From Candidatus Desulforudis audaxviator MP104C (lineage in GTDB: Bacteria; Bacillota; Desulfotomaculia; Desulfotomaculales; Desulforudaceae): 64,000 nt of DNA. Shown here piece by piece: positions 1-64,000 of the stretch. Where the stretch lies: assembly GCF_000018425.1 (NCBI RefSeq), contig NC_010424.1, positions 2,186,501-2,250,500 on the forward strand, written 5' to 3'. How positions within the stretch are numbered: the first letter of the stretch is position 1; each line of letters starts with the position of its first letter. The notes under the pieces were generated by a model. That model had not been told where the DNA came from and did not search any database. It saw only the letters and a program-made list of their open reading frames with translations. Made by a program: the position numbers and the translations under genes.

Positions 1-723
1 CTGTTCCAGGACCACCGCATAGAGTTCTTCTTCGGTGTTGAAGGTGTTCCGGTAGTGTCCCGGGGGCCGGTCCACGCCCGGCATGCCCGGCAGCCCCACG
101 TATTTTTCCGGCGCCACCAGTTCAACTCCCCGCTTCTCCGGGTCATAAATGGTCAGCGGCTCACGCATCTTGGCCTGGTAGCCGTCCGCCAGCACGAACA
201 CCGGAAAGCGGTGGCGCCACGCCGTGTTGAAGGCCTTGATGGTGTAATCGTAAAGCTCCTGGAGGCCGGCCGTGGAATAGACCACCCGGAAACCCTCACC
301 GTTGCCGCCGAAGGTGGTCAGAGTGACCTCCTGCTGGGAGTAGATCACCGTAGCCGTGGAAGGGCCGCCGCGCTGCATCACCACCACCACGATGGGCAGC
401 CGCATCATCTCGGCCATGGACACGGGTTCCTGCATCAGCACGTTGCCGGGGCCGGCCGTGGCTGTGAAACACTTTTTCCCCGCGAGCACCCCGCCGATGG
501 TCGCAAAACCGGCGGAAAGCTCGTCCTCCGTCTGGAGAAAAGTCTTGCCGTGCTTGGGCGCCAACCGCGTCCAGTAGTGCATCACCTCGTTCTGCGGCGT
601 GATCGGGTAACCGTACATTACGTCGGCGCGCGCGGCGATCGCCGCCCAGGCCACCACTTCGTTCCCGGTCATAAAAACCCGTTTCTCTTCCGTCACCGGA
701 GCGCCGGACACCGTTTCCACCAC
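1..723 (-). CDS. 2-oxoacid:ferredoxin oxidoreductase, alpha subunit (3' end outside window)
   Basis: Reading the minus strand from a GTG at 723 gives 241 codons with no stop before the window edge. Product: alpha chain of a thiamine-diphosphate 2-oxoacid:ferredoxin oxidoreductase, cytoplasmic, which oxidatively decarboxylates a 2-oxoacid to acyl-CoA and reduces ferredoxin. Visible family signatures are MTGNEVVAWAAIAA, GYPITPQNEV, TAGPGNVLMQEPVSMAEM and QRGGPSTATVIYSQQE in the N-terminal pyruvate-flavodoxin/ferredoxin oxidoreductase domain. The start is supported by a GGAG about 10 bases upstream; an in-frame ATG at 672 is an alternative but would remove family sequence. It follows the P-loop gene by 20 bases, so the two are probably cotranscribed. 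Substrate (pyruvate, 2-oxoglutarate or branched-chain 2-oxoacid) cannot be decided from this part. Confidence 0.9.
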   Translation of the reverse strand, partial: MVETVSGAPVTEEKRVFMTGNEVVAWAAIAARADVMYGYPITPQNEVMHYWTRLAPKHGKTFLQTEDELSAGFATIGGVLAGKKCFTATAGPGNVLMQEPVSMAEMMRLPIVVVVMQRGGPSTATVIYSQQEVTLTTFGGNGEGFRVVYSTAGLQELYDYTIKAFNTAWRHRFPVFVLADGYQAKMREPLTIYDPEKRGVELVAPEKYVGLPGMPGVDRPPGHYRNTFNTEEELYAVVLEQ

Positions 724-743
724 CCCCCGATTGTCTCCAACTG

Positions 744-1412
744 CTACCAGAAGGCGCGGGGCATGAACCGCCGCAGCGGGCGTACCGGATGGCCAGCCGC
801 ATCGCGGGGGCCGATTTGGGCCGCCACCGCCGCCGGCGCCGTGGTGGCGGCCACCGGGATACCCAGAATACGCCCGGCCTCCGCCACCAAGGCCGCCCCC
901 GCCTGAACCACCGCCGCCGTGGTTTCGGATCCGAGGTGCGTGTTGTTGATCAGCGCGTGTACCGAGCCAAGAGCCCGTACGTGGGCGGCGATGTCTTCCA
1001 CCGTCGCGGTCAGGGGCCGGCTGGCGTTAATTACGGCCAGAACGGTAAATGATGGTTCTTGTTCCGCCCCCTCCACCAGGTTCAGGATCCTGGCCCCCCC
1101 GACACCGTAACCGACATCGAAAATCACGTGCCCCGGACGGCGCAACACCCACCGGGCCTCGGCCTTGAGGGTGCCCCCGGCCTCCCCGAGGCCCAGCGTC
1201 CGGCGCGTTTCCCAGGCGACCACGTGAATTCCGGCGGCCGCAAGCTCCTCTTGAAGCGGACGGAGGGTGTAACAGGGTTCCACGGTGTCCAGGTCGACCA
1301 GGGTCACCGGTTCCCCTTCCCGAGCCAGTTCCAGGGCCCGGTTCACCGCCACCTCGCTCTTACCGCCGGCGTATTCGCCTACATAGGCCTCCACGATGCG
1401 GATGCGCCTCAC
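744..1412 (-). CDS. Uncharacterised P-loop NTP-binding protein
   Basis: About 222 residues from a GTG at 1412. A Walker A motif, GEYAGGKS, sits at residues 12-19 after a beta strand (RIRIVEAYV), and a possible Walker B-like strand reads VIFDVGYGVGG near residue 105. The arrangement resembles deviant ParA/MinD or CobQ-type P-loop proteins, but no specific family was recognised. A longer frame opens with ATG at 1484, but an intrinsic terminator (1422-1455) lies between that ATG and the GTG, so the short form is preferred. It lies between the transketolase pair and the 2-oxoacid oxidoreductase alpha subunit and is 20 bases from the latter, suggesting a role linked to that enzyme. Function unknown. 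Confidence 0.75.
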   Translation of the reverse strand: MRRIRIVEAYVGEYAGGKSEVAVNRALELAREGEPVTLVDLDTVEPCYTLRPLQEELAAAGIHVVAWETRRTLGLGEAGGTLKAEARWVLRRPGHVIFDVGYGVGGARILNLVEGAEQEPSFTVLAVINASRPLTATVEDIAAHVRALGSVHALINNTHLGSETTAAVVQAGAALVAEAGRILGIPVAATTAPAAVAAQIGPRDAAGHPVRPLRRFMPRAFW

Positions 1413-1421
1413 CTCAAAGCC

Positions 1422-1455
1422 CCAAAAAGCAGCCGGGGAAACAAGGCTCCCCGGC
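1422..1455 (-). terminator. Intrinsic terminator after the transketolase pair
   Basis: On the minus strand GCCGGGG and CCCCGGC form a 7-bp stem with a 10-base loop (1432-1455), followed by TGCTTTTTGGG. It lies 73 bases after the transketolase C-terminal gene and just before the GTG start of the P-loop gene. Confidence 0.7.
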
Positions 1456-1527
1456 ATAGAATCCCACGATATCTGCTTTCTCATCCGGTCTATGAGGCGG
1501 AGTCTTTCAACGGTCCACTGAGAACCG

Positions 1528-2454
1528 TTAGAACAGTTTTTGGACCGCGTTCACGATATCGTCCGGCGTCAGGCCGTATTTCCGCAGCAACTCCTCCGGC
1601 TTGCCTGATTCGCCGAAGACGTCCTGCAGGCCGACCCGGAGCATGGGCACCGGGTAGTGCTCGGCCAGAGTCTCGGCGACGGCGCTGCCGAGCCCGCCGA
1701 TGATGCTGTGCTCCTCGGCGGTGACGATAATCCCGGTGCGCTGCGCGGCGTCCACGATCGCCTGAACATCCAGCGGCTTGATGGTGTGGATGTTCAGCAC
1801 GCTTACCTCGATCCCCTCGGCGGCCAACAGATCGGCCGCCTCCAGCGCTTGGCCGACCATGTAACCGCAGGCAATGATGGTGGCGTCCAGCCCCTGGCGC
1901 AGTGTCACCGCCTGACCCGGTACAAACTTGAAATCGTCCCCGTGCAGGACCGGCACCCCGGCCCGGCCCAGGCGGATGTATACCGGACCATCGGTTTCCA
2001 CGGCGGCGCGCACCGCCCCCGCCGTCTCCACGGCGTCAGCCGGCACAAAAACGGTCATGTTCGGGAGCACCCGCATCAGCGCGATGTCCTCCACCGACTG
2101 GTGGGAAGCACCGTCTTCCCCGACGGTGATCCCGGCGTGGCTGGCGGCGATTTTCACGTTCAGCCGCGGGTACGCCACGCTTTGCCTGATCTGGTCGAAG
2201 GCTCGGCCGCCGGCGAAAACGGCGAAGGTGCTGCAGAAAGGAATTTTGCCGGCGGCGGCCAGTCCGGCGGCCGTGCCGATCATGTTCGCCTCCGCCACGC
2301 CAAGGTCAAAAAATCGGTGGGGAAACCGTTTCTTGAATTCAATGGTCTTGGTGGACTTGGCCAGGTCGGCATCCAGCACCACAATGTCCGGATTCTCCGC
2401 GCCCAACTCCACCAGCACTTTGCCGTATGCCTCCCGGGTCGCAATCTTCTGCAT
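1528..2454 (-). CDS. Transketolase, C-terminal subunit
   Basis: 308 residues covering the pyrimidine-binding and C-terminal domains of transketolase (MQKIATREAYGKVLVELG at the start, then TAAGLAAAGKIPFCSTFA, ASHAGITVGEDGASHQ and a C-terminal domain with TAEEHSIIGGLGSAVAE). The histidine-containing GEDGASHQ region binds the substrate phosphate and cofactor pyrimidine in this family. In many Firmicutes and archaea transketolase is split into two genes; the partner lies upstream with a 155-base gap. Together they interconvert sugar phosphates in the non-oxidative pentose phosphate pathway. ATG start, terminator downstream at 1422-1455. Confidence 0.93.
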   Translation of the reverse strand: MQKIATREAYGKVLVELGAENPDIVVLDADLAKSTKTIEFKKRFPHRFFDLGVAEANMIGTAAGLAAAGKIPFCSTFAVFAGGRAFDQIRQSVAYPRLNVKIAASHAGITVGEDGASHQSVEDIALMRVLPNMTVFVPADAVETAGAVRAAVETDGPVYIRLGRAGVPVLHGDDFKFVPGQAVTLRQGLDATIIACGYMVGQALEAADLLAAEGIEVSVLNIHTIKPLDVQAIVDAAQRTGIIVTAEEHSIIGGLGSAVAETLAEHYPVPMLRVGLQDVFGESGKPEELLRKYGLTPDDIVNAVQKLF

Positions 2455-2609
2455 CTGCCAAACCTCTCACTTCTCCAAGATGAGGATTCCCCGATAATGC
2501 CTTTCCAACCGACTTGAACCGGCCGCCGCAGATCAGATTACGGCCGGCTGAGTTCTCTGTATTCCGGTCGCCGCCCGCTGATACCGGTGATTCCTTTCCG
2601 ACCAAATGG

Positions 2610-3425
2610 TCATGCCAGTTCCTCCAGAGCCCGGGTGACTTGATCCCCCTTGGGGGCCACCCCGTGCCAGTCTACCCCGTGTTCCATGAAAGACACACCC
2701 TTACCCTTGACGGTCCGGGCCACGATGGCCGTCGGCCGGCCCTTGGTCGACCGCGCCTTCTCCAGCGCCACCAGTATCTGCCTGAAGTCGTGGCCGTCAA
2801 TCTCGAGCACGTGCCAGCCGAAAGCCCGCCATTTGTCGGGTATCGGTTCGGGTGACATCACCTCACTGACGGGCCCATCGATCTGGAGCCCATTGAAGTC
2901 CACAATCGCCGTCAGGCTTTCCAACGCGTAGTGCGCGGCGGCCATAGCCGCCTCCCAGATTTGTCCCTCCTGGCATTCACCGTCACCCAGAAGGGCGTAC
3001 ACCCGGTAATCCCGCCCATCCAACCGGGCGGCCAGCGCCATGCCGTTCGCGGCCGACAGCCCTTGTCCCAGGGAACCGGTCGACATTTCGACCCCCGGAA
3101 GCTTGCGCATGTCCGGGTGACCCTGCAGCCGGCTGCCCAGTTTGCGCAGGGTGGCCAGTTCCTCCACCGGAAAGTAGCCCCGTTCGGCCAGGGCCGCATA
3201 CAGCACCGGAGCGGCGTGACCCTTCGAGAGAACGAACCGGTCCCGGTCCGGCCAGTCGGGCCGGGCCGGATCGAGGCGCATCTCCTTGAAGTACAGGGCG
3301 GTAACGATGTCGGCGGCGGAAAGCGAACCGCCCGGGTGGCCTGATCCGGCCTCCGCAAGCATCCGGATGATGTGTCTCCGGATTTCCCTGGCTTTTTCCG
3401 TAAGCTCAGCAACGACCCTTTCCAT
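2610..3425 (-). CDS. Transketolase, N-terminal (thiamine diphosphate-binding) subunit
   Basis: 271 residues matching the N-terminal half of transketolase. Visible motifs are GSGHPGGSLSAADIV near residue 28, SKGHAAPVLYAAL near 69, STGSLGQGLSAANGMA near 115 and the thiamine diphosphate/Mg motif GDGECQEGQIWEAA near 147, followed by the partner Asn in DFNGLQIDG. It precedes the C-terminal subunit and the pair should form one functional heterotetramer. The 155-base gap between them holds only a weak GC hairpin around 2519-2547, so the pair is probably one transcription unit. The gene ends LEELA-TGA. Confidence 0.93.
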   Translation of the reverse strand: MERVVAELTEKAREIRRHIIRMLAEAGSGHPGGSLSAADIVTALYFKEMRLDPARPDWPDRDRFVLSKGHAAPVLYAALAERGYFPVEELATLRKLGSRLQGHPDMRKLPGVEMSTGSLGQGLSAANGMALAARLDGRDYRVYALLGDGECQEGQIWEAAMAAAHYALESLTAIVDFNGLQIDGPVSEVMSPEPIPDKWRAFGWHVLEIDGHDFRQILVALEKARSTKGRPTAIVARTVKGKGVSFMEHGVDWHGVAPKGDQVTRALEELA

Positions 3426-3580
3426 ATGTGTTCAGCTCTACCCCCCGGAGAGTTTCGGCCCGAAAACGGTTGCCGGTACGGATATCCTGTCCGGCACTTC
3501 CAGGCCTATCCCGTAGGTATTCCTTTCACTCGACACTAATTCCTGCATACCGACAACGAAAACCGGAAACTACGCCCAAA

Positions 3581-3604
3581 CGAAAAAGGCGGGTATCCCC
3601 CGCC
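3581..3604 (-). terminator. Intrinsic terminator after prfB
   Basis: On the minus strand GGCGGG and CCCGCC form a short stem around GGATA and run into TTTTTCG. It is 55 bases past the prfB stop and ends the secA-prfB unit. The rest of 3426-3658 shows no further feature. Confidence 0.8.
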
Positions 3605-3658
3605 CGGCCAGGTGGTCCACCGTTTCACCCGGCCCTTTGTTCCGCGCCGGCCTTCTCC

Positions 3659-4766
3659 TTATTCTTTTAGTCTGGCCTTCCAGACCAGGTAGGCCTGGAT
3701 GAATTCGTCGATCTCGCCGTCCATCACCGCGTCCACGTTTCCCTTTTCAAATTTGGTCCGGTGATCCTTCACCATCGAATACGGGTGGAACACGTAGGAC
3801 CTGATCTGGCTGCCCCAGGCGATGTCGGGCTGCTCACCCCGCAGGGCAGCGATCTCCTCTTCCCGGCGCCGCAGTTCCAGGTCCAGAAGCCTCGCCTTCA
3901 AGAGCTTCATCGCGGCGTTCCGGTTGGCGATCTGGGACCGCTCGTTCTGACAGGAGACCACAATCCCGGTCGGCAGGTGCGTGATCCGGACCGCCGAGTC
4001 CGTCTTGTTCACGTGCTGCCCGCCGGCCCCCCCGGAACGGTAGGTGTCGATCCTCAGGTCCTCGGGATTGATGTCGATTGCGGTGTTCTCCGCGACCTCC
4101 GGCAGGACGTCCAATGAGGCAAACGAGGTGTGCCGGCGTCCCCCGGCGTCGAAGGGCGAGATGCGCACCAGGCGGTGCACGCCCTTTTCGGCCCGCAGGT
4201 AGCCGTAGGCCATCGGCCCCGACACCAGGAAGGTCACATTTTTCAGTCCGGCTTCGTCGTCCGGCAGGATATCAAGCACCTCGACGGCATAGCCCCGTTT
4301 CTCGGCCCAACGCAGGTACATCCGAAAAAGCATCTCCACCCAGTCTTGCGCCTCGAGCCCCCCGGCTCCGGCGTGCAGGCTCAAGATGGCGTTTGCCTCG
4401 TCGTAGGGTCCGGAAAGCAGCAACTCCAGCTCGAGCGCGGCCACCCTCCGGCCCAGTTCCGCCAGGGACCGCTCCACTTCCCGGGCGGTGTCGGGATCCT
4501 CGATCTCCTCCCCCAGCTCCAGCAGCACGGCCGCGTCCTCAAAGTCCCGGCGCAGGGTGTCGAAGACTTCCACCTGCTGCCGCAGCCCGGCCAGGCGCCG
4601 GGTGACTTCCTGGGCGCGCTCCTGTTGCTGCCAGAAGTCCGGGGTCTCCATCTGTTTCTCCAGGGCGGCTATCTCCGCGTTCTTCCCGGCCAGGTCAAAG
4701 AGAGTATTCCAGGTCGGTGATCCGCCGCCGCAACTCTTCCGCGATCTTGTTCAGTTCAGCGTACAT
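3659..4766 (-). CDS. prfB: Peptide chain release factor 2, with programmed +1 frameshift
   Basis: RF2 recognises UGA and UAA in the ribosomal A site and triggers peptide release. Translation starts at ATG 4766 behind a strong GAGGGGG site, runs 23 codons (MYAELNKIAEEL...) to CTT-TGA-C, and continues in the +1 frame as DLAGKNAEIAALEKQMETPDF to give about 368 residues, the usual RF2 length. The codon-recognition tripeptide SPF (about residues 203-205) and the catalytic GGQ (about 248-250, in GGAGGQHVNKTDSAVRI) are intact. The gene is downstream of secA on the same strand, separated by 177 bases, and closed by a terminator. The short unshifted frame alone would be non-functional. Regulation is autogenous: low RF2 favours the shift. 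Confidence 0.95.
4694..4700 (-). promoter_or_regulatory. prfB programmed +1 frameshift site CTT-TGA-C
   Basis: The slippery CTTTGAC heptamer places the in-frame TGA as codon 24. The following frame encodes conserved RF2 sequence, so the shift is required. The internal Shine-Dalgarno-like stimulator seen in E. coli (AGGGGG three bases before CTT) is not visible; the bases there read GGAATACTCT. Confidence 0.92.
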
Positions 4767-4943
4767 ACAGTCAATCCCCCTCAAGCCACAAAACAAGCTC
4801 ACCAACATTTGCCTGGCCTAACCCTTTGTTCTTCAACAGGTTTCCCGGTACTTGGACCGGTACATAACTTTCCTGAAGGTGCACCATCGTACCGACTCTA
4901 TGCCGGTTTCCGGCCTCTCCTCCCACTTCTCACCTCTCACCTC

Positions 4944-7655
4944 TCATCCCGCCGCCTGCTCGTCTTTGGCGGCGCAGCACTTTTTGTACTTCTTGCCGCT
5001 CCCGCACGGGCAGGGGCTGTTGCGGCCCACCTTCTTGTCACGCCGCACCGGCTGCTTTACTCCATCGCCGCCGGCGGCATAAAGGTTCTCTTTGACCTGC
5101 CGCCGTTCCGCCTGCTGCGGCGGCACCACGCGGACCCGGAACAGTTTCTTGACCGTCTCCTCCTGGATGCTCGCGATCATGTTCTGGAACATGTCAAAAC
5201 TCTCAAACTTGTATTCCACCAGCGGGTCTTTTTGGCCGTACGCCCGCAAGCCCACGCCCTCCCGGAGCTGGTCCATGGCGTCCAGGTGGTCCATCCACTT
5301 CTCGTCCACGATACGCAGCATCAGGACCCGCTCAATCTCCCGCATGGTTTCCGCGCCTAGTTCGGCCTCCCGGGCTGCGTAAGCCTGTTCCATCTCGTTC
5401 AGGAACAGCCGCCGCAAATCCTCCCGGCGGAAGTCGTCGCGTTTCTTGCCCAGACGCTCTTCCAGGTCCTCCACGGTCCATTTTTCTCCGGGCAGGATCT
5501 GGGTCATGTACTCGGACAGGCCTTCGTAGTTCCATTCCTCCGGGTAGACCCCTTCCGGTGCGAAGGCGGTCACGGCCTGACCGGCCACTTCTTCCATCAT
5601 CTGTCGCACCACCGGCCTCAGGTCCTCCCCGCACAGCACCTGGCGGCGCTGCCGGTAAATCAGCTCCCGCTGCTGGTTGATCACGTCGTCGTAGTTCAGC
5701 ACATGCTTGCGGATGCTGAAGTTGCGGTTCTCCACCCGCCGCTGGGCCGTTTCCAGGGACTTTGAAATCAGCGGATGCTCCAGGGGAGCATCCTCGTCCA
5801 TCTTCAGCCGGTCCATCAGCCCGGCGATATTATCGCCCCCGAACAGGCGCAACAGGTCATCGTTCAACGCCACAAAGAACTGGGTCGCTCCCGGGTCGCC
5901 CTGGCGGCCGCAGCGGCCCCGCAGCTGGTTGTCAATCCGGCGGGCTTCATGGCGTTCGGTACCGATGATGAAAAGGCCGCCCAGCGCGACCACCCGGTCG
6001 TGCTCGGCATCGGTCTCTTTTTTGAACTCGGCGTACAGTTCCCGGTAGACCCGCCGGGCCTCGGCCACCTCTTCCGTGCAGGGGCCGTACTCAGCCGCCT
6101 CGGCGATCACCTCCGGCGGGTAGTCCCGCCGGCGCATCTCCTGCAGGGCCAGGAACGACGGGTTGCCTCCCAGCATGATGTCCGTGCCGCGGCCGGCCAT
6201 GTTGGTGGCGATGGTCACCGCCCCGATCCGGCCGGCCTGGGCCACGATCTCCGCCTCTTTCTCGTGATATTTCGCGTTCAGGACCTGGTGCGGTATCCCC
6301 CGCCTGGTCAGCATCCGGCTCAAGACTTCCGACTTCTCAATCGAGATGGTGCCCACCAGCACCGGCTGCCCGGTGGCGTGTCGGGCGGCGATCTCTTCGA
6401 CCACCGCACGGAACTTACCCTCCTCGGTCTTGAAGACGGCGTCGGGTAGGTCTTCCCGGATCATAGGCTTGTGGGTCGGAACGACCACCACGTCCAGCCC
6501 GTATATCTTCTTGAATTCCTCGGCTTCGGTGTCCGCGGTGCCGGTCATGCCGGCCAGCTTCTCGTACATCCGGAAGTAGTTCTGGAAGGTAATCGTGGCC
6601 AGGGTCTGCGACTCCCGCTCGATTTTCACGCCCTCCTTGGCCTCGATCGCCTGGTGCAGGCCGTCGGAATAGCGGCGGCCGAACATCAGCCGGCCGGTGA
6701 ACTCGTCCACGATGATCACCTGACCGTCCTTCACCACGTAGTCGCGGTCCCTCTTCATCAGGGCGTGCGCCTTGAGCGCCTGGTTCAGGTGGTGCAGGAC
6801 CTCTTCGTGTTCCGGGTCGGACAGGTTGTCGATGTTAAGCAATTCCTCGCAGCGAGCGAAGCCTTCCTCGGTCAGGCTGACCGTGCGCGCCTTCTCGTCC
6901 ACCGCGAAGTGGGTCTCGGCTTTCAGCTTCGGCACCAGCCGGGCCATGGTGTAGTAGGTGTCGGTCGGCTTGCCCGACTGACCCGAGATGATGAGCGGCG
7001 TGCGCGCCTCGTCGATCAGAATGCTGTCCACCTCGTCCACGATGGCGTAGTAAAGATCGCGCTGCACCAAGTCCCGGGGATACATGGCCATGTTGTCCCG
7101 CAGGTAGTCGAAACCGAACTCGTTGTTGGTGCCGTAGATCACGTCCGCCGCGTACGACGCCTGGCGCTGCCGTGCGTCGAGCCCGTGCACGATCAGTCCG
7201 GTGGAGAGGCCCAGGAACCGGTAGATGTGGCCCATCCACTCGCTGTCCCGCTTGGCCAAGTAGTCGTTTACGGTTACGATGTGCACCCCCCGCCCCGTCA
7301 GAGCATTGAGGTACGCCGGCAGGGTGGCCACCAGGGTCTTGCCTTCACCGGTCTTCATCTCGGCGATCTTACCCTGGTGCAGCACCACGCCCCCCATGAT
7401 CTGCACGTCGAAGTGCCGCATGTCCAGGACCCGGCGCGAAACCTCCCGGACCACCGCAAAGGCCTCGGGCAAAAGGTCGTCGAGCGGCGCACCGGCCTCC
7501 AGGCGCTCCCGCAAAGCAGGAGTTTTGGCCTGGAGTTCGGCATCCGTGAGTTTCTCGATGCGGGGCTCCAGTTCGTTTACGGCCGTGACCACCCGCTGCA
7601 ACTTTTTCACCTCGCGGGCGTTATCATCCAGGAAATTCTTCAAGAATCCGAGCAA
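4944..7655 (-). CDS. secA: Preprotein translocase ATPase SecA
   Basis: 903 residues, full length. SecA drives post-translational export through SecYEG. Visible: N-terminal [20 protein letters not shown], Walker A MKTGEGKT at residues 100-107, [15 protein letters not shown] near 210, [20 protein letters not shown] in the preprotein-binding part, [16 protein letters not shown] in the second nucleotide-binding domain, and the C-terminal zinc motif [13 protein letters not shown] after a basic linker. ATG or a near-cognate start at 7655 behind a purine-rich stretch. It has its own sigma-A promoter (7732-7760) with a hairpin in the leader, and prfB follows. The presence of several very large exported proteins in the window makes this the relevant export motor. 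Confidence 0.97.
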
Positions 7656-7694
7656 GGGTGTTAGCCCCCCCTTACATTCCTTCTGAGTTAAATT

Positions 7695-7716
7695 GGAGGA
7701 ACCCGCCGGTTCCTCC
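7695..7716 (-). promoter_or_regulatory. Hairpin in the secA 5' leader
   Basis: A perfect 9-bp stem (GGAGGAACC / GGTTCCTCC) with a 4-base loop lies about 40 bases before the secA start and downstream of its promoter. It is not followed by a T-run, so it does not look like a terminator. It might affect secA translation or message stability. Confidence 0.5.
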
Positions 7717-7731
7717 CTTGCACATCTATTA

Positions 7732-7760
7732 ATTTTAGCATTTCAACTAAAAACTTTCAA
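7732..7760 (-). promoter_or_regulatory. Sigma-A promoter of secA
   Basis: On the minus strand TTGAAA, a 17-base spacer and TAAAAT lie 77-105 bases upstream of the secA start and downstream of the hpf terminator. Confidence 0.7.
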
Positions 7761-7780
7761 GGTCGGCTTACAAATGCTGG

Positions 7781-7813
7781 AAAACGAGCGGGGCCGGTGG
7801 TGTCCGGCCCCGC
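7781..7813 (-). terminator. Intrinsic terminator of hpf
   Basis: A 10-bp perfect stem (GCGGGGCCGG / CCGGCCCCGC) with a 6-base loop, followed on the minus strand by TCGTTTTCC, 33 bases after the hpf stop. Confidence 0.8.
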
Positions 7814-7846
7814 GACTCTGGCGCGTACTATTCCTTCAGGCCTTTC

Positions 7847-8371
7847 TTAACCGAAGTCGGGCTCAATCAGCCCGTAGTGCCCGTCCTTTCTCCGGTAGAT
7901 TACGTTCACCTGCTGATTCTCGGCGTTGGCGAAAACGAAGAAACTGTGACCCAAAAGGTTCATCTGCATCACCGCTTCATCCACCGGCATGGGCTTCAGG
8001 GCAAACCGCTTGGTCCTCACAATGCGGTATTCTTCTTCATCCTCCTGCGTTTCCTGTTCCCTGGTCACCCCGCCCGCACCCGGTCGCCGGTTCAACAGCT
8101 TACCCTTGTACCTTTCCAGTTGTTTTTCCAGTTTCTCGACCACCAGGTCGATGGAGGCGTACATATCCCCGGTCACTTCTTCACCCCGCAGGATCATCCC
8201 GTCAATCGGCACGGTTACTTCCACCCGGTGGGAATCCTTTTCGACCGACAGCGCTACCTGGACCGAACCGAAATGGTGTTCGAACTTGCTAAGCTTTGCC
8301 AGTCTCTTTTCCACATACCCCCGGAGCGCAGGTGTGACCTCGATGTTTTTTCCACGGACGTAAATGCGCAT
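7847..8371 (-). CDS. hpf: Long-form ribosome hibernation promoting factor
   Basis: 174 residues. N-terminal S30AE/YfiA domain (MRIYVRGKNIEVTPALRGYVEKRL, about 1-100), then a linker and a C-terminal dimerisation domain containing VVRTKRFALKPMPVDEAVMQM and NAENQQVNVIYRRKDGHYGLIEP. The long form pairs 70S ribosomes into inactive 100S dimers in stationary phase. The family's usual length is about 180, so this is complete. A sigma-H-type promoter lies 37-65 bases upstream, agreeing with stationary-phase control known for the B. subtilis homologue, and a terminator follows. Monocistronic. Confidence 0.95.
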   Translation of the reverse strand: MRIYVRGKNIEVTPALRGYVEKRLAKLSKFEHHFGSVQVALSVEKDSHRVEVTVPIDGMILRGEEVTGDMYASIDLVVEKLEKQLERYKGKLLNRRPGAGGVTREQETQEDEEEYRIVRTKRFALKPMPVDEAVMQMNLLGHSFFVFANAENQQVNVIYRRKDGHYGLIEPDFG

Positions 8372-8407
8372 CTGTTACAACCCCTTTCGCCTGGAGTTAA
8401 TGTTATA

Positions 8408-8436
8408 TTATTCCCCCGAGGGCAGGGAAATCCTGC
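8408..8436 (-). promoter_or_regulatory. Sigma-H-type promoter of hpf
   Basis: The minus strand shows GCAGGATTT, an 11-base spacer and GGGGAATAA, matching the sigma-H consensus RnAGGAWWW-N11/12-RnnGAATWW at every defined position. It would give a leader of about 30 bases before hpf. Confidence 0.65.
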
Positions 8437-8502
8437 ACTTACCAGCAAAATACAGGATTGTCGAAATCGGGATTTGTAAAACCCTTATTGGGTACAATCT
8501 CT

Positions 8503-8563
8503 TGTGGATACTGTGCATAAACCTGTGTATAAGCCGTTTCTGGGGACCTCTGGTTGTGGATAG
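8503..8563 (+). promoter_or_regulatory. Cluster of four DnaA-box-like 9-mers
   Basis: Four same-orientation sites: TGTGGATAC (8503-8511), TGTGCATAA (8512-8520), TGTGTATAA (8524-8532) and TGTGGATAG (8555-8563). The middle two fit TTATNCACA exactly on the other strand; the outer two differ at one base. They occupy the gap between comF and hpf. The rest of the gap (8372-8587) holds the hpf promoter. Confidence 0.55.
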
Positions 8564-8587
8564 GCGTTGCGGTGTTGTTGGACCTTG

Positions 8588-9328
8588 TCAGAATTGCACC
8601 CGCGCGGCGACAAGAACCGCCCCCAAAACCCTGGAAGCCCCAGTCTCCAGCAACACCCGGCCCGCCTCGGACAGAGTGCTGCCGGTGGTGAGCACGTCGT
8701 CGACCACCACCACGGTACGACCCCGCACCGTTTGGGGTTCATCCACGAACCGAAAGCACCCGGCGAGATTGGTCAACCGGGCCGCCCGCAGCAGTCCAGC
8801 CTGCGCCGGCGTATCCCGTATTTTGTCGAGCACGGAGCGCACGGGGATCCCCAGTTGCCCGCCGATTTCCCGGGCCAGGAGTTCCGCCTGGTTGAATCGG
8901 CGGCGGCGAAACGCCTCCCGGGACAGGGGCACTGGCACCAGGACATCGGCGCCCGAATAGGCCTCATACCGCCGGATGGTTCGGGCCAAGAGTTCCCCCA
9001 GGGGTCCGGCCAGCTCCCGCCTCCGGCCGTATTTGAGCCGGTGTACGGCTTCGCACAGCACGCCCTCGTACGGAGCGTAAGCGCGACAACACTCGAAAGG
9101 CCGGGCAACCCGCCGGCAATCCCGGCACAGCCGCGGTTCCGGTGCCGGAACAGGAGAAAAAAACCGGCCGCACCGGTCACAGTACGGCTGTCCTGAAAGC
9201 CCCTCGATTTCGCCCCGGCAGGCCGGGCACAACGCGCCGGCGGCACCCGCTCCGCAGATCGGGCAACCCCCCGGCCCCGGAAAAACCAGCCGGACCAGCC
9301 CGTCCAACACCTCGCGGAGGCTAGACAC
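8588..9328 (-). CDS. comF: ComF family phosphoribosyltransferase-like protein
   Basis: About 246 residues from GTG 9328, overlapping the diguanylate cyclase stop by 8 bases; the longer frame up to 9451 lies within that gene and is rejected. N-terminal zinc-ribbon cysteines (CPICG, CPACR, YCDRCG, CRDCRR) are followed by a type I phosphoribosyltransferase domain ending in the PRPP-binding motif VVVVDDVLTTGSTL. ComF is needed for DNA uptake in competent B. subtilis, where it acts on the inner face of the membrane; in non-competent relatives its role is less clear. Translational overlap suggests coupling to the upstream GGDEF gene. Confidence 0.88.
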   Translation of the reverse strand: MSSLREVLDGLVRLVFPGPGGCPICGAGAAGALCPACRGEIEGLSGQPYCDRCGRFFSPVPAPEPRLCRDCRRVARPFECCRAYAPYEGVLCEAVHRLKYGRRRELAGPLGELLARTIRRYEAYSGADVLVPVPLSREAFRRRRFNQAELLAREIGGQLGIPVRSVLDKIRDTPAQAGLLRAARLTNLAGCFRFVDEPQTVRGRTVVVVDDVLTTGSTLSEAGRVLLETGASRVLGAVLVAARVQF

Positions 9329-11027
9329 TGGTCGTGTGTCCGCCCGCGGGCCGGAATTCGGGGACCTCCCGCCCGGCAGACCGGTAAAGGTGATCCTCGG
9401 CCCTGGCCAGCAACGCGTCGGCGGTGGCCCCGTCCAACGGCGCGGTGGCAAAACCGGTGCTTACCGAGAGCCGGACCCGTTCCTTAAGCTCCTTCGCGCC
9501 GACAGAGATGCGCCCCAGCAGGCGCTGCAGGCGCTCGGCCCTCTGGGCCGCGCGAATCTCCCCGGTATCGGGCAGCAACAGGGCGAACTCGTCGCCCCCA
9601 TAGCGGGCCGCCATGCCGCCCGCCGGCAGCCATTCCTCCAGCGCCCGGGCGACCTGAACCAGGACGGTGTCCCCGACGGCGTACCCGAAGCGACGGTTCA
9701 AGTCGTACAGTCCGTCGATGTCGAGCAGAATGACGGCCAGCGGCCGGTCCCGGCGCTCGTTTTCCACCAACTCGGCCTCCAGTTGATTGAAGAACTGTTC
9801 CCGGTTGGGCAGGCCGGTGAGGTAGTCGCGCCCGGCCACCTTTTTCAACCGGCGGTTTAAGCGCCGGTTGTCGGCAGCCGCCGCCATCTGGCCCCCGATA
9901 ATCTTCAAAAGGCCCAGGCTCTTTTCGTCGTAGACACCGGGGCGCTTGTCCCCGATCACGAACACCCCCAGCATCTCGTTTCCGAACACCAGGGGCAGCA
10001 AAACCAGTGAACGCATGAACCGGGATAGTCCGGTCTGCCGCTGCAATTCCGGTTCTTGGCGGAGGTCGGTGACCAGGCGGGGCTCCCGGTTGCGCGCCGC
10101 CCAACCGACAATCCCCTCGTCTCGTTCCCAGACGATGTCGTGCAATTCGCCGGCACCGGCACCCTCCAGCACCACCGGCACAAAAAGGTGCCGCTCCTCG
10201 GACCAGAGATAGACCGCGGCCGTGTCGTAAGGCACCAGCCGCCTGACTTCCCGCAGGATCAGCCGTAACAGTTCGTCCAGGTCAGGGCTGGTGCCAAGCC
10301 CCTGCGCCACCGTATAGAGCAGGCGCAGCTCCCGGTTGTTCTCCTCCACCATCACAAAGCGGCGCACGAAGAACTGGACGATCAATCCAAGCAGGAGCAC
10401 CAGAAAAGCGCCGGTGAACCCGGCGGAACGGTACAGGGCGGCCACCAGAAAACCGAGCGGGATCAAGAAGAGGTAGGTCGAGGCGTCCCAGCGCAGGGCA
10501 GTGCGCCAAGTGTTGAAGGATAGCCCGCGCTTGGGCAGCAGGTACAGGGTGACCAGCAAGTTGTTGAGCGCGAAGTAAGCAGCGGAGAAAGCCAGCAGCG
10601 GCAGGACGTTGGCTAGGGTGAGCATCTCCCCCGGATGGGGCGTCCCGCCGCAGAACAGGTAAGCCAGATAGGCGCCGTACACGGCCGGCACGCTCTGGGC
10701 GGCGTTGAACAGGGTGGTCCGGACCGGATTACCCCGGTTGGCGATTCCCTGACCGAACAGGGTGCCGAGCGCGTTCACCCAGGCCGCCCCCGCGGGCCCG
10801 TAGACGAGGAAGGCGCCGAAGGTGATCACGTAGCCGGCGGAGAGCTGTCCGTGCGGGAAAGAAACCACCAGCCACTCGGCCGCCATGGCGACCAGAATCA
10901 GCACGGCCAGTTCCACGCTGAAGTCCAAGTCGACGGCGGGGAAAAGCCGGACCAGCAGCACAACGCCCCCGATGATCACGGTCCAGAGGTATAGCACGCT
11001 GAAAATGTTTCCGGCACGCACCGGCAC
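9321..11027 (-). CDS. Membrane-bound diguanylate cyclase (multi-TM, GAF, GGDEF)
   Basis: 568 residues. The first about 210 residues form several hydrophobic helices, followed by a GAF domain (about 230-375, LYTVAQGLGTSPDLDELLRL through QMAAAADNRRLNRR) and a C-terminal GGDEF domain with the intact signature RYGGDEFALLLPDTG. It is predicted to make cyclic di-GMP from GTP in response to a ligand or membrane signal. No EAL domain is present. An inhibitory-site RxxD is not obvious immediately before GGDEF. It shares an overlap with comF downstream, and metK ends 157 bases upstream. Input signal unknown. Confidence 0.9.
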   Translation of the reverse strand: MPVRAGNIFSVLYLWTVIIGGVVLLVRLFPAVDLDFSVELAVLILVAMAAEWLVVSFPHGQLSAGYVITFGAFLVYGPAGAAWVNALGTLFGQGIANRGNPVRTTLFNAAQSVPAVYGAYLAYLFCGGTPHPGEMLTLANVLPLLAFSAAYFALNNLLVTLYLLPKRGLSFNTWRTALRWDASTYLFLIPLGFLVAALYRSAGFTGAFLVLLLGLIVQFFVRRFVMVEENNRELRLLYTVAQGLGTSPDLDELLRLILREVRRLVPYDTAAVYLWSEERHLFVPVVLEGAGAGELHDIVWERDEGIVGWAARNREPRLVTDLRQEPELQRQTGLSRFMRSLVLLPLVFGNEMLGVFVIGDKRPGVYDEKSLGLLKIIGGQMAAAADNRRLNRRLKKVAGRDYLTGLPNREQFFNQLEAELVENERRDRPLAVILLDIDGLYDLNRRFGYAVGDTVLVQVARALEEWLPAGGMAARYGGDEFALLLPDTGEIRAAQRAERLQRLLGRISVGAKELKERVRLSVSTGFATAPLDGATADALLARAEDHLYRSAGREVPEFRPAGGHTTSV

Positions 11028-11183
11028 CCCACCACCTTAAACTGGTAGGTTCGACAAAAAGGGCCTGTTTCCTCCAGCAACCAGGAAGAACTGTCAGGTG
11101 AAGGATATGCCAGCCGAACCGGAATTTAGAATCCAGAATTCACCGGTTTGCCGGTGTATGCGCGATGGACACCGGTACTTCGG

Positions 11184-12371
11184 CTAGCCGCCGGTACCGG
11201 CGGCGCGGAGTTCTTCGGCCTTGTCGATGCGCTCCCACGGCAGGTTCAGATCCCCGCGCCCGAAATGACCGTAGGCGGCCACCTGCCGGTAGATCGGGCG
11301 GCGCAGGTCCAGGTGGTGGATGATTGCCGCCGGGCGGAGGTCAAAGTGTTCCAGCACCAGCTTTTCGAGGCGCTCCTCGTTAATCAGGCCGGTGCCGAAG
11401 GTGTCCACCCTGAGCGCCACCGGCTTCGCCACCCCGATGGCGTAAGCCACGTGCACCTCGCACCGGGAGGCCAGCCCGGCGGCCACAATGTTTTTCGCGA
11501 CGTACCGGGCCGCGTAGGAGGCGGAGCGGTCGACCTTGGTCGGGTCCTTGCCGGAAAAAGCGCCCCCGCCGTGGCGGGCCATGCCGCCGTAGGTGTCGAC
11601 CACGATCTTGCGGCCGGTCAGCCCGGTATCGGCCTGGGGGCCGCCGATCACAAACCGGCCGGTCGGGTTGATCAGGTACCGGGTGGAGTTGGTGATGAGT
11701 CCCACCGGAATGATCGGCTCGACGACCTTCTCGATCAGGTCGGCCCGGATAGTGCCGAGGTCCACGGCCGGGTGGTGCTGGGCCGAGATCACAACCGTAT
11801 CCACCTTCACCGGGCGGCCGTTGTCGTACTGCACCGTGACCTGGGTCTTGCCGTCGGGTCTCAGGTAGGGCAGGGTACCGTTCTTGCGCACCGACGCCAA
11901 CCGGCGAGCCAGGCGGTGCGCCAGGTAGATGGGCATAGGCATCAGAGTGGGAGTCTCGTCGGTGGCATAGCCGACCATTATCCCCTGATCGCCGGCCCCT
12001 ACCCGGCTGAACAGGTCATCTAGGCCCTCCCTCGCCTCCAGGGCCTCGTCGACCCCCATGGCGATATCGGGTGACTGTTCGTCGATGCTGGTCAGCACGG
12101 CGCAGGTATCGCAGTCGAAACCGTACTTGGCCCGCGTGTAGCCGATGTCACGCACGGTTTCCCGGACGATGTTCGGTATGTCTACGTAGCATTTGCAGGT
12201 AATCTCACCGGAGATGAGCACGAGCCCGGTGGTCACCAGGGTCTCGCAGGCCACCCGGGCCAGCGGGTCTTTAGAAAGGATGCTGTCCAGGATCGCGTCG
12301 GAGATCTGGTCGGCCACCTTGTCGGGGTGTCCCTCGGTCACCGATTCGGAAGTGAAAAGATGTTTCGCCAA
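11184..12371 (-). CDS. metK: S-adenosylmethionine synthetase
   Basis: 396 residues from TTG 12371 ([20 protein letters not shown]), with GGAGAG nine bases upstream. The frame extends to 12497, but a good sigma-A promoter at 12418-12446 lies inside that extension, so the longer start is rejected. The enzyme makes SAM from methionine and ATP. Motifs: [20 protein letters not shown] and the P-loop-like [17 protein letters not shown]. The leader is only about 40 bases, leaving no room for an S-box riboswitch, which is common before metK in Firmicutes. Confidence 0.96.
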
Positions 12372-12417
12372 TTGACGCTTCTCTCCAATCTCTGGGAAAC
12401 TAAGCTCACCAAAAAGT

Positions 12418-12446
12418 ATTTTAGCAATCGGCCTAATATATGTCAA
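12418..12446 (-). promoter_or_regulatory. Sigma-A promoter of metK
   Basis: Consensus TTGACA, 17-base spacer, TAAAAT on the minus strand, about 47 bases before the metK TTG start. Confidence 0.8.
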
Positions 12447-12464
12447 AGAATCCGTAAATTCGCC

Positions 12465-12486
12465 GGCCGCCCCGGAAGGGGCGGCC
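12465..12486 (-). terminator. Hairpin between the DUF1284 gene and metK
   Basis: Perfect 9-bp stem (GGCCGCCCC / GGGGCGGCC) with a 4-base loop, just after the DUF1284 stop. There is no strong T-run, so termination is probable rather than certain. Confidence 0.5.
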
Positions 12487-12512
12487 TCACCAATCATAAC
12501 GAACCCACCTCT

Positions 12513-12878
12513 TCATTCGATAAAGCACGTTTTGTTCCAATCACAGTCTCTACAAGCTTCCTCTTTCCATACCTCGATTATTTCTGGAATTCGGCATTTA
12601 AGATGATTCCACCCGACTGTATTCCTTACGTTCAAAAGCTTTACGGCTAATTCATCGAGTCGCCTGACTTCTTGGTCGGCATTTCCAGAATATGTGCAAA
12701 ATCCATCTCGGTTATAAGGGTACGCTCCGCAGACGTCGTCGGTTCCATCTACAATCTCGATTTCACTCTGTCTGGCCTTTTCAATCACTTTAGAAATGTT
12801 ATCAATGAAATCTTTGCCGTATCCTTTTCCCTTGAAAAAATGAAGGCATATTAAGTGATGCCCTCTGAGCTTCACCAC
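12513..12878 (-). CDS. DUF1284 family protein
   Basis: 121 residues matching DUF1284/COG3543: MVKLRGHHLICLHFFKGKGY at the N-terminus, four or more cysteines (DVCGAYPY, GFCTYSG, KCRIPE, EEACRDCDW...CF) suggesting a metal site. Function of the family is not established. The gene is clearly more AT-rich than its neighbours on both sides and uses A/T-ending codons, so it may have arrived by transfer. It lies between bioY and metK, with GC-rich hairpins of similar sequence flanking it (12465-12486 and 12904-12926). Confidence 0.85.
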   Translation of the reverse strand: MVKLRGHHLICLHFFKGKGYGKDFIDNISKVIEKARQSEIEIVDGTDDVCGAYPYNRDGFCTYSGNADQEVRRLDELAVKLLNVRNTVGWNHLKCRIPEIIEVWKEEACRDCDWNKTCFIE

Positions 12879-12903
12879 TCACCGTCACCTCTCCAAATTT
12901 TTT

Positions 12904-12926
12904 GGCCGCCCTTGGAGAGGGCGGCC
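12904..12926. terminator. GC hairpin between bioY and DUF1284
   Basis: Stem GGCCGCCCT / AGGGCGGCC with a 5-base loop. The T-rich side is on the plus strand 5' flank, so its role as a bioY terminator is uncertain. It resembles the hairpin at 12465-12486. Confidence 0.45.
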
Positions 12927-12957
12927 GCATTAGTGCTTGCCGTTGACCGTCGACGGT

Positions 12958-13551
12958 TCAGGAATCCCGGGGCAGCAGTGCACTCGCAACGACCGCCGCG
13001 GCCAGCGCCTTGGTCACGTCCCCGACAATAAAGGGAATGGTGCCCATCCAGAGCAGTTCGGGCAGAGCGGCACCGGTGAGGTAGCCCAGGTAGAGGAGCC
13101 CCATGCCGTGAATAATCACGAAGTTCGCGGCCAGCATCAGAACGGCCAGGCCAACGATACCGCGCAGCACGGTAAAGGCCCGTACCGCATACCCCACGAA
13201 CATGGCGGCCACCACAAAGCCGGCAATGTACCCCCCGGTCGGACCGGTCAGGACGGCCAGTCCCCCGGCCAGCCCAGCGAATACGGGCGCACCCACGGCC
13301 CCGGCGGCGGCATACAGGCCGACGCTGAAGCCCCCCCAATTCCGGCCCAAGAGTACTCCGGCCAGGAGGACGACGAAGGTCTGGCCGGTGACCGGCACCG
13401 GGGTCCACGGCAAGGGTACCCGCACCTGGGCCGCCAACGCGAGGAGCGCGGCAAAACCAACCGCCAGCGCCAGCTTTTTGGGCAGGCTGAGTTCCTCACT
13501 CCACCGAAAGGCCCGGCTTCCGTAAGCATTAATAGTGGCAGTCAAACGCAA
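12958..13551 (-). CDS. bioY: Biotin transporter substrate-binding component BioY
   Basis: 197 residues with about six membrane helices. Family features: VRVPLPWTPVPVTGQTF near residue 43, LLGRNWGGFSVGLYAAAGAVG, then GPTGGYIAGFV and NFVIIHGMGLLYLGYL. BioY captures biotin at the membrane and works alone or with the ECF ATPases, none of which are in the window. TTG start at 13551 with GGGAGGGG eight bases upstream. A sigma-A promoter overlaps a BirA operator upstream, so biotin repression is expected. No biotin synthesis genes are seen here, in line with a scavenging role. Confidence 0.95.
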   Translation of the reverse strand: MRLTATINAYGSRAFRWSEELSLPKKLALAVGFAALLALAAQVRVPLPWTPVPVTGQTFVVLLAGVLLGRNWGGFSVGLYAAAGAVGAPVFAGLAGGLAVLTGPTGGYIAGFVVAAMFVGYAVRAFTVLRGIVGLAVLMLAANFVIIHGMGLLYLGYLTGAALPELLWMGTIPFIVGDVTKALAAAVVASALLPRDS

Positions 13552-13586
13552 CTAACGTTCCCCTCCCTCTGCAAGTTTTTTGTAGT

Positions 13587-13616
13587 ATTATAAGTGTTGC
13601 TGGACTAGATTGTCAA
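13587..13616 (-). promoter_or_regulatory. Sigma-A promoter of bioY
   Basis: TTGACA (13611-13616) and TATAAT (13587-13592) on the minus strand, 18-base spacer. Confidence 0.75.
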
Positions 13617-13643
13617 CTATTGCTTGGCCATATGGGTTAACAC
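13610..13643 (-). promoter_or_regulatory. BirA (biotin repressor) operator upstream of bioY
   Basis: On the minus strand GTGTTAACC, 16 bases, then AGTTGACAA. The consensus is TTGTTAACC-N15/16-GGTTAACAA, giving 8/9 and 7/9 matches at the exact spacing. The second half covers the bioY -35 box, a suitable place for repression. Confidence 0.7.
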
Positions 13644-13786
13644 AAACCAACACGGAGCGGTCCGGCAAGTACTCCGGCGCGAAACACCCGCTCCTGGGAA
13701 CCAAACTGCTTATCCACCGGCAAGGTACAATAAAGCACGGAATAATACCGCGGCCCATCGGCGGTTTCCGGCACAACCGGAATTCT

Positions 13787-14038
13787 TCATTGTCTTAGAC
13801 CGTCCCAGGGCAGCTCTACCAGGATCGCGTCCAGCCCGATGGTCTTGATGCGGCTCCAGGGGATAACGACGTCTTTACCCCGGCGGAAGACGCGCAGGTA
13901 CTTCTCCGGGTTGCGGAGTACCAGAGCCTGGACCTTTCCCGTCTCCGCGTCGATTTCCAGATCCTTCAACGGTCCCAGGCGCCGCCCGTCGGCAACGTTG
14001 ATAATGTCTTTGGATGCCAAATCGGTGACTTTGAACAT
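13787..14038 (-). CDS. PRC-barrel protein, YlmC/YmxH type
   Basis: 83 residues from ATG 14038, chosen over an upstream ATG at 14053 because GGAGGAGG lies eight bases before it. The sequence MFKVTDLASKDIINVADGRR, LGPLKDLEIDAETGKV and VIPWSRIKTIGLDAILVELP is typical of the small PRC-barrel proteins annotated YlmC/YmxH in spore-formers, one of which is sporulation-associated. Molecular role unknown. It lies between murJ and bioY on the same strand, 46 bases from murJ. The region 13644-13786 beyond it shows nothing else. Confidence 0.85.
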   Translation of the reverse strand: MFKVTDLASKDIINVADGRRLGPLKDLEIDAETGKVQALVLRNPEKYLRVFRRGKDVVIPWSRIKTIGLDAILVELPWDGLRQ

Positions 14039-14084
14039 GGTCGCCTCCTCCACGCCCCATGCTATGCCCGGCGGGAGGCAGCGG

Positions 14085-15665
14085 TTACCGGCCGTGCCTG
14101 GTAATGTTATTCAGCAACTGGCCTCCCAGCCAGCCGAAGGCCCGGAGCAGGATCCCGATCTCCTCAAGCCGCAAGAGCAGCGCCGACACCGTGTACACCG
14201 TCACGCCCACCGTCACCGCGCCCGTCACCCGCAGCGCGAGACCGGCCGAACCCGGCGGGACCAGCCCGGCCAGGGCGGTATCGGCGGTGTGCACGGCCAG
14301 GGCCATCAGGCCGGATGCCACAAGCACCCCGCCCCCGAAACGCAGCCAGGCCGCAGGCTGCCAGAGTCCGGGCAGCAGCCGCTCCAGGTAGCGGACCAGG
14401 AGCACGGTGTTCACCAGGGCGGCCAGGGAACTGGCCAGCGCCAGGCCCCCGTGCTGGAGCGGTCCCATCAGGGCCAGGCTCAAGACCAAATTTACGGTCA
14501 CGTTCACGGCCAGGAGCTTCACCGGGGTCCGGGTGTCCTGAAAAGCGTAAAAACCCCGGGTCAGAAGGATGTTCGCCGCCAGTCCGACCAGGCCGACGGA
14601 GTAGAAAAGGAGGGCGACGGCGGTCATAGCGGTGGCCCGCTCGTCGAAGGCCCCCCGCTCAAACAGCAACTGAACCACCGGTTGGCGGAGCACGATCAGC
14701 CCGACGCCGGCCGGCACCGTGGTCAGGACCACAATCCGCAGGGCGCGCGCCAAGGTTTCCAGCACCTCGGACCTTTTGCCTTCCGCCGCCCAGGTGGTGA
14801 GGGTCGGGAATACGGCCGTGCTCAGAGCGAGCACGAAAAGACCAATCGGCAGCTGAATCAACCGGTTGCCGAAGTTCAGGGCGGCGATGCTCCCCTCGGC
14901 CAGGAAGGAGGCCAGCACTCGGTCAATCAGCACGTACAGCTGGCTGATGGCGATCCCGACCGTGATCGGCAGCATCAGGTTGAAAACCTTGCGCACTCCC
15001 GGGTGGCGCCAGTCAAAACCCGGCCGGAAACGGAAGCCGGCCCGGTACAGGCTGGGCACCTGGACCAGGCCGGCCGCGACCATGCCCAGAACCGTGCCGT
15101 AGGCCAGGCCGTGAATGCCGTAGAGGCTGCCCAGGGTGAGCGCGCCCACGATGATCACCAGGTTGTTGACCGCGCCGCTGAACGCCGGGATGCCGAAGAT
15201 GTTGTTCGCGTTTAAAAAACCGCTGAACAACGTGGCCAATCCGGAAAACACCAGGAGCGGGAACAATATCCGGGTCAGATCCACCGCCAACTCCGTGGCG
15301 GCCGGCTCGAAACCGGGCGCCATCAACCGGACCAGTACGGGCGCCGCCAGTATGCCGAGGGCGGCGACAGCCGCCAGCACCACCACCAGGAGATTGGCCA
15401 CGTTCAAAGAAATCTGCCAGGCTTCGCGGGTCTCACCGCGGGTCTTGTACTCGGTGAATACCGGCACCACCACGGTCGCCAACGCCTGGGCGAACACCAT
15501 GAACAGCAGGCTGGGGATGGTCAGGGCTACCAGGTAGGCGTCGGTGGCCAGGGTGGCGCCGAACTGGTGGGCGATCGCAATCTCCCGGCCCAGGCCCAGC
15601 ACCCGGGACAGGAGGTTTAAGACCGCGATTAACAGGGTGGCCTGAAAAAACAGGCGCCAGGCCAA
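14085..15665 (-). CDS. murJ: Lipid II flippase MurJ (MviN family)
   Basis: About 526 residues with roughly 14 membrane helices, the usual size. Family sequence at the start: LLSRVLGLGREIAIAHQFG, then TDAYLVALTIPSLLFM. MurJ moves lipid-linked peptidoglycan precursor across the membrane; related MATE-like MOP flippases also serve wall polymers and spore coats, so SpoVB-like or polymer export roles remain possible. The frame is open to 15773, but TTG at 15665 has GAGGTGA five bases upstream and gives a family-like N-terminus; GTG 15674 and TTG 15686 are alternatives. The 240 bases up to the phosphohexomutase show no gene. Confidence 0.88.
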   Translation of the reverse strand: MAWRLFFQATLLIAVLNLLSRVLGLGREIAIAHQFGATLATDAYLVALTIPSLLFMVFAQALATVVVPVFTEYKTRGETREAWQISLNVANLLVVVLAAVAALGILAAPVLVRLMAPGFEPAATELAVDLTRILFPLLVFSGLATLFSGFLNANNIFGIPAFSGAVNNLVIIVGALTLGSLYGIHGLAYGTVLGMVAAGLVQVPSLYRAGFRFRPGFDWRHPGVRKVFNLMLPITVGIAISQLYVLIDRVLASFLAEGSIAALNFGNRLIQLPIGLFVLALSTAVFPTLTTWAAEGKRSEVLETLARALRIVVLTTVPAGVGLIVLRQPVVQLLFERGAFDERATAMTAVALLFYSVGLVGLAANILLTRGFYAFQDTRTPVKLLAVNVTVNLVLSLALMGPLQHGGLALASSLAALVNTVLLVRYLERLLPGLWQPAAWLRFGGGVLVASGLMALAVHTADTALAGLVPPGSAGLALRVTGAVTVGVTVYTVSALLLRLEEIGILLRAFGWLGGQLLNNITRHGR

Positions 15666-15908
15666 GAAAGTCACCTCGCCAGTCAATTGGCCGGTTGCAC
15701 GGCATCCAGTGCATCGCCGCCGGAAGCCGCATTTTTCCCGTTGTTTCGCGTTGGGACTTTGTTTTCCCTGCACCCCCGGCCTTCAACCGCCATATTCATC
15801 GGCTTTTATATCATTCTTGCCGCCCGCCCGCCCCCCTTAACCACTTCACACCCAAGACTTAAGCAAGGGGCCAGGATGTTAACTTTTTGACTTTCTTTGA
15901 CTTTTAAG

Positions 15909-17312
15909 TTATAGGCCGGTGAGGTTTCGGACGGCGTTCTGGATCCGTTTGACCTCTGCGGGCGAACCGGCCTCGGTGTAGATCCGGAAAACCGGTTCGG
16001 TGCCCGAGGCCCGGATCAGGACCCAGGCGCCGTTTTCCAGCACCAGCTTGGTGCCGTCGACGGTAAACCTGCCGACCACCGGCTGCCCGGCCAGGGAGTC
16101 AGGCTCCAGCCGGCGCAGGTTTTCCATTATCCGCGGCTTGCGGTCCGCACCGGTGTGGACGTCAAGACGTTCGCTGTACAGACGCCCGTACTTGTCACCC
16201 ACTTCTTCCAGGAGGGTCTTCAAAGACTTCCCGTGCACCGCCACCATCTCCACCGCCAGCATCCCGGCCAGGATGCCGTCCTTTTCCGGGACGTGTCCCC
16301 GGATGGACAGGCCCCCGCTCTCCTCGCCGCCCACGATACAGCCGTGCTCCATCAGGGCCTGACCAATGTATTTGAACCCCACCGGGGTCTCGACCACTTC
16401 CTGCCCGCAGTCGGCGGCGATCCGGTCCACCAGGTGCGTGGTGGCCACCGTGCGCGCCACCGGTCCGCTCCACCCCCTGGAGGTGACCAGGTGGTAGTAC
16501 ACCAGACTCAGGAGTTGATTCGGGGAAATGTAGGTGCCGTCGGCGTCGATGACGCCCAGCCGGTCGGCGTCACCATCCAGACCAAGGCCAAGGTGGGCTC
16601 CCTCCCGCAGAACGGTGTCCCGCAAGGTCTCCAGTTTGGCGGCGCTGGGGTCGGGCAGCGAACCGCCGAAAAGCGGGTCCCGGTGGTTGTGCAGGCTGTC
16701 GACGCGTACGCCGAGGCCGGATAGCATCTCCTCCAGGAAGCCGATCCCGGCGCCGTAGAGCGGATCAACAACCACCCGCATTTCGGCCTTGCCAATGCTT
16801 TCGGTGTCGATCAACTTCAGGACGTGCTCGGCATAGGCCCGGGAGGGATCGGTCAGTTCCCGGGCCGGCCCGTTCGCACCGCAGGCCGGTATCGTGCCGC
16901 TGCGCTGCCGGCGCAGGATATATTCCTCGATCTCGTCGGTGATCTCCGGCAGCGCGGGGCCGGCATATTCCGGGATGAACTTGATCCCGTTGTATTCCGG
17001 GGGATTGTGACTGGCCGTCAGCATTACGGCGCCGCCAGCCTTGAGGTGATGCACCGCGAAGGCGACGACCGGGGTGGGCAGCGCTTTCCGGCCCAGGTAA
17101 ACGCGGACCCCCCGGCCGGTCAGCACCCCGGCGACGGTGTCGGCGAAACGGTCGGAGAGAAAGCGGTTGTCGTACCCCACAACCACCCCGCGCCCCGCAA
17201 GGTTATGGGCCAGCACGAAGTCGGCGACCGCCCCGGCCACGAGGGCCACGTTCGCAAAAGTGAAATCGGCGGCCATCACCCCGCGCCAGCCGTCGGTACC
17301 AAATTTAATCAT
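15909..17312 (-). CDS. Phosphoglucomutase/phosphomannomutase family enzyme
   Basis: About 467 residues, alpha-D-phosphohexomutase superfamily, four domains. Seen: N-terminal KFGTDGWRGVMAADFT, the active-site serine loop TASHNPPEYNGIKF near residue 100, the Mg-binding loop DGDADRLGVID near 245, the sugar loop GGEESGGLSIRGHVPEKDG, and the phosphate loop RASGTEPVFRIYTEA. It isomerises hexose 1- and 6-phosphates and would feed glucose-1-phosphate to GalU encoded downstream of it in this window. Preferred start ATG 17312 with AGGAGG ten bases upstream; TTG 17318 is possible. Exact substrate not decidable. Confidence 0.92.
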   Translation of the reverse strand: MIKFGTDGWRGVMAADFTFANVALVAGAVADFVLAHNLAGRGVVVGYDNRFLSDRFADTVAGVLTGRGVRVYLGRKALPTPVVAFAVHHLKAGGAVMLTASHNPPEYNGIKFIPEYAGPALPEITDEIEEYILRRQRSGTIPACGANGPARELTDPSRAYAEHVLKLIDTESIGKAEMRVVVDPLYGAGIGFLEEMLSGLGVRVDSLHNHRDPLFGGSLPDPSAAKLETLRDTVLREGAHLGLGLDGDADRLGVIDADGTYISPNQLLSLVYYHLVTSRGWSGPVARTVATTHLVDRIAADCGQEVVETPVGFKYIGQALMEHGCIVGGEESGGLSIRGHVPEKDGILAGMLAVEMVAVHGKSLKTLLEEVGDKYGRLYSERLDVHTGADRKPRIMENLRRLEPDSLAGQPVVGRFTVDGTKLVLENGAWVLIRASGTEPVFRIYTEAGSPAEVKRIQNAVRNLTGL

Positions 17313-17387
17313 TGTCAACTAGCCTCCTATCGCTCTTTCTGTCTGCACATCAGTAAGATTGTTCCGCGCCGTTATTGCCAAATCCTG

Positions 17388-18125
17388 CTACTGCGGGATC
17401 TTGTCCGGTACCTTGTCGGTAATGTCGGTGTAATGCTCAATGGCGTCTTCCTTCAGGTCAACGTAAAGCTTCCCTTCGCTGTCCAGGCTGGCGTACATCA
17501 CTTCTTCGGACGAGCGCACACCCTGTTTCTCAAGTTCCCGGTACAGCCACTCCTCGTCGAGGTTATTTTGGATCAGGTTCTGCTCGATCACCGTCCCGTC
17601 CACGATCAATTCGGACGGCATTCCCTCGTACCGGGTGGGTAATTGCAGGTCGGCAGGGGTGACCGGGCGTTTCTGCGACTTCAGCTGCACGCTCATTTCC
17701 CCGTTCGGTTCCAGCACCGCGAACTCCACGTCGGCGATGTTGAACACCCCTTTGCTGCGCAGCTGCATCATCAGGTCGTCCAGGTGGTAGCGCATATTGC
17801 GCATCTTGGTCTCCAAGATCTTCCCGTTGTGCACCACGACGGTCGGCTCGTCCTCGAGGATCTTCCGCACCGGGCGGCTTTTCATGGTTGACCATTCCAG
17901 GAACAGGGTCAGGCCGCTGAACACGGCCAGAGCCAGAAAGTAGAAGGATGCCGGAGAACGGATGTCGATGGCCAGGGCGGCCGCGATCGAGCCGATCACG
18001 ATGCCGTTCACAAAGTCGGTCACGGTCAGCTGTCCGATCTGGGACTTGCCGACGAGGCGGGTGATCAGGATCACGGCGATGAAGGCACCCACGGCGCGGA
18101 TAACGATCTCCAGGAAGGGATTCAT
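17388..18125 (-). CDS. DUF421 (YetF-like) membrane protein
   Basis: 245 residues from ATG 18125 (MNPFLEIVIRAVGAFIAVIL) with GGGGGAAG just upstream; the frame is open further but without a start signal. Two or three N-terminal membrane helices (VGKSQIGQLTVTDFVNGIVIG is a DUF421 signature) precede a soluble region with VVHNGKILETKMRNMRYHLD and a duplicated beta-alpha domain (residues about 90-230). Paralogues are common in spore-forming Bacilli and Clostridia; function unknown, some linked to spore or membrane phenotypes. It is divergent from the small ORF at 18262. Confidence 0.88.
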   Translation of the reverse strand: MNPFLEIVIRAVGAFIAVILITRLVGKSQIGQLTVTDFVNGIVIGSIAAALAIDIRSPASFYFLALAVFSGLTLFLEWSTMKSRPVRKILEDEPTVVVHNGKILETKMRNMRYHLDDLMMQLRSKGVFNIADVEFAVLEPNGEMSVQLKSQKRPVTPADLQLPTRYEGMPSELIVDGTVIEQNLIQNNLDEEWLYRELEKQGVRSSEEVMYASLDSEGKLYVDLKEDAIEHYTDITDKVPDKIPQ

Positions 18126-18261
18126 GGTCTTCCCCCCGTCAGGTGTTCGTACCGGCTTAGATTTCCCCACCCCAGCCGCAAAAATGCGGAGCCGCGAAAG
18201 TGCTTTTGCGTTTAACCGGGACCTTTTTATGGGAATAATTGTGAGCAAGGAGGGGTTATTG

Positions 18262-18396
18262 ATGGCCAAAACCCAACTACTGCAGCGTCTCGGGCAGCGG
18301 AAAGAGATGTTCGAGAAGTACCTGAAAGGGTTGAAGATGGCGGAGAAACGCAAATCCCAGCGGGAAAGTCATGCCGGAAACGGCCGCAAGGGCTAA
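18262..18396 (+). CDS. Small basic protein of 44 residues, unknown function
   Basis: A short gene too small for usual cut-offs. ATG 18262 lies seven bases after a strong AAGGAGGGG, and the product is a highly charged, helix-prone peptide starting MAKTQLLQRLGQRKEMFEKY and ending in a basic, Ser/Gly tail. The stop TAA is followed 47 bases later by a very strong terminator. It is the only plus-strand gene in an otherwise minus-strand stretch and is divergent from the DUF421 gene. No family was recognised; nucleic-acid or membrane-surface binding is possible from charge alone. Confidence 0.6.
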   Translation: MAKTQLLQRLGQRKEMFEKYLKGLKMAEKRKSQRESHAGNGRKG

Positions 18397-18433
18397 ATAG
18401 GTAATTTTGCCGTACCCTTTCTAAGGAGACTGA

Positions 18434-18486
18434 AAAAAGAACGGGCCGGGCTCCGTTTTGACGGAACCCGGCCCCTGTTTTTTCGG
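18434..18486. terminator. Bidirectional terminator between the 44-residue ORF and galU
   Basis: A 13-bp stem (GGGCCGGGCTCCG / CGGAACCCGGCCC, one mismatch) at 18443-18474 with T-runs on both sides: CTGTTTTTTC on plus and TTCTTTTTTC on minus. Confidence 0.85.
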
Positions 18487-18493
18487 TCGGAAC

Positions 18494-19354
18494 TCAAACT
18501 TTTCCGCGCAGGTATTCCAGAAACGGCTCGCGCACCTCATCACGCTCCAGGGCGAAATCAACGGTGGCCTTCAGGTAACCAAGGCAGTGGCCGACGTCGT
18601 AACGCCGTCCCTCAAACTGGTAGCCGTAAAGGGGCTGTTCCCGGACCAGCAGGCGCAAGGCGTCAGTGAGCTGAATCTCACCCCCGGCGCCAGGCCTGGT
18701 TTGCTCGATCAGGGGGAAAATACGCGGGTCCAGGACATAGCGCCCCATCACCGCCATCCGGGACGGCGCCTGATCCACCGGCGGCTTTTCCACCAGGTCC
18801 TCCACCGCGAAAAGCCGTGGCCCGGCGGCGCGGCCCTGGATCACCCCGTACTTGCTCACATCTTCGAGCGGCACTTCCTCCAGGGCCACTACACTAGCGC
18901 CGAGCTTGGCGTGCTGCTCCAGCAGTTGCTTCAGGCAGGGCACCGCGCCGCGCACGATGTCGTCCCCCAGCAGCACCGCAAATGGCTCGTCGCCCACAAA
19001 GGCCCGGGCGCACCCCACGGCGTGCCCCAGCCCCAGGGGATGCCGCTGCCGGACGTAGTGGATGTTGCCCATGTCACTGATCCGCCGGACCTCGGCCAAC
19101 TCCGCGGCCTTCCCCTTCGCCGCCAGGTGGGCCTCCAGCTCCGGGGCGTGGTCGAAATGGTCTTCAATGGCCCGTTTGCCGCGTCCGGAAATGATGAGGA
19201 TATCCTCGATGCCCGAGGCCAAAGCCTCTTCGATGATGTACTGGATGGTCGGTTTGTCGATGATCGGGATCATCTCTTTGGGTTGGGACTTGGTGGCGGG
19301 TAGGAACCGGACTCCCAGCCCGGCCGCCGGAATCACTGCCTTCTTTACGCCCAT
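18494..19354 (-). CDS. galU: UTP-glucose-1-phosphate uridylyltransferase
   Basis: 286 residues from ATG 19354, which has GGAGGAG nine bases upstream; the frame is open to 19393. GalU makes UDP-glucose from UTP and glucose-1-phosphate. Motifs: VIPAAGLGVRFLPATKSQPK (nucleotide-binding loop), IDKPTIQYIIEEALASGI, and later PSRMAVMGRYVL and TRPGAGGEIQLTDALR. It acts on the phosphohexomutase product and supplies sugar nucleotides for the wall-polymer genes nearby. A bidirectional terminator follows. Confidence 0.96.
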   Translation of the reverse strand: MGVKKAVIPAAGLGVRFLPATKSQPKEMIPIIDKPTIQYIIEEALASGIEDILIISGRGKRAIEDHFDHAPELEAHLAAKGKAAELAEVRRISDMGNIHYVRQRHPLGLGHAVGCARAFVGDEPFAVLLGDDIVRGAVPCLKQLLEQHAKLGASVVALEEVPLEDVSKYGVIQGRAAGPRLFAVEDLVEKPPVDQAPSRMAVMGRYVLDPRIFPLIEQTRPGAGGEIQLTDALRLLVREQPLYGYQFEGRRYDVGHCLGYLKATVDFALERDEVREPFLEYLRGKV

Positions 19355-19475
19355 TGTGTCACTCCTCCGGTTATGCTGAAAGAACGCAGCCACGGAACTT
19401 CCGGCCGTCCGGAAAGACTATGGTCGTGGCCCTTGTTTTTCTTTCTAAAGGTAAGGATATGCGGTACTGCGGAGT

Positions 19476-19506
19476 TATAAAAGCGCTCTTAGATGTTGGA
19501 GCGCTT
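19476..19506 (-). terminator. Intrinsic terminator overlapping the 3' end of the tagO-type gene
   Basis: AAGCGCTC / GAGCGCTT stem with a 10-base loop, then TTTTATAAC on the minus strand. The upstream arm lies in the last codons of the gene. Confidence 0.75.
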
Positions 19507-20550
19507 GCTGGTTTCGGCTGAGACTTCCGGGCTTGGTTCGTGCGCGCTCCCGAACATCCCGACGCGGTTCGCGGCGGTGAGCAGCAGCACCGCCACAATG
19601 AAGAGCAGCAGCACCGCCTGTTCCGTACTGAGTATGGTAAGCAGCACGGCACTGGCACCGAGCACGACGTTCACCCCGTACATGGTCAGCACCGCGCCCC
19701 GGTGCGTCAGCCCCGCACCCAACAGCCGGTGGTGCAGGTGTCCCTTGTCCGGATAGAAGATCGGCCTGCCGTTCCGGTAGCGCCGCAGGACGGCGAAGGC
19801 GGTGTCGGTGAGCGGAATGCCGAGGATCACAATCGGAATGATCACCGACAGGGCGGTCGGGCCTTTGGTCAGACCCATGATGGCCAGGGCGGCCAGCGTA
19901 AAACCCAGAAACATCGAACCGGTATCGCCCAGGAACACCCGGGCCGGGTGGAAATTGTAGCGCAAGAAGCCCAGGATGGCCCCCGCCAGGATCAGCGTGA
20001 CGGCCACCACCGCCATGTTGCCCACGGTGAAGGCCACCACCGCCAGCGTGAAAGAGGCAATCAGCGCGGTTCCGGCCGCCAGGCCGTCCAACCCGTCGAT
20101 CAGGTTCAACGCGTTGGTCACGGCCACCACCCAGAAAACGGTCAGCGGAATACCCCACCAGCCCAGGTAAATGATCCCGCCCAGCGGGTTGGTCAAAAAT
20201 TCCACGTGGAAACCGAAGGGGATCAGCGCCAGCGCCGCCAGCAACTGCACGGCCAGCTTCAAACGGGGGGAAGCACCCCGCACGTCATCCCACACGCCGA
20301 GGAGCACGATAACGGTGGCCCCGATCAACAGGCCCAAGAGCGGAGTGGTCAGCGGCTGGGTCAACAGTACAACCGCCGTGAACACCAGATAGACCGCCAG
20401 GCCTCCCAGCCGGGGTATGGGACGCTGATGAATCTTACGCTGGTCCGGTTCGTCAACCGCGCCCAGCCGCCGGGCCATCCTGATCACCAGCGGGGTGACG
20501 AACAGGCTCAAGGCGGCGGCCAGCACCAGGAGTAAAGCCAGTTGCACCAA
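19489..20550 (-). CDS. tagO: Undecaprenyl-phosphate N-acetylglucosaminyl 1-phosphate transferase (TagO/WecA type)
   Basis: 353 residues, about ten membrane helices. This family attaches GlcNAc-1-phosphate (or a related sugar) from its UDP form to undecaprenyl phosphate, the first step of teichoic acid or other wall-polymer synthesis. Visible: DEPDQRKIHQRPIPRLGGLA in the first cytoplasmic loop, DDVRGASPRLKL with the catalytic Asp pair, NALNLIDGLDGLAAG, and FLGDTGSMFLGF followed by HLHHRLLGAGLTHRGAV. TTG start at 20550 with GGGAGG five bases upstream and a promoter at 20589-20617. The TagA-type enzyme, LCP ligase and CsaB in the window are the expected later steps. Confidence 0.93.
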   Translation of the reverse strand: MVQLALLLVLAAALSLFVTPLVIRMARRLGAVDEPDQRKIHQRPIPRLGGLAVYLVFTAVVLLTQPLTTPLLGLLIGATVIVLLGVWDDVRGASPRLKLAVQLLAALALIPFGFHVEFLTNPLGGIIYLGWWGIPLTVFWVVAVTNALNLIDGLDGLAAGTALIASFTLAVVAFTVGNMAVVAVTLILAGAILGFLRYNFHPARVFLGDTGSMFLGFTLAALAIMGLTKGPTALSVIIPIVILGIPLTDTAFAVLRRYRNGRPIFYPDKGHLHHRLLGAGLTHRGAVLTMYGVNVVLGASAVLLTILSTEQAVLLLFIVAVLLLTAANRVGMFGSAHEPSPEVSAETSKRSNI

Positions 20551-20588
20551 TCAAACCTCCCAGGTGGGACAAGCACATAGTTACAGCA

Positions 20589-20617
20589 ACTTTACCTGAT
20601 TCTTGATTTATTGACAA
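20589..20617 (-). promoter_or_regulatory. Sigma-A promoter of the tagO-type gene
   Basis: TTGTCA, 17 bases, TAAAGT on the minus strand, about 40 bases upstream of the start. Confidence 0.6.
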
Positions 20618-20694
20618 TGACTGATTGATTAAGTAATCACTTGATAACCGATGGGATCAAAAGCACAAGCCTGTATTCGGACCAAGAAGGCAGA

Positions 20695-21129
20695 TCAGCC
20701 CGGTCGGGCGGCCGCCGCAAACAGCAGTTCCGCTTCGGCGACCCGCTCAGGGCCCACATAGGCCGTACCCCGGCATTTGCCCACCTTACCCCGCAATTGC
20801 AGGATTTCCACTTCCAGGCGCAACACGTCTCCGGGTACTACCTGGCGCCGGAAGCGGGCTTTGTCGATTCCGGCAAACAGGGGCAGTTTGCCACGGTATT
20901 CCTCAAGGCTCAGTACGGTTACGGCCGCCACCTGGGCCAGCGCCTCCACGATCAGAACGCCGGGCATGACCGGGTAGTCCGGGAAATGTCCGGCGAAAAA
21001 CGGCTCGTTCATGGCGACGTTTTTCAGACCAACCGCCCTCTTGCCGGGTTCCAGCTCGACCACGCGGTCCACCAGCAGGAACGGGTAGCGGTGGGGTAGG
21101 AGGGCCATTATCTGCTTGATGTCCAGCAC
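20695..21129 (-). CDS. fabZ: 3-hydroxyacyl-ACP dehydratase FabZ
   Basis: 144 residues from GTG 21129 ([20 protein letters not shown]), with GAGGAGAG four to five bases upstream; the longer frame to 21207 has no start signal. Hot-dog fold dehydratase of fatty acid synthesis, removing water from 3-hydroxyacyl-ACP. Catalytic residues are in [20 protein letters not shown] (His and Glu). The rest of the fatty acid synthesis genes are not in the window. It follows the DUF5693 gene on the same strand and may be in its transcription unit. Confidence 0.94.
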
Positions 21130-21207
21130 CTTTTCTCTCCTCACTTTCCGGGCAATCACACCGGATGGACTGCTCACATTATTCCCTGGGGGTGGGAAGG
21201 GATACAA

Positions 21208-23175
21208 TTACCCTTCCCCGCCCGTCTCCGACCTCCGACCTCGGGCCTCCAACATCCTTCCCGCCAAGTACCAGGCCGCGATCAGGGCCAATCCGAGGGC
21301 CACGCCCAGCCACAGCCCGTTGAAAGCCCGGAACGCGGAAACAAAAAGCGGCGTATGCAGGTGGGCAAAGGTGTTTACCAGCGAAATCTGACCGACCAAG
21401 CCCAGGCCGGCGAGCGGCAGGAAGCGGGCGTCCCGGTAGCCGGTAAACAGAAGCAACAGGAGCCAGGGGTGGCCCAGGAGAAACTCCTTGGTCCGGGGCC
21501 GCACCGCCAGCAACTGGTCGAGCGCGGAGCGCAGTTTCAACTCCAGGGACGACACCAGCATCGCGGGCTCGTTCCCGGTGCGCAAGAGGTACACGGCGCC
21601 GGCCGCGGCCACCACCGCGGCGACAGCGGCGTACTTCACCAGTACCGGGCGGCCCAGGAAATCTCGGAAGCGGTCCAGCCAACCCGCACCGTCCCGGGGC
21701 CGGAAGGCCAGGTACGGTATCACCAGCAGGAGCGGCGCGGCGTGGGCCAGCTTCACCCCGGCGAACTGATCCAGTTTGATCATAAACCCGGTGTCCGACA
21801 AAAGACCGACCAGGAAAACGGCGCCCACCAGCGACACGGCCGTAGCCTGGAGGAAGCGGACCAGACTCGCCCCCACCCAGACCCCTTCTTCCCGGACGAC
21901 ACTCACCAGGGCCAGGCTGGGAAAGATGACCGCCCCGGCCAGGGCCGCCAGCTTGGCGGCCTGGTTGACCTCCATGGTGTAGGCCAGGACCAGCCAGGCC
22001 GCGGCCGCCGCGAGCGCCAGGACGGGACTAGGGCACCCGTGCCTAACGGCACGGGTCGGCAGGCCAAGCCGCAGCTTCTCCCACAAAAGCAACCCACCGG
22101 CGACTACGCCCAAGCCGATCAAGGCCACCAGGATCCGTGGCGGCTGCCGGGGAGCAGGGGCCGCCGGCGTGCCGAACGTCAGCCCGGCCGCTTCCAGCCG
22201 GGAGGCGATGTCTTTCAGATAGGCGCTGTTAACCGCCCAGACATCACCGGCGTTATACGCGTCGAAGAAAAACCGCACCAGCAAAACCCGCGCGTTGCGC
22301 TCAACGGCGGCCAAGACGAAGCGGTCGGCCGCCTGCGCCGGCGTGTAGCGCGCCATCTCGTGGGCGGCGATGGTGTGCAGCATCACCTGGCGTGCCGGCA
22401 TCGTTCGGCCGAGTTGTTTCACCCCGGCCTGCGGGAAAAACTCGACGTCGGTAACGGGCACACCCAGCGGCCCCAGTTCCCGGGCCAGGACGTGCACCAG
22501 GCCCGGATACCCGGGTAGGGTCGGGTCGTTGAAGGCCACCGCCGAAAGGCGGGGCATCCCGGCCAGGGTTTCGGCCAGCAGGGTCAGACCCGCGGGGGTG
22601 ACCCCCGGCCAAGTGCGCACTTGGGGAATCACGTTCAGGCCCGCGGCCGCCGCCTGTTCCAGCCCGCGAGCCGGAAATCCGGCCCCCAGCATATCCAGAT
22701 ACACCCCGGGGATAGGCGCGGCAATAACGTAGGGTCCGCCGTCCGGCAAGTAGCTCCGGCTGGACGGGACCTTCATTTCCATCTGGCGGCGCAGACGGTC
22801 AAACACCCGCTCGTCACGGGTCACCAGGTACAGGTGATCCGGCAGGGGCTCGAAGCCCGCACCCGCAAACCAGGGCTCATCCCGGAGTTCCGCGGCGCCG
22901 AACACCGCAAACTCGCCCGCCAGGGCCGCCTGATTCAGAGTAGGTTCGCGGAACAGGACTGCCGTGACTCCCTGCTCCCGCAAATCATCCAGGACCGCCA
23001 CCGGTTCACGGTTCAAAAGCCCCGCCAGCAGCAGTACCTCGTCGTAGACGACCGCCATTTCCACCTGACGGAAATCGCGTTCCGCCTGAACCCGTTGTCC
23101 GGCCAGCCAGAAGGCGGATACCAGGGCGGTGCAAATCACCAGGATCAGGACCCAGCGGTAAACCCTTATAAACAC
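21208..23175 (-). CDS. DUF5693 family membrane protein
   Basis: 655 residues from GTG 23175, with GGAG five bases upstream. N-terminal signal-anchor helix (WVLILVICTALVSAFWLAG), an extracytoplasmic domain of about 300 residues (LLAGLLNREPVAVLDDLREQ, SRSYLPDGGPYVIAAPIPG), then eight to nine C-terminal membrane helices from about residue 350. The family is a recurrent neighbour of csaB in Clostridia and Peptococcaceae and is presumed to act in wall-polymer assembly, but its activity is unknown. Here it lies downstream of the LCP ligase and csaB, consistent with that association. The extracytoplasmic part looks like a divergent TIM-barrel-like fold; this is inference. Confidence 0.85.
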   Translation of the reverse strand: MFIRVYRWVLILVICTALVSAFWLAGQRVQAERDFRQVEMAVVYDEVLLLAGLLNREPVAVLDDLREQGVTAVLFREPTLNQAALAGEFAVFGAAELRDEPWFAGAGFEPLPDHLYLVTRDERVFDRLRRQMEMKVPSSRSYLPDGGPYVIAAPIPGVYLDMLGAGFPARGLEQAAAAGLNVIPQVRTWPGVTPAGLTLLAETLAGMPRLSAVAFNDPTLPGYPGLVHVLARELGPLGVPVTDVEFFPQAGVKQLGRTMPARQVMLHTIAAHEMARYTPAQAADRFVLAAVERNARVLLVRFFFDAYNAGDVWAVNSAYLKDIASRLEAAGLTFGTPAAPAPRQPPRILVALIGLGVVAGGLLLWEKLRLGLPTRAVRHGCPSPVLALAAAAAWLVLAYTMEVNQAAKLAALAGAVIFPSLALVSVVREEGVWVGASLVRFLQATAVSLVGAVFLVGLLSDTGFMIKLDQFAGVKLAHAAPLLLVIPYLAFRPRDGAGWLDRFRDFLGRPVLVKYAAVAAVVAAAGAVYLLRTGNEPAMLVSSLELKLRSALDQLLAVRPRTKEFLLGHPWLLLLLFTGYRDARFLPLAGLGLVGQISLVNTFAHLHTPLFVSAFRAFNGLWLGVALGLALIAAWYLAGRMLEARGRRSETGGEG

Positions 23176-23297
23176 AATAGCTCCGACCTTTAAGCTAAAA
23201 TGCCCGTGCGCTGCACGGCGGCCTCACGAGCGCAAAACCTCATCGGGAAACCGCGGGCGAAAACCGCGGGACAGGTCCGGTCCCCAATTGCACGTGC

Positions 23298-24533
23298 CTA
23301 GCCCGGCGGCGGTGGCGGCACCAACCGATCCAAATCGGAAACGGTACTGTCATTCCCGCTGGGCGATGGCGGGGCCACGGGCCAGGCGGGCGGTTCCATC
23401 GGGTCTTCCGGCGGCGGGGGCAGGGGAACGTTGGAGGAATCACCGCCGCCCTGTCCGTCGGGAGTTACCGCCGGCGAACCGCCGTCTGGTGCAGCCGGTT
23501 GCGGCTCGGTTCGAGCCGGCGGGGCCGGGGCTGAGGCGCTATTTACCGTTGACGACGCCGGTTTCGATGGTTTATAGGCTACGGCCGGAACTTGAGACTC
23601 ATCCAGCCAGTCGGTGATCTCCTCCCCGTTGAGCAGCCGGGCCGCCACCTCTCTGGCCCGGGCCGGGTCGACTGACCAGTAGCTGATCCCGCGGTAGTTC
23701 AGAAAACCACCCGGCAGGGTAGCGGAAACTATTTTCACCCCGTCCAGTTTCCGGGCCAGGGCGGCCCAGCGGAGCATCTCCCGGACGCTCAAGTTCGTGT
23801 CCACGCACTCGTCGATCTTGGGCACCAGTTTGGGCAGCTTCACGATGTTCCGGGGCTTCATCATCTCTTCGGCCAGCGCCTTCAGGAACTTCTGCTGCCG
23901 CTGGGTCCGGGTAATGTCACCCTGGCCGTCCGAACGGTAGCGGACGTATTGCAGCGCCTTATCGCCGTCCAGCCGCTGCACCCCGGCCTGGAGGTCGATC
24001 AGCAGGGGCGGGCTGGCCATCGGGTCGCGGTAGTACATCCGCCGTTCCACGTCGATGGTCACGCCGCCCAAAACATCAACGATGTCCCGGAACCCTTCGA
24101 AGTTGGTCATCACGTAGTAGTCCACCGGCACGCCCAGCAATCCGGACACCACCTTGCGGGCCAGTTCCGGACCGCCGTACACGGTAGCCGAGTTGATCTT
24201 GTCCCAACCGTGCCCCGGGATCTGCACCCGGGTGTCCCGCGGAATAGACAGGATGGCGACCTGTTGTTTTTTGGGATCCGCGCTCACAAACAGAATCGAA
24301 TCGGCCCGGGCTATGGTTTCTCCCTTCTGGGCGTCGATTCCGAGCAGCAAAACATTCATCCGCCCCGGTACAAGGTTGTCCCCCTCTTCCGGATTGCCCC
24401 CACCGTCGGGGAAAAGATAGGGCATCACCAGATACCGGACCCCGCCGTAGCCGGCACCGATGGAGAGGGCCAGGACCAGGACCACGGACACCATAATCCT
24501 CAAATTCCTGCTCAATCTATACCTTCTTGTCAA
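23298..24533 (-). CDS. LytR-CpsA-Psr family wall-polymer ligase
   Basis: About 411 residues. One N-terminal membrane helix (IMVSVVLVLALSIGAGYGG), then the LCP domain: MNVLLLGIDAQKGETIARAD, SIPRDTRVQIPGHGWDKINS, DYYVMTNFEGFRDIVDVLGG, YVRYRSDGQGDITRTQRQQK. The conserved Arg/Asp residues that bind the lipid pyrophosphate are present. The last about 90 residues are a Pro/Ala/Ser-rich extension, probably spanning the wall. These enzymes transfer lipid-linked polymers to peptidoglycan. TTG 24533 is chosen for its GGAG; TTG 24554 has no such site. It is 37 bases from csaB and likely cotranscribed. Confidence 0.92.
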   Translation of the reverse strand: MTRRYRLSRNLRIMVSVVLVLALSIGAGYGGVRYLVMPYLFPDGGGNPEEGDNLVPGRMNVLLLGIDAQKGETIARADSILFVSADPKKQQVAILSIPRDTRVQIPGHGWDKINSATVYGGPELARKVVSGLLGVPVDYYVMTNFEGFRDIVDVLGGVTIDVERRMYYRDPMASPPLLIDLQAGVQRLDGDKALQYVRYRSDGQGDITRTQRQQKFLKALAEEMMKPRNIVKLPKLVPKIDECVDTNLSVREMLRWAALARKLDGVKIVSATLPGGFLNYRGISYWSVDPARAREVAARLLNGEEITDWLDESQVPAVAYKPSKPASSTVNSASAPAPPARTEPQPAAPDGGSPAVTPDGQGGGDSSNVPLPPPPEDPMEPPAWPVAPPSPSGNDSTVSDLDRLVPPPPPG

Positions 24534-24570
24534 GAAAACCGCTTCTCCACACAAAAGATTGCCCTATTTG

Positions 24571-25737
24571 TCACGGTCTCCCACCGGATTCTTCGACATC
24601 CCGGTCCTGTTTACCTGCCCTCGGCAGCAAATCGCAGGCCAGGGCCGGTGTACGTCGGGCCTCCCGCCGCAGGGTCTCCACCCTTGTTCTTATAGTCTTT
24701 TCCAGCGCCTCACGCTGCGCCAGGGCGGCCGCCACGGCGCGGCTCAAGTCCTCCGGGGCCGCCTGGTCGACCCGCACCGCCGCCGGCAGTTCCAACCGGT
24801 CCAGAAAAAGCCGGACCTTGGGGTCGTACGGCAAACCCACCGGCACCACCCCGGCCAGGGCAGCGAACACCAGGAAGTGGAGCCGCATCCCCACCGCCAG
24901 GTCCAGGTGGGTGCAAAGCCCCAGCAGCGCCGCGAAATCAAGACGCTCCTCCACAATCACCGCCGGGGCTTCCATCCGGGCCGCCACCACCCGGCAGGCG
25001 GCGAGGTCCCCCGGGTGGTGAAAGGGCAGGAACACCGTCCGGTAGCCCGCGGCGTTCAGTTCGTCGGCCACCCGGGCCAGCGCCCCCGCGTAGTCCCCGG
25101 CCCCGGACCAGGGCCGGACCGAAAAACCGGCCACCCGGCCGTCCCGCACCCCGGCCGCCGCCAACAGCTCCCGGCCCCGCGCGCGCCAACCGGACTCGGG
25201 CTCCAGGCCGAGCACCGGGTCGGCGGTGACTTCCACCGGGGGCCGCCGGACCCCTAGCGCCCAAAGCAGGTCCCGGGACTGCACGTCGCGGACGGTCACC
25301 GCCTGGACGCGGTTCAAAACGGCGCGGGTCAGGAACCGTCCCGTGCGGGTTTCAAGGGGACCGATCCCCTGCGCGTAGATGAAAACCGGCCGCCCCAGCA
25401 GCCGGGCCAGCGCAATCAGGCCCAGGTAGTACTGCAGGCTCGCCAGGCTGGTCACGTCCTGAATAAGCCCGCCCCCGCCGCTGATAAACAGGTCGCAGGC
25501 CCGCAGGGCACCCAAGACGGTGCGCGGGTCGGTGCGGGACACGGCCCGCACCCCGTAGGCCCCGGCCGTGTGCTCCGGGTCGGCCGACAGCACGGTGATG
25601 TCGATCCCGGGCCGACACGACTCAAGGCCGCGGATCAAGGCGTACAGGATCGCCTCGTCGCCGGCGTTTTGAAACCCGTAATACCCGGAGACCAGGACCC
25701 GGAGGCGGCGGCGGTCTCCGGCAGGCCCGTATTTCAA
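24571..25737 (-). CDS. csaB: Polysaccharide pyruvyl transferase CsaB
   Basis: 388 residues. Family sequence includes VSGYYGFQNAGDEAILYALI near the N-terminus, SGGGGLIQDVTSLASLQYYL and FIYAQGIGPLETRTGR, and later SVRPWSGAGDYAG and VGMRLHFLVFAALAGVVPVG. CsaB adds a pyruvyl ketal to the secondary cell wall polymer, the ligand that SLH domains bind; three SLH proteins in this window are the likely clients. TTG start at 25737 with GGAGGGAG nine bases upstream. It heads the csaB-LCP-DUF5693 group and is preceded by a short ORF with a promoter. Confidence 0.93.
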   Translation of the reverse strand: MKYGPAGDRRRLRVLVSGYYGFQNAGDEAILYALIRGLESCRPGIDITVLSADPEHTAGAYGVRAVSRTDPRTVLGALRACDLFISGGGGLIQDVTSLASLQYYLGLIALARLLGRPVFIYAQGIGPLETRTGRFLTRAVLNRVQAVTVRDVQSRDLLWALGVRRPPVEVTADPVLGLEPESGWRARGRELLAAAGVRDGRVAGFSVRPWSGAGDYAGALARVADELNAAGYRTVFLPFHHPGDLAACRVVAARMEAPAVIVEERLDFAALLGLCTHLDLAVGMRLHFLVFAALAGVVPVGLPYDPKVRLFLDRLELPAAVRVDQAAPEDLSRAVAAALAQREALEKTIRTRVETLRREARRTPALACDLLPRAGKQDRDVEESGGRP

Positions 25738-25825
25738 CGCATTACGCTCCCTCCGGCGGGGATCCCGTCACGCACCAAGCTTCTGCTCCTTAAGACGACG
25801 GAATTCCCCGTCCGGTTTTGTTGTA

Positions 25826-25927
25826 TTAACTGAGTACGGCCCACGGCCCCCCGAGACGGCCTCCAAGTTGGTTCAGGCCCAGGCCGAACCCGTCAAGATA
25901 AGCCTGAACCCGCGCAGGTACCGACAT
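25826..25927 (-). CDS. Possible 33-residue leader peptide upstream of csaB
   Basis: ATG 25927 with GAGGGAG six to seven bases upstream, TAA at 25826, 88 bases before csaB. The product reads MSVPARVQAYLDGFGLGLNQ and continues with a Gly-rich, hydrophobic end. An extended -10 element (TGATACAAT, 25968-25976) lies about 40 bases upstream on the same strand. No family recognised. It may be a leader peptide or a small membrane-associated protein, or just a chance frame. The remainder of 25738-26031 shows nothing else. Confidence 0.4.
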   Translation of the reverse strand: MSVPARVQAYLDGFGLGLNQLGGRLGGPWAVLS

Positions 25928-25967
25928 GCGCACGCTCCCTCTGCAAATCTTCTTGCCTACGATGGAG

Positions 25968-25977
25968 ATTGTATCAT
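25968..25977 (-). promoter_or_regulatory. Extended -10 promoter element upstream of the csaB unit
   Basis: Minus strand TATGATACAAT contains TGnTACAAT, an extended -10. No good -35 was seen, which is tolerated with an extended -10. Confidence 0.45.
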
Positions 25978-26031
25978 ATTTCGCGCCGAACGGGGCAGGG
26001 AATCAGTGGCGCGCTCCCGAACCAAATATTC

Positions 26032-27903
26032 ATGTTCAAGCGCAAAAGTTTGCTGGTTTGGTCCGGCTTGCTGGGGCTGGCATTGGCCGCCGCCCTAGTG
26101 TTACTGTTAGTTCCCTTCTGGAACGATCCCCCGCCTCTTCCCCCCTTGACGCCGGCCCCGCCGCCCACACCCGGGGAACTCGCCGCCGCCAGGTTTGACG
26201 TGATCGTGGTCGGCAGCGAACCCGAGGGCATCGCCGCCGCAGTTTCGGCCGCCCGCAACGGCGCGCGCACCCTGCTCGTTTCCGAGCGCCTGACCCTGGG
26301 GGGGCTGATGACGGCCGGGATGCTGAACCTGACCGACCTCGACCGGGGACACCTGTGGCGCCTGACCACCCGCGGCCTCTTCCTGGAATTCCACCGGCTG
26401 GTGGGCGGCTCGCCCTTCGACGTCGAACGCGCCGTACAGGTGTTCGAACACATGGTCGCGGCGGAGGAGTTGCTCACGGTGGCGCGGCCGGCGAGGGACA
26501 TCAGGCCGTTGGTGGAAGAAGGCCGGGTGACGGGCGTGGGCTTCCGGTACCGGGACGCGATGCTGTTTCTCCACGCCGGACGGGTGATCGACGCCACGCC
26601 CGATGGGGACATCGCTGCGGCGGCCGGCGCCCCGTATACGTACGGCCAGGCGGATTTCGGTCGGGAGGGCGCCATGGCCGCGACCCTGATGCTGCACTTC
26701 GATGGGGTGGACTGGAACGGGGTACGCCGGGCCGCGCGGGAGAAAACCTTTGGTGAGGCGCGCGTGCGCGGGAACCACGGGCGGGGCTTCGGCAAGCTCT
26801 TCACGGCCTACGAGCCGGTGGACCCGGGGATGCGCCTGCGGGGGTTCAATATCACTCGTCAGAGCGACGGCACGGTGGTCATCAATGCCCTGCTGATTTT
26901 CGGCGTCGACCCCCGGGACCCGGAGAGCGTCGCGGACGCCTACCGGCGGGGGAAAGCGGAAACCGGGCACGTACTGGAATTCCTGCGCCGCGAGTTCCCC
27001 GGTTTTGAACGGGCGTCAGTCGCCGGCTGGCCCGAGATGCTGTACGTCCGCGAGAGCCGGCACATCCAGGGCGAGTACGTGCTGGACATCGCCGACGTGA
27101 TGGAGAACCGGGACTTTCCGGACCGGGTGGCGATCGGCGCCTACCCGGTGGATGTGCAGGCCGCCCGGCCGGGGGAGTTCGGCTTCGTGATCGGCGACCC
27201 GGTGCAGTACAGCGTGCCTTTCCGGTGCCTGGTGCCGCTGGGGGTAGAAAACCTGCTGGTGGTGGGGCGCGCCGCGTCCTTCAGTTCCCTGGCCGCGGGC
27301 AGCGCGCGGGTGATTCCGGTAGGCATGGCCTGCGGGCAGGCGGCCGGGGTGGCCGCCGCGTACAGCCTGCGCCACGGGGTGGGATTCCGGGAAATCGCGC
27401 GGGAGCCCGAAGGCCCGCACATCAAGGCCATCCAGAAGACCCTGACCAGCCAGGGCGCCTACCTGAAACCTTTTAAACTCACGCCCAAGTTCACCCGGCA
27501 CCCGGACTACCCGGCCGCCCGGGAGGTGATGCGCCTGGGCTTGGTCAACGCCGGCTACGAAAACGACTTCGGCTTTGACTGCACCACCACCCACCTGGAG
27601 TTCGCGAACGTGTTCACCGGGGCCCTGACTCGCGCCAAGGCGCTGGGGCGCCTGCCCGGTCTGGACGAGATCCGCTACCCCTTGCACGTGCCCGCCGAAC
27701 CCCTGACCGGTCCGGAGGCTGCCCGCATGGTGCTCTGGGTCACCGGCACCGCCTCGGCTGCAGACACCGCCTGGCTGCTGGCGCTGGAGAAGGGGCTCGT
27801 TCCCCCGGAGTTCGCGAACCGCCCGCCGGACACCCCGCTTACCCGCGGCGACCTGTATCGCTGGACCGCCCATGCCCTCCAACCCACCCTCTACCAACAA
27901 TAG
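26032..27903 (+). CDS. Membrane-anchored FAD-dependent oxidoreductase with SLH-like C-terminus
   Basis: About 623 residues from ATG 26032 (MFKRKSLLVWSGLLGLALAA): a single membrane helix at residues 6-30, a Pro-rich linker, then a FAD-binding Rossmann domain starting FDVIVVGSEPEGIAAAVSAA (glycine motif at 61-66) and LTLGGLMTAGMLNLTDL. The family (FAD-dependent oxidoreductase, Pfam FAD_oxidored type) includes secreted proteins of unknown substrate. The last 120 residues contain two segments resembling SLH repeats (AAREVMRLGLVNAGYENDFG; DTPLTRGDLYRWTAHALQ). No clear ribosome-binding site. It is divergent from csaB and followed by a palindromic terminator. The electron acceptor and substrate are unknown. 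Confidence 0.82.
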   Translation: MFKRKSLLVWSGLLGLALAAALVLLLVPFWNDPPPLPPLTPAPPPTPGELAAARFDVIVVGSEPEGIAAAVSAARNGARTLLVSERLTLGGLMTAGMLNLTDLDRGHLWRLTTRGLFLEFHRLVGGSPFDVERAVQVFEHMVAAEELLTVARPARDIRPLVEEGRVTGVGFRYRDAMLFLHAGRVIDATPDGDIAAAAGAPYTYGQADFGREGAMAATLMLHFDGVDWNGVRRAAREKTFGEARVRGNHGRGFGKLFTAYEPVDPGMRLRGFNITRQSDGTVVINALLIFGVDPRDPESVADAYRRGKAETGHVLEFLRREFPGFERASVAGWPEMLYVRESRHIQGEYVLDIADVMENRDFPDRVAIGAYPVDVQAARPGEFGFVIGDPVQYSVPFRCLVPLGVENLLVVGRAASFSSLAAGSARVIPVGMACGQAAGVAAAYSLRHGVGFREIAREPEGPHIKAIQKTLTSQGAYLKPFKLTPKFTRHPDYPAAREVMRLGLVNAGYENDFGFDCTTTHLEFANVFTGALTRAKALGRLPGLDEIRYPLHVPAEPLTGPEAARMVLWVTGTASAADTAWLLALEKGLVPPEFANRPPDTPLTRGDLYRWTAHALQPTLYQQ

Positions 27904-27917
27904 GCCCCAAATAAGAG

Positions 27918-27942
27918 AAAAAAGGGGCCAGGCCCCTTTTTT
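27918..27942 (+). terminator. Palindromic terminator, GGGGCC-A-GGCCCC with A/T flanks
   Basis: Six A, GGGGCC, A, GGCCCC, six T: a perfect inverted repeat ending in a T-run, 15 bases after the FAD oxidoreductase stop. It would also act on the minus strand after the TagA-type gene. The same sequence recurs at 33791-33814 and 33839-33862. Confidence 0.8.
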
Positions 27943-27984
27943 AAGGCAGACACCTTTTCACCTTTTTGGGGGAAGGTTTGATCC

Positions 27985-28707
27985 TTAGCGGTAGCGGCGG
28001 AGGACCAGAAGAGCGAATTTCGGGAGTACGGCCTGGCGGCGCCAGCGCCGGGGGTCCATCAAGAGCCGGCCCAGCCATTCCAGGTGCAGGCGCCGCATCC
28101 AGGCGGGCGCCCGGCGCACCCGCCCGGCCAGCACGTCCAGGCTCCCGCCGACCCCCATCACCACCGGCACCCCCAAGGCTTCCAGGTGCCGCGCCGCCCA
28201 GAGTTCCTGCCGGGGCGCGCCCAAGGCCACAAACAGGATGTCTGCCCGGCTTTGCCGCACTTTTTCCACCACCCCCGGCTCCTCCTCCGGTTTGAAGTAC
28301 CCGTGGTGCGTGCCCGCCAGCACCAGTCCCGGGTACCGCACCGCCAGTTCCCGCGCGGCGGCCTCGGCGACACCCGGCGCTGACCCCAGAAGGAATACGC
28401 GCCACCGATGCCGGGCGGCTTCCTCGGCCAGACGGAGCAGAAGGTCAATTCCGGTCACCCGCTCCGGCACCGGATTGCCGGCCCTCCGGGCCGCCCAGAC
28501 GATACCCACGCCGTCGGCGGTCACCAGGTCGGCCCGGCGCACGGCCGCCATCAACTCGGGTTCGAATTGCGCCCGGTAGAGGAACTCGGGGTTCAAGGTG
28601 ATCACCTGGCGGGGACGGCCCTCACGCACAAAACCGGCCACCGCCGCGGCTGCCTCGTCCAGCGTCAGGCGCGCCACCGGCGCGCCCAGGATGTCCACCG
28701 TTTGCAT
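27985..28707 (-). CDS. tagA: WecG/TagA/CpsF family glycosyltransferase
   Basis: 240 residues from ATG 28707, GGGAG seven bases upstream; an upstream ATG at 28725 has weaker support. Family motifs: RQVITLNPEFLYRAQFEPEL, RADLVTADGVGIVWAARRAG, FLLGSAPGVAEAAA, and ILFVALGAPRQELWAARHLE with GVGGSLDVLAGRVRRAPAW. TagA adds the second sugar (ManNAc) to lipid-linked GlcNAc in teichoic acid linkage units, so it acts after the TagO-type transferase of this window. Its basic C-terminal tail fits membrane attachment. Confidence 0.92.
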   Translation of the reverse strand: MQTVDILGAPVARLTLDEAAAAVAGFVREGRPRQVITLNPEFLYRAQFEPELMAAVRRADLVTADGVGIVWAARRAGNPVPERVTGIDLLLRLAEEAARHRWRVFLLGSAPGVAEAAARELAVRYPGLVLAGTHHGYFKPEEEPGVVEKVRQSRADILFVALGAPRQELWAARHLEALGVPVVMGVGGSLDVLAGRVRRAPAWMRRLHLEWLGRLLMDPRRWRRQAVLPKFALLVLRRYR

Positions 28708-28860
28708 AGCACTGCTCCCAGGCAATCCAGGGTGTTCAACGGATTCAAGTTATGGGACCGAAGGGTCGAGTAGATGACCAAGCGAATCACTGGGCAGTCC
28801 CAAAACGTGAACCTCCTGAAACAAGGTCGGTCCTTTAGCACCTGAAACCAAGCCGGTTCC

Positions 28861-31800
28861 CTAGATGCCCACTCCTGCGGTGGGAACGTCTTCGCCCCTT
28901 CTAAGCCGCCGCGTGACCATGCGGCCCCAGTCGTCGAAAATGCTGTAGACCACCGGCACCACCAGCAGACTGATCACGGTCGAGAAGACCAGCCCGCCGA
29001 TGATCACGGTCGCCAGCGGCGCCTGGAATTCGGCGCCCTCGCCGAGCCCCAGGGAGATCGGGAACATGGCGCCCACGGTCGTCAGCGTGGTCATCAGGAT
29101 CGGGCGCAGCCGTACCGGACCGGCCGTCCGGATGGCCTCGTCCCGCTCCATCCCCCGCCGGCGCAACTGGTTTACGTAGTCAATGAGCACGATGCCGTTC
29201 TTGCTCACGATGCCCACGGCCACGATCACCCCGATGAAGGCCGGCATGCTGAAGGTGCGGTCCGTCAGCAAAAGCCCCAGGATCATGCCGGTCAGGGACA
29301 GCGGCACGGCGAACATGATTACGAACGGGAAGAACAGGGACTCAAACAGCACGGCCAGCACGATGTAGATCAGGATGACCGCCAGCAGCAGCGCGAAAGC
29401 AAGTTCGGCGAAAGTCTCCGCCATCTCCTCGGCCTCGCCGCCGGTTTCAAAGTAGTACCCTGACGGCAGAGCCATACCTTTCAGTGCGGCCCGCGCGTCG
29501 CGGTCCACGCTCGCCAGGTCCCGGCCCTCGAGCTGCGCGCTGATGGTGACCGTGCGGGCCTGGTCGTCACGGTTGACGGCCACCGGGCTCTCCCCGAGCA
29601 CCACGTGGGCGACGTCCCGCAGCGGCACCTGTTGGCCGTTGGGCGCGGTCAACAACAGGTTATCCAGGTCGGCCAGGTGCCGGCGCGCTTCCTCGGTCAG
29701 CCGCACCCGCACATCGATCTCGTCCCCTCCGACGCGGTAGCGGGTGGCCACGTCCCCGTGCAGCGCCGACCGGACGGTGGACGCCACCTGGGCCACGCTC
29801 AGGCCGTATACGGCCGCCCGGTCCCGATCCACCAGCACCCGCGCCTCGGGCCGCCCTTCCTCCAGGCTGGACTTCACGTCCCGGGTGCCGGGCACGCCGG
29901 CGATCACGGCCGCCGCCTGTTGTCCCAGGCGGGCCAGGGTATCGAGGTCCTCACCCTTAAGCCTGATCTCCAGCGGGGCCCCACCCCTCATATGGAAGCC
30001 CGAGGACGTATTCACCCTGAAAACGGCGCCCGGAATGTGCCGCAGTTCTTTCCGGAGTGCTTCGGCCACTTCCTCGGAGCTACGGTCGCGCTCCCCGAGC
30101 GGCGCCAGGGTCAGGTCGATCCGGGCCCGGTCCGCGCTGCCGCCGCCCATCCCGAACATTGCTTCCTGGCCGCCCGACCCGACGCTCACAAACACCGTTT
30201 CCACCTCGGGGAACCCGGCCACTATCTCCTCCACCTGCGCCGCCACCCGGTCGGTGGCTTCGACGGCCGTGCCCCGAGGCATCTCGACTTCAACACTCAC
30301 CGTGCCTTCGTCCATCGCCGGGAAAAACTCGGCGCCCACCAGGGGGATCAGCGCCAGGCTGCCGATGAAAACCGCCGCCGCCAAGCCGACCACCTTGCGC
30401 CGGTTGTCCAGACTCCAGGCCAACAGACGCCCGTAGAAGACCTTCAGCCTCTCCAGCCCACTCCCGAACCGGTACAGCAGGCGTGAAAGCCGGGATCCGT
30501 CCGGCCTCGGCTCGTCCGGAAGGCGCACCAGCAGCCGCGACCCCAGCATCGGCACCACGGTCAGCGCCATGATCAGCGAGGAGAGCAGCGCGAAGACCAC
30601 GGTCAGGGAAAACGGTGTGAACAACACCGAAGCCATGCCGCCCACGAAGGCAATGGGCAGGAATACGGACATTGAAGTAAAAGAGGCGCCGAGGACCGCG
30701 CCGGTCACCTCCGCCGCCCCGGTCCGGGCGGCCGCCAGGGAATCCAACCCCTCCTGGCGGTGCCGGTAGATGTTTTCCAGGACGACGATGGCGTCGTCCA
30801 CGATCACCCCCACCCCCAGAGCCAGGGCGCCCAAGGTCAGCAGGTTCAGCGTCTCCCCGCTGAAGTAGATCATGTTGCAGGCACCGATGATCGCCAGCGG
30901 GATGGTGGCGCAGATGATCAGGGTGGTCCGGCTGTTCCGCAGGAAGATGAAGATCACCACAGCAGCCAGGAAAGATCCCACCAAAAGGTCGTTGCGCAGG
31001 TTGCCGATGGACATCTCGATGAACTCGGCCTGGTCGAAGGCCGGCTCAAAACTGATCGTGCCCGGGATTTCCTTCTCGATCCCGGCCAGGGTTTCCCGCG
31101 CCGCCTGCACCACCTGGACCGTGTTCGCCTGGGGCTGTTTCATCACCACTATCGCCAGGCTGGGCTGGCCGTTCAGGCGGCTGATGACGTCCGTTTCCCG
31201 GTACCCGTCCCGGAGATCGGCGATGTCGGCCAGCCGTACCGGCTCGCCGTCGGCGTTGGGCACCGTGACGCCCTCGATGTCCCGCAGGTCCGCGAATTCT
31301 CCGGGCACCCGCACCAGGTACTCGCGGGAGCCCTCCGGCACCGTTCCGCCGGGCATGTTCAGGTTGCCGGCCTGCAGGGACCGGGTCACATTCTCCAGAG
31401 AAACCCCGTAGCCCCGCATAGCCACCGGGTCCAGGTACACCTGGATCTCGCGCTCCCGTCCGCCCTGCACGGCGACCGAGGCCACGCCCGGCAGCCGTTC
31501 CAGGCGCGGTTTCACCGTGTTCTCGGCGATCCGGGTCAGGTCGGCCAGGCTTTGCTCGCCGGTGAAACCGACGATCAGCACCGGCAACGCTGCCGGGTCG
31601 AATTTCATAACCATGGACCGTTCGGCGTCCGCCGGCAGCACCCGCTGCACCCGGTCCACCTTTTCCCGGATGTCGTTGATTACGGCTTCCATGTCCGTGC
31701 CCCAGTCAAACTGGGCGATCACTACCGAGCTGCCGGATTGGGAAACCGAGGAGATGTTTTTCAGGTTCTCGACGGTGGCCACCGACTCCTCGATCGGCCG

Positions 31801-31992
31801 GGTGACCAACTGTTCGACCTCCTGCGGCCCGGCGCCCTGGTAGGTGGTGACAATGGAGACCACCGGAAACTCCCAGTTCGGGAGCAGGTCGATGGCCAGC
31901 CGGCTTAAGGACACCATTCCCAGCAGCAGCACCGCCAGGGCGAGCATGATCACCCCGACCGGACGGCGGACCGCGATATCGGCCAGTCTCAT
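28861..31992 (-). CDS. RND family efflux pump permease (AcrB/HAE1-like)
   Basis: 1043 residues, full length for the family. Two repeats of six membrane helices and two large extracytoplasmic loops. Visible: MRLADIAVRRPVGVIMLALA, NWEFPVVSIVTTYQGAGPQE, GVGVIVDDAIVVLENIYRHR (charged residues of the proton relay in helix 4), and GVIVAVGIVSKNGIVLIDYV in helix 10. It extrudes hydrophobic compounds using the proton gradient. The start overlaps the adaptor gene stop by four bases (ATGA), so they are coupled. The TolC-type channel these pumps need in diderms is not adjacent; a TolC-like gene lies 20 kb away. Confidence 0.95.
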   Translation of the reverse strand: MRLADIAVRRPVGVIMLALAVLLLGMVSLSRLAIDLLPNWEFPVVSIVTTYQGAGPQEVEQLVTRPIEESVATVENLKNISSVSQSGSSVVIAQFDWGTDMEAVINDIREKVDRVQRVLPADAERSMVMKFDPAALPVLIVGFTGEQSLADLTRIAENTVKPRLERLPGVASVAVQGGREREIQVYLDPVAMRGYGVSLENVTRSLQAGNLNMPGGTVPEGSREYLVRVPGEFADLRDIEGVTVPNADGEPVRLADIADLRDGYRETDVISRLNGQPSLAIVVMKQPQANTVQVVQAARETLAGIEKEIPGTISFEPAFDQAEFIEMSIGNLRNDLLVGSFLAAVVIFIFLRNSRTTLIICATIPLAIIGACNMIYFSGETLNLLTLGALALGVGVIVDDAIVVLENIYRHRQEGLDSLAAARTGAAEVTGAVLGASFTSMSVFLPIAFVGGMASVLFTPFSLTVVFALLSSLIMALTVVPMLGSRLLVRLPDEPRPDGSRLSRLLYRFGSGLERLKVFYGRLLAWSLDNRRKVVGLAAAVFIGSLALIPLVGAEFFPAMDEGTVSVEVEMPRGTAVEATDRVAAQVEEIVAGFPEVETVFVSVGSGGQEAMFGMGGGSADRARIDLTLAPLGERDRSSEEVAEALRKELRHIPGAVFRVNTSSGFHMRGGAPLEIRLKGEDLDTLARLGQQAAAVIAGVPGTRDVKSSLEEGRPEARVLVDRDRAAVYGLSVAQVASTVRSALHGDVATRYRVGGDEIDVRVRLTEEARRHLADLDNLLLTAPNGQQVPLRDVAHVVLGESPVAVNRDDQARTVTISAQLEGRDLASVDRDARAALKGMALPSGYYFETGGEAEEMAETFAELAFALLLAVILIYIVLAVLFESLFFPFVIMFAVPLSLTGMILGLLLTDRTFSMPAFIGVIVAVGIVSKNGIVLIDYVNQLRRRGMERDEAIRTAGPVRLRPILMTTLTTVGAMFPISLGLGEGAEFQAPLATVIIGGLVFSTVISLLVVPVVYSIFDDWGRMVTRRLRRGEDVPTAGVGI

Positions 31993-33131
31993 TGCTTAGC
32001 CTCCAGTCGCGATGCTTGCACTTTCATCCCGTCCTCCAGGGCTTCCTGCCCGGAAACCACCACGTCTTCCCCGGCCTCCAGCCCTTTGAGCACGGCCACC
32101 ATACGCCCGTCGGACGGGCCGGGCACAACCTCGCGCAGTTCGATCCGGCCCCCGGCGTGCACAAACACGAAGTGGGCGCCGGACCGCTGGAACACGGCGT
32201 CTCGGGGCACCAGCACGTTCTTGTCCGCCTCGGTCCCAAAGTCCACCTCGGCGAACATCCCCGCCTTCAACAGGTGGCCGGGATTGGGCAGCTCCACCTT
32301 CACCGGGTAGGTCCGGGCGCGCGCGTCGGCCGCCGGGGCGATGCTGACCACTTTACCGGTCAGCGGCTCGGCGGAAGCCGCCGCGACCCGCACCCGGACT
32401 TCTTGGCCGACCTTGATTTGGTTCACCAGTTTTTCGGAGGCGTTAACCTCCACCCGGACGAGGTCGATGTCGATCAGGGTGAGTACCGGCACGCCGGGCG
32501 AGGCCATCTCGCCGGGGTTCACGTTCCGGGCGGCCACGAGGCCGGATACGGGGGAGGTCAGGGTGGCATTGTTGTAGTTCGCCCGCACGAATTCCAGTTG
32601 GCCGCGGGCCTGCTGCAGTTGGGCGGGGGCCAGGTTTTCGGCCCGGTCCCGGGCCAGCTTGAAGTTCAGTTCCGCTTTCTCGAAGTCGGCATCCGGAATC
32701 GCGCCCTGGTCGTGGAGGAATTTCATTCGCTCATAGTCGGCTTGGGCCTGCTTAAAAGCCAGTTCAGCCTGAAAAAGCCCCGACTCGGCCGCCGCCACCC
32801 CGGCTTCGGCCTGGGTGAGCTGCGCCCTCAGTTCCACGGCGTCGAGCAGTACCACGGTTTGCCCGGCGCGGACCCGGTCGCCCACGTCCACGGTCACCGC
32901 CGCCACCTTGCCCGCCATCTTGGGCACAAGTTTGACCTCGGTCCGGGGAGCAACCTTCCCGGTCAAAACGTCACCGCGGCTCAAGCGCCCCATTTCGGCC
33001 TGAGCCACAAACACCGGGACCGCCGCAGCGCCTTCCTTCCCCTGCCCTTCGGTCCCGGCCCGTTCGCAACCGTTCAGCGTGAACAGCAAACCCAGAACCA
33101 CGACCAGTACCAACCACCTGCGCCCCAACAA
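31989..33131 (-). CDS. RND/ABC efflux periplasmic-adaptor-type subunit, lipoprotein
   Basis: About 380 residues from TTG 33131 with AAAGGGGA nine bases upstream; the frame open to 33200 would overlap the MarR gene. N-terminal lipoprotein signal LVLVVVLGLLFTLNGC, then the usual hairpin of membrane-fusion proteins: barrel-sandwich VPKMAGKVAAVTVDVGDRVR, a coiled coil (about 110-170), SPVSGLVAARNVNPGEM, and a beta-barrel domain. It links an RND pump to outer components. In a single-membrane cell it would be held on the outer face by its lipid. Operon order is marR-adaptor-pump. Confidence 0.92.
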   Translation of the reverse strand: MLGRRWLVLVVVLGLLFTLNGCERAGTEGQGKEGAAAVPVFVAQAEMGRLSRGDVLTGKVAPRTEVKLVPKMAGKVAAVTVDVGDRVRAGQTVVLLDAVELRAQLTQAEAGVAAAESGLFQAELAFKQAQADYERMKFLHDQGAIPDADFEKAELNFKLARDRAENLAPAQLQQARGQLEFVRANYNNATLTSPVSGLVAARNVNPGEMASPGVPVLTLIDIDLVRVEVNASEKLVNQIKVGQEVRVRVAAASAEPLTGKVVSIAPAADARARTYPVKVELPNPGHLLKAGMFAEVDFGTEADKNVLVPRDAVFQRSGAHFVFVHAGGRIELREVVPGPSDGRMVAVLKGLEAGEDVVVSGQEALEDGMKVQASRLEAKQ

Positions 33132-33133
33132 AA

Positions 33134-33646
33134 CTACCCATCCCCTTTCAATTCGGCTCTTCCCTCGTCCGCCCGCACAATCGCCAACAGCTTTTCGCAA
33201 ATGGACACGAGCTTTTCCAGATCCCCTTCGGGCAGGCGGGCGAAATATCCCTTCAGGACACGGTTCGAAATTTCCAATACACTAGACACCACCCGGTCCC
33301 CATCTTCCGTCAGCAACAACCGTACCACCCGGCGGTCCTGCTCGCTCCGCTGCCGCCGCATCAGGCCGGAGCGGCAAAGCCGGTCGGCCGTCACCGTGAT
33401 GGCGCTCAACGACACCCCCAAGCTTTCAGCGAGTTCGGACACGGTCATCCGCCCGTGTTTCTTCACCAGCTTGCACAGCGCAAACTGACCCGGGGTAAGC
33501 TCGTTGGGCACTTGCCGGGCAATCTGGACGTGCAGATGGCGTGCAAGCTGGATCATCAACTCGTCGATTCTATGAAGCGACTCCTCGAGCCTGTGCGAAT
33601 CCTCTTCTTCGGAAGGCGGCCCCAAGAGCTGTCCCTCCTCCCCCAT
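33134..33646 (-). CDS. MarR family transcriptional regulator
   Basis: 170 residues, winged-helix MarR fold: long N-terminal helix (EESLHRIDELMIQLARHLHV), LTPGQFALCKLVKKHGRMTV, the recognition helix region ESLGVSLSAITVTADRLCRS and the wing RRQRSEQDRRVVRLLLTEDG. MarR proteins repress multidrug efflux genes and release DNA on ligand binding. It is the first gene of the efflux operon and an imperfect 18-bp palindrome sits at its start codon, so autoregulation is likely. Confidence 0.93.
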   Translation of the reverse strand: MGEEGQLLGPPSEEEDSHRLEESLHRIDELMIQLARHLHVQIARQVPNELTPGQFALCKLVKKHGRMTVSELAESLGVSLSAITVTADRLCRSGLMRRQRSEQDRRVVRLLLTEDGDRVVSSVLEISNRVLKGYFARLPEGDLEKLVSICEKLLAIVRADEGRAELKGDG

Positions 33647-33663
33647 TTAATTAACCAACTAAA
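33646..33663 (-). promoter_or_regulatory. Possible MarR operator
   Basis: Imperfect 18-bp palindrome TTTAGTTGGTTAATTAAA touching the marR start codon; size and position suit a MarR dimer. Confidence 0.45.
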
Positions 33664-33790
33664 CTATTTACTTCCTCAATCTTATGTTCTGTTCCCGGCG
33701 CCGTCAAGTTTTTTTTGGCGCAAATTTCCCGAAAACGCGCACAATCTTCCGGGCTTGCCAGGCCACCGTTTACACACAGCGGAAAAAGGG

Positions 33791-33862
33791 AAAAAAGGGG
33801 CCAGGCCCCTTTTTCGGTCACCCTTTTTCGGTCACGGTAAAAAAGGGGCCTGGCCCCTTTTT
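33791..33862. repeat. Two copies of a GGGGCC palindrome with CGGTCA tails
   Basis: Copies at 33791-33814 (central base A) and 33839-33862 (central base T), each flanked by A- and T-runs and followed by CGGTCA. A CCCTTTTTCGGTCA segment lies between them. The second copy directly follows the heme O synthase stop and would terminate it on the minus strand. A third copy is at 27918-27942. Confidence 0.75.
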
Positions 33863-33865
33863 CGG

Positions 33866-34819
33866 TCAGCGGAGCCAGACGTCGACCATCATGCTCAGGA
33901 AAAGCACCGCCAGGTAGGGGCTCGAGAACTTGAACAGGACCCAGGCCTTGCGGCGCTCCGGATTTCGGTAGATGTGCACCGAAAGCGCCAGGGCGGCCGC
34001 GCCCATCACCAGAGCGGTAGCCAGGTACACCAAGCCCCAGTCGCCCACGAAATAGATGAGCACCGAAAAGACCACCATCAGGACGACGGTCAGCAGGAGC
34101 CAGTTCAAGGCTCTCCGCAGTTCATAGACCACCGGGAGCATGGGCACCTTCACCCGGGCGTACTCCTCCCGGTAAAAGATGGCCAGACTCCAGATGTGGT
34201 TCGGGATCCACAGCACCACCAGGGCGGCGATCAGGACGGGCAGGAGCGAGATCTCCCCGGTCACGGCGGCCCAGCCGAACAGGGCCGGCATGCCGCCGCT
34301 CACGCCCCCGATGACGATGTTCCAGACACTGCGGCGTTTCAGCCAGAGGCTGTACACGACCACGTAGCCGAGCATTCCGCCCCACAAAGTGATCCACGCG
34401 ATCGGGTTGAGGTTCCAGGCCAGGCCGAGCGACGCCACGAACAGGAATAGGCCCCAGTACAGCGCCCGCGCCGGCGGGCTGATCCGGCCCGAGGGCACCG
34501 GGCGGCGCCGGGTGCGGCCCATCTGGGCGTCCATGTCCCGGTCCACGTAGCAGCTCACCGCGTTCGCCCCGGCGCAGGCCAGGACCACGGCCAGCAAGGC
34601 CTGGACGAACAGCCACCCGGAAACCGGATGGGTAGCCCCGGCCACCACCATCATGGCTGCGGCCGTAAACGCCAGGAGTCCTACCGAAATCGGCTTGGTC
34701 ACCTCGACGTAAGCTTTGGCCGTGTCCCGGAAACCCGGCCTGACGACCGCGGTGTGGTCGGCCGAAGCCGCCCCCGCTTCGGTCGTCGGCGCGTGCAGCC
34801 CGGTCAGCCTGTCTCCCAC
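33866..34819 (-). CDS. ctaB: Heme O synthase / protoheme IX farnesyltransferase homologue (UbiA family)
   Basis: About 317 residues from GTG 34819 with GAGGGAG seven bases upstream; the frame is open to 34873. Eight or nine membrane helices. UbiA prenyltransferase motifs: NAVSCYVDRDMDAQMGRTRR (first Asp-rich motif) with RPVPSGRISPPARALYWG, and WIPNHIWSLAIFYREEYARV, typical of heme O synthase, where the second Asp-rich motif is altered. The enzyme converts heme B to heme O for heme-copper oxidases. No oxidase or other heme gene is in the window, so its use in this probably anaerobic organism is unclear. Confidence 0.9.
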   Translation of the reverse strand: MGDRLTGLHAPTTEAGAASADHTAVVRPGFRDTAKAYVEVTKPISVGLLAFTAAAMMVVAGATHPVSGWLFVQALLAVVLACAGANAVSCYVDRDMDAQMGRTRRRPVPSGRISPPARALYWGLFLFVASLGLAWNLNPIAWITLWGGMLGYVVVYSLWLKRRSVWNIVIGGVSGGMPALFGWAAVTGEISLLPVLIAALVVLWIPNHIWSLAIFYREEYARVKVPMLPVVYELRRALNWLLLTVVLMVVFSVLIYFVGDWGLVYLATALVMGAAALALSVHIYRNPERRKAWVLFKFSSPYLAVLFLSMMVDVWLR

Positions 34820-35050
34820 CGAAAACTCCCTCTCTAATGCAAATGCACAATTCGCTGGATCAGGGCCTCTCAATTAAAATAATAGCACAATATTTATGCA
34901 ATTTGCACCTCTATCCTACCAAACCAACACCGGTTGGGTGAACCGGATGCGGGGGAGTGCAGGAGATGGTTGCCGGAGAGACCAGCGGCAGGAAAACCGT
35001 TGACGGACCCAGAAAAGGGATCCCAGCTTACTACCCGGAGGCGGTGTCCT

Positions 35051-36721
35051 TTGCGACGAAAATCAAACCGCCGGCTTGTCTTTGCCGCCTTATGCCTTTT
35101 GGCGGTCACCGCCGTTCTCGTCTGGACCCTGCGGGTGGGCTCACTGCAGGCTTACTTTTCGTTGCTTTCGCCGCCCGCCCAGCGCCACGCCGTGGTGGTC
35201 TACGGCGGGAGTTTCGCGGCCTGCGCCGCCGCCTACCAGGCCGCGGCCCACCTGCCGCCCGGCCAAACCGTCCTCATGGTCGTGCCGGAGAGCGCGCTCG
35301 GCGGTGTCGGCACCGTGGGCGGCCAGAATTTCTTCGACATCCGCAACTGGCGCGGGGAGCCGCCCACCCGGGGCAGCTTCGCGCGTTGGTTCGCCGCGTT
35401 CGGGCAGGGCTACCCGACGGGCGAGATGAGCGAATTCCTGTATGCGGAAGTGGTCGGGGGTTTCCCAAATAAGGTGCGCGTGCTCTTCAATCACGAAATC
35501 GAGGCGGTGCACTTGGCGAAGGACAGCCGGGGCGTACAAAGCCGTGGCACCGGCGGCGGGCCCGAGAAGCTCGAGGCCGTCATTGTGCGTCCGGTGGCGC
35601 GCAACCCCGAAACGCAAGCGGTGGAGTGGACCGGCAGAGCCCGCACCTTCCACGGCGAAGTGTTCATCGACGCTTCCGACAACGGGCGGCTGGCGCGGCT
35701 GGCCGGGGTGCCCCTCTCCCCCGGGCGCGCCGACTGGGCCGGGGACGCGCACCAGCAGGCCGTCACCCTGATGTTCCAGGTCACCGGCGTCGAACCCCAG
35801 GCCGCCATCGCGTACCGGCACCCGGAAACCGGCAAGCCGGAGTTCTTTTACTTCCAGGAAGCCGATGGCAGCCGCCTGGGCTGGGGCGGCAAGGATTTCA
35901 CCGGCTACGACCCGGTGGTGGCCGCCTACAACGCCGGCGGTCACCGCTTCACCCTGAAAGGTTACAACATCGCCGAGGACACCCCCGGCCGGTGGTGGCT
36001 GAACATCCTGCTCATCCACGAGGTGAACGGGATGATGCAGGAGCTGGATCGGGGCACGGAGCGCTGGCCGGCCGCCGGGGCGGCGGCACCCGCCGAACTC
36101 GTCGCGGAAGACCAGTGGTCGGCCGACCGGGCCCACCGGGAGGCCCTGGCCGAACTGGAGCGGCCCCGCTTTCTGGAGGCCCTGCGCCGCTTCCCCGGCT
36201 TCGAGGGCGTGGCGCTGGTGCGGGGTGCCGACGGGCGGCCCGTGGTGGGTGAAGTCCTCTACGTGCGTGAGACCGCCCACGCCGTGCGGGAGAACGGCAC
36301 CTTCGCCCTCTTCGCGGACGCCGTGCGGGGGGCCGGGGACGGCCCCGGTACCGGTGCCGACCGCGACCTCCACTCCACACGGGTGGGCCTGGGCTTCTAC
36401 TACGTCGACATCAACGCCTACCGCAAGGGGGAGCCGGTTCAGACCCTGGAGACGCCGGCCAATCCGCACTACATCCCGTTCGCGACGCTGACCACACCCG
36501 CCGTGGAAAACCTCCTGCTCCCCGGCTACGCCCAGAGCACCTCCTCGGAGGCCTGGGCCTCGATGCGCGTCATTCCAAACCTCACCGTCTGCGGCGATGC
36601 CGCCGGCGCGGCTGCGGCTTACTGCGCCGCCAACAACAAATCCCCCGCCGCCCTCGGCCCCGAGGACATCCGGGAGATTCAAAACCAGCTCAAGGCCGCC
36701 GGCGCCCGCCTAGACAAATAG
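35051..36721 (+). CDS. Membrane-anchored FAD-dependent oxidoreductase, second copy
   Basis: About 556 residues from TTG 35051 with GGAGG nine bases upstream; the longer frame from 34934 lacks such a site. A basic N-terminus and one membrane helix (about 9-28) precede a dinucleotide-binding region reading HAVVVYGGSFAACAAAYQAA, then SALGGVGTVGGQNFFDIRNW. Middle and end share the layout of the oxidoreductase at 26032 (LNILLIHEVNG; FATLTTPAVENLLLPGYAQS; MRVIPNLTVCGDAAGAAAAY). The glycine motif departs from GxGxxG, so FAD binding is likely but less certain. Substrate unknown. A perfect palindrome lies 28 bases downstream. Confidence 0.8.
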   Translation: MRRKSNRRLVFAALCLLAVTAVLVWTLRVGSLQAYFSLLSPPAQRHAVVVYGGSFAACAAAYQAAAHLPPGQTVLMVVPESALGGVGTVGGQNFFDIRNWRGEPPTRGSFARWFAAFGQGYPTGEMSEFLYAEVVGGFPNKVRVLFNHEIEAVHLAKDSRGVQSRGTGGGPEKLEAVIVRPVARNPETQAVEWTGRARTFHGEVFIDASDNGRLARLAGVPLSPGRADWAGDAHQQAVTLMFQVTGVEPQAAIAYRHPETGKPEFFYFQEADGSRLGWGGKDFTGYDPVVAAYNAGGHRFTLKGYNIAEDTPGRWWLNILLIHEVNGMMQELDRGTERWPAAGAAAPAELVAEDQWSADRAHREALAELERPRFLEALRRFPGFEGVALVRGADGRPVVGEVLYVRETAHAVRENGTFALFADAVRGAGDGPGTGADRDLHSTRVGLGFYYVDINAYRKGEPVQTLETPANPHYIPFATLTTPAVENLLLPGYAQSTSSEAWASMRVIPNLTVCGDAAGAAAAYCAANNKSPAALGPEDIREIQNQLKAAGARLDK

Positions 36722-36748
36722 AAGCGGCCCTTCAGGCGGACCCACTCA

Positions 36749-36767
36749 GGTAAGCCCAGGGCTTACC
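36749..36767. terminator. Perfect 19-bp palindrome between convergent genes
   Basis: GGTAAGCCCAGGGCTTACC lies between the FAD oxidoreductase (plus) and the zinc-ribbon gene (minus). It could form a terminator hairpin for either strand or bind a dimeric protein; there is no T-run. Confidence 0.45.
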
Positions 36768-36779
36768 AAGCCTGCATGA

Positions 36780-36998
36780 TTACTCCACTCCCTGCCGTTT
36801 TTTCTCTTCCGGCATCCGGGACCCTTCCTGGCGTCCCGCAACCGTGACCCCCTCATCGTCTCCCGCAACCCGCTCTTCCACGGCGGTCGAGTGAACCACC
36901 ACGTGGCGGCAGACACCGCAGATCCAGGGCTTGGTGGCCTCGCTCATGGCCGCGGAATAATACACGGTACGGCATTTGGGGCAAAAATGGCGGTACAA
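36780..36998 (-). CDS. Small zinc-ribbon protein
   Basis: 72 residues. MYRHFCPKCRTVYYSAAMSE and WICGVCRHVVV give two CxxC pairs about 24 residues apart, a zinc ribbon, followed by a charged low-complexity tail. No family name recognised. It is divergent from the XRE regulator at 37162, and one of three copies of a shared 14-bp motif lies just upstream of it, so the regulator may control both genes. Confidence 0.65.
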   Translation of the reverse strand: MYRHFCPKCRTVYYSAAMSEATKPWICGVCRHVVVHSTAVEERVAGDDEGVTVAGRQEGSRMPEEKKRQGVE

Positions 36999-37047
36999 GG
37001 CTTTGGCACCACCTTGTAAAAGAATACATTGTTGTTGAGCATACTAC

Positions 37048-37145
37048 TACCAATGCGGCAGCTTTGTCAAGCCTTTACATGCCGTTTTGGTAGATCGCAT
37101 TGGGGCGTCGCCCCGGGGGTGGTAGAATACATACCAAAATGGCAG
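37048..37145. promoter_or_regulatory. Divergent promoter region with three copies of a 14-bp operator motif
   Basis: Copies: TACCAATGCGGCAG (37048-37061), its inverse form GCCGTTTTGGTA (37081-37092) and TACCAAAATGGCAG (37132-37145). A sigma-A-like promoter for the XRE gene, TTGGGG, 17 bases, TAGAAT (ending near 37128), lies between the inner copies. Confidence 0.6.
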
Positions 37146-37161
37146 AAAACCGGGGGTAAGC

Positions 37162-37449
37162 ATGCTGGAAGACCGATTGCGAAAAGCCCGCGAGGCCCGG
37201 GGGTGGACCCAGTCACAACTGGCGGCCAAACTGAATGTTTCGGATGCAACCATCAGCCGCTATGAGAAGGGCCTGCGCTATCCCGATATAGAGACGTTGA
37301 AGCGCCTGGCCCTTGTGCTGGAAACCTCGGTCGATTACCTGGTCGGGGAGAAGCCCGACGATCCCGACGAAAAACTGCCCCCGGAAGCCCGGCGCTGCCT
37401 TGAGGAATTCCGGAGTTTTCTCAGGCACAAGTACCTTTCCAAGGATTAG
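37162..37449 (+). CDS. XRE family transcriptional regulator
   Basis: 95 residues. N-terminal helix-turn-helix of the Cro/CI type: LRKAREARGWTQSQLAAKLN, VSDATISRYEKGLRYPDIET, LKRLALVLETSVDYLVGE, then an acidic linker and a C-terminal helix (EARRCLEEFRSFLRHKYL). Resembles SinR/ImmR-type regulators. It should bind the repeated motif upstream of itself and of the divergent zinc-ribbon gene. ATG at 37162 with GGGGG upstream. Confidence 0.9.
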   Translation: MLEDRLRKAREARGWTQSQLAAKLNVSDATISRYEKGLRYPDIETLKRLALVLETSVDYLVGEKPDDPDEKLPPEARRCLEEFRSFLRHKYLSKD

Positions 37450-37535
37450 TTGGGTTTTTGGGATCAGTTTGCAAGTCATTCTATTGGGGCACACCGAGAG
37501 ACAGGTAATCACTGATAGTTATGAAGTCTTTGGGA

Positions 37536-38426
37536 TTATGACCCCCGGTTACGGAAGGCGATGCTGAGGGCGTTCAGAAACTGGTCGGCGGTGGTGCCGC
37601 CGTCCACCCGGTAAATAAGGTGCTGTCCGGGATAGTTCAACCGGTACCCCTCCACGTACAGATACCGGTACCCCGCTTCCAGGAGCAGCCGCTCGAGGTC
37701 CTCGTTCATCTGCCCGTACGGGGCGGCGAAGTCCACGGGCTCGATTCCCAGCCGCCGCAGTTCCAGAGACATCAGCTGGATGTCGGCCCAGACCCGGGCC
37801 AGATACTCCTCGCGGGTCTCGTAGCGGAACTCGCCCGCCAGCCACGCCTGGCCGGTGGTGAAGTAGACCCGCCGGCCCTGTGATCCGGCCGGGAGGAAAC
37901 GGTGCCCGTCGTGGGTATGCCCGCCGAACCCCCACAGCCCGGAGTTCAGCATAGTAAGCGTATCCTCCGCCGTCAGGTGGGGCAGCGACATCTCGGGGCG
38001 GGGATACGGCGAATACCACTTGGTGACCGGGAACATCACCGCCGGGCACTTATGCGCCACCAGGACCGGATGTCCTTTCAGGTAGACTCCCCGGTAGCCG
38101 TCGTCGAAGGTCAGGAGCACCGCCCGGGGCGGCACCTGCCCCTTGCCTTCCATATAAGCGTGAAACTCCTGCAGCGAGATGAAGTTGTAGCCCGCCTTCC
38201 GGGCGGCGACAACCATCGCTTCCAGATCGGCCGGCGCCACCACCGCCGGGTTCTTGATCCCGTCCGCCACCTCGTGCAGGGTGATCACGGCCACGCCCTT
38301 TCCGGCCAGTGTCCCCGCCTGGCCCGTCATCCCGTAACCGACCATTCCGAGCAGGAAAAGGCTGAGGAAAGCGACCACGCCCAGGGGTTTCGGGATCTTC
38401 AACCTTGTTTCGTCATGCTGCTGCAT
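37536..38426 (-). CDS. Secreted or anchored polysaccharide deacetylase family protein
   Basis: 296 residues from ATG 38426 with GGAGG seven bases upstream; the frame is open to 38507. One N-terminal membrane helix (LGVVAFLSLFLLGMVGYGMT), then a NodB-type domain: VITLHEVADG, VLLTFDDGYRGVYLKGHPVL (metal-binding Asp in TFDDG), GGHTHDGHRF (the HxxxH-like metal site appears as H-T-H-D-G-H) and FAAPYGQMNEDLERLLLEAG. It probably removes acetyl groups from peptidoglycan or a wall polysaccharide outside the membrane. Polymer not identified. Confidence 0.88.
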   Translation of the reverse strand: MQQHDETRLKIPKPLGVVAFLSLFLLGMVGYGMTGQAGTLAGKGVAVITLHEVADGIKNPAVVAPADLEAMVVAARKAGYNFISLQEFHAYMEGKGQVPPRAVLLTFDDGYRGVYLKGHPVLVAHKCPAVMFPVTKWYSPYPRPEMSLPHLTAEDTLTMLNSGLWGFGGHTHDGHRFLPAGSQGRRVYFTTGQAWLAGEFRYETREEYLARVWADIQLMSLELRRLGIEPVDFAAPYGQMNEDLERLLLEAGYRYLYVEGYRLNYPGQHLIYRVDGGTTADQFLNALSIAFRNRGS

Positions 38427-38561
38427 TGCCGCGCCTCCATCAACTGCTGGATTTCCTGCATATGAATTACGCCCCATGAAAGGTCTTTCCTGCTTCCCTT
38501 GCCGCATTTTCCCGGAGAGTCACACCCTCAAAAGCTTGTGCGCAGACAGGCAAACAGACGA

Positions 38562-38589
38562 GGCCCCCTCTCCAACCGGGGAGGGGGCC
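38562..38589. terminator. GC hairpin downstream of vapC
   Basis: 9-bp stem GGCCCCCTC / GAGGGGGCC with a 10-base loop, 28 bases past the vapC stop. No clear T-run. Confidence 0.45.
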
Positions 38590-38616
38590 CGCTTAAGGCG
38601 CTTTCGGCCCCCGCTG

Positions 38617-39075
38617 CTATGCGGTGAAGTCATCCAGGCAAAAGAAGGGCAAGTCCGCCACCCCGGCCCAAGACCGGTCGTTTCCGACCGCCGCCCGACA
38701 CCCGGAAACAACGCCCGTGGCCACAGTCAACGCATCGGGGAGCTTCAGGCCGCTCTCCGCCCGCAGCCGCACGGCCTTATAGCCGATCTCCCGCGAAACC
38801 GGAACGACCTCCACGTTGGGAAACCGGCTGAGAAACAGCCGTATCAGGTTGACGGCTTCCTCATTCCCGCTTCTCATCGGACCCACCAGCAGTTCCACTT
38901 CCGTAACCACGGATAGAACCAATTCGATCTCCCTTTGTTCCGCCAGGTGGAAAAAGGGCCTCAGGGTCTTTTCATACCGGGGAACCCGATTCAAAAAATA
39001 AATAACCGTGCTGGTGTCCGCAAGCAAGCGCCTGCGCTTCCGGACGGCTTCCAGAAAAGCATCTTCTACTCCCAT
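38617..39075 (-). CDS. PIN-domain toxin (VapC-like)
   Basis: 152 residues. PIN fold with acidic residues at the expected places: LLADTSTVIYFLNR (first Asp), SVVTEVELLVGP (Glu), GLKLPDALTVATGV (Asp) and a C-terminal VGNDRSWAG (Asp). VapC toxins are endoribonucleases, usually acting on tRNA or rRNA. The gene overlaps the AbrB-type antitoxin gene by 10 bases and is translated with it. Confidence 0.88.
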   Translation of the reverse strand: MGVEDAFLEAVRKRRRLLADTSTVIYFLNRVPRYEKTLRPFFHLAEQREIELVLSVVTEVELLVGPMRSGNEEAVNLIRLFLSRFPNVEVVPVSREIGYKAVRLRAESGLKLPDALTVATGVVSGCRAAVGNDRSWAGVADLPFFCLDDFTA

Positions 39076-39308
39076 GCTTCACGCTCTTTCCGGATATACT
39101 CGTCAACCTCTTCTTTCGACGCGCCGTACACACCCTGCAAAGCATCCACCAGCAAATCGGTATAGCTTTGGGCGGGGTTTGAAATCACCATTTTGCCGTT
39201 TTCCAGCTTCACCATCAGCTTGGCCCCGGGCTGCAAATCCAGTGCCCGGAAAATTTCCATCGGTATGGTTATTTGTCGCTTGCTGGAAACCCTGACGATA
39301 GACTGCAC
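39066..39308 (-). CDS. AbrB/MazE-type antitoxin
   Basis: 80 residues from GTG 39308 with GGAGGTGG eight bases upstream. N-terminal swapped-hairpin AbrB fold: VRVSSKRQITIPMEIFRALD, LQPGAKLMVKLENGKMVI, then a helical C-terminal part (LLVDALQGVYGASKEEVDEY) that should wrap the PIN toxin. It binds its own promoter in such systems. Confidence 0.88.
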   Translation of the reverse strand: MQSIVRVSSKRQITIPMEIFRALDLQPGAKLMVKLENGKMVISNPAQSYTDLLVDALQGVYGASKEEVDEYIRKEREAWE

Positions 39309-39345
39309 TATCTTCCACCTCCATGAAACTATCATGTCTTACCGG

Positions 39346-39375
39346 ATTATATCACGGCCAAGAAATCCTCGGCAA
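39346..39375 (-). promoter_or_regulatory. Promoter of the AbrB-PIN operon
   Basis: TTGCCG, 18 bases, TATAAT with a TG one base before the -10 (TGATATAAT), on the minus strand about 40 bases before the antitoxin. Confidence 0.65.
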
Positions 39376-39815
39376 TACCAAGCGCTATACCAGCGTTTTG
39401 CGTTGTAAGCATTTTTGGTCCCGACATCACCTGCTGGCAGATTCTGATTGGAGCGCACGCCGCGATCACCGGGGCCACCCTGCTTACACTTTTCCGGAGT
39501 TAAAGATTTCGGCGCCGGGTCCCCCTCTTTCCCTTTTTTCTTCATAAAAGGGATTGCACTGTTGCCGAATTCGGCCTAAATTGTTACCAAACGATGAAGA
39601 GTTTACCACTATCCACGATCCAGCGATCCAACCTAAATCGAAAGATCAGGAGGGTGAGCGCCGCCTACTCAACTACTCAACTACTTAACTAGACTCTGCT
39701 GAAAAATACTTTGCGTGCCGTGTGCTGTACCGGGGCATTATCTTCGGTCACTGTGTCCGCAGTGCCCCGATATGGCCCGACTGCTCAACCCAACCAAAAA
39801 GGAGTGTTGCCCGAG
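39376..39815. other. Intergenic region before the first SLH subtilase
   Basis: No gene is supported. Near the end, CGGGGCA (about 39734) and TGCCCCG (about 39762) could pair across a loop of about 20 bases in the subtilase leader. No known riboswitch was recognised. Confidence 0.5.
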
Positions 39816-42803
39816 ATGATTTACCAAGGAGCGCGCCGGCGGTGGCTGGTGCTGGTGATCACCGCGATCTTTGTTTTAAGCCTGGCCCTGCCAGCCGCGG
39901 CCGCCGGGCCGGACCGGGTGAAGCCCGGAGCGGGCGGGGAACCGCCGGGCGACTTTGTGCCCGGAGAGGTAATCGTCAAGTTCAAGGAGGGTGTGCGGGC
40001 GGCCGCGACGATGCAGACCCTGGCGGCCAAGCACCGGGCGTTCGGGCTGGCCGCGGTGCGGGTGCTGCCCTACGAGGCCGCGCTGTTCACCACCACGACC
40101 GATGTAACGGCGGCGGTGGCCGCCCTGCAGCGCGACCCGCGGGTCGAGTTCGCCCAGCCGAACTACATCTACCGCGCCCTTGGCGCCCCCGACGATCCGC
40201 TGTGGGACCAGCAGTGGGGGATGCATGCCTCTGACGGGCCGCCCCCGCACCACCCTCACGGCGTACGGGCGCTGGAGGCCTGGACACACACCAAGGGCTC
40301 GGCCGACATTGTGGTCGCCGTGATCGACACCGGAATCGACTACACTCACGAGGACTTAGCGGCCAACATGTGGACCAACCCGGGTGAAATCCTCGGGGAT
40401 AGAATCGACAACGACGGTAACAGCTTTGTGGACGACTACTATGGTTATGATTTCATCGGAGCAAATGCCCGCAACCCCCAACCGGACTCCGACCCGCTGG
40501 ACGATGACGGTCACGGCACCCACGTGGCCGGGATTGTAGCCGCCACGGCGAACAACGCCAAGGGCATCGCCGGCACCGCCCCGGGTGTGCGGCTCATGGC
40601 GGTGAAGGCGCTTGACTCCGGAGGCTTCGGCACCACTGCCGCCATCGTAAACGCTATTAATTACGCGGCCACTAACGGGGCGCAGGTGGTGAACATGAGC
40701 TTTGGTGGGACAGGGTTTGACCCCCTGCAGTATAAAGCCATCGCCGCGCACCCGGGGGTACTCTTCGTAGCTGCGGCCGGGAACGGCGGATCTGATGGCA
40801 TTGGTGACAACAACGACACTAACCCCGTCTCCCCGGCCAGCTTCACCATTGATTGGAACATTGATACAAATGACGATGGAACCTCTGAACACTTCCCGGC
40901 CCTGCCCCACCTCATAAGCGTAGCCGCCCTGGCTCCGAACGGCAACCTGACCACCTTCTCCAACTTCGGCGCCACCTCGGTTGACCTGGCCGCGCCGGGC
41001 GACGCGATCGTGAGTACGGTGCCGCAGTGGGACGGCACCCCTCCCTCTCCCTACGCCGCTTGGGACGGCACCTCGATGGCCGCGCCGTTTGTCGCCGCCG
41101 GCGGGGCGTTGGTCCTTTCGCTGCGCCCCGACCTGGCACCCGCGAGCGTGATCGACCTGCTCAACAACAACGTCACCGAGTTGGCTTCCGCCCTGACCGG
41201 TAAAGTGGCCTCGGGCGGCACCCTCAACCTGGCCCGAGCCCTGGCCGCCGTCCCGCCGGGCGTGAAAAGCACTGTACCGGCGCATGGTGCCACCGGGGTA
41301 GCGGTCAACACCAACATCACCGTCACCTTCAGCGAAAGCGTGACCAAAGGGGTCTACTTCGACGGCATCACCATCAGCGGTGGCGGGACAACGGTGAGCC
41401 ACACCTACGGCCTCAGCGGCAGCATGCTCACCTTGAACCCGGACGCCAACCTGGCCCACAGTACGGTTTATACCGTCACGATCCCGGCCGGGGCGGTCCA
41501 AGACGCCGCCGGCAACCCGTCAGACGCCCACAGCTTCAGCTTCACTACCCAGGCCGCAGGCGGCGGAGGCGGCGGCGGCGGTGGAGCGCCCGCCCCTCCG
41601 GCACCTCCGGAAGCACCGGGACCACCGGCCGGCACTGGTGAATTCACCGCCACCGGCGGGGCGCAAAGTGTGAGTCTCCTGGACGGCCAAGTAACCCTGG
41701 ACCTCCCGGCCGGCGCCCTGCCCGAAGGGGCGAAGGTCACCGTCACGCTGGCCGCCGACACCCCGGAGAATCTCCCGGCCGGCGCCAAAGCGGTCAGCGC
41801 GGTGTTCAGCTTTAAGAGTACCGCACCTCTGGCCAAACCGGTCCGGGTCTCCATCCGGTACGAGGCGGACAAACTGGGCGGCCTCGACCCGCAGGCGCTG
41901 ATGGTCTTCCGGGAGAACCCGGACGGCACCTGGCAAAGAGTGGGTGGCAAACTCGACCGCGCCGCCCAGGCGGTTGTGGTCGAGCTCGACGGCTTCTCCA
42001 GCTACACCGTCCTCGGTACGCCGAAGACCTTCGGGGACATCAAGGGCCACTGGGCGCAAGCCGACATCGAACTGCTGGCGGCCCGCGGCCTGGTCCAGGG
42101 CCGGGCGGCCGGTAAGTTCGCCCCCGGAGCGCCGGTGACCCGGGCCGAGATGGCCGCGCTCTTAGTACGGCTGACCGGTGCAAAGGAAGTAACTCCGGCG
42201 CAGCCGGCCTTCACCGACGTAGCCCCCGGTGCCTGGTACTACAGTGCAATCGAAACGGCTGTCCGGGCCGGACTGTTCAAGGGCTACGCCGACGGCAGCT
42301 TCCAGCCCGACGCCACCCTAACCCGCGAGCAACTGGCGGCGCTGGCCGTACGCCTTACCGGAGCTGCGACCGGCACGACCCAACTACCCTTCGCCGACCG
42401 GGCCGCCATCGCCCCCTGGGCCGAGGAAGCGGTCGCCGCCGCCTACGCCCAAGGGCTGCTGCGCGGCGTCTCCGACACCGAGTTTGCCCCGCAAATGTCG
42501 GTGACCCGGGCCCAGGCCGCGACCATCATGGTCCGGCTGGCCGAAAGGAAGGGGCTGTTCGAGGTAACGATCACGGCTACCGGCACCCTGGTGTGGAACA
42601 CGCTGGTCGGCGGCTTCTGGGAACTGGCCGCCGACCAGGAAACCTACGTGCTCCTGCCCGACCCGCGGCACAAAGCGGCCGCGGCCCAACTGAAGCAGTT
42701 CGAGAACCAGGAGATCACCGTGACCGGCTACATTCAGACCGGACCGAACATCTACATGCGCGGCCCGCTGCTCCGCATCCTGAATGTTACCCCAACCGGG
42801 TAA
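39816..42803 (+). CDS. Surface subtilisin-like protease with SLH domains
   Basis: 995 residues from ATG 39816, AAGGAG 11 bases upstream, followed by a signal peptide (RRRWLVLVITAIFVLSLALP). Order: I9-like propeptide (GEVIVKFKEGVRAAATMQTL), S8 catalytic domain with Asp in AVIDTGIDYTHEDL, His in DDDGHGTHVAGIVAA, Asn in AAAGNGGSDG and Ser in WDGTSMAAPFVAAGG; a Big_5 Ig-like domain (STVPAHGATGVAVNTNITVT); a Gly/Pro linker; a ZU5-like domain (VTLDLPAGALPEGAKVTVTL); three SLH repeats; and an approximately 80-residue C-terminal beta domain. Intact active site, so an active wall-bound protease is expected. Targets unknown. Confidence 0.93.
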   Translation: MIYQGARRRWLVLVITAIFVLSLALPAAAAGPDRVKPGAGGEPPGDFVPGEVIVKFKEGVRAAATMQTLAAKHRAFGLAAVRVLPYEAALFTTTTDVTAAVAALQRDPRVEFAQPNYIYRALGAPDDPLWDQQWGMHASDGPPPHHPHGVRALEAWTHTKGSADIVVAVIDTGIDYTHEDLAANMWTNPGEILGDRIDNDGNSFVDDYYGYDFIGANARNPQPDSDPLDDDGHGTHVAGIVAATANNAKGIAGTAPGVRLMAVKALDSGGFGTTAAIVNAINYAATNGAQVVNMSFGGTGFDPLQYKAIAAHPGVLFVAAAGNGGSDGIGDNNDTNPVSPASFTIDWNIDTNDDGTSEHFPALPHLISVAALAPNGNLTTFSNFGATSVDLAAPGDAIVSTVPQWDGTPPSPYAAWDGTSMAAPFVAAGGALVLSLRPDLAPASVIDLLNNNVTELASALTGKVASGGTLNLARALAAVPPGVKSTVPAHGATGVAVNTNITVTFSESVTKGVYFDGITISGGGTTVSHTYGLSGSMLTLNPDANLAHSTVYTVTIPAGAVQDAAGNPSDAHSFSFTTQAAGGGGGGGGGAPAPPAPPEAPGPPAGTGEFTATGGAQSVSLLDGQVTLDLPAGALPEGAKVTVTLAADTPENLPAGAKAVSAVFSFKSTAPLAKPVRVSIRYEADKLGGLDPQALMVFRENPDGTWQRVGGKLDRAAQAVVVELDGFSSYTVLGTPKTFGDIKGHWAQADIELLAARGLVQGRAAGKFAPGAPVTRAEMAALLVRLTGAKEVTPAQPAFTDVAPGAWYYSAIETAVRAGLFKGYADGSFQPDATLTREQLAALAVRLTGAATGTTQLPFADRAAIAPWAEEAVAAAYAQGLLRGVSDTEFAPQMSVTRAQAATIMVRLAERKGLFEVTITATGTLVWNTLVGGFWELAADQETYVLLPDPRHKAAAAQLKQFENQEITVTGYIQTGPNIYMRGPLLRILNVTPTG

Positions 42804-42836
42804 TCGGTCGTCAGTAGTTGGTAGTCAGTCGTTAAA

Positions 42837-42866
42837 AGCCCCCGGTGTAAACACCGGGGGCTTTTT
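42837..42866 (+). terminator. Intrinsic terminator of the first SLH subtilase
   Basis: 11-bp stem AGCCCCCGGTG / CACCGGGGGCT with a 4-base loop and TTTTTG, 34 bases after the stop. Confidence 0.9.
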
Positions 42867-42977
42867 GTTACCGCATAGCAGGGGAATGAACCAACCCCGA
42901 ACCCTTCGTGTCCTTCGTGGATATATTCTCTGCCTCGAAGCTTTCGCCCACCGGGCCTTTTATGGTGGCATGGACCT

Positions 42978-43363
42978 ATGGATTACCCGGAAATGAGGTT
43001 GGATCGTGTGAAGGTTGTTTATTTTGGAAATGATGCCCGCAAACAACAATTGGAGCAGGAGCTTGACCGAATATTGACCATACTTAAACGGCAAAACCAG
43101 GACATTAAGAAAATAATCCTTTTTGGTTCATCTATAGACGGCCGCATCGGAAAAAGCAGCGATATTGACCTATTGGATCGTGAAAGACACCAAAAAGCGC
43201 TTTTTCGACCGTGTTTGATGAAATAACCGCCAGCATTGAACCAAAAGTTGTCGTGAATATACTGGTGTATACCCCTGATGAATTGAGCGCTTCTTTGGAG
43301 GTCAACTCCTTCATTAGGCAAGTGGTCGAGAAAGGAAGGGTGATCTATGAGGCCCAGACCTGA
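42978..43363 (+). pseudogene. Frameshifted MNT-type nucleotidyltransferase (antitoxin of a HEPN-MNT pair)
   Basis: The first about 70 codons read as a minimal nucleotidyltransferase with the motif IILFGSSIDGRIGKSSDIDL. The frame then fails. Reading on in other frames restores family sequence: IVKDTKKRFFDRV, then FDEITASIEPKVVVNILVYT and FIRQVVEKGRVIYEAQT up to the stop at 43363. At least two frameshifts are needed, after the DIDL motif and near 43215. In intact systems the MNT enzyme AMPylates and silences the HEPN toxin. It is AT-rich compared with the neighbouring subtilase. Confidence 0.78.
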
Positions 43364-43529
43364 GGCCGAAGGTAAACGCTGGCTGAGGCAAGCCGAGTTT
43401 GATTTCAGCGACGCCAGATTTACTTATGACGGCAAAAGATACAATCTGGCCTGTTTTCTTGCGCAGCAAGCAGCCGAAAAAGCTTTAAAAGCGTTCCTTA
43501 TTTTGAAGTCCCAAAGTCTCATCCAATAA
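43347..43529 (+). pseudogene. Truncated HEPN-domain toxin
   Basis: 60 residues matching the N-terminal half of HEPN proteins: GKRWLRQAEFDFSDARFTYD and NLACFLAQQAAEKALKAFLI, then a premature TAA. Intact members are about 120-130 residues and carry an RxxxxH ribonuclease motif in the missing part. It overlaps the MNT remnant, as in working modules. Confidence 0.72.
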
Positions 43530-43581
43530 AAACCGGTACTCCCCTGTGTATGTCTTTACAAGTGACCCACCTTGTTGTTAA

Positions 43582-43705
43582 GGTGTAGTCCACCGTGGCG
43601 CCCAGGGTCTCGCCTACGAAGCGCAGGGGGACGAAGGTGCGGCCGGGCGGGACGACCACGGGGGCGCAAGTCGATGGCCGCTGTTTGCCCGCCAACAAGA
43701 TGCAG
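43582..43705 (-). pseudogene. Fragment of a copper-amine-oxidase stalk domain
   Basis: Minus-strand reading gives VVVPPGRTFVPLRFVGETLG followed by ATVDYT and then degrades. This is the VxLRxxxExLGA repeat found in the two copper-amine-oxidase-domain proteins at 49588 and 52304. No start or remaining gene is present, so it is a relic of a lost third copy. Confidence 0.65.
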
Positions 43706-43712
43706 CCGGACG

Positions 43713-44354
43713 CTATGTTTTGACCCTGTTCAGCAAACGCTTTTGTTGCGCCAGGAAGTATTCCTTTACTGCCCGCCAGGAGATCTCCTTAAGCATGACC
43801 GGCATTACTTCCCGTTCGGCATCATCAAAGTAAGACAGACTCTTAACCATATGGTATGAATTGATGTCTACCCCAGGATACTTAAGGGGTAGCACGGATA
43901 ACAGTTCTTCAAGGTCATAACCGCTCCGGCAGATACTGTATAAATCGATGAAATCCTTGCGCGCCCCGCGACTGCTGATAGCCACCCATTTCATTACGGC
44001 AATATCCTTAAGGGAAGCCAAGAAAAAACCGGGAATATCGTTCGCTGCAACAAGTGGCTCCAACAACGGGTTGGGATAATACAGCCAGGTAAGTCTTATG
44101 TCGTTAACAAAGCCGTGAAAAGTTCCTCGCCGTGTCTCCGCAATCCTGGTCCTGCCCAAGGACGACAAGCGATAATACAATTGCTCCGGGTCAAATTGCT
44201 CAGGAGAAAACCAGTCAAAATCAACGGATTTTCGATGTCCAAACATCAGCGCCAAAGCGGTGCCTCCGGCAAGGTAGCTGCCGGGTACCGGCATGTTGCT
44301 TACAATTCTGGAGAGTAAGACGTGGCGGGGCCGGTCGAGTACATCCCAAAACAC
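43713..44354 (-). CDS. AbiEii/AbiGii-type nucleotidyltransferase toxin
   Basis: 213 residues from GTG 44354 with GAGGAA eight bases upstream. Matches the AbiEii family: SYLAGGTALALMFGHRKSVD and FDWFSPEQFDPEQLYYRL (nucleotidyltransferase core with GGTAL and the D-F-D pair), then VMKWVAISSRGARKDFIDLY and YHMVKSLSYFDDAE. Such toxins (AbiEii, MenT) modify RNA and act in phage defence. The start lies 55 bases inside the preceding gene, so the two are coupled. AT-rich relative to the surface-protein genes nearby, suggesting transfer. Confidence 0.85.
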   Translation of the reverse strand: MFWDVLDRPRHVLLSRIVSNMPVPGSYLAGGTALALMFGHRKSVDFDWFSPEQFDPEQLYYRLSSLGRTRIAETRRGTFHGFVNDIRLTWLYYPNPLLEPLVAANDIPGFFLASLKDIAVMKWVAISSRGARKDFIDLYSICRSGYDLEELLSVLPLKYPGVDINSYHMVKSLSYFDDAEREVMPVMLKEISWRAVKEYFLAQQKRLLNRVKT

Positions 44355-44614
44355 CGCATTGCTTCCTCTTTCAGGTTAAAATAGTTTTGCCAACACCTTG
44401 CTGTCTTCAAGGAAAGGGACCTGCTATGCAATACTGCTTGCCTGATTTCATCTTCGGTATACGTCCGGAACAACCATTTCAGCGCCTTTTGATCGCCCTC
44501 GTTTAACACCCGTTCTATGACCAGGGTACTATTCCGTGACAAGTCCACTTCCCGCGGATTCACATCCCAGAAAAGGGAGTAAAGCCAGACGGGAATCTTG
44601 TATCTGCCATCCAT
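44300..44614 (-). CDS. DUF6922-like partner of the AbiEii-type toxin
   Basis: 104 residues. The stretch WLYSLFWDVNPREVDLSRNS, VIERVLNEGDQKALKWLF, YTEDEIRQAVLHSRSLSLKT and ARCWQNYFNLKEEAM matches the small proteins (DUF6922-like) regularly encoded before AbiEii-type nucleotidyltransferases. It probably serves as antitoxin or regulator; this is inference from position. The C-terminal tail overlaps the toxin gene. Confidence 0.72.
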   Translation of the reverse strand: MDGRYKIPVWLYSLFWDVNPREVDLSRNSTLVIERVLNEGDQKALKWLFRTYTEDEIRQAVLHSRSLSLKTARCWQNYFNLKEEAMRCFGMYSTGPATSYSPEL

Positions 44615-44757
44615 TTAACCGTTCCATCCTTTCTTGAAACTGAATTCATTATAGCATATTTGAAGTGTTAATTCCATTATCTGTCTGTAAAATTCGCCTA
44701 TCTGGCAAATCAAAAATCCTGGCTGTGGCGCACCTACGCCCTTGCCCTATGCCGTTC

Positions 44758-44787
44758 TTGCATACTAGCGGAGTGAGCGGTTATAAT
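44758..44787 (+). promoter_or_regulatory. Promoter of the second AbrB-PIN operon
   Basis: TTGCAT, 18 bases, TATAAT, 35 bases before the antitoxin start. Confidence 0.7.
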
Positions 44788-44821
44788 ATCAAGTAGGTTA
44801 GAAAGTAAGGGGTGCTTGAAA

Positions 44822-45085
44822 ATGTCAGAGCAATACGTCGCCAAGCTTTCGGGAAAGGGCCAGCTTACGCTGCCCAAGAAACTGCGGGAAGAATATGATC
44901 TTAAGGAAGGCGACTACCTGCTGCTATTCCCCCAGGGGCAAGGGTTGCGCCTCGAAAAAGCCGCCATTTCCCCGCTGGTCAGATTCCGGGAAATGGCCGC
45001 CGAGACCGAGCGGCGATTCGACGAGGAAAAGATCGGACCGGAGGCGGTTGAGGAGGCTGTTCGTTGGGCGCGGCGCCAAAAGTAG
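44822..45085 (+). CDS. AbrB/MazE-type antitoxin
   Basis: 87 residues from ATG 44822 with AAGGGGTG about six bases upstream. AbrB fold SEQYVAKLSGKGQLTLPKKL with REEYDLKEGDYLLLFP, then a helical C-terminus (RFREMAAETERRFDEEK). It overlaps the PIN gene by 22 bases. The promoter at 44758-44787 probably carries its operator. Confidence 0.87.
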   Translation: MSEQYVAKLSGKGQLTLPKKLREEYDLKEGDYLLLFPQGQGLRLEKAAISPLVRFREMAAETERRFDEEKIGPEAVEEAVRWARRQK

Positions 45086-45480
45086 TTCTGGATACCAACG
45101 TCATAATCTCGGCTTTGGGCTGGAATGGCCCGGAACGCCGCGTTTACGAATTGTGCATGCGCGGGCAGATTGAATTATGTCTCTGCCCCGCCATTCTTGA
45201 GGAGTTGCTCCGAGTGTTGGAGTATCCTAAATTCAAGTTCCCCCGGAGTCACAAAGCCGCTCTTGTTCAGGACCTCCTGCGGATCGCCACCCTTTCTGAG
45301 CCGGACACGGCGCCGGACATCGTCAAGGAAGACCCCGCGGACAATCATCTACTGGCCTGCGCCACGGCCGCGCAAGCCCAATTCCTGTTGACCGGCGATC
45401 AGCACCTGCTCCAACTCTCTCGTTACGGCTCCACGACCATCTGCACCGCCGCCGTCTTCTTGAATCCCGCACCGGCCTGA
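45064..45480 (+). CDS. PIN-domain toxin (COG1569 type)
   Basis: 138 residues from TTG 45064. PIN motifs: PKVVLDTNVIISALGWNGPE, CPAILEELLRVLEYPKF, IVKEDPADNHLLACATAAQA and FLLTGDQHLLQLSRYGS. Belongs to the 'putative toxin component, PIN family' group. A partial copy of its 3' end occurs about 430 bases downstream. Coupled to the AbrB antitoxin by overlap. Confidence 0.88.
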   Translation: MGAAPKVVLDTNVIISALGWNGPERRVYELCMRGQIELCLCPAILEELLRVLEYPKFKFPRSHKAALVQDLLRIATLSEPDTAPDIVKEDPADNHLLACATAAQAQFLLTGDQHLLQLSRYGSTTICTAAVFLNPAPA

Positions 45481-45552
45481 CCCCTTGCACATGATCAGGT
45501 CCGTTGACATTCTCGGATTTTGCACCAAACTTTAAAACGCGGGGCAAGCGGC

Positions 45553-45774
45553 TCACCCAGCCACCACCACTTCAGCGATTTCGATCGGCTTACATACGGG
45601 CAGTGGCTGCCCTGTTTTCCTAGCTGCTTCCAAATACCCGATAATCGCCTCTTCGGTGTTCCTCAAAGCCTCCTCTTTGGTTTGCCCCCAGGTGGATATA
45701 TTATCTAAAGCAGGCACATATGTCACCCAACACTGGTCATCCGGATCATATTCCAAGACCACCTTAAACTTCAT
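45553..45774 (-). CDS. HicB-like antitoxin without a HicA partner
   Basis: 73 residues from ATG 45774 with GGAGGTG five bases upstream. Matches the HicB N-terminal domain: MKFKVVLEYDPDDQCWVTYV, PALDNISTWGQTKEEALRNT and EEAIIGYLEAARKTGQPLPV. No HicA-type toxin is found on either side. Solitary HicB-like proteins of this size are common and may act as stray regulators. Confidence 0.82.
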   Translation of the reverse strand: MKFKVVLEYDPDDQCWVTYVPALDNISTWGQTKEEALRNTEEAIIGYLEAARKTGQPLPVCKPIEIAEVVVAG

Positions 45775-45837
45775 AAAGGCACCTCCGTGCAATTCAAACA
45801 CTGCGCACCAGCCTTGTAACCGGCTTTCTTGATCATG

Positions 45838-45990
45838 TGGTCATTATACCACGTTCAAAGTATATTCAACAGCGCCAAGAGAGAATCGTAACGGTCACAT
45901 CCTTGCGCCATAACCATTTGCACCGCCGCCGCCTTCTTGGAATCCAGCACCGCCGTTCCACGAATTCCACCTCATGGTTATTATACCACG
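45838..45990. repeat. Repeated ATTATACCACG promoter-like motif flanking a PIN remnant
   Basis: GGTCATTATACCACG (about 45840-45854) and GGTTATTATACCACG (about 45976-45990) are near-identical direct repeats. On the minus strand each contains TATAAT. The nearer one may serve hicB. Confidence 0.55.
45900..45960 (+). pseudogene. 3'-terminal fragment of a PIN-toxin gene
   Basis: The reading ITICTAAAFLESSTA parallels the end of the intact PIN toxin, TTICTAAVFLNPAPA, and the nucleotide match covers ATTTGCACCGCCGCCG and flanking bases. Upstream similarity fades, so only a scrap remains. Confidence 0.6.
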
Positions 45991-46055
45991 CCCGGGTCTA
46001 CAAGGAACCGCACGATCCAGTCAGGGGTGAACCACTGTCTCAATGTTTCACCGTG

Positions 46056-46082
46056 GGAAACTTTGAAGTTTTGAGGCCTGAC
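46056..46082. repeat. Imperfect direct repeat, copy 1 (downstream of the SLH beta-repeat gene)
   Basis: Contains TTTGAAGTTTTGAGGCCTGA and CTCCTTGCA. A matching copy lies at 48551-48578 on the other side of the SLH gene, and the GGCCTGACCCCTTGCA part also occurs at about 45474. Confidence 0.5.
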
Positions 46083-46098
46083 TCCTTGCAACACCGGG

Positions 46099-48345
46099 TT
46101 ACAACACGTCCAGGCGGCGGATCTCGCCGTTTCGCAACTCCAGGCGCACCTCCCAGCCCTCGCGCAGGTCGCGCAGCCGCAGGGCCGATCCGCCTCTGTC
46201 CCGCAGCACGGCGTTGCTTTCGAAGAAGAAGCGGAACACCCCGCCGCTGGCCTGCTCAATGGTCAGGCGCTCCCGGTCCAGGTCCACCCGGACGATCTCG
46301 CCTTCCACCCGGATGTTTTTGTCCTCGGTCACCTTGACGGTGGTCACCCGGCTCCCCGTCAGCACCAGTTCCACCTCGGCGCCGATCAGCACCTCGTCGA
46401 TGTACAGGCTGCGCCCGTCGCGCTCGGCTTTCACGTTGCGGTCCAGTTCGTATTTGGTGCTCCGGCCGTCCCGCTCGATGGTGATTTCATACCGCGACAG
46501 GTTCAGCGCCGTCACCTTGCCCCGGTACTGCCGGCCCACGTCCTTCTCCAGGATGACGATTTGGATGACCTCGTCGTGCCGGTTCAGCACCAGGCGCACC
46601 CGGTCGCCTTCGACCACGTCCCGCAGCTGCCGGGTGAGGCCGTCCCGGGTCACCTGCACGTCGTCGACCAGCATGTAGGTCTCGCTCCGCCCCCGGCTGT
46701 CCTCGATGGTGATCCGCGGTGCGGTGGCCGTCCGCAGGTAGGTGACGATACCTTCCTTCTCGCCCTGCCTGAGGTCCAGCGCCACCGCCGCCACCTTGCC
46801 GGCGGCGTCCAGCTGCAGTGCCACCCGGTCCCCCGCCTTGATGTCCTCCACCGCCATCCGGTTGCCGTCGGCGTCCCGCACAGTTACGCCGGCCGCGAAG
46901 CTAAGGCTCACCTGGTGCTTGTCCCCGTCCTCCACCGTGATGTCCGCGGCCCGGACGGTGACCACTTCTCCGAAGATCTTCCTGTCCTCATCCAGCACCC
47001 GCACACCCACAACGTTGCCGCCGGAGCGGATCAGCTCCACCCGCGCCCCGCGGCTGATCACGCTGTAATCGGCCGACCGGGTCCCCCGGTAAAACCGGGT
47101 GGCGGCGGAAACGTTCACCTCGCCCCGGGTGCCGTTGTCGTAGCGGACGCTGAAGTAGCTCAGCCCGGGGTAGTTGTTGATCACGTAAGCTTTCACGTCC
47201 CCGGTGGACGGCGCCGACGCGGTCTCCCCAATGATGATCTCGGTCACCTGCCCGGCCGTCACCCGGACTTCGACCGCCGCCCCCCGGTAGAGCGCCGTGA
47301 GGTCCTGCGCCGTCCCCTGCCTGGTGATGCGCACGTCGGAGCGCAGCGGCAGGGAAACGGTCCCCCCGGTATCCCGCCGCAGATCCAGGGTCGGGGGCGT
47401 GCCGAGCCGTACCGCATCCACCGTACCCCGGTACGTGGTCGTCGTCTCGGAAGGCGTGCCCGAAGGAGTCCCGGCAACGCCGCTTTCGGTGTAGGCCAGG
47501 AACCGGCAGCGGTTGTCGGCGTCCAACACCACGCGCACATTGTCCCCGGCCCGCAAGGTGCTGACCGCTACCTTGTCGGCCCCCTTGTAAACCAGGTTGA
47601 AAGCGGCCAGGTCATAGGTCCGGCTGCCCGCGGCCGTGCGCAGCACCACCCGCCGGCTGTCCGCCGTGACCAGCTCGGCCGTGAAATACCGCCCCGGAAC
47701 GGGATTCACCAGGCCGGCATCCAGCATCTTAGCCATCAGCGCGGTCATCTCGGCCCGGGTCACGCCCCGCCACGGCTCGAACCGGTTACCCGGCACCCCG
47801 GTCATGATTCCCGCCCGCACCACGGCGGCCACGTAGGGCCGGTAGTTCGCAGGAATGGACTGCAGGTCGGCGAAGGTGAGCAGCGCGTTCTCCGGCGAGA
47901 GTTTCAGGGCCGAGGCCACCAGGACGGCCACGTCCAAACGCGTGGCCGCGGCACGAAACGGCACGTCCGCCAGGCCGGTCTGGCTGATCCAGCCCTTCTG
48001 CACCGCCAAAGCCACCGGCCCCTTGGCCCAGGAACTGACGTCCGCCGGCAGGGTCAGCCGGAGGGCGTTCACGTCCAGCCGTTGCGCTTCGTCCTCCAGC
48101 CCCAGGGTGCGCACCACCATCACTACCAGCTCCTGCCGGCTCACCTCGTTCCGCGGCAGAAACGTTCCGTCGGGATAGCCGCGCACCAGTCCCAGCGCGT
48201 TGACCCGGGCAATTGCCTCGGCCGCCCAGTACCCCTGCGTATCCTTGAATTCGGTGAAGCCTTCGTCCGCCTGCGCCGCGACCGTCCCGCACGCCAACAA
48301 GAACACCGCCGCCGCCATCAGACAGAATAACCCCTTGCTCTTCAA
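46099..48345 (-). CDS. Secreted SLH-domain protein with seven tandem beta repeats
   Basis: About 748 residues from TTG 48345 with GGGGAGGGG five bases upstream. Signal peptide LKSKGLFCLMAAAVFLLACG. Three SLH repeats follow (FKDTQGYWAAEAIARVNALG; SSWAKGPVALAVQKGWISQT; NYRPYVAAVVRAGIMTGVPG with VTRAEMTALMAKML). The remaining 530 residues are about seven repeats of 65-75 residues with the pattern G-x-V-x-x-V-(strand)-V-x-R-D-G-x3-L-x-D-(L/V)-x2-G-D-x-V-x-L-x-L, e.g. GKVTALNLSRYEITIERDGR. No catalytic motif. Likely a structural wall protein held by the pyruvylated polymer. The same repeat type occurs in the protease at 59580. Confidence 0.9.
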   Translation of the reverse strand: MKSKGLFCLMAAAVFLLACGTVAAQADEGFTEFKDTQGYWAAEAIARVNALGLVRGYPDGTFLPRNEVSRQELVVMVVRTLGLEDEAQRLDVNALRLTLPADVSSWAKGPVALAVQKGWISQTGLADVPFRAAATRLDVAVLVASALKLSPENALLTFADLQSIPANYRPYVAAVVRAGIMTGVPGNRFEPWRGVTRAEMTALMAKMLDAGLVNPVPGRYFTAELVTADSRRVVLRTAAGSRTYDLAAFNLVYKGADKVAVSTLRAGDNVRVVLDADNRCRFLAYTESGVAGTPSGTPSETTTTYRGTVDAVRLGTPPTLDLRRDTGGTVSLPLRSDVRITRQGTAQDLTALYRGAAVEVRVTAGQVTEIIIGETASAPSTGDVKAYVINNYPGLSYFSVRYDNGTRGEVNVSAATRFYRGTRSADYSVISRGARVELIRSGGNVVGVRVLDEDRKIFGEVVTVRAADITVEDGDKHQVSLSFAAGVTVRDADGNRMAVEDIKAGDRVALQLDAAGKVAAVALDLRQGEKEGIVTYLRTATAPRITIEDSRGRSETYMLVDDVQVTRDGLTRQLRDVVEGDRVRLVLNRHDEVIQIVILEKDVGRQYRGKVTALNLSRYEITIERDGRSTKYELDRNVKAERDGRSLYIDEVLIGAEVELVLTGSRVTTVKVTEDKNIRVEGEIVRVDLDRERLTIEQASGGVFRFFFESNAVLRDRGGSALRLRDLREGWEVRLELRNGEIRRLDVL

Positions 48346-48550
48346 GTTTTCCCCTCCCCGTAAGATCAGCAATCAGGCACCCGGTCGTTTTGGGCCCAAA
48401 ATTCCTTTTGAACTTTCCGCCTTTGCCAGGGTAAATTAGCCATGAACACCGCCAATCCCTCCCCGTTAGACAAGAATTTGCCAAGAAAAGTCGGCGCGAG
48501 AAAACCAAGCCCCCTCTTAAAAGGGGGCCCGGCTCTTTGCATCGGACGAA

Positions 48551-48578
48551 TTTTGAAGTTTTTGAGGTCTGACCCCGG
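48551..48578. repeat. Imperfect direct repeat, copy 2 (upstream of the SLH beta-repeat gene)
   Basis: TTTTGAAGTTTTTGAGGTCT followed by GACCCCGG, same orientation as copy 1 at 46056. Between 48346 and 48614 there is also a GC hairpin near 48511-48530 and no gene. Confidence 0.5.
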
Positions 48579-48614
48579 TGTTGAGTGCTGGGCGCCTGCT
48601 GCAGGGCGCGATCT

Positions 48615-48968
48615 CTACGTTGCGGATATTTTCTCCTTGATCGCCGTTAACACCTCAACCAAGCCCGTTTCTAAGGATGGTTGAACATTATCAACAGACC
48701 CAACGTGCTTATGGTGGGGAAAAGTCTTAACACCAGGCCAGTGAGAAGCGTTATCCCAGCGGATGATAAGTTCTCCCTTCGTGTTCATCCAGTGGTAAAC
48801 ATATTTTCTCTGGTCGCCAAAGTAATACTCCTTTACGTGCAACGTGCTACCGTCAAAAAAAATAAGCCGCGCCTTGAGGCGCCGTCTATTTCCCTCACGC
48901 TCGAACAGCTCAACCGCGAAGTCCTTGATAATCGCTCGAAAAGCCCTGACGACGTTAAGCACGTTCAA
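48615..48968 (-). CDS. TumE-type toxin (DUF6516 family)
   Basis: 117 residues from GTG 48968. Family pattern: LKARLIFFDGSTLHVKEYYF, KYVYHWMNTKGELIIRWDNA and TFPHHKHVGSVDNVQPSLET. The HWxxxxGxLxxRWDN and PHHxH elements are typical of proteins annotated as toxin-antitoxin system TumE family. Overlaps the preceding antitoxin gene by 14 bases. Biochemical activity of the family is little known. AT-rich relative to neighbours. Confidence 0.78.
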   Translation of the reverse strand: MNVLNVVRAFRAIIKDFAVELFEREGNRRRLKARLIFFDGSTLHVKEYYFGDQRKYVYHWMNTKGELIIRWDNASHWPGVKTFPHHKHVGSVDNVQPSLETGLVEVLTAIKEKISAT

Positions 48969-49275
48969 TTTCCTGCACCCGCTGCTTCAGCTCAGCTAAC
49001 GTTTCGGCGGCAAAGCGCCAGTCGAGAAGGTCATCCTCCTTCTCAAAATCTTCTTTTCCCTGCCCCTTGAGGTGTTTGAGGAATTCTTCAAACGACATTC
49101 CATATTTCTTCTGAAAAAAAGCGTATTCTGCCTCATAACGGCTTATCTTGCTCAAAAGCAACAGGAGAGCTTGCTCCTTTAAGGCCTCTCTTTCACTCGC
49201 AAACCCCAGCTCTCTCAGAACCGGGCGAACCTTCCGTAAAAAGCCTGCGTCAAGATTACCCGCTTCTTTGCCCAT
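48955..49275 (-). CDS. Antitoxin partner of the TumE-type toxin
   Basis: 106 residues, all-helical and highly charged: FLRKVRPVLRELGFASEREA, LLLLLSKISRYEAEYAFFQK and KYGMSFEEFLKHLKG, ending DWRFAAETLAELKQRVQEIE. This type of helical protein is regularly encoded before DUF6516 toxins. ATG 49275 with GGGAGG upstream. Confidence 0.75.
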   Translation of the reverse strand: MGKEAGNLDAGFLRKVRPVLRELGFASEREALKEQALLLLLSKISRYEAEYAFFQKKYGMSFEEFLKHLKGQGKEDFEKEDDLLDWRFAAETLAELKQRVQEIERA

Positions 49276-49524
49276 AATCCCTACCTCCCTTCGCGCCCCT
49301 GATCCATTTACCTTCAGTTTACCATACCGGTCGCAACGAGTCCAGGACAGTTGGTGTAGCCGACATCGACATTGCCAGAATCGCCCGACTCAAGGAATCG
49401 TTGCAGACCGGGGACCCGGAGCCGGACACGCATTAAACCCGGAATAAGGAATATAGACTATTAATATAGACTATTTAGGGACAAGGGACCTGCCCCCTTG
49501 TCCCCCCGGTGTCTCCTCCCGGAA
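49276..49524. other. Intergenic region with a GGGACAAGGG/CCCTTGTCCC dyad
   Basis: No gene is supported. The only structure is an inverted repeat, GGGACAAGGG and CCCTTGTCCC with a few bases between, around 49477-49504. A short plus-strand frame near 49350-49436 (VADIDIARIARLKESLQTGD) faintly recalls the C-terminus of FlgM but is too short to call. Confidence 0.4.
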
Positions 49525-49563
49525 GGAAAAAATTGAACCCGGTACCCACCGAGTGCCGGGTTC
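49525..49563 (-). terminator. Intrinsic terminator of the shorter copper-amine-oxidase-domain gene
   Basis: GAACCCGG / CCGGGTTC stem (49535-49563) then AATTTTTTCC on the minus strand, 25 bases after the stop. Confidence 0.85.
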
Positions 49564-49587
49564 GGGTGATTGCTTGATTTGCGGCGT

Positions 49588-50877
49588 TTAGCGCGTCATC
49601 GTCACGGTCCGGGTGGCGCCGTCCCAGTCCACCCGGGCGCCAAAGGCTTCCGCGATAGAGCGGTACGGCAGCATGATCCGCCCCGGCGGGACCAGTTCGG
49701 GAGCCGCGTCGATTTCCACCTTCATCCCGTCCACCAGCAAAAGCCTGCTCCCCACGGTCACCTGCACCGTGACCCCGTGCCCGGTCAACACGGCACGACG
49801 GGCCGCGCCGTCCCACTTGATATCTCCGGGACCGAGCCCCAAGCTCAGGGCGACATAGCGCAGCGGCAGGTAGGTACGCCCGTCCTTCAGGTAGGGGACG
49901 ACGTCCATCCGGGCCGTCACCCCGTTACTGGTGTAGCGGTCATTGCCGATGGTGAACACCACTGTCCGCGACACAACCGGCTCCGGTTTCGGTTCCGGCT
50001 TGGGCAGGGGCTTCGGTTCCGGCTCCGGCGCCCGGTAGTGGGCCACCAGGATGGTGCCGGCCGAAAGGTCCCTCAGTCCCTCGACTTTGGCCCTCACTTC
50101 TCCCGCGCCGGCCTTGGCGGCGTCGGTCACCCGCACCTCGGCCTCCACCCGAAAAGCGGTCCGCCGCGTGCTCTCCCGCTCGGTGCGCAGTTCCAGCACC
50201 CGGCCGTCGACCAGCGGCCTGACCTCCAGCCCCTCCCCGCTCACCAACGTGCCCTTCGCATTCGCCCAGCCGAAGCCTTCGGGCAAGGTCAGCTTGATCG
50301 GGCTGCCCTTGCGCAAAAGCCCGGCCATGTTCTCGCGGAAGGTGATCTCCACCGCACTTTTCCCGTCCGCGATGCTTTCCACCCGGCCGCTCTGAATAGT
50401 CACCTCGCCGGGGAGCACCTGCCCGGCCACCACGACACCGCTTGGGAGCTGGCCGTCCAAATGGGTAATGGTAATCTCTATGTCGCCGCTCCTCGCGGAG
50501 AGAATGGCGGACTGTATCGGAATCAAAAAGGTGGCTTTAGGGATGATGCCAGGCACCCTAATTTCACCAAGAAACTCATTCGCGGCTGTGGGTCTGATCG
50601 TCATGGTCACGGATGGATCTTCAATTGACGGGGTGTTATTCGGCAGCACCAGACTGAAATCTTTCGGCAACGCAAAGAGGGCTGCGTGCCCGCCGTCCAG
50701 CAGCGGCTCGATGCGGACTAAGAGCAGGCCAAGTTCCACCGGGTTATCCTGGGGTGCACGCCACATCTGCTCTCTGAGGAACTGGTAGGTGGTGGCCCCG
50801 CCGGCCGCCCCCGCAAACACCGACCACGCTAGGGCCGCCATCACGATGACGACAGTAACCCTTCTAAACCTTCTCAT
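49588..50877 (-). CDS. Secreted copper-amine-oxidase stalk-domain protein (shorter paralogue)
   Basis: 429 residues. Signal peptide RRVTVVIVMAALAWSVFAGA. Residues about 30-290 form a surface domain shared with the protein at 52304 (SGDIEITITHLDGQLPSGVV; ITFRENMAGLLRKGSPIKL). A Pro/Glu/Lys linker follows. The last about 120 residues are the copper amine oxidase N-terminal-like domain: DVVPYLKDGRTYLPLRYVAL and MLPYRSIAEAFGARVDWDGA. The domain name is historical; no oxidase catalytic domain is present and these proteins are common on the surface of Clostridia and Peptococcaceae. Terminator at 49525-49563. Confidence 0.88.
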   Translation of the reverse strand: MRRFRRVTVVIVMAALAWSVFAGAAGGATTYQFLREQMWRAPQDNPVELGLLLVRIEPLLDGGHAALFALPKDFSLVLPNNTPSIEDPSVTMTIRPTAANEFLGEIRVPGIIPKATFLIPIQSAILSARSGDIEITITHLDGQLPSGVVVAGQVLPGEVTIQSGRVESIADGKSAVEITFRENMAGLLRKGSPIKLTLPEGFGWANAKGTLVSGEGLEVRPLVDGRVLELRTERESTRRTAFRVEAEVRVTDAAKAGAGEVRAKVEGLRDLSAGTILVAHYRAPEPEPKPLPKPEPKPEPVVSRTVVFTIGNDRYTSNGVTARMDVVPYLKDGRTYLPLRYVALSLGLGPGDIKWDGAARRAVLTGHGVTVQVTVGSRLLLVDGMKVEIDAAPELVPPGRIMLPYRSIAEAFGARVDWDGATRTVTMTR

Positions 50878-51002
50878 CTATTTCTTCCCCCTCCTTGTGG
50901 TCAACATAGCACACCAAGCAGGGAAACCGCAAAACACCTGAGGACAAAACAGCCAGCCGCAGGACCACCCTGCGGCCGTTTGCTGAACAAATCGCCTTAC
51001 CG

Positions 51003-52127
51003 CTACCTGCTCCCCGTCCCGCCTGCACTCACGGCCCACGGTTTCTGGAAGGCCAGTTTCAGGTAGGCGTGCTGGCAGGCGAGATCGAACAACTCCTGCT
51101 CTGCCTCGGCCAAAGCCGCCTCGCGCTCGGCAACGTCGGCCGCCGTCGCCATCCCCACCTCGCGGGCCAGCAGAGTCACCCGAAGCGCCTCCTGCGCGGC
51201 CTTCACCTGTTCCAAGGCGGCGGCATGGGCCGCTTCCAGACTCCGCAACGAGTAGTAAAGCTCCCTGGTCGCAAGCCGCACGGCGTCGCGGGCCGAGACG
51301 GCGTCGAGTTCCGCCTGTTCGACTTCAATCTGGCGCACCTTATACGGAGTGTACTGGCCCCTGGCCCACATCAGTTCCTGGGCGTACTTGGCCAGGGTCA
51401 CGCCCTCGTTCGCGAGCCAGACGGCGGGGCTCGACTCCAGCACCCGCTGGACGTGGACGTCGAGGTTATCCACCTCAACCGGCCTAAACTCCACGCTATC
51501 CACCAGCACCGGGCGGTACTGCGGCCAAAAACCGGTAAGCTGGTTCAACCCCTCGTAGGCGGCGTCGAGTTCGTTCCGGGCCGCCGCCAGCCCGGTGCGC
51601 GCCCCTGCCAGCGCCGCCTCCGCGCCGGCCAACGCCACTTGCGGCGACATTCCCGGGGCCGACATTCCCACCCGCGCCAGCGCCCTGGTCTTGCGCAGGG
51701 CCAATTCCGCCTTGCGGACGCCCGCTTCGGCCGCCCGCACCTTCTCCTTGGCTTTAAGCACGTCCCAGTACTTCCGGCAGGTGCTCAGGACCAGGCGGTC
51801 TTCTTCCACGTTCTGGGTGCGCTTGCTCATCTGCCAGTTAAGGTCGGCGGAAAGGAGCGAGTACCAGGCTATTTCCACCCGGGGGTCATAGCTTCCGCCG
51901 CGCACCGGGGTGAAAGTCAGTTGGTCAGCAGCCTGCCGGCGCAGCTCTTCCGCCTTGTCCACGTCCAGACCGGCCTTCTTTAGCGCCGCGCTCTGCCTGA
52001 TGGCCAGCGTGACGGCCTCGTTCAGGGTCAGTTCCGGGGTGGCCGGCTCCTTGGCCCATCCGGCGGGGACTAGAAACATCCAGGTGGCAGCGATGACGGT
52101 AAAAAGCAGCACTAGGACGCGGCGCAT
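51003..52127 (-). CDS. TolC-like (outer membrane efflux protein family) protein
   Basis: 374 residues. Signal peptide VLVLLFTVIAATWMFLVPAG. The rest is nearly all alpha-helical and Ala/Glu/Arg-rich with the TolC pattern: LTLNEAVTLAIRQSAALKKA, then KYWDVLKAKEKVRAAEAGVR, and the second half-repeat VTLAKYAQELMWARGQYTPY ... LAREVGMATAADVAEREAAL. It is shorter than typical TolC proteins (about 430-490). Sits between two paralogous copper-amine-oxidase-domain proteins and has its own promoter (52180-52208). In a single-membrane cell its role is unclear; it may be a surface coiled-coil protein or a channel. Confidence 0.85.
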   Translation of the reverse strand: MRRVLVLLFTVIAATWMFLVPAGWAKEPATPELTLNEAVTLAIRQSAALKKAGLDVDKAEELRRQAADQLTFTPVRGGSYDPRVEIAWYSLLSADLNWQMSKRTQNVEEDRLVLSTCRKYWDVLKAKEKVRAAEAGVRKAELALRKTRALARVGMSAPGMSPQVALAGAEAALAGARTGLAAARNELDAAYEGLNQLTGFWPQYRPVLVDSVEFRPVEVDNLDVHVQRVLESSPAVWLANEGVTLAKYAQELMWARGQYTPYKVRQIEVEQAELDAVSARDAVRLATRELYYSLRSLEAAHAAALEQVKAAQEALRVTLLAREVGMATAADVAEREAALAEAEQELFDLACQHAYLKLAFQKPWAVSAGGTGSR

Positions 52128-52179
52128 AAGCTTTTCCCCTCCACAAACTAGTTAATCTGGTTAATCATTCACTGACTAA

Positions 52180-52208
52180 AGCATATCCCGGCCACACGGC
52201 CACGTCAA
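52180..52208 (-). promoter_or_regulatory. Sigma-A promoter of the tolC-like gene
   Basis: TTGACG, 17 bases, TATGCT on the minus strand, 53-81 bases before the start. Confidence 0.65.
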
Positions 52209-52237
52209 CCCTTTGGCCGCAATTCCGCCCAGGAAAG

Positions 52238-52272
52238 CCGACCCCGGCCCGCTTTTAGGGGGCCGGGGTCGG
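52238..52272 (-). terminator. Strong hairpin after the larger copper-amine-oxidase-domain gene
   Basis: 12-bp stem CCGACCCCGGCC / GGCCGGGGTCGG with an 11-base loop, about 30 bases after the stop. T-run weak (CTTTCC). Confidence 0.65.
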
Positions 52273-52303
52273 ACTGCTTATGCTTTGCTGAGTTTGTTGC
52301 TGC

Positions 52304-54418
52304 TTACAGCTCCATCGTCACGGTCTGGGTGGTGGCGTCCCACAGGACGCTCGCCCCGAAGGCGGTGGCGATATGGCGGAAGGGAAGCATGGTCCGCTTG
52401 TTGGTGATCTCCGGAGCCACGTCGATGGCGACGCGGGCGCCGTTGATGACCACGGCCTTCTGACCGACGGTGAACTGCACGACCCGGTCACCCTTGATCA
52501 GGGTGGCGGTGCGGGTGGCGTTGTCCCAGAAGATGTTCTCCTCCGCGACGCCCAGCGCCTGACCCGCGAAGCGGATCGGCAGGTAGGTGCGGCCGTCCTT
52601 GACGTACGGCGCGACATCCATCGTGGCCTCCACACCGCCTACCGTGTAGGTGGTGGAACCGATCACGAAGGCGGCGGTCCGCTTGGTCTCAGCCGGAGCC
52701 GGGGTGACCACGTTGGCCAGTGCCACCTTGGCTACGCAACCGGCAGCCGGGAAGGTAGTAGCGGTTTGGTTGATGGCGTCACCATTCACGTCAAAGACAA
52801 TCGGTCCAACGGGGACAGTGCGGTCGACAGTAATTGCCACGTCGGAAACGGCGATGGTGCTGGCGACTGTGCTGTCGCTCCTGATCACAATTCTCAGTTC
52901 ACCGCCTGTGACAGTGACACTGTCAATCCTCAGGTCGCCAGAAGTAACCTCAACCTTAGGAACCTTCGCAAAGCTGACGCCGTTCGGCCCGGCAACGGTA
53001 AGCATGCGAGGAGTTCTGTCAATGGCTCCCTTTCTGCTTTCAACGATGGTGAAGTTACCGGCAGCCTGGTTCTTCTGCCCGATAATCACATCAGGCGTAG
53101 CCGCACTGACAGTGACCGGGGCCAGAACGTTGGCCACCTTGAGCGTGCCGGTAGCGCCGGACTGGCCGGAGAACTCAAGGTTCAAGTCACCAACTGTATC
53201 GGCAGCCAAAGTGACTCTCCCATCCCTCAACAGGATTTCGGCCGCTGTTGCCGAACTTCCAGCGGTGATCGGCACTCTGAGCGTCCGGGTATCCACCGCT
53301 ACGAGAGCACCAAGCGTAATGTCGCCTTTTTCAACCACGACCGTCGGGTTGGTGTTCCACACAGCGTTGTCAGGCAACTTGAAGGTGATGCTACGTCCCG
53401 CAATCAGGCTTCCGGGTACGGCTTCTTTCACGTAGAAGTCGCCGATCTTCTGAGCGGCACGCCCAGCCAGAGCATCCTCAACGGTCTTCGCTGAAACCGA
53501 AACGCCGAATTCGGCATACTTGGCAACCAACAGAGAATTAACATTCGTGCTGCTGGCACCGCCAATGGTTGCCGTCACATCGCCAAACTTGGCCAATGTT
53601 TCCGAAGGCGTGATGGTCGCCGTAACCCTTAGGAACATCCTCGGAGCTGTAACGCCGGTACGGACTACCCGCAGCTTGCGGGTATCACCAGGGACGACGG
53701 AAACGCCAATACCGTCAACACCAGGCGGCAGGCCGGTAGCAACGTTGATAATACTGGCTCCTGACCAGTCGAAACCGGTGGGAAGAGCAAACTCTAAGGA
53801 GTTGACGGCATCGACAGCAAGGCCACCCGCGATGTTCTCCTGTATATTGATTGAAACGGCTCTGCCGGCCAGACCCATCGTCGGGGTGCTGACCATCGAA
53901 ACGCTTACTTGGCCGCTCGGGGCCTTACCGACTACCACACTGCCGTCGGGCAACTGGCCGGACAGGCTGGTGATGGTGCACGTAATGTCCCCACTCGCCG
54001 CTGCGGTGGTGACACCCGTAATGGGAACCGTGATCTTAACGTCGGTCAACAAACCACTGGCGGCCGAAGTGGTCAAGTCAAGGCGAAACTCCTGATTACC
54101 CAAACGCGCTACAGTAATGGTATCAGGCGGGGCTAAGGCCGGGGAGATGCTTGGAGTCGCCAGGACGGCCGGTAAGGTAACGCTCGAGGGTAGCCGGAAC
54201 ACGGCGGAATGCGTTCCAACTCCAAGCGCATCAATAGCGATAAAGATGGTGCCCAGATCGACGGTTGTTCCCGGCGCTGTGGTCTGAGGCACTGAAGGCG
54301 CCGTCAGCGCACTGTACGTTGTCGCCGCACCGGCCGGCACAGCCAGCGGGAGCATGATACTTAGTACGAAGATTAGGGTGAGCAGGATGGTGAGTTTCTT
54401 GCTCCTGATTTTGTACAC
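52304..54418 (-). CDS. Large secreted copper-amine-oxidase stalk-domain protein, possible S-layer-type protein
   Basis: 704 residues from GTG 54418 with AAGGAGGG eight bases upstream. Signal peptide KLTILLTLIFVLSIMLPLAV. About 550 residues of Thr/Val/Ala-rich beta-sandwich sequence follow, with an N-terminal part paralogous to 49588 (SGDITCTITSLSGQLPDGSV; INIQENIAGGLAVD). C-terminal copper amine oxidase-like domain: DVAPYVKDGRTYLPIRFAGQ and MLPFRHIATAFGASVLWDAT. Composition, length and strong translation signal suit an abundant surface protein; that is inference. Codon use is less GC-biased than the surrounding genes. Confidence 0.86.
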   Translation of the reverse strand: MYKIRSKKLTILLTLIFVLSIMLPLAVPAGAATTYSALTAPSVPQTTAPGTTVDLGTIFIAIDALGVGTHSAVFRLPSSVTLPAVLATPSISPALAPPDTITVARLGNQEFRLDLTTSAASGLLTDVKITVPITGVTTAAASGDITCTITSLSGQLPDGSVVVGKAPSGQVSVSMVSTPTMGLAGRAVSINIQENIAGGLAVDAVNSLEFALPTGFDWSGASIINVATGLPPGVDGIGVSVVPGDTRKLRVVRTGVTAPRMFLRVTATITPSETLAKFGDVTATIGGASSTNVNSLLVAKYAEFGVSVSAKTVEDALAGRAAQKIGDFYVKEAVPGSLIAGRSITFKLPDNAVWNTNPTVVVEKGDITLGALVAVDTRTLRVPITAGSSATAAEILLRDGRVTLAADTVGDLNLEFSGQSGATGTLKVANVLAPVTVSAATPDVIIGQKNQAAGNFTIVESRKGAIDRTPRMLTVAGPNGVSFAKVPKVEVTSGDLRIDSVTVTGGELRIVIRSDSTVASTIAVSDVAITVDRTVPVGPIVFDVNGDAINQTATTFPAAGCVAKVALANVVTPAPAETKRTAAFVIGSTTYTVGGVEATMDVAPYVKDGRTYLPIRFAGQALGVAEENIFWDNATRTATLIKGDRVVQFTVGQKAVVINGARVAIDVAPEITNKRTMLPFRHIATAFGASVLWDATTQTVTMEL

Positions 54419-55080
54419 CTATGTTTCCCTCCTTAAGATAAAGTATTTAAGGCACTTTGGGTTCTGAAACTCGTTTGGTGTTTCCGCGGTCTGTTGTTCG
54501 GACATCCCTCCTTTTCCTCCGTGCATACTTGCGGCCGACCCGCTGACCCGCTAAAGTAGGCACCCAGTGCCACCGGGTACCCCGCGGCGCGGGGCCGGCG
54601 CGAAAGGTGCTGCGCCTTTATCTGGAAGCGGCGGCCGCTGACCCGCTTTGCGGGTACCCCTGGCGGTCCCCGCCTCGCATTCCCTGGGTGCTCCGGCAGG
54701 CTTTGGACGGGCTGCCGGGACGTGCATCAACTGGTTGACGGGCGGCTAACGAGTGATATTCTGCGTTTGCTGCCATAATTCCTGCTGCGTTGGTCGGATG
54801 CTTCCAGATTTACCTGGGTAGTTAGACAGCGGGGGCGCGGGGAAAGTTCCCCGGCGGCGAAAAAATTTTTACCGGGAGCGTTAGTGGTTCCGGAGACAAG
54901 CTCATCTGGGTCCTCAACCCGGACGGCAGTATCCAACTGGGAAAAAACAGCGGCCGGCCGCGCCCGAGAATATCTTCCAAATCCCCGCGGCTCTCCGGCT
55001 TTCGCCGAACGCAGCACGTAGAACTAATGAGGGCGTCGCGGTGTATAAGGGAAGGAGACTTGGGCTTTTCCGTTGTGCTA
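54419..55080. other. 660-bp region without a supported gene; hairpin-rich
   Basis: From 54531 to 54700 there are successive GC hairpins, including ACCCGC/GCGGGT and CCCCGCG/CGCGGGG, and two copies of a GCTGACCCGC repeat. From about 54826 the plus strand is open for roughly 90 codons (GEKIFTGSVSGSGDKLIWVL, then NPDGSIQLG) without a start signal, which could be a gene relic. Nothing else is supported. Confidence 0.5.
54534..54660. repeat. GCTGACCCGC palindromic repeat, copies 1 and 2
   Basis: Copy 1 begins GCCGACCCGCTGACCCGC at about 54534; copy 2 reads CTGACCCGCTTTGCGGGT and continues ACCCC at 54638-54660. A third copy lies inside the anti-sigma gene at 57475-57508. Confidence 0.6.
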
Positions 55081-55121
55081 TTGACTAATCACGGATGAAT
55101 GTGTAATAATGAATGTGTAAT
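55081..55121 (+). promoter_or_regulatory. Promoter with tandem operator repeats for the RHH-PIN operon
   Basis: TTGACT (55081-55086), 17 bases, TAATAA (55104-55109). Two identical 13-mers, ATGAATGTGTAAT, at 55095-55107 and 55109-55121 cover the -10, as expected for operator sites of a ribbon-helix-helix antitoxin. Confidence 0.65.
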
Positions 55122-55142
55122 CTACGGTAAGGAGCGACGGAG

Positions 55143-55370
55143 ATGCGTAGAATGCAGGTCGTAGTTGAAGAATGGCAGTACGAGGTTTTGCGGGCAATCG
55201 CCGCGCGGCAGGGGAAATCGGTATCGGCTGTCTTGAGGCAAATTATCGCCAGCCAGGTAAGCAAAACCTCTGGCAAAGACCCCCTGCTGGAAGTTGCCGG
55301 GTTAGCCCAGGCGCCACCGGAAAAAGACCTGGGTAGTGAAACAATTGACGAACGCCTCTATAAGGCGTGA
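55143..55370 (+). CDS. Ribbon-helix-helix antitoxin
   Basis: 75 residues. N-terminal MRRMQVVVEEWQYEVLRAIA and RQGKSVSAVLRQIIASQVS form a ribbon-helix-helix fold (beta strand and two helices), with a C-terminal tail that should bind the PIN toxin. AAGGAG before the start. Overlaps the toxin gene by four bases. Tandem 13-bp repeats over its promoter are probable binding sites. Confidence 0.83.
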   Translation: MRRMQVVVEEWQYEVLRAIAARQGKSVSAVLRQIIASQVSKTSGKDPLLEVAGLAQAPPEKDLGSETIDERLYKA

Positions 55371-55804
55371 GTAAAATGCGCCAGATATTCGTAGACACCA
55401 GCTTTTGGTACGCTCACGCCTTTGCCGGTGACGCCCATCACCGGGAGGCGGCAGCTTTTCTCAGCCACGTGCCTGCTCCCCTTGTAACTTCTAACTTCGT
55501 TTTCGACGAATTAATGACTATCCTGCGGTATGATTTCGGCCACCATGTAGCCGTGAAATACGGGAAACACCTGCGGGAGAGCAAGATTTGCACTCTGGTA
55601 CGCCTGAACGCCGAGGATGAAGAAACAGCCTGGGCGCTTTTCCTCAAGTACAGCGATCAGAATTTCCGTTTTACCGACTGCACCAGCTTTGCTCTCATGC
55701 GCCGCCTGGGGATTAACGAGGCAGCCGCTTTTGACGGTCATTTTGATGCTGCCGGTTTCACCCGCTTACCCGCGGTACCGCTAAGAAAAAAGCCGCCGAA
55801 GTAA
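55367..55804 (+). CDS. PIN-domain toxin (VapC-like)
   Basis: 145 residues from GTG 55367. PIN motifs: MRQIFVDTSFWYAHAFAGDA, TSNFVFDELMTILRYDFG, RFTDCTSFALMRRLGINEAA and FDGHFDAAGFTRL. Coupled to the RHH antitoxin (GTGA overlap). Probably a sequence-specific ribonuclease, as for the family. Confidence 0.88.
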   Translation: MSKMRQIFVDTSFWYAHAFAGDAHHREAAAFLSHVPAPLVTSNFVFDELMTILRYDFGHHVAVKYGKHLRESKICTLVRLNAEDEETAWALFLKYSDQNFRFTDCTSFALMRRLGINEAAAFDGHFDAAGFTRLPAVPLRKKPPK

Positions 55805-55882
55805 AGGTAATAGAGCGAACTATACAACACCCGAAGACGCATGATCCGAAAAGCGGTTCAACAATCCATAGCTGTGGAGCGC

Positions 55883-56149
55883 ATGAAATCCATAACCGTA
55901 AAATTGGATGAAGCCACTTTCCGGCAGTTGCAAGAAGCGGCGGAAGCCGGGGGGATCAAAAACCAGAGTGAACTGGTGCGTCGCGCCTTAAAGACCTATC
56001 TGGCAAGAGAATCGCTGGCGGCCAGGAAACAGGCGGTCGCCGATTATGCGGCCGATGCCGGCGCTCAGCAGGAAGCGGTCGGTCTGGCGGAAACCGGCCT
56101 CGATGATCTGAAGGACTACCTTGAACAGATTGAGGAAGGGGATGCATAG
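55883..56149 (+). CDS. Ribbon-helix-helix antitoxin of a MazF-type pair
   Basis: 88 residues from ATG 55883 (MKSITVKLDEATFRQLQEAA), a typical RHH start; GTG 55874 in the same frame is possible. EAGGIKNQSELVRRALKTYL completes the RHH fold, and the acidic C-terminus (LDDLKDYLEQIEEGDA) should block the toxin. The stop overlaps the MazF start. Confidence 0.83.
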   Translation: MKSITVKLDEATFRQLQEAAEAGGIKNQSELVRRALKTYLARESLAARKQAVADYAADAGAQQEAVGLAETGLDDLKDYLEQIEEGDA

Positions 56150-56534
56150 GCCTGTCCGCCGGGGAGACATATATCGGATCGCTTTGGGCGATACGAAGGG
56201 CCACAAGACGCGAGGCTCTCATTATGCGGTGGTGGTACAGGCCGATTTGTACAATGTTTTGAGTACCGCGTTGGTTGTCCCGCTTTCCAGTTCCGTTAAA
56301 CGCCCGGCCCCATTTCACGTCCCCCTGCAGGTTCTGGGGAAGCGTACTTATGCCCTGGTGGAGCAATTGCGGGCGGTGGACGTAAACCGCCGGCTCAAAG
56401 AACACATCACCAGTATAATTGATTCTGGGATTGCACGAAGATTACCGCTGGCTGTAATAGGCCGGGTTGCCCCCCCACGTGCAGATATTTGCGGATATTT
56501 TTCGTCCGTCCCCGCCGGGGGGAGGTGGAAATAA
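56142..56534 (+). CDS. MazF/PemK-type endoribonuclease toxin
   Basis: 130 residues from ATG 56142 with GAGGAAGGGG directly upstream. PemK/MazF fold: VRRGDIYRIALGDTKGHKTR, HYAVVVQADLYNVLSTALVV, PLSSSVKRPAPFHVPL and YALVEQLRAVDVNRRLKEHI. The RGDI-Y, a conserved Ser/Thr in the second strand region and EQxRAVD motifs are present. MazF cleaves mRNA at short sequences. Coupled to the RHH antitoxin by an 8-base overlap. Confidence 0.9.
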   Translation: MHRPVRRGDIYRIALGDTKGHKTRGSHYAVVVQADLYNVLSTALVVPLSSSVKRPAPFHVPLQVLGKRTYALVEQLRAVDVNRRLKEHITSIIDSGIARRLPLAVIGRVAPPRADICGYFSSVPAGGRWK

Positions 56535-56620
56535 TTAAGCCCTTTCCAAATGGAAGGACATGTACTAAATTATTAAACAGGTAAAGTAAAAGAAATATTT
56601 ACAAATTGATTAACCGGGCC

Positions 56621-56649
56621 GGAACTTTTTTTTCTGCCGCAATGTCAAA
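56621..56649 (+). promoter_or_regulatory. ECF-type promoter upstream of the sigma factor gene
   Basis: GGAACTT, 16 bases, GTCAAA, a close match to ECF sigma-E-type promoters, 47 bases before the sigma gene. It implies autoregulation. Confidence 0.7.
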
Positions 56650-56695
56650 TGAGGTAAGTTAGAAGGTTCCGCGCGCCCAGGGGAGTGCTTCCCCT

Positions 56696-57313
56696 TTGGA
56701 CGACGTCAAGACGCTGGTCCGGCGCTCGCAAGCCGGCGATACCGCCGCCTTCGAGGAGCTGGTCCGGCTGTACCAGGACAAGATATACGCGCTGGCCTGC
56801 CACCTCGCTGGGAACCAGGCCGACGCCGAGGATCTGGCGCAGGAGGCCTTCGTGAAGGCGTATTATGCCTTGAAGGGCTTCCGCAACGAGGCCGACTTCG
56901 GCACCTGGCTGCACCGGATCACGGTGAACCAGTGGATAAACCTCAAGCGGCGGGAGCGGCCGACCCTCTCCCTCGACGAGCCGGTGCAGACCGGCGACGG
57001 CGAGGTGCAGCGGGAGCTGGCGGCGGCGTCCGCGGAGCCGCAGGAGGCGCTGGAGCGCAAGGAGTTCCAGCGGTTCGTGCGGCGGGCGCTGGGGGAGATT
57101 TCCCGGGAGCACCGGGTGGTGCTGGTGCTGCGGGAGATGCACGACTACAGTTACGAGGAGATCGCCCGTGTCCTGGACTGTTCCCTGGGCACGGTGAAGT
57201 CCCGCATCAGCCGGGCGCGGACGGCCCTGAAGGAAAGGGTGGGGGCGCTGGCCCGGGAGGCGGGCGTGGCGCTCCCGGTCGAGCGGGAACGCCGGGGTGG
57301 TGACGAACGGTGA
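56696..57313 (+). CDS. ECF-family RNA polymerase sigma factor
   Basis: 205 residues from TTG 56696. Region 2: LVRRSQAGDTAAFEELVRLY, LAGNQADAEDLAQEAFVKAY and GFRNEADFGTWLHRITVNQW. Region 4: LGEISREHRVVLVLREMHDY, SYEEIARVLDCSLGTVKSRI and SRARTALKERVGAL. Related to SigW-type factors. The gene overlaps its anti-sigma gene by four bases (GTGA), and a GGAACTT-type promoter precedes it, so it probably activates itself. Likely regulon: envelope or exported functions, by analogy. Confidence 0.94.
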   Translation: MDDVKTLVRRSQAGDTAAFEELVRLYQDKIYALACHLAGNQADAEDLAQEAFVKAYYALKGFRNEADFGTWLHRITVNQWINLKRRERPTLSLDEPVQTGDGEVQRELAAASAEPQEALERKEFQRFVRRALGEISREHRVVLVLREMHDYSYEEIARVLDCSLGTVKSRISRARTALKERVGALAREAGVALPVERERRGGDER

Positions 57314-58380
57314 AGTGCCTGGAGGCGAGACAACTTTTTTCGGCGCACCTGGACGGGGAACTGGCCCCGGCCGAGGGTGAGCTTTTGCGGGCGCACCTGG
57401 CGGAGTGCGGCGCTTGCGCCGCCGATTTCGAACTGGAGCGTGCGGTGTCGCTGGTGCTCCGGGAGAGCGCCGTGGCCGACCCGCTGACCCGCCAAAGCGG
57501 GTACCCCCGGGTGCCCCGGGCGCCGGAGGGCTTCGCCCGGGGCGTGACCGCGGCCATCGAGAAGCGGCGGCGGGGCCGGGCGGTCGGGTGGTTCGGCGGT
57601 TGGCGACCGGCCTTGGCGGCGGCGGCCGCTTCCCTCTTGATCGCCGCCGGCGCGCTGGGTTACGGGGCACAGCAGTGGCTCGCCCGGGGGCCGGTGATCG
57701 CCCAGCATGATCTGCCGGGCGCGGTCGGCGAAGTAACCGCGCCGGCGGGTGACGTGCCGGCGGCGCCGGTGACCGAGAGCCCGGGCGGTACGGGTCAGGG
57801 TGGAGAGACGCCGGGCGTTGCGCCGGCCGGCGAGCGGGCCGGGCCCGGCCAGGCACCGGTCACCAAGCCGGATGCGGCGCCGGAAACCCGGCCGGACCGG
57901 GAACCGGGGCGCACCCAGGTGGCGGTGGCGCCGGTGGAACAAAAGGTGTTTTTGAACAAGCCCCGGAGTATTGAAAGCACGCTGATCAAGCTGAACGTGG
58001 ACCACCCCGCGCAGGTACGGAATCAGGCGCTGCTCGTCGCCGGAGATGCGGGGGCCGCGCTGCAGTCGCAGGCGGCACAGTCCGGGACGGTCGAGGTGCT
58101 GCGGTTCTATGTGGATCCCGGTAAGGCCGAACAGTTCACCAACCGGCTGGCGGACCTGGGCCGGGTGGCGGACCGGCAGAGCGATTCGCGCGACATCACC
58201 CGCCAGTTCGCCAGCACATTGGAGCAGTACCAGGAGCTTCTGGCCCAGCGGCCGCGGGTGACCGACCCGGGTGAGCTGGCCACCCTGGACGAGCGAATTG
58301 CCTCCCTGGAGCGATGGCTCACCGAGCACGACCGGGAAGCGGAAGAACACGTGGTGGTGCTGGTGCTGCAGCAGAATTAA
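57310..58380 (+). CDS. Membrane anti-sigma factor with zinc-binding domain and DUF4349-like sensor region
   Basis: 356 residues from GTG 57310. N-terminal zf-HC2 anti-sigma domain: ARQLFSAHLDGELAPAEGEL and AHLAECGACAADFELE (His and CxxC). One membrane helix (about 97-120, WRPALAAAAASLLIAAGALG), a long Pro/Gly/Ala-rich extracytoplasmic linker, then a helical C-terminal region (about 205-355) with EVLRFYVDPGKAEQFTNRLA and QFASTLEQYQELLAQRP, similar to DUF4349. It would hold the sigma factor until an external signal acts. Residues about 55-68 are encoded by a GCTGACCCGC repeat also seen in non-coding DNA. Terminator follows. Confidence 0.88.
   Translation: MKCLEARQLFSAHLDGELAPAEGELLRAHLAECGACAADFELERAVSLVLRESAVADPLTRQSGYPRVPRAPEGFARGVTAAIEKRRRGRAVGWFGGWRPALAAAAASLLIAAGALGYGAQQWLARGPVIAQHDLPGAVGEVTAPAGDVPAAPVTESPGGTGQGGETPGVAPAGERAGPGQAPVTKPDAAPETRPDREPGRTQVAVAPVEQKVFLNKPRSIESTLIKLNVDHPAQVRNQALLVAGDAGAALQSQAAQSGTVEVLRFYVDPGKAEQFTNRLADLGRVADRQSDSRDITRQFASTLEQYQELLAQRPRVTDPGELATLDERIASLERWLTEHDREAEEHVVVLVLQQN
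57475..57508 (+). repeat. GCTGACCCGC palindromic repeat, copy 3, inside the anti-sigma gene
   Basis: Shares the 18 bases GCCGACCCGCTGACCCGC with copy 1 at about 54534 and the AGCGGGTACCC half with copy 2. It encodes in-frame ADPLTRQSGYP. Confidence 0.6.
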
Positions 58381-58399
58381 AATTAAGGAGAAATTCGAA

Positions 58400-58423
58400 G
58401 GAGCCCCGAACGGGCTCCTTTTT
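58400..58423 (+). terminator. Intrinsic terminator of the sigma/anti-sigma operon
   Basis: GGAGCCC / GGGCTCC stem with a 5-base loop, then TTTTTG, 20 bases after the anti-sigma stop. Confidence 0.9.
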
Positions 58424-58541
58424 GTTTGCTGCACCTTTTGTTTTCAGCGATAGGCTCGACCTCGTTTTGGGTGGGCTTAGTGTGCTAACGCAGGTCACCT
58501 GGGATAATGGTCCATTTGGCAAGATAATAACGAAGTTGCTG

Positions 58542-58570
58542 TTGTACGAAAGGCAGGCCGGTGGTATACT
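58542..58570 (+). promoter_or_regulatory. Promoter of the third AbrB-PIN operon
   Basis: TTGTAC, 17 bases, TATACT, about 42 bases before the antitoxin start. Confidence 0.65.
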
Positions 58571-58611
58571 TGAAGTAAGAATATTATACATTCGGTAAGG
58601 AGGGGCTGTGT

Positions 58612-58884
58612 ATGACCGCGCAGGTGGTGCGGGTAACGGCCAAAGGTCAACTGACCGTCCCGGTTTCAATCAGGCGTTCTCTGGGCATCCGGGAGGGCGA
58701 CTACCTGGCGGTGTACCTGGATGGAGACGGTATCCGTCTGAAAAAGGTGGAAACCGTCCGCCCGCTCGACAAGGATGATCCCTTCTGGCGGCTGGTCGGG
58801 TCCGGAGCCAGCGGCCTCGGCGACGTGGCCGAGAATCACGACCGTTACCTGGCAGAGGGAGAGCGTGAACGGTGGAAAGAGTGA
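58612..58884 (+). CDS. AbrB/MazE-type antitoxin
   Basis: 90 residues. AbrB fold AQVVRVTAKGQLTVPVSIRR with SLGIREGDYLAVYLDGDGIR, then a linker and charged C-terminal helix. AAGGAGGGG seven bases before ATG. Overlaps the PIN gene by 13 bases. Confidence 0.88.
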   Translation: MTAQVVRVTAKGQLTVPVSIRRSLGIREGDYLAVYLDGDGIRLKKVETVRPLDKDDPFWRLVGSGASGLGDVAENHDRYLAEGERERWKE

Positions 58885-59270
58885 TGGTGGATACCAGCGC
58901 CGTTTACGCCCTGCTGGACCGGTCGGACAAACGGCACGCGCAAGCCAAAAAGCTTTTGCACCATCTCCGGGTGACTTCGGCGCCGATTCTGCTCACCAAC
59001 TTTGTGGTCGCCGAATGTCACGCCCTGATTGCCGGCAGGCTGGGACCGGACCTCGGCCGGGCATGGTTAAGGGGCCTGGTCTGGCCGGTGGAGCGGGTCA
59101 CCGAAGAAGATGAGAACCGGGCCCGGGAAATCATACTCACCTACGAAGACAAATCCTTTTCCTATACCGACGCCACCACGTTCGCCTTGATGGAACGGCT
59201 GAACATCGGCACCGTTTTCGCGTTCGACATTCACTTCGCCCAGTTCGGGTTCCGCCTGCTGCGGGATTAA
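58872..59270 (+). CDS. PIN-domain toxin (VapC-like)
   Basis: 132 residues from GTG 58872. PIN motifs: RVMVDTSAVYALLDRSDKRH, TNFVVAECHALIAGRLG, YTDATTFALMERLNIGTVFA and FDIHFAQFGFRLLRD. A degenerate copy of part of its coding sequence (around GGGAAATYATACTCACCT) lies about 290 bases downstream. Coupled to the AbrB antitoxin. Confidence 0.88.
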   Translation: MERVMVDTSAVYALLDRSDKRHAQAKKLLHHLRVTSAPILLTNFVVAECHALIAGRLGPDLGRAWLRGLVWPVERVTEEDENRAREIILTYEDKSFSYTDATTFALMERLNIGTVFAFDIHFAQFGFRLLRD

Positions 59271-59298
59271 CCCCGGTTTACCGGCGGCCGCTGCCGTT

Positions 59299-59403
59299 CT
59301 AGGGTGATGGAAGCGGTGATAACGATCCGTCCTGGTCCAGAAACGCGTAATAGGCCCCGGTATCGACAAATGCTTGTTTACCGGCTATAGAGATATTGGT
59401 CAT
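59299..59403 (-). pseudogene. N-terminal fragment of a PIN-toxin gene
   Basis: 34 codons from ATG 59403: MTNISIAGKQAFVDTGAYYA then FLDQDG and a short unrelated end before TAG. The FVDTGAYYAFLD stretch is the PIN first-Asp motif. The remaining domain is missing, so it is a remnant on the strand opposite the intact PIN gene. Confidence 0.65.
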
Positions 59404-59408
59404 GAGGG

Positions 59409-59440
59409 GCGATCCGGGCCAGGGAAATTATACTCACCTG
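59409..59440 (+). repeat. Partial repeat of the neighbouring PIN gene
   Basis: CCGGGCCAGGGAAATTATAC followed by TCACCTG matches 59121-59147 inside the PIN toxin gene with few changes, same orientation. Indicates a duplicated and decayed toxin gene. The rest of 59441-59546 holds nothing recognised. Confidence 0.55.
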
Positions 59441-59546
59441 CAGGGTGCGGCTGAAGAATTATAAGGTGGCGGCCGATCTGGCGCGGGAATTGTTTTCCGA
59501 AAAGGCAGCCAAGATGGTCTTTGTTTCTCCGGCCCATCATGCCCGG

Positions 59547-59575
59547 GAGGGCCCGAAAGGGGCTCTTTTTTGTTT
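59547..59575 (+). terminator. Plus-strand terminator before the large SLH protease gene
   Basis: GAGGGCCC, GAAA, GGGGCTC with one bulge, then TTTTTTGTTTT. It faces the end of the convergent protease gene. Confidence 0.65.
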
Positions 59576-59579
59576 TGCT

Positions 59580-62500
59580 TTACCGGCCGGCGGCGAGGAA
59601 GCGGTTTAGGGCCGCGGCCAGCTCGGCGCGGGTAACGGGGGCGGCGGGGGCGAAGCGCCCGTCCGGGCGGCCGCGGAAGATCCCGGCCTCGTAGGCGCGC
59701 GACACGGGGGCTTGCGCCCAGTCGGGCACCAGGGCCCAGTCGGCGTAGGGCGGCGGGGAATCCGGCGGCGGGTCCCGGAACTGCTCAAGCGCGCGCACGA
59801 GGACGGCGGCGGCCTCGGCCCGGGTGACGGGAGCCGCAGGGCGGAAGGTGCCGTCCGGGTAGCCGCTGACCAGACCGCGGTCGCGGGCGGCGGCGACCGA
59901 GGGCCGGGCCCAGTCCGGGACGGCGGCATCGTCGGCAAAGCCGGGGGCGGCGCCCGGTCTGGTGGGCCAGCCCAGGAGGCGCACCAGCACGGCGCTGAAC
60001 TCGGCGCGGTTCACGGGGCGGTCCGGCCGGAAGGTGCCGTCCGGATAGCCGACCATCAGGTTCCGGGCGCTCAGGGCCTGGATGTCCCGCTCGGCCCAGG
60101 AGCCCCGGATGTCCGTCAGGACGCGCGCTTCCCGGAGCGGCGGGAAGGACACCGTCTGCCCGGTGACGGCGCCGCTCTGGCTGTCCACCGCCACCACCCG
60201 CAGGCTGGTTTCACCGGGCTGCCTCTGGACCGGGTAGGCGAAGCTCCTCTCCCGCAGGGGCACTTCCAAGCGGCTGCCGTCGGCGTGCACGAAATGCACC
60301 CGGTCGGCGCTGGTGCGCCCGCTCACCAGCAGGTAGCCGTTAAACGGCAGTCCGGAAGCGCTCAGCTCCGGAGCGGGTACGCCGGGAACCGACCGCGCCG
60401 CCACCTCGATCAGCACCTGCTCCGCCCCGGCCGGCAGGGCGGTGAACTCCACCCGTTCGCCGGGGCGCAGGCTCTCGGCGGTGACCGGGTAGCCGTTTTT
60501 GAGCACCGCGGTGCGCGGGTCCAGCCGGTACTCCTGTCCGTCGATGCGGACCAGCCGGCGGCCGGGGTCATACATTTCCAGGGTGCCCGCCCCTCGGACC
60601 GCCCGTTCGGCAACGTCGAAGCGCAGCGCCCGGCCGACCCGCCCCGGCTGGTGCGGGTGCCCCGCCGGGTCCAGGAGCACCCGCACCCAGAGACCGGGGG
60701 ACAGCGCGGCGGCGTCCACCCGCAGGCCCCAGCGGAAGAACTGGGTGCCGGGCGTAAAGGTGATACTTCGAAACACGTCGTACTCGTCCATCAGGTAAGC
60801 CACGGTTTCGCCGGTGTACAGCACCTGGCCGTACAGCACCCGCGAGAACGCCTCCACCCCCAGCACTTCCCGCGAACCCGGCAGGAGCACCGCCAGGAGG
60901 CGGTCGCCCGGCCGCAAGGCTTCAAGAGGCACGGTCTCCCGGTCCCGGCGGATGGCGGCGCCGGGAAAGACTTTGAACTCGGTGCCGGTTTCCAGAGTCA
61001 GGCGCCGGCTTTCGGGGTCGACCGCGTGCAGCCCGCCAAAGGCGATCGGCCGGCGGGCGCTGATATACTGCACTTCCCCGGTGGTTGGCGACAGGACCAG
61101 GCGGACCGCCATGCCGGCCCGCAGTTCTCCCACCACAGCCGCGCCAGCCGCGCCGAAGGGCCGGTCGATCCAACAGCCGTCCACCACGACGTCGTCGATG
61201 GAAACGGCGGCCGCGGGGGAAATCCGCAGGGGCTCCTCGTCCCCGACCAGCCGGATCTTCCCGGCGGCGGCGTCAATCGCGGCCAGGAGTCCGTCCCGCT
61301 CCCGGTAGAAGGCCTCCACCCGCCACAGGGTCTGGGTGGACGGGTTGACGGCACCCGTGATTTCCACCCCCGGAGGCAGCGCTTCCGGGGTCCCCGGGGC
61401 GCCGTTGATCCAGACGGCGTTCCGGCCCTGCGGGGCCAGGAAGTAGCCGCCCTCCCGCTCCAGCGGATTGATGGCCGCGAACACGGTCTCCCCCTCGAAG
61501 TCCAGGGTTTTCACCGCCCCGGCGCGCCAGGTTGCGGACACGGCGTACGCAGCCCGGGGCGCCTCAGCGGAAGGTCCGAACAGATAGAGGTCGGCGCCGG
61601 GCAGAATGTCCTTTGCGGTGCCGCCGGCGCGCACCCCGTTCACCAGGTTTTTCGCCCCGGCGCGCGGGAGTTCGACCCGGCCGCCGCCGGCGGTCTCCAG
61701 CGCGTTTCCGTTCGCGCCAAGGGCCGTCTCCCGCACCGGAAGGCAGCCGAACACCAGGGCGAAGTCCTGGGCGGGCGCCGCCGTCCCGCGGCTCCAGGCA
61801 GCGTTTTCGGCGACGCGCGCCGCCCGGACGGTCACGGTGTAGGTCCCGGGCTGCGGCCGCGCGATGACCACCCGCTCGATGTTGTTCACGTCGTCGGACC
61901 GGCCGATGCCCGCGAAGTCGTTGCCGTGGAAAACCGTGCCGTCCGGCGAGGTGACCGTCAGGTCCAGGTTGTTCACCAGGGTGCGGGCCGCCCCCGGGGC
62001 GGCGGGCGGGTCGGTCCAGGCCAGGGTGGCCGAAAAGGGCGCGTCGGGGTGTTCGACCGCGAAGGTGCGGGAGACGGCCTCGCCCTCCGCCAGGCCGTTG
62101 TGGGCGTCGATGTGGTGGAAGGTTTTCTCGCGCAGGGCGAGGACGGTGGCGCCGAGGTCCAGGATGCCGAAGGTCTGCCTTGGCTCCGCCCCTTTTACGG
62201 GTCGGGCGCCGTTCACCAGGGCGGCGCGCAGGAGGGCCGCCGAGGGGCGGGCCAGGCGTTCCTCGACCCTGAAGTACTCGCGGAGCAGGACGGCGGACCC
62301 GCCGGCCGCGGCCGCGGCCATGCTGGTCCCCTCCATCCGCTGGTAGGCCGGGTGGGCCGGGTAGTTGTCGGCCACGAGCGCCGAGCGGGCCGAGATGACG
62401 GCGGTGCCGGGCGCGAGGAGGTCCGGCTTAATGCGCCCGTCGGCCGCCGGGCCGCGGCTGGAGAAGGCGGCCGCTTTATCGGCGGCCAGGCTGTCCGGGC

Positions 62501-63566
62501 CGTAGGCCGGGCGGGGGTTCTGAGACGCCCCGACCACCAGGGCGTTCTTGCTGTTTGCTTCCGGGGTGAGGGTGCCATGATGCGGGCCGGCGTTCCCGGC
62601 GCCGAACACGGGTAAAAAGTCGCGGTAGTAGTGCACGAAGCGGTCCACCTGGGCGCTGACACTCCGATAGGCGTTGGTCCGGCCGCCCCAGCCGTTCACG
62701 TGCACGCGGGCGCCGGCCTCGTAGGCCGGGCGGAAGAGCGACACCAGGTCGGCGGGCGGTTCGAGTTCGCCGGCCGGGTTTAGAAGGGCCTGGAAGTAGA
62801 TGCTCGCTCCCGGGGCCACGCCGCGGTGTTTCCCGCCGGAGGCGGTGCCGGTCCCGGCCACCGTGGCCGCGACGTGGGTGCCGTGCCCGACCGGGTCGGC
62901 CGTGCCGCCGCCGGACCAGGAACGCAGGAGGACGACCTTGGGCATGCGGCCCGGGACGCTGGCGAGGTCGGGGTGGATCTCGTCGGTGCGGCCCCGGTCC
63001 AAGCCGCTGTCGGCCACGGCCACGATCTGGCCGGCCCCGGTTAGGCCAGACGGCGTGGCGAAGCCCGGCACGGTGAGAAAATCAGCCCCGATGACCGCGC
63101 GTACCCGGTCGTTCAGAAGGACAGGGGCTTCGTAAGGTTCAAGGGAAAAGACGTCCGGGCTGCCGGCGAGCGCCTCGGGCAGCGGGGTGGACAGGCTCAC
63201 CCGCAGGACCCGGCCGTCCTCCTCGTCCAGGCCGCGCAGGACAGTGCCGCCGTGCGCGTGCACCAGGGCCGCCACCCGGTCCTTGGCGTCCGCCCGGAAC
63301 AGGGTGACGTTGAGCACCAGGGGATCGCCACCGGACCCGTCTGCGGGCCGGCCCGCGTCCGCGGCCGCGGCGGCGGAGGCCGGCGGTGGGACCGTTTCAA
63401 GGACGGTGAGAGGGCCGGTGCGGCCGGTTTTGCCGGGTCTGGTCTCCGGGCCGGCCGCCGGGCCGAAGAGCCCGCCGCCCCCCGGCGCGAGCAGAAAAAC
63501 CGTAATCAGCAACGCACTGAGCACGACAAGCGCGCCGAGCACGAACAGTTGCCTTTGCTTTTGCAT
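59580..63566 (-). CDS. Large SLH-domain subtilisin-like surface protease
   Basis: 1328 residues from ATG 63566 (GGAGG four bases upstream). Signal-anchor VLGALVVLSALLITVFLLAP, Pro/Ala-rich stretch, propeptide-like region, then an S8 domain with Asp in IVAVADSGLDRG, His in GHGTHVAATVAG, Asn in PVFGAGNAGPHHG and Ser in MEGTSMAAAAAGGSAVL, followed by a P/homoB-like domain (NNLDLTVTSPDGTVFHGNDF). About residues 760-1080 carry beta repeats of the same kind as in the SLH protein at 46099 (LGGLH-type: ESRRLTLETGTEFKVFPGAA). The last about 190 residues are three SLH repeats (VGYPDGTFRPDRPVNRAEFS; VSGYPDGTFRPAAPVTRAEA). An active wall-bound protease is expected. Confidence 0.92.
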   Translation of the reverse strand: MQKQRQLFVLGALVVLSALLITVFLLAPGGGGLFGPAAGPETRPGKTGRTGPLTVLETVPPPASAAAAADAGRPADGSGGDPLVLNVTLFRADAKDRVAALVHAHGGTVLRGLDEEDGRVLRVSLSTPLPEALAGSPDVFSLEPYEAPVLLNDRVRAVIGADFLTVPGFATPSGLTGAGQIVAVADSGLDRGRTDEIHPDLASVPGRMPKVVLLRSWSGGGTADPVGHGTHVAATVAGTGTASGGKHRGVAPGASIYFQALLNPAGELEPPADLVSLFRPAYEAGARVHVNGWGGRTNAYRSVSAQVDRFVHYYRDFLPVFGAGNAGPHHGTLTPEANSKNALVVGASQNPRPAYGPDSLAADKAAAFSSRGPAADGRIKPDLLAPGTAVISARSALVADNYPAHPAYQRMEGTSMAAAAAGGSAVLLREYFRVEERLARPSAALLRAALVNGARPVKGAEPRQTFGILDLGATVLALREKTFHHIDAHNGLAEGEAVSRTFAVEHPDAPFSATLAWTDPPAAPGAARTLVNNLDLTVTSPDGTVFHGNDFAGIGRSDDVNNIERVVIARPQPGTYTVTVRAARVAENAAWSRGTAAPAQDFALVFGCLPVRETALGANGNALETAGGGRVELPRAGAKNLVNGVRAGGTAKDILPGADLYLFGPSAEAPRAAYAVSATWRAGAVKTLDFEGETVFAAINPLEREGGYFLAPQGRNAVWINGAPGTPEALPPGVEITGAVNPSTQTLWRVEAFYRERDGLLAAIDAAAGKIRLVGDEEPLRISPAAAVSIDDVVVDGCWIDRPFGAAGAAVVGELRAGMAVRLVLSPTTGEVQYISARRPIAFGGLHAVDPESRRLTLETGTEFKVFPGAAIRRDRETVPLEALRPGDRLLAVLLPGSREVLGVEAFSRVLYGQVLYTGETVAYLMDEYDVFRSITFTPGTQFFRWGLRVDAAALSPGLWVRVLLDPAGHPHQPGRVGRALRFDVAERAVRGAGTLEMYDPGRRLVRIDGQEYRLDPRTAVLKNGYPVTAESLRPGERVEFTALPAGAEQVLIEVAARSVPGVPAPELSASGLPFNGYLLVSGRTSADRVHFVHADGSRLEVPLRERSFAYPVQRQPGETSLRVVAVDSQSGAVTGQTVSFPPLREARVLTDIRGSWAERDIQALSARNLMVGYPDGTFRPDRPVNRAEFSAVLVRLLGWPTRPGAAPGFADDAAVPDWARPSVAAARDRGLVSGYPDGTFRPAAPVTRAEAAAVLVRALEQFRDPPPDSPPPYADWALVPDWAQAPVSRAYEAGIFRGRPDGRFAPAAPVTRAELAAALNRFLAAGR

Positions 63567-63615
63567 GCGGCCTCCACTTTTTATTTAAGGAAGTCCGACA
63601 TCAGGGCGGCCACCC

Positions 63616-63660
63616 GGGTTTATCGGGTTAGCCGAGTTTACAGGGTTATCCGGGTTACCC
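63616..63660. repeat. Five tandem degenerate 9-bp repeats
   Basis: GGGTTTATC, GGGTTAGCC, GAGTTTACA, GGGTTATCC, GGGTTACCC in a row, upstream of the SLH protease. No coding function. Confidence 0.7.
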
Positions 63661-63792
63661 ATCGTGCATGTTCGTCAACTGGCAGGTTCGCCGATATTCT
63701 ACCACAGAATTACAGGTTCCGGCACGGTTTGCCCCTGGTAATATATAGACGGCCCAAAGATCGCTCCGGTTTTTCCTACCTGCCCCAACTCT

Positions 63793-64000
63793 TTACAAGC
63801 CTCCCAACCACCTGACGTACGCTCTTTGACCGCCCAGCAGGTTGACCAGCTTTTCGTCCGCCGTCCAATATTCGCAGACTTCCCCCGTTTTCTCGGCAAC
63901 CACTTCGGCAACGGCCAGGAAAGCCGCATCGTAGAGGGTGGGCAGATCAAACCGGCGGCTGATCAGCCAGGCCCGCTCCTGAACCGCACGGTGCTCCAGG
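63793..64000 (-). CDS. PIN-domain protein, C-terminal part (5' end outside window)
   Basis: The minus strand from the window end reads LEHRAVQERAWLISRRFDLP, TLYDAAFLAVAEVVAEKTGE, VCEYWTADEKLVNLLGGQ and RAYVRWLGGL, then TAA at 63793. The YDAAFLAVAE and FWTADE-like (EYWTADEKL) motifs are the third and fourth acidic regions of VapC-type PIN toxins. The start and any antitoxin lie beyond the window. Confidence 0.8.
   Translation of the reverse strand, partial: LEHRAVQERAWLISRRFDLPTLYDAAFLAVAEVVAEKTGEVCEYWTADEKLVNLLGGQRAYVRWLGGL

Follow-up and report, generated by a model that had tools for sequence, protein, structure and literature searches.

Candidatus Desulforudis audaxviator encodes a TolC-like protein of 374 residues that keeps the helical part of the TolC fold and carries short loops where canonical TolC has its membrane strands. 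The gene occupies positions 51003..52127 on the minus strand of the window, by which we mean the whole 64,000-nucleotide stretch of DNA that was analysed. Our preferred reading, which we consider probable, is that the protein is the exit duct of an RND system, embedded in the wall or S-layer and derived from the TolC of a diderm ancestor. The trimerisation, docking, anchoring, location and transport role of such a duct are what we infer from the sequence comparisons, the predicted structure and the gene neighbourhoods described below.

The gene and its product

The reading frame, with bounds at exactly 51003 and 52127, starts with ATG, and the N-terminus of its product, MRRVLVLLFTVIAATWMFLVPAGWA-KEP, has on inspection by eye the pattern of a signal peptide, without a lipobox cysteine; we place this peptide at about residues 1-25 (52053..52127, minus strand), ending at AWA/KEP. 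The protein matches the Pfam family PF02321 (OEP) in two stretches, at 69.5 bits and E 4.2e-19 with a cut-off of 22 bits, and the best stretch aligns with positions 80-168 of the 187-position profile, which is the helical part past the strands. In the search of the whole genome the two stretches fell at profile positions 80-168 and 89-187, and the protein is the only PF02321 member that this genome encodes. Tandem OEP repeats in a putatively secreted protein assign it to the TolC/PF02321 family, and a preliminary description of this DNA, which had recognised a signal peptide and TolC-type repeats, was right in both. Sequence matches in the PDB are E. coli TolC and its homologues, and the closest named relative is Desulforudis sp. 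SURF_60, at 67% identity. The SURF_60 genome also holds a second, shortened TolC-like reading frame (L042:4806-5126, plus strand; 106 residues with a single OEP stretch), which probably represents a paralogue in decay.

Directly past the stop codon lies a terminator-like hairpin of 11 pairs, 8 of them G-C (50954..50978, minus strand); the count of terminator-like sites in the region was not above that in shuffled sequences. The promoter-like site 5' of the gene (52180..52208, minus strand) is a consensus match only and not above chance.

A TolC fold without barrel strands

In an AlphaFold2 model computed with eight homologues (mean pLDDT 83, pTM 0.76), the protein is all helix except for short bridges, with helices at residues 82-152, 162-198, 260-323 and 329-361. 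A Foldseek comparison of the model with the PDB gave 44 matches at E<0.001, every one of them of the TolC/OMF class, the best being TolC itself at E 4.8e-11. TolC and other outer membrane factors are homotrimers with a continuous lumen, and in TolC each protomer contributes four transmembrane strands to the 12-strand barrel of the trimer. At the corresponding places in the Desulforudis model there are short loops, formed by residues 72-81 at the strand site of repeat 1 (51885..51914, minus strand) and by residues 256-259 at that of repeat 2 (51351..51362, minus strand); judged by the model and by insert lengths, there are no barrel strands at either site. The earlier suspicion that so short a protein might lack membrane strands is therefore upheld by the structure prediction, which was run on the monomer.

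We measured the inserts and the helical spans between them by aligning the sequences jointly, with E. coli TolC as the anchor. At the two strand sites the Desulforudis protein has inserts of 30 and 10 residues, where E. coli TolC has 55 and 63, and the same shortening separates the TolCs of BamA-bearing relatives (medians of 59 and 50 residues) from the proteins of BamA-less ones (32 and 12). The helices, on the other hand, have kept their lengths: 63 residues separate the strand end from the first tip glycine, whether in E. coli, in diderm Firmicutes or in the barrel-less proteins, the distance from the tip to the equatorial region is 40 in all three, and the second long helix spans 67, 67 and 66 (66-67) residues, respectively. 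Among 89 barrel-less proteins of an enlarged set, the first span is exactly 63 in 93% and the second exactly 40 in 92%. For the Desulforudis protein itself the three spans are 63, 45 and 67 residues, as against 63, 40 and 67 in E. coli TolC, the longer second span being due to a 5-residue insertion at the first hairpin tip that is found in this protein and its Desulforudis relative. The tip glycines, Gly154 in the VGM motif of hairpin 1 (51666..51668, minus strand) and Gly325 in the VGMAT motif of hairpin 2 (51153..51155, minus strand), are invariant in 59 of 59 barrel-less rows. The model, the Foldseek matches, the spans and the glycines together identify a TolC helical fold with conserved hairpin tips. 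Since the helix spans stayed unchanged while the inserts shrank, selection has kept the geometry of the TolC tube as the barrel went, and we take this as the chief argument against a role as a simple spacer.

Outer-membrane markers and the cell envelope

The Ca. Desulforudis audaxviator genome consists of one contig of 2,349,476 bp and is 99.98% complete; BamA (PF01103), LpxC (PF03331) and LptD (PF04453) have no match anywhere in it. The preliminary description had seen no outer-membrane genes in the DNA before it, and the search of the genome for BamA and LPS genes extends that statement to the whole chromosome; a full barrel and outer-membrane assembly genes, which together would indicate an ordinary diderm TolC, were both looked for and neither was found. 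A study of diderm Firmicutes describes the Peptococcaceae as monoderm, without homologues of outer-membrane markers (eLife 2016; PMC5007114). Within the class Desulfotomaculia, BamA was detected in 1 of 113 genomes, on a contig of 3.3 kb (G091, contig C2, L033), and a BamA-less assembly has a full-length TolC beside a foreign-looking reading frame (G189, contig C160, L118); contamination is the likely source of both. The window does hold genes of S-layer type, namely those for SLH proteins and a polysaccharide pyruvyl transferase, and the S-layer itself is a candidate structure.

Distribution and origin of the barrel-less forms

PF02321 proteins occur in 102 of the 113 genomes of the class. 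In a sample of 398 genomes from the phylum, PF02321 was found in 286 and BamA in 100; with both lists combined, 98 genomes have the two together and 188 have PF02321 without BamA. Among the phylum matches listed, the best-scoring ones, which come nearly all from BamA-bearing genomes, start at profile position 1-9, whereas the PF02321 matches of 42 genomes that lack a BamA match, sampled at one per family where this could be done, start almost always beyond position 60. Barrel loss is thus a lineage-wide remodelling and not the property of one odd protein. A degenerate back-translation search with a narrower alignment (A2) yielded only nine loci.

In a quick tree of 91 sequences, restricted to the helical part, 57 of 59 barrel-less rows group together (SH-aLRT 92), and this group adjoins the TolCs of BamA-bearing, diderm Firmicutes. 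The two rows outside it, L124 and L146, are both long-branched, and the long second insert of L124 appears by eye to be a Pro/Glu-rich loop and not strands. A more careful tree, from which long-branched and near-duplicate rows were removed, L124 and L146 among them, has a branch, recovered in 96% of bootstrap trees (94/77 support), that sets all 50 barrel-less rows apart from the others; its rooting is limited because E. coli TolC is the sole outgroup. The sequences suggest that the barrel-less forms likely had a single origin by strand loss.

The RND pump and its adaptor

One AcrB-type pump, one strong adaptor and one duct gene are present in the genome, and all three lie inside the window. 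The pump (1043 residues; 28861..31992, minus strand) is the sole one of its type, and its adaptor (HlyD_D23; 31989..33200, minus strand), which has a lipobox LNGC recognised by eye and, by alignment with AcrA and MacA, a hairpin tip of the form R-x3-L-x6-P, is the only strong PF16576 match, a weaker HlyD-type match elsewhere in the genome reaching 45 bits. These are the RND pump and lipid-anchored adaptor that had been noticed some 20 kb from the TolC-like gene, and their identity holds. A MarR-family regulator (33134..33646, minus strand) completes the cluster. Pump and adaptor, encoded on the strand of the TolC-like gene, lie about 18-20 kb downstream of it and do not share an operon with it: the order on the minus strand is TolC-MarR-adaptor-pump, and about 17 kb, occupied by SLH and other genes, separate the duct from MarR. 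The same order, TolC-MarR-MFP-RND, is found in Desulfofundulus, where in Desulfofundulus australicus it forms a compact cluster.

Each genome contributed the neighbourhood of its best match, and neighbourhoods from related genomes do not count as independent. Among 47 of them from Desulfotomaculia, 20 include MarR genes, all downstream and on the strand of the TolC-like gene, 20 include RND adaptors and 15 RND pumps; genes of the EmrA/EmrB type occur in 11. Of 40 BamA-less genomes outside the class, 20 have a same-strand RND pump no more than 12 kb away, which in 16 of these is the immediate neighbour, and MFP-RND-TolC is a common order. Across the 113 genomes of the class, RND pumps are present in 107, and a search for co-absence of duct and pump found almost no absences in common; several near-complete genomes have an RND pump and no detectable duct. 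The pair is therefore not obligate.

The adaptor tip had seemed a possible source of docking evidence. The motif R-x3-L-x6-[SP], which matches MexA R119, L123 and S130 (PMC4446572), is found in 29 of the 34 adaptors encoded next to RND pumps, where shuffling predicts 1.7. It is also kept in 5 of 8 adaptors of genomes without a detected PF02321 protein and so proves no docking, and we dropped it as evidence.

Stalk-domain and surface-layer neighbours

As the preliminary description had it, the gene lies among SLH and stalk-domain genes. Upstream is a secreted protein of 704 residues (52304..54418, minus strand), by Pfam, model and Foldseek a chain of Ig-like domains that ends in a PF07833 stalk domain. 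Its model is a chain of beta-sandwich domains with the stalk domain last (pLDDT 82, pTM 0.51) and resembles in Foldseek the Ig-like stalks found in adhesins of the cell surface, PrgB being an example; whole-chain TM-scores are low, so that only the domain type is informative, and a sequence search of this protein against the PDB gave no match. Downstream is a PF07833 protein of 429 residues (49588..50877, minus strand), which has a counterpart in the same place in Desulforudis SURF_60 (L034). SLH domains are carried by a candidate surface-layer component (46099..48372, minus strand) and by a large subtilase (59580..63566, minus strand); with a second SLH-bearing subtilase at 39711-42803 on the plus strand, the region is flanked by surface proteases.

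The association with stalk genes recurs. PF07833 genes lie near the TolC-like gene in 36 of the 47 Desulfotomaculia neighbourhoods, and SLH genes, stalk genes or fusions are close to the duct in 21 of the 40 BamA-less genomes outside the class. In four proteins, L058 (G039), L163 (G454), L169 (G138) and L185 (G117), the TolC-like part and PF07833 are fused; three of them have the stalk domain at the C-terminal end, the fourth at the N-terminal end. There is also a second setting, in which stalk-TolC pairs lie downstream of spoIID-M23-spoIIID-mreB, most also with murA (L045, L049, L052, L057, L058, L071, L073, L078 and L082); most of these pairs are followed by polysaccharide genes and have no RND pump nearby.

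Two further features of the locus deserve mention. An ECF sigma factor (56696-57313) and an anti-sigma-like zinc-finger protein (57310-58380) are encoded on the plus strand, and homologues of such pairs lie upstream, on the opposite strand, of the TolC-like genes in 19-20 of the 47 Desulfotomaculia neighbourhoods; it is possible that the pair regulates the stalk-TolC locus. Toxin-antitoxin-type genes are scattered around it at 44816-45480 (MazE-like and PIN), 55367-55804 (PIN) and 56121-56534 (PemK/MazF-like).

Discussion

We propose that the protein would be exported by Sec and would then assemble, as TolC does, into a trimer whose long, paired helices form a tube with a collar at its equator. 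Because the membrane barrel has been deleted, this tube would end as short loops inside the wall or S-layer, where it would be held by surface proteins; the PF07833 stalk proteins of the neighbouring genes are the most plausible candidates. The inner tip, with its invariant TolC glycines, would be the docking site for an exporter's adaptor, in this genome most likely that of the sole AcrB-type RND pump, and substrates would be released beyond the wall and not into it. The preliminary description had offered a barrel-less conduit across the wall, for RND or other exporters, as one possibility, and this is the account that fits best. Counting against a conduit are the distance to the pump, the pair not being obligate, the stalk-TolC loci without a pump and the 5-residue insertion at the tip.

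Some of these same observations would suit a structural role, in which TolC helices act as a coiled-coil spacer or scaffold that sets the distance of stalk and SLH proteins in the surface layer and transports nothing. Stalk genes near the duct in 36 of 47 Desulfotomaculia, the four stalk fusions, the loci of that class that consist of a stalk-TolC pair with no pump nearby, and the genomes that have a pump without a detectable duct all favour it. A spacer, however, has no obvious need for helix spans equal to the residue to those of transport-active TolC, for invariant tip glycines, or for the membership of many relatives in adaptor-RND operons, and we now regard this second suggestion of the preliminary description as unlikely. 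Less likely still is that the duct serves mainly other exporters, of the ABC/type I secretion or MFS kind, for example for surface proteins, and that RND plays a secondary part or none. Several pumps share TolC in E. coli, EmrA/EmrB-type genes lie near the duct in 11 of 47 neighbourhoods, ABC genes flank some relatives, the genome has its second, weaker HlyD-type protein, and a type I-like role has been proposed in D. reducens (PMC4137172); yet RND is the commonest pump beside the barrel-less ducts of other families, and no ABC exporter was found beside the Desulforudis gene. A cryptic diderm with an ordinary TolC in its outer membrane, to which PF02321 membership and the proximity of diderm Firmicutes might point, is so improbable that we have ruled it out: BamA, LpxC and LptD are absent, the one BamA among 113 genomes of the class sits on a 3.3-kb contig, and the protein has no barrel strands.

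TolC-like proteins in monoderm Firmicutes have been reported before, 12 proteins in 5 families including one of C. difficile, often with adaptor and pump genes beside them and with housing in an S-layer proposed; omission of the barrel was noted for the C. difficile protein from one homology model (Stubenrauch et al., 2022, PLoS Biol; PMC8809574). The Desulforudis protein therefore belongs to a kind already described, sharing with those proteins the monoderm Firmicute host, the OEP repeats, the missing barrel, the absence of BamA and the S-layer genes. Many of them are encoded in adaptor-pump operons, whereas in Desulforudis the genes are about 18-20 kb apart on the same strand and become adjacent in relatives. 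That paper mentions no Desulf- genus in its main text, and our data go beyond it in measuring the deletion in both repeats across many families, in supporting a single origin, and in the stalk partner and fusions. The deletion in two repeats with intact helix lengths, the single clade, the comparison with BamA inside a single phylum, and the pairing and fusion with PF07833 appear to be additions to prior work, and we did not find them in the open-access literature.

Comparison with E. coli TolC (PDB 1EK9 etc.) shows the same two-repeat helical architecture, helix spans, tip glycines and equatorial region, whereas the Desulforudis precursor, at 374 residues against 493, has neither membrane strands nor an outer membrane to insert into. 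In a related genus, the surface proteome of Desulfotomaculum reducens included HlyD proteins and a protein of the same Pfam family, Dred_3141, whose locus tag is near that of the PF07833 protein Dred_3143; a modified type I system was put forward by its authors, and the surface extracts also held many cytoplasmic proteins (PMC4137172). We liken Dred_3141 to the duct by family and locus tag, and the passages of that paper that deal with it do not discuss a missing barrel. A helical tube that extends a pump of the RND superfamily outward, in a lineage without TolC, is also known from the coiled coil of mycobacterial MmpL5; unlike the duct proposed here, that tube is part of the pump itself, not a relative of TolC, and lies below the mycomembrane (PMC12501195).

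A wider scenario seems to us possible rather than probable. An ancestor that was losing its outer membrane may have kept TolC minus its barrel, by a deletion in both repeats, while Ig-like and stalk-domain (PF07833) surface proteins took over as the outer socket; the RND pumps of many single-membrane Firmicutes would then still be tripartite. On this view the duct without its barrel would be a molecular fossil from the passage of diderm to monoderm cells, anchored in a new way by stalk proteins. If this is true, tripartite efflux or secretion has outlived the outer membrane, of which single-membrane Firmicutes, thought to have lost it, still carry a remodelled relic. The loss of the outer membrane would then be readable from an exact sequence change, and the PF07833 stalk proteins would be named candidates for what forms the socket of a TolC tube where there is no outer membrane.
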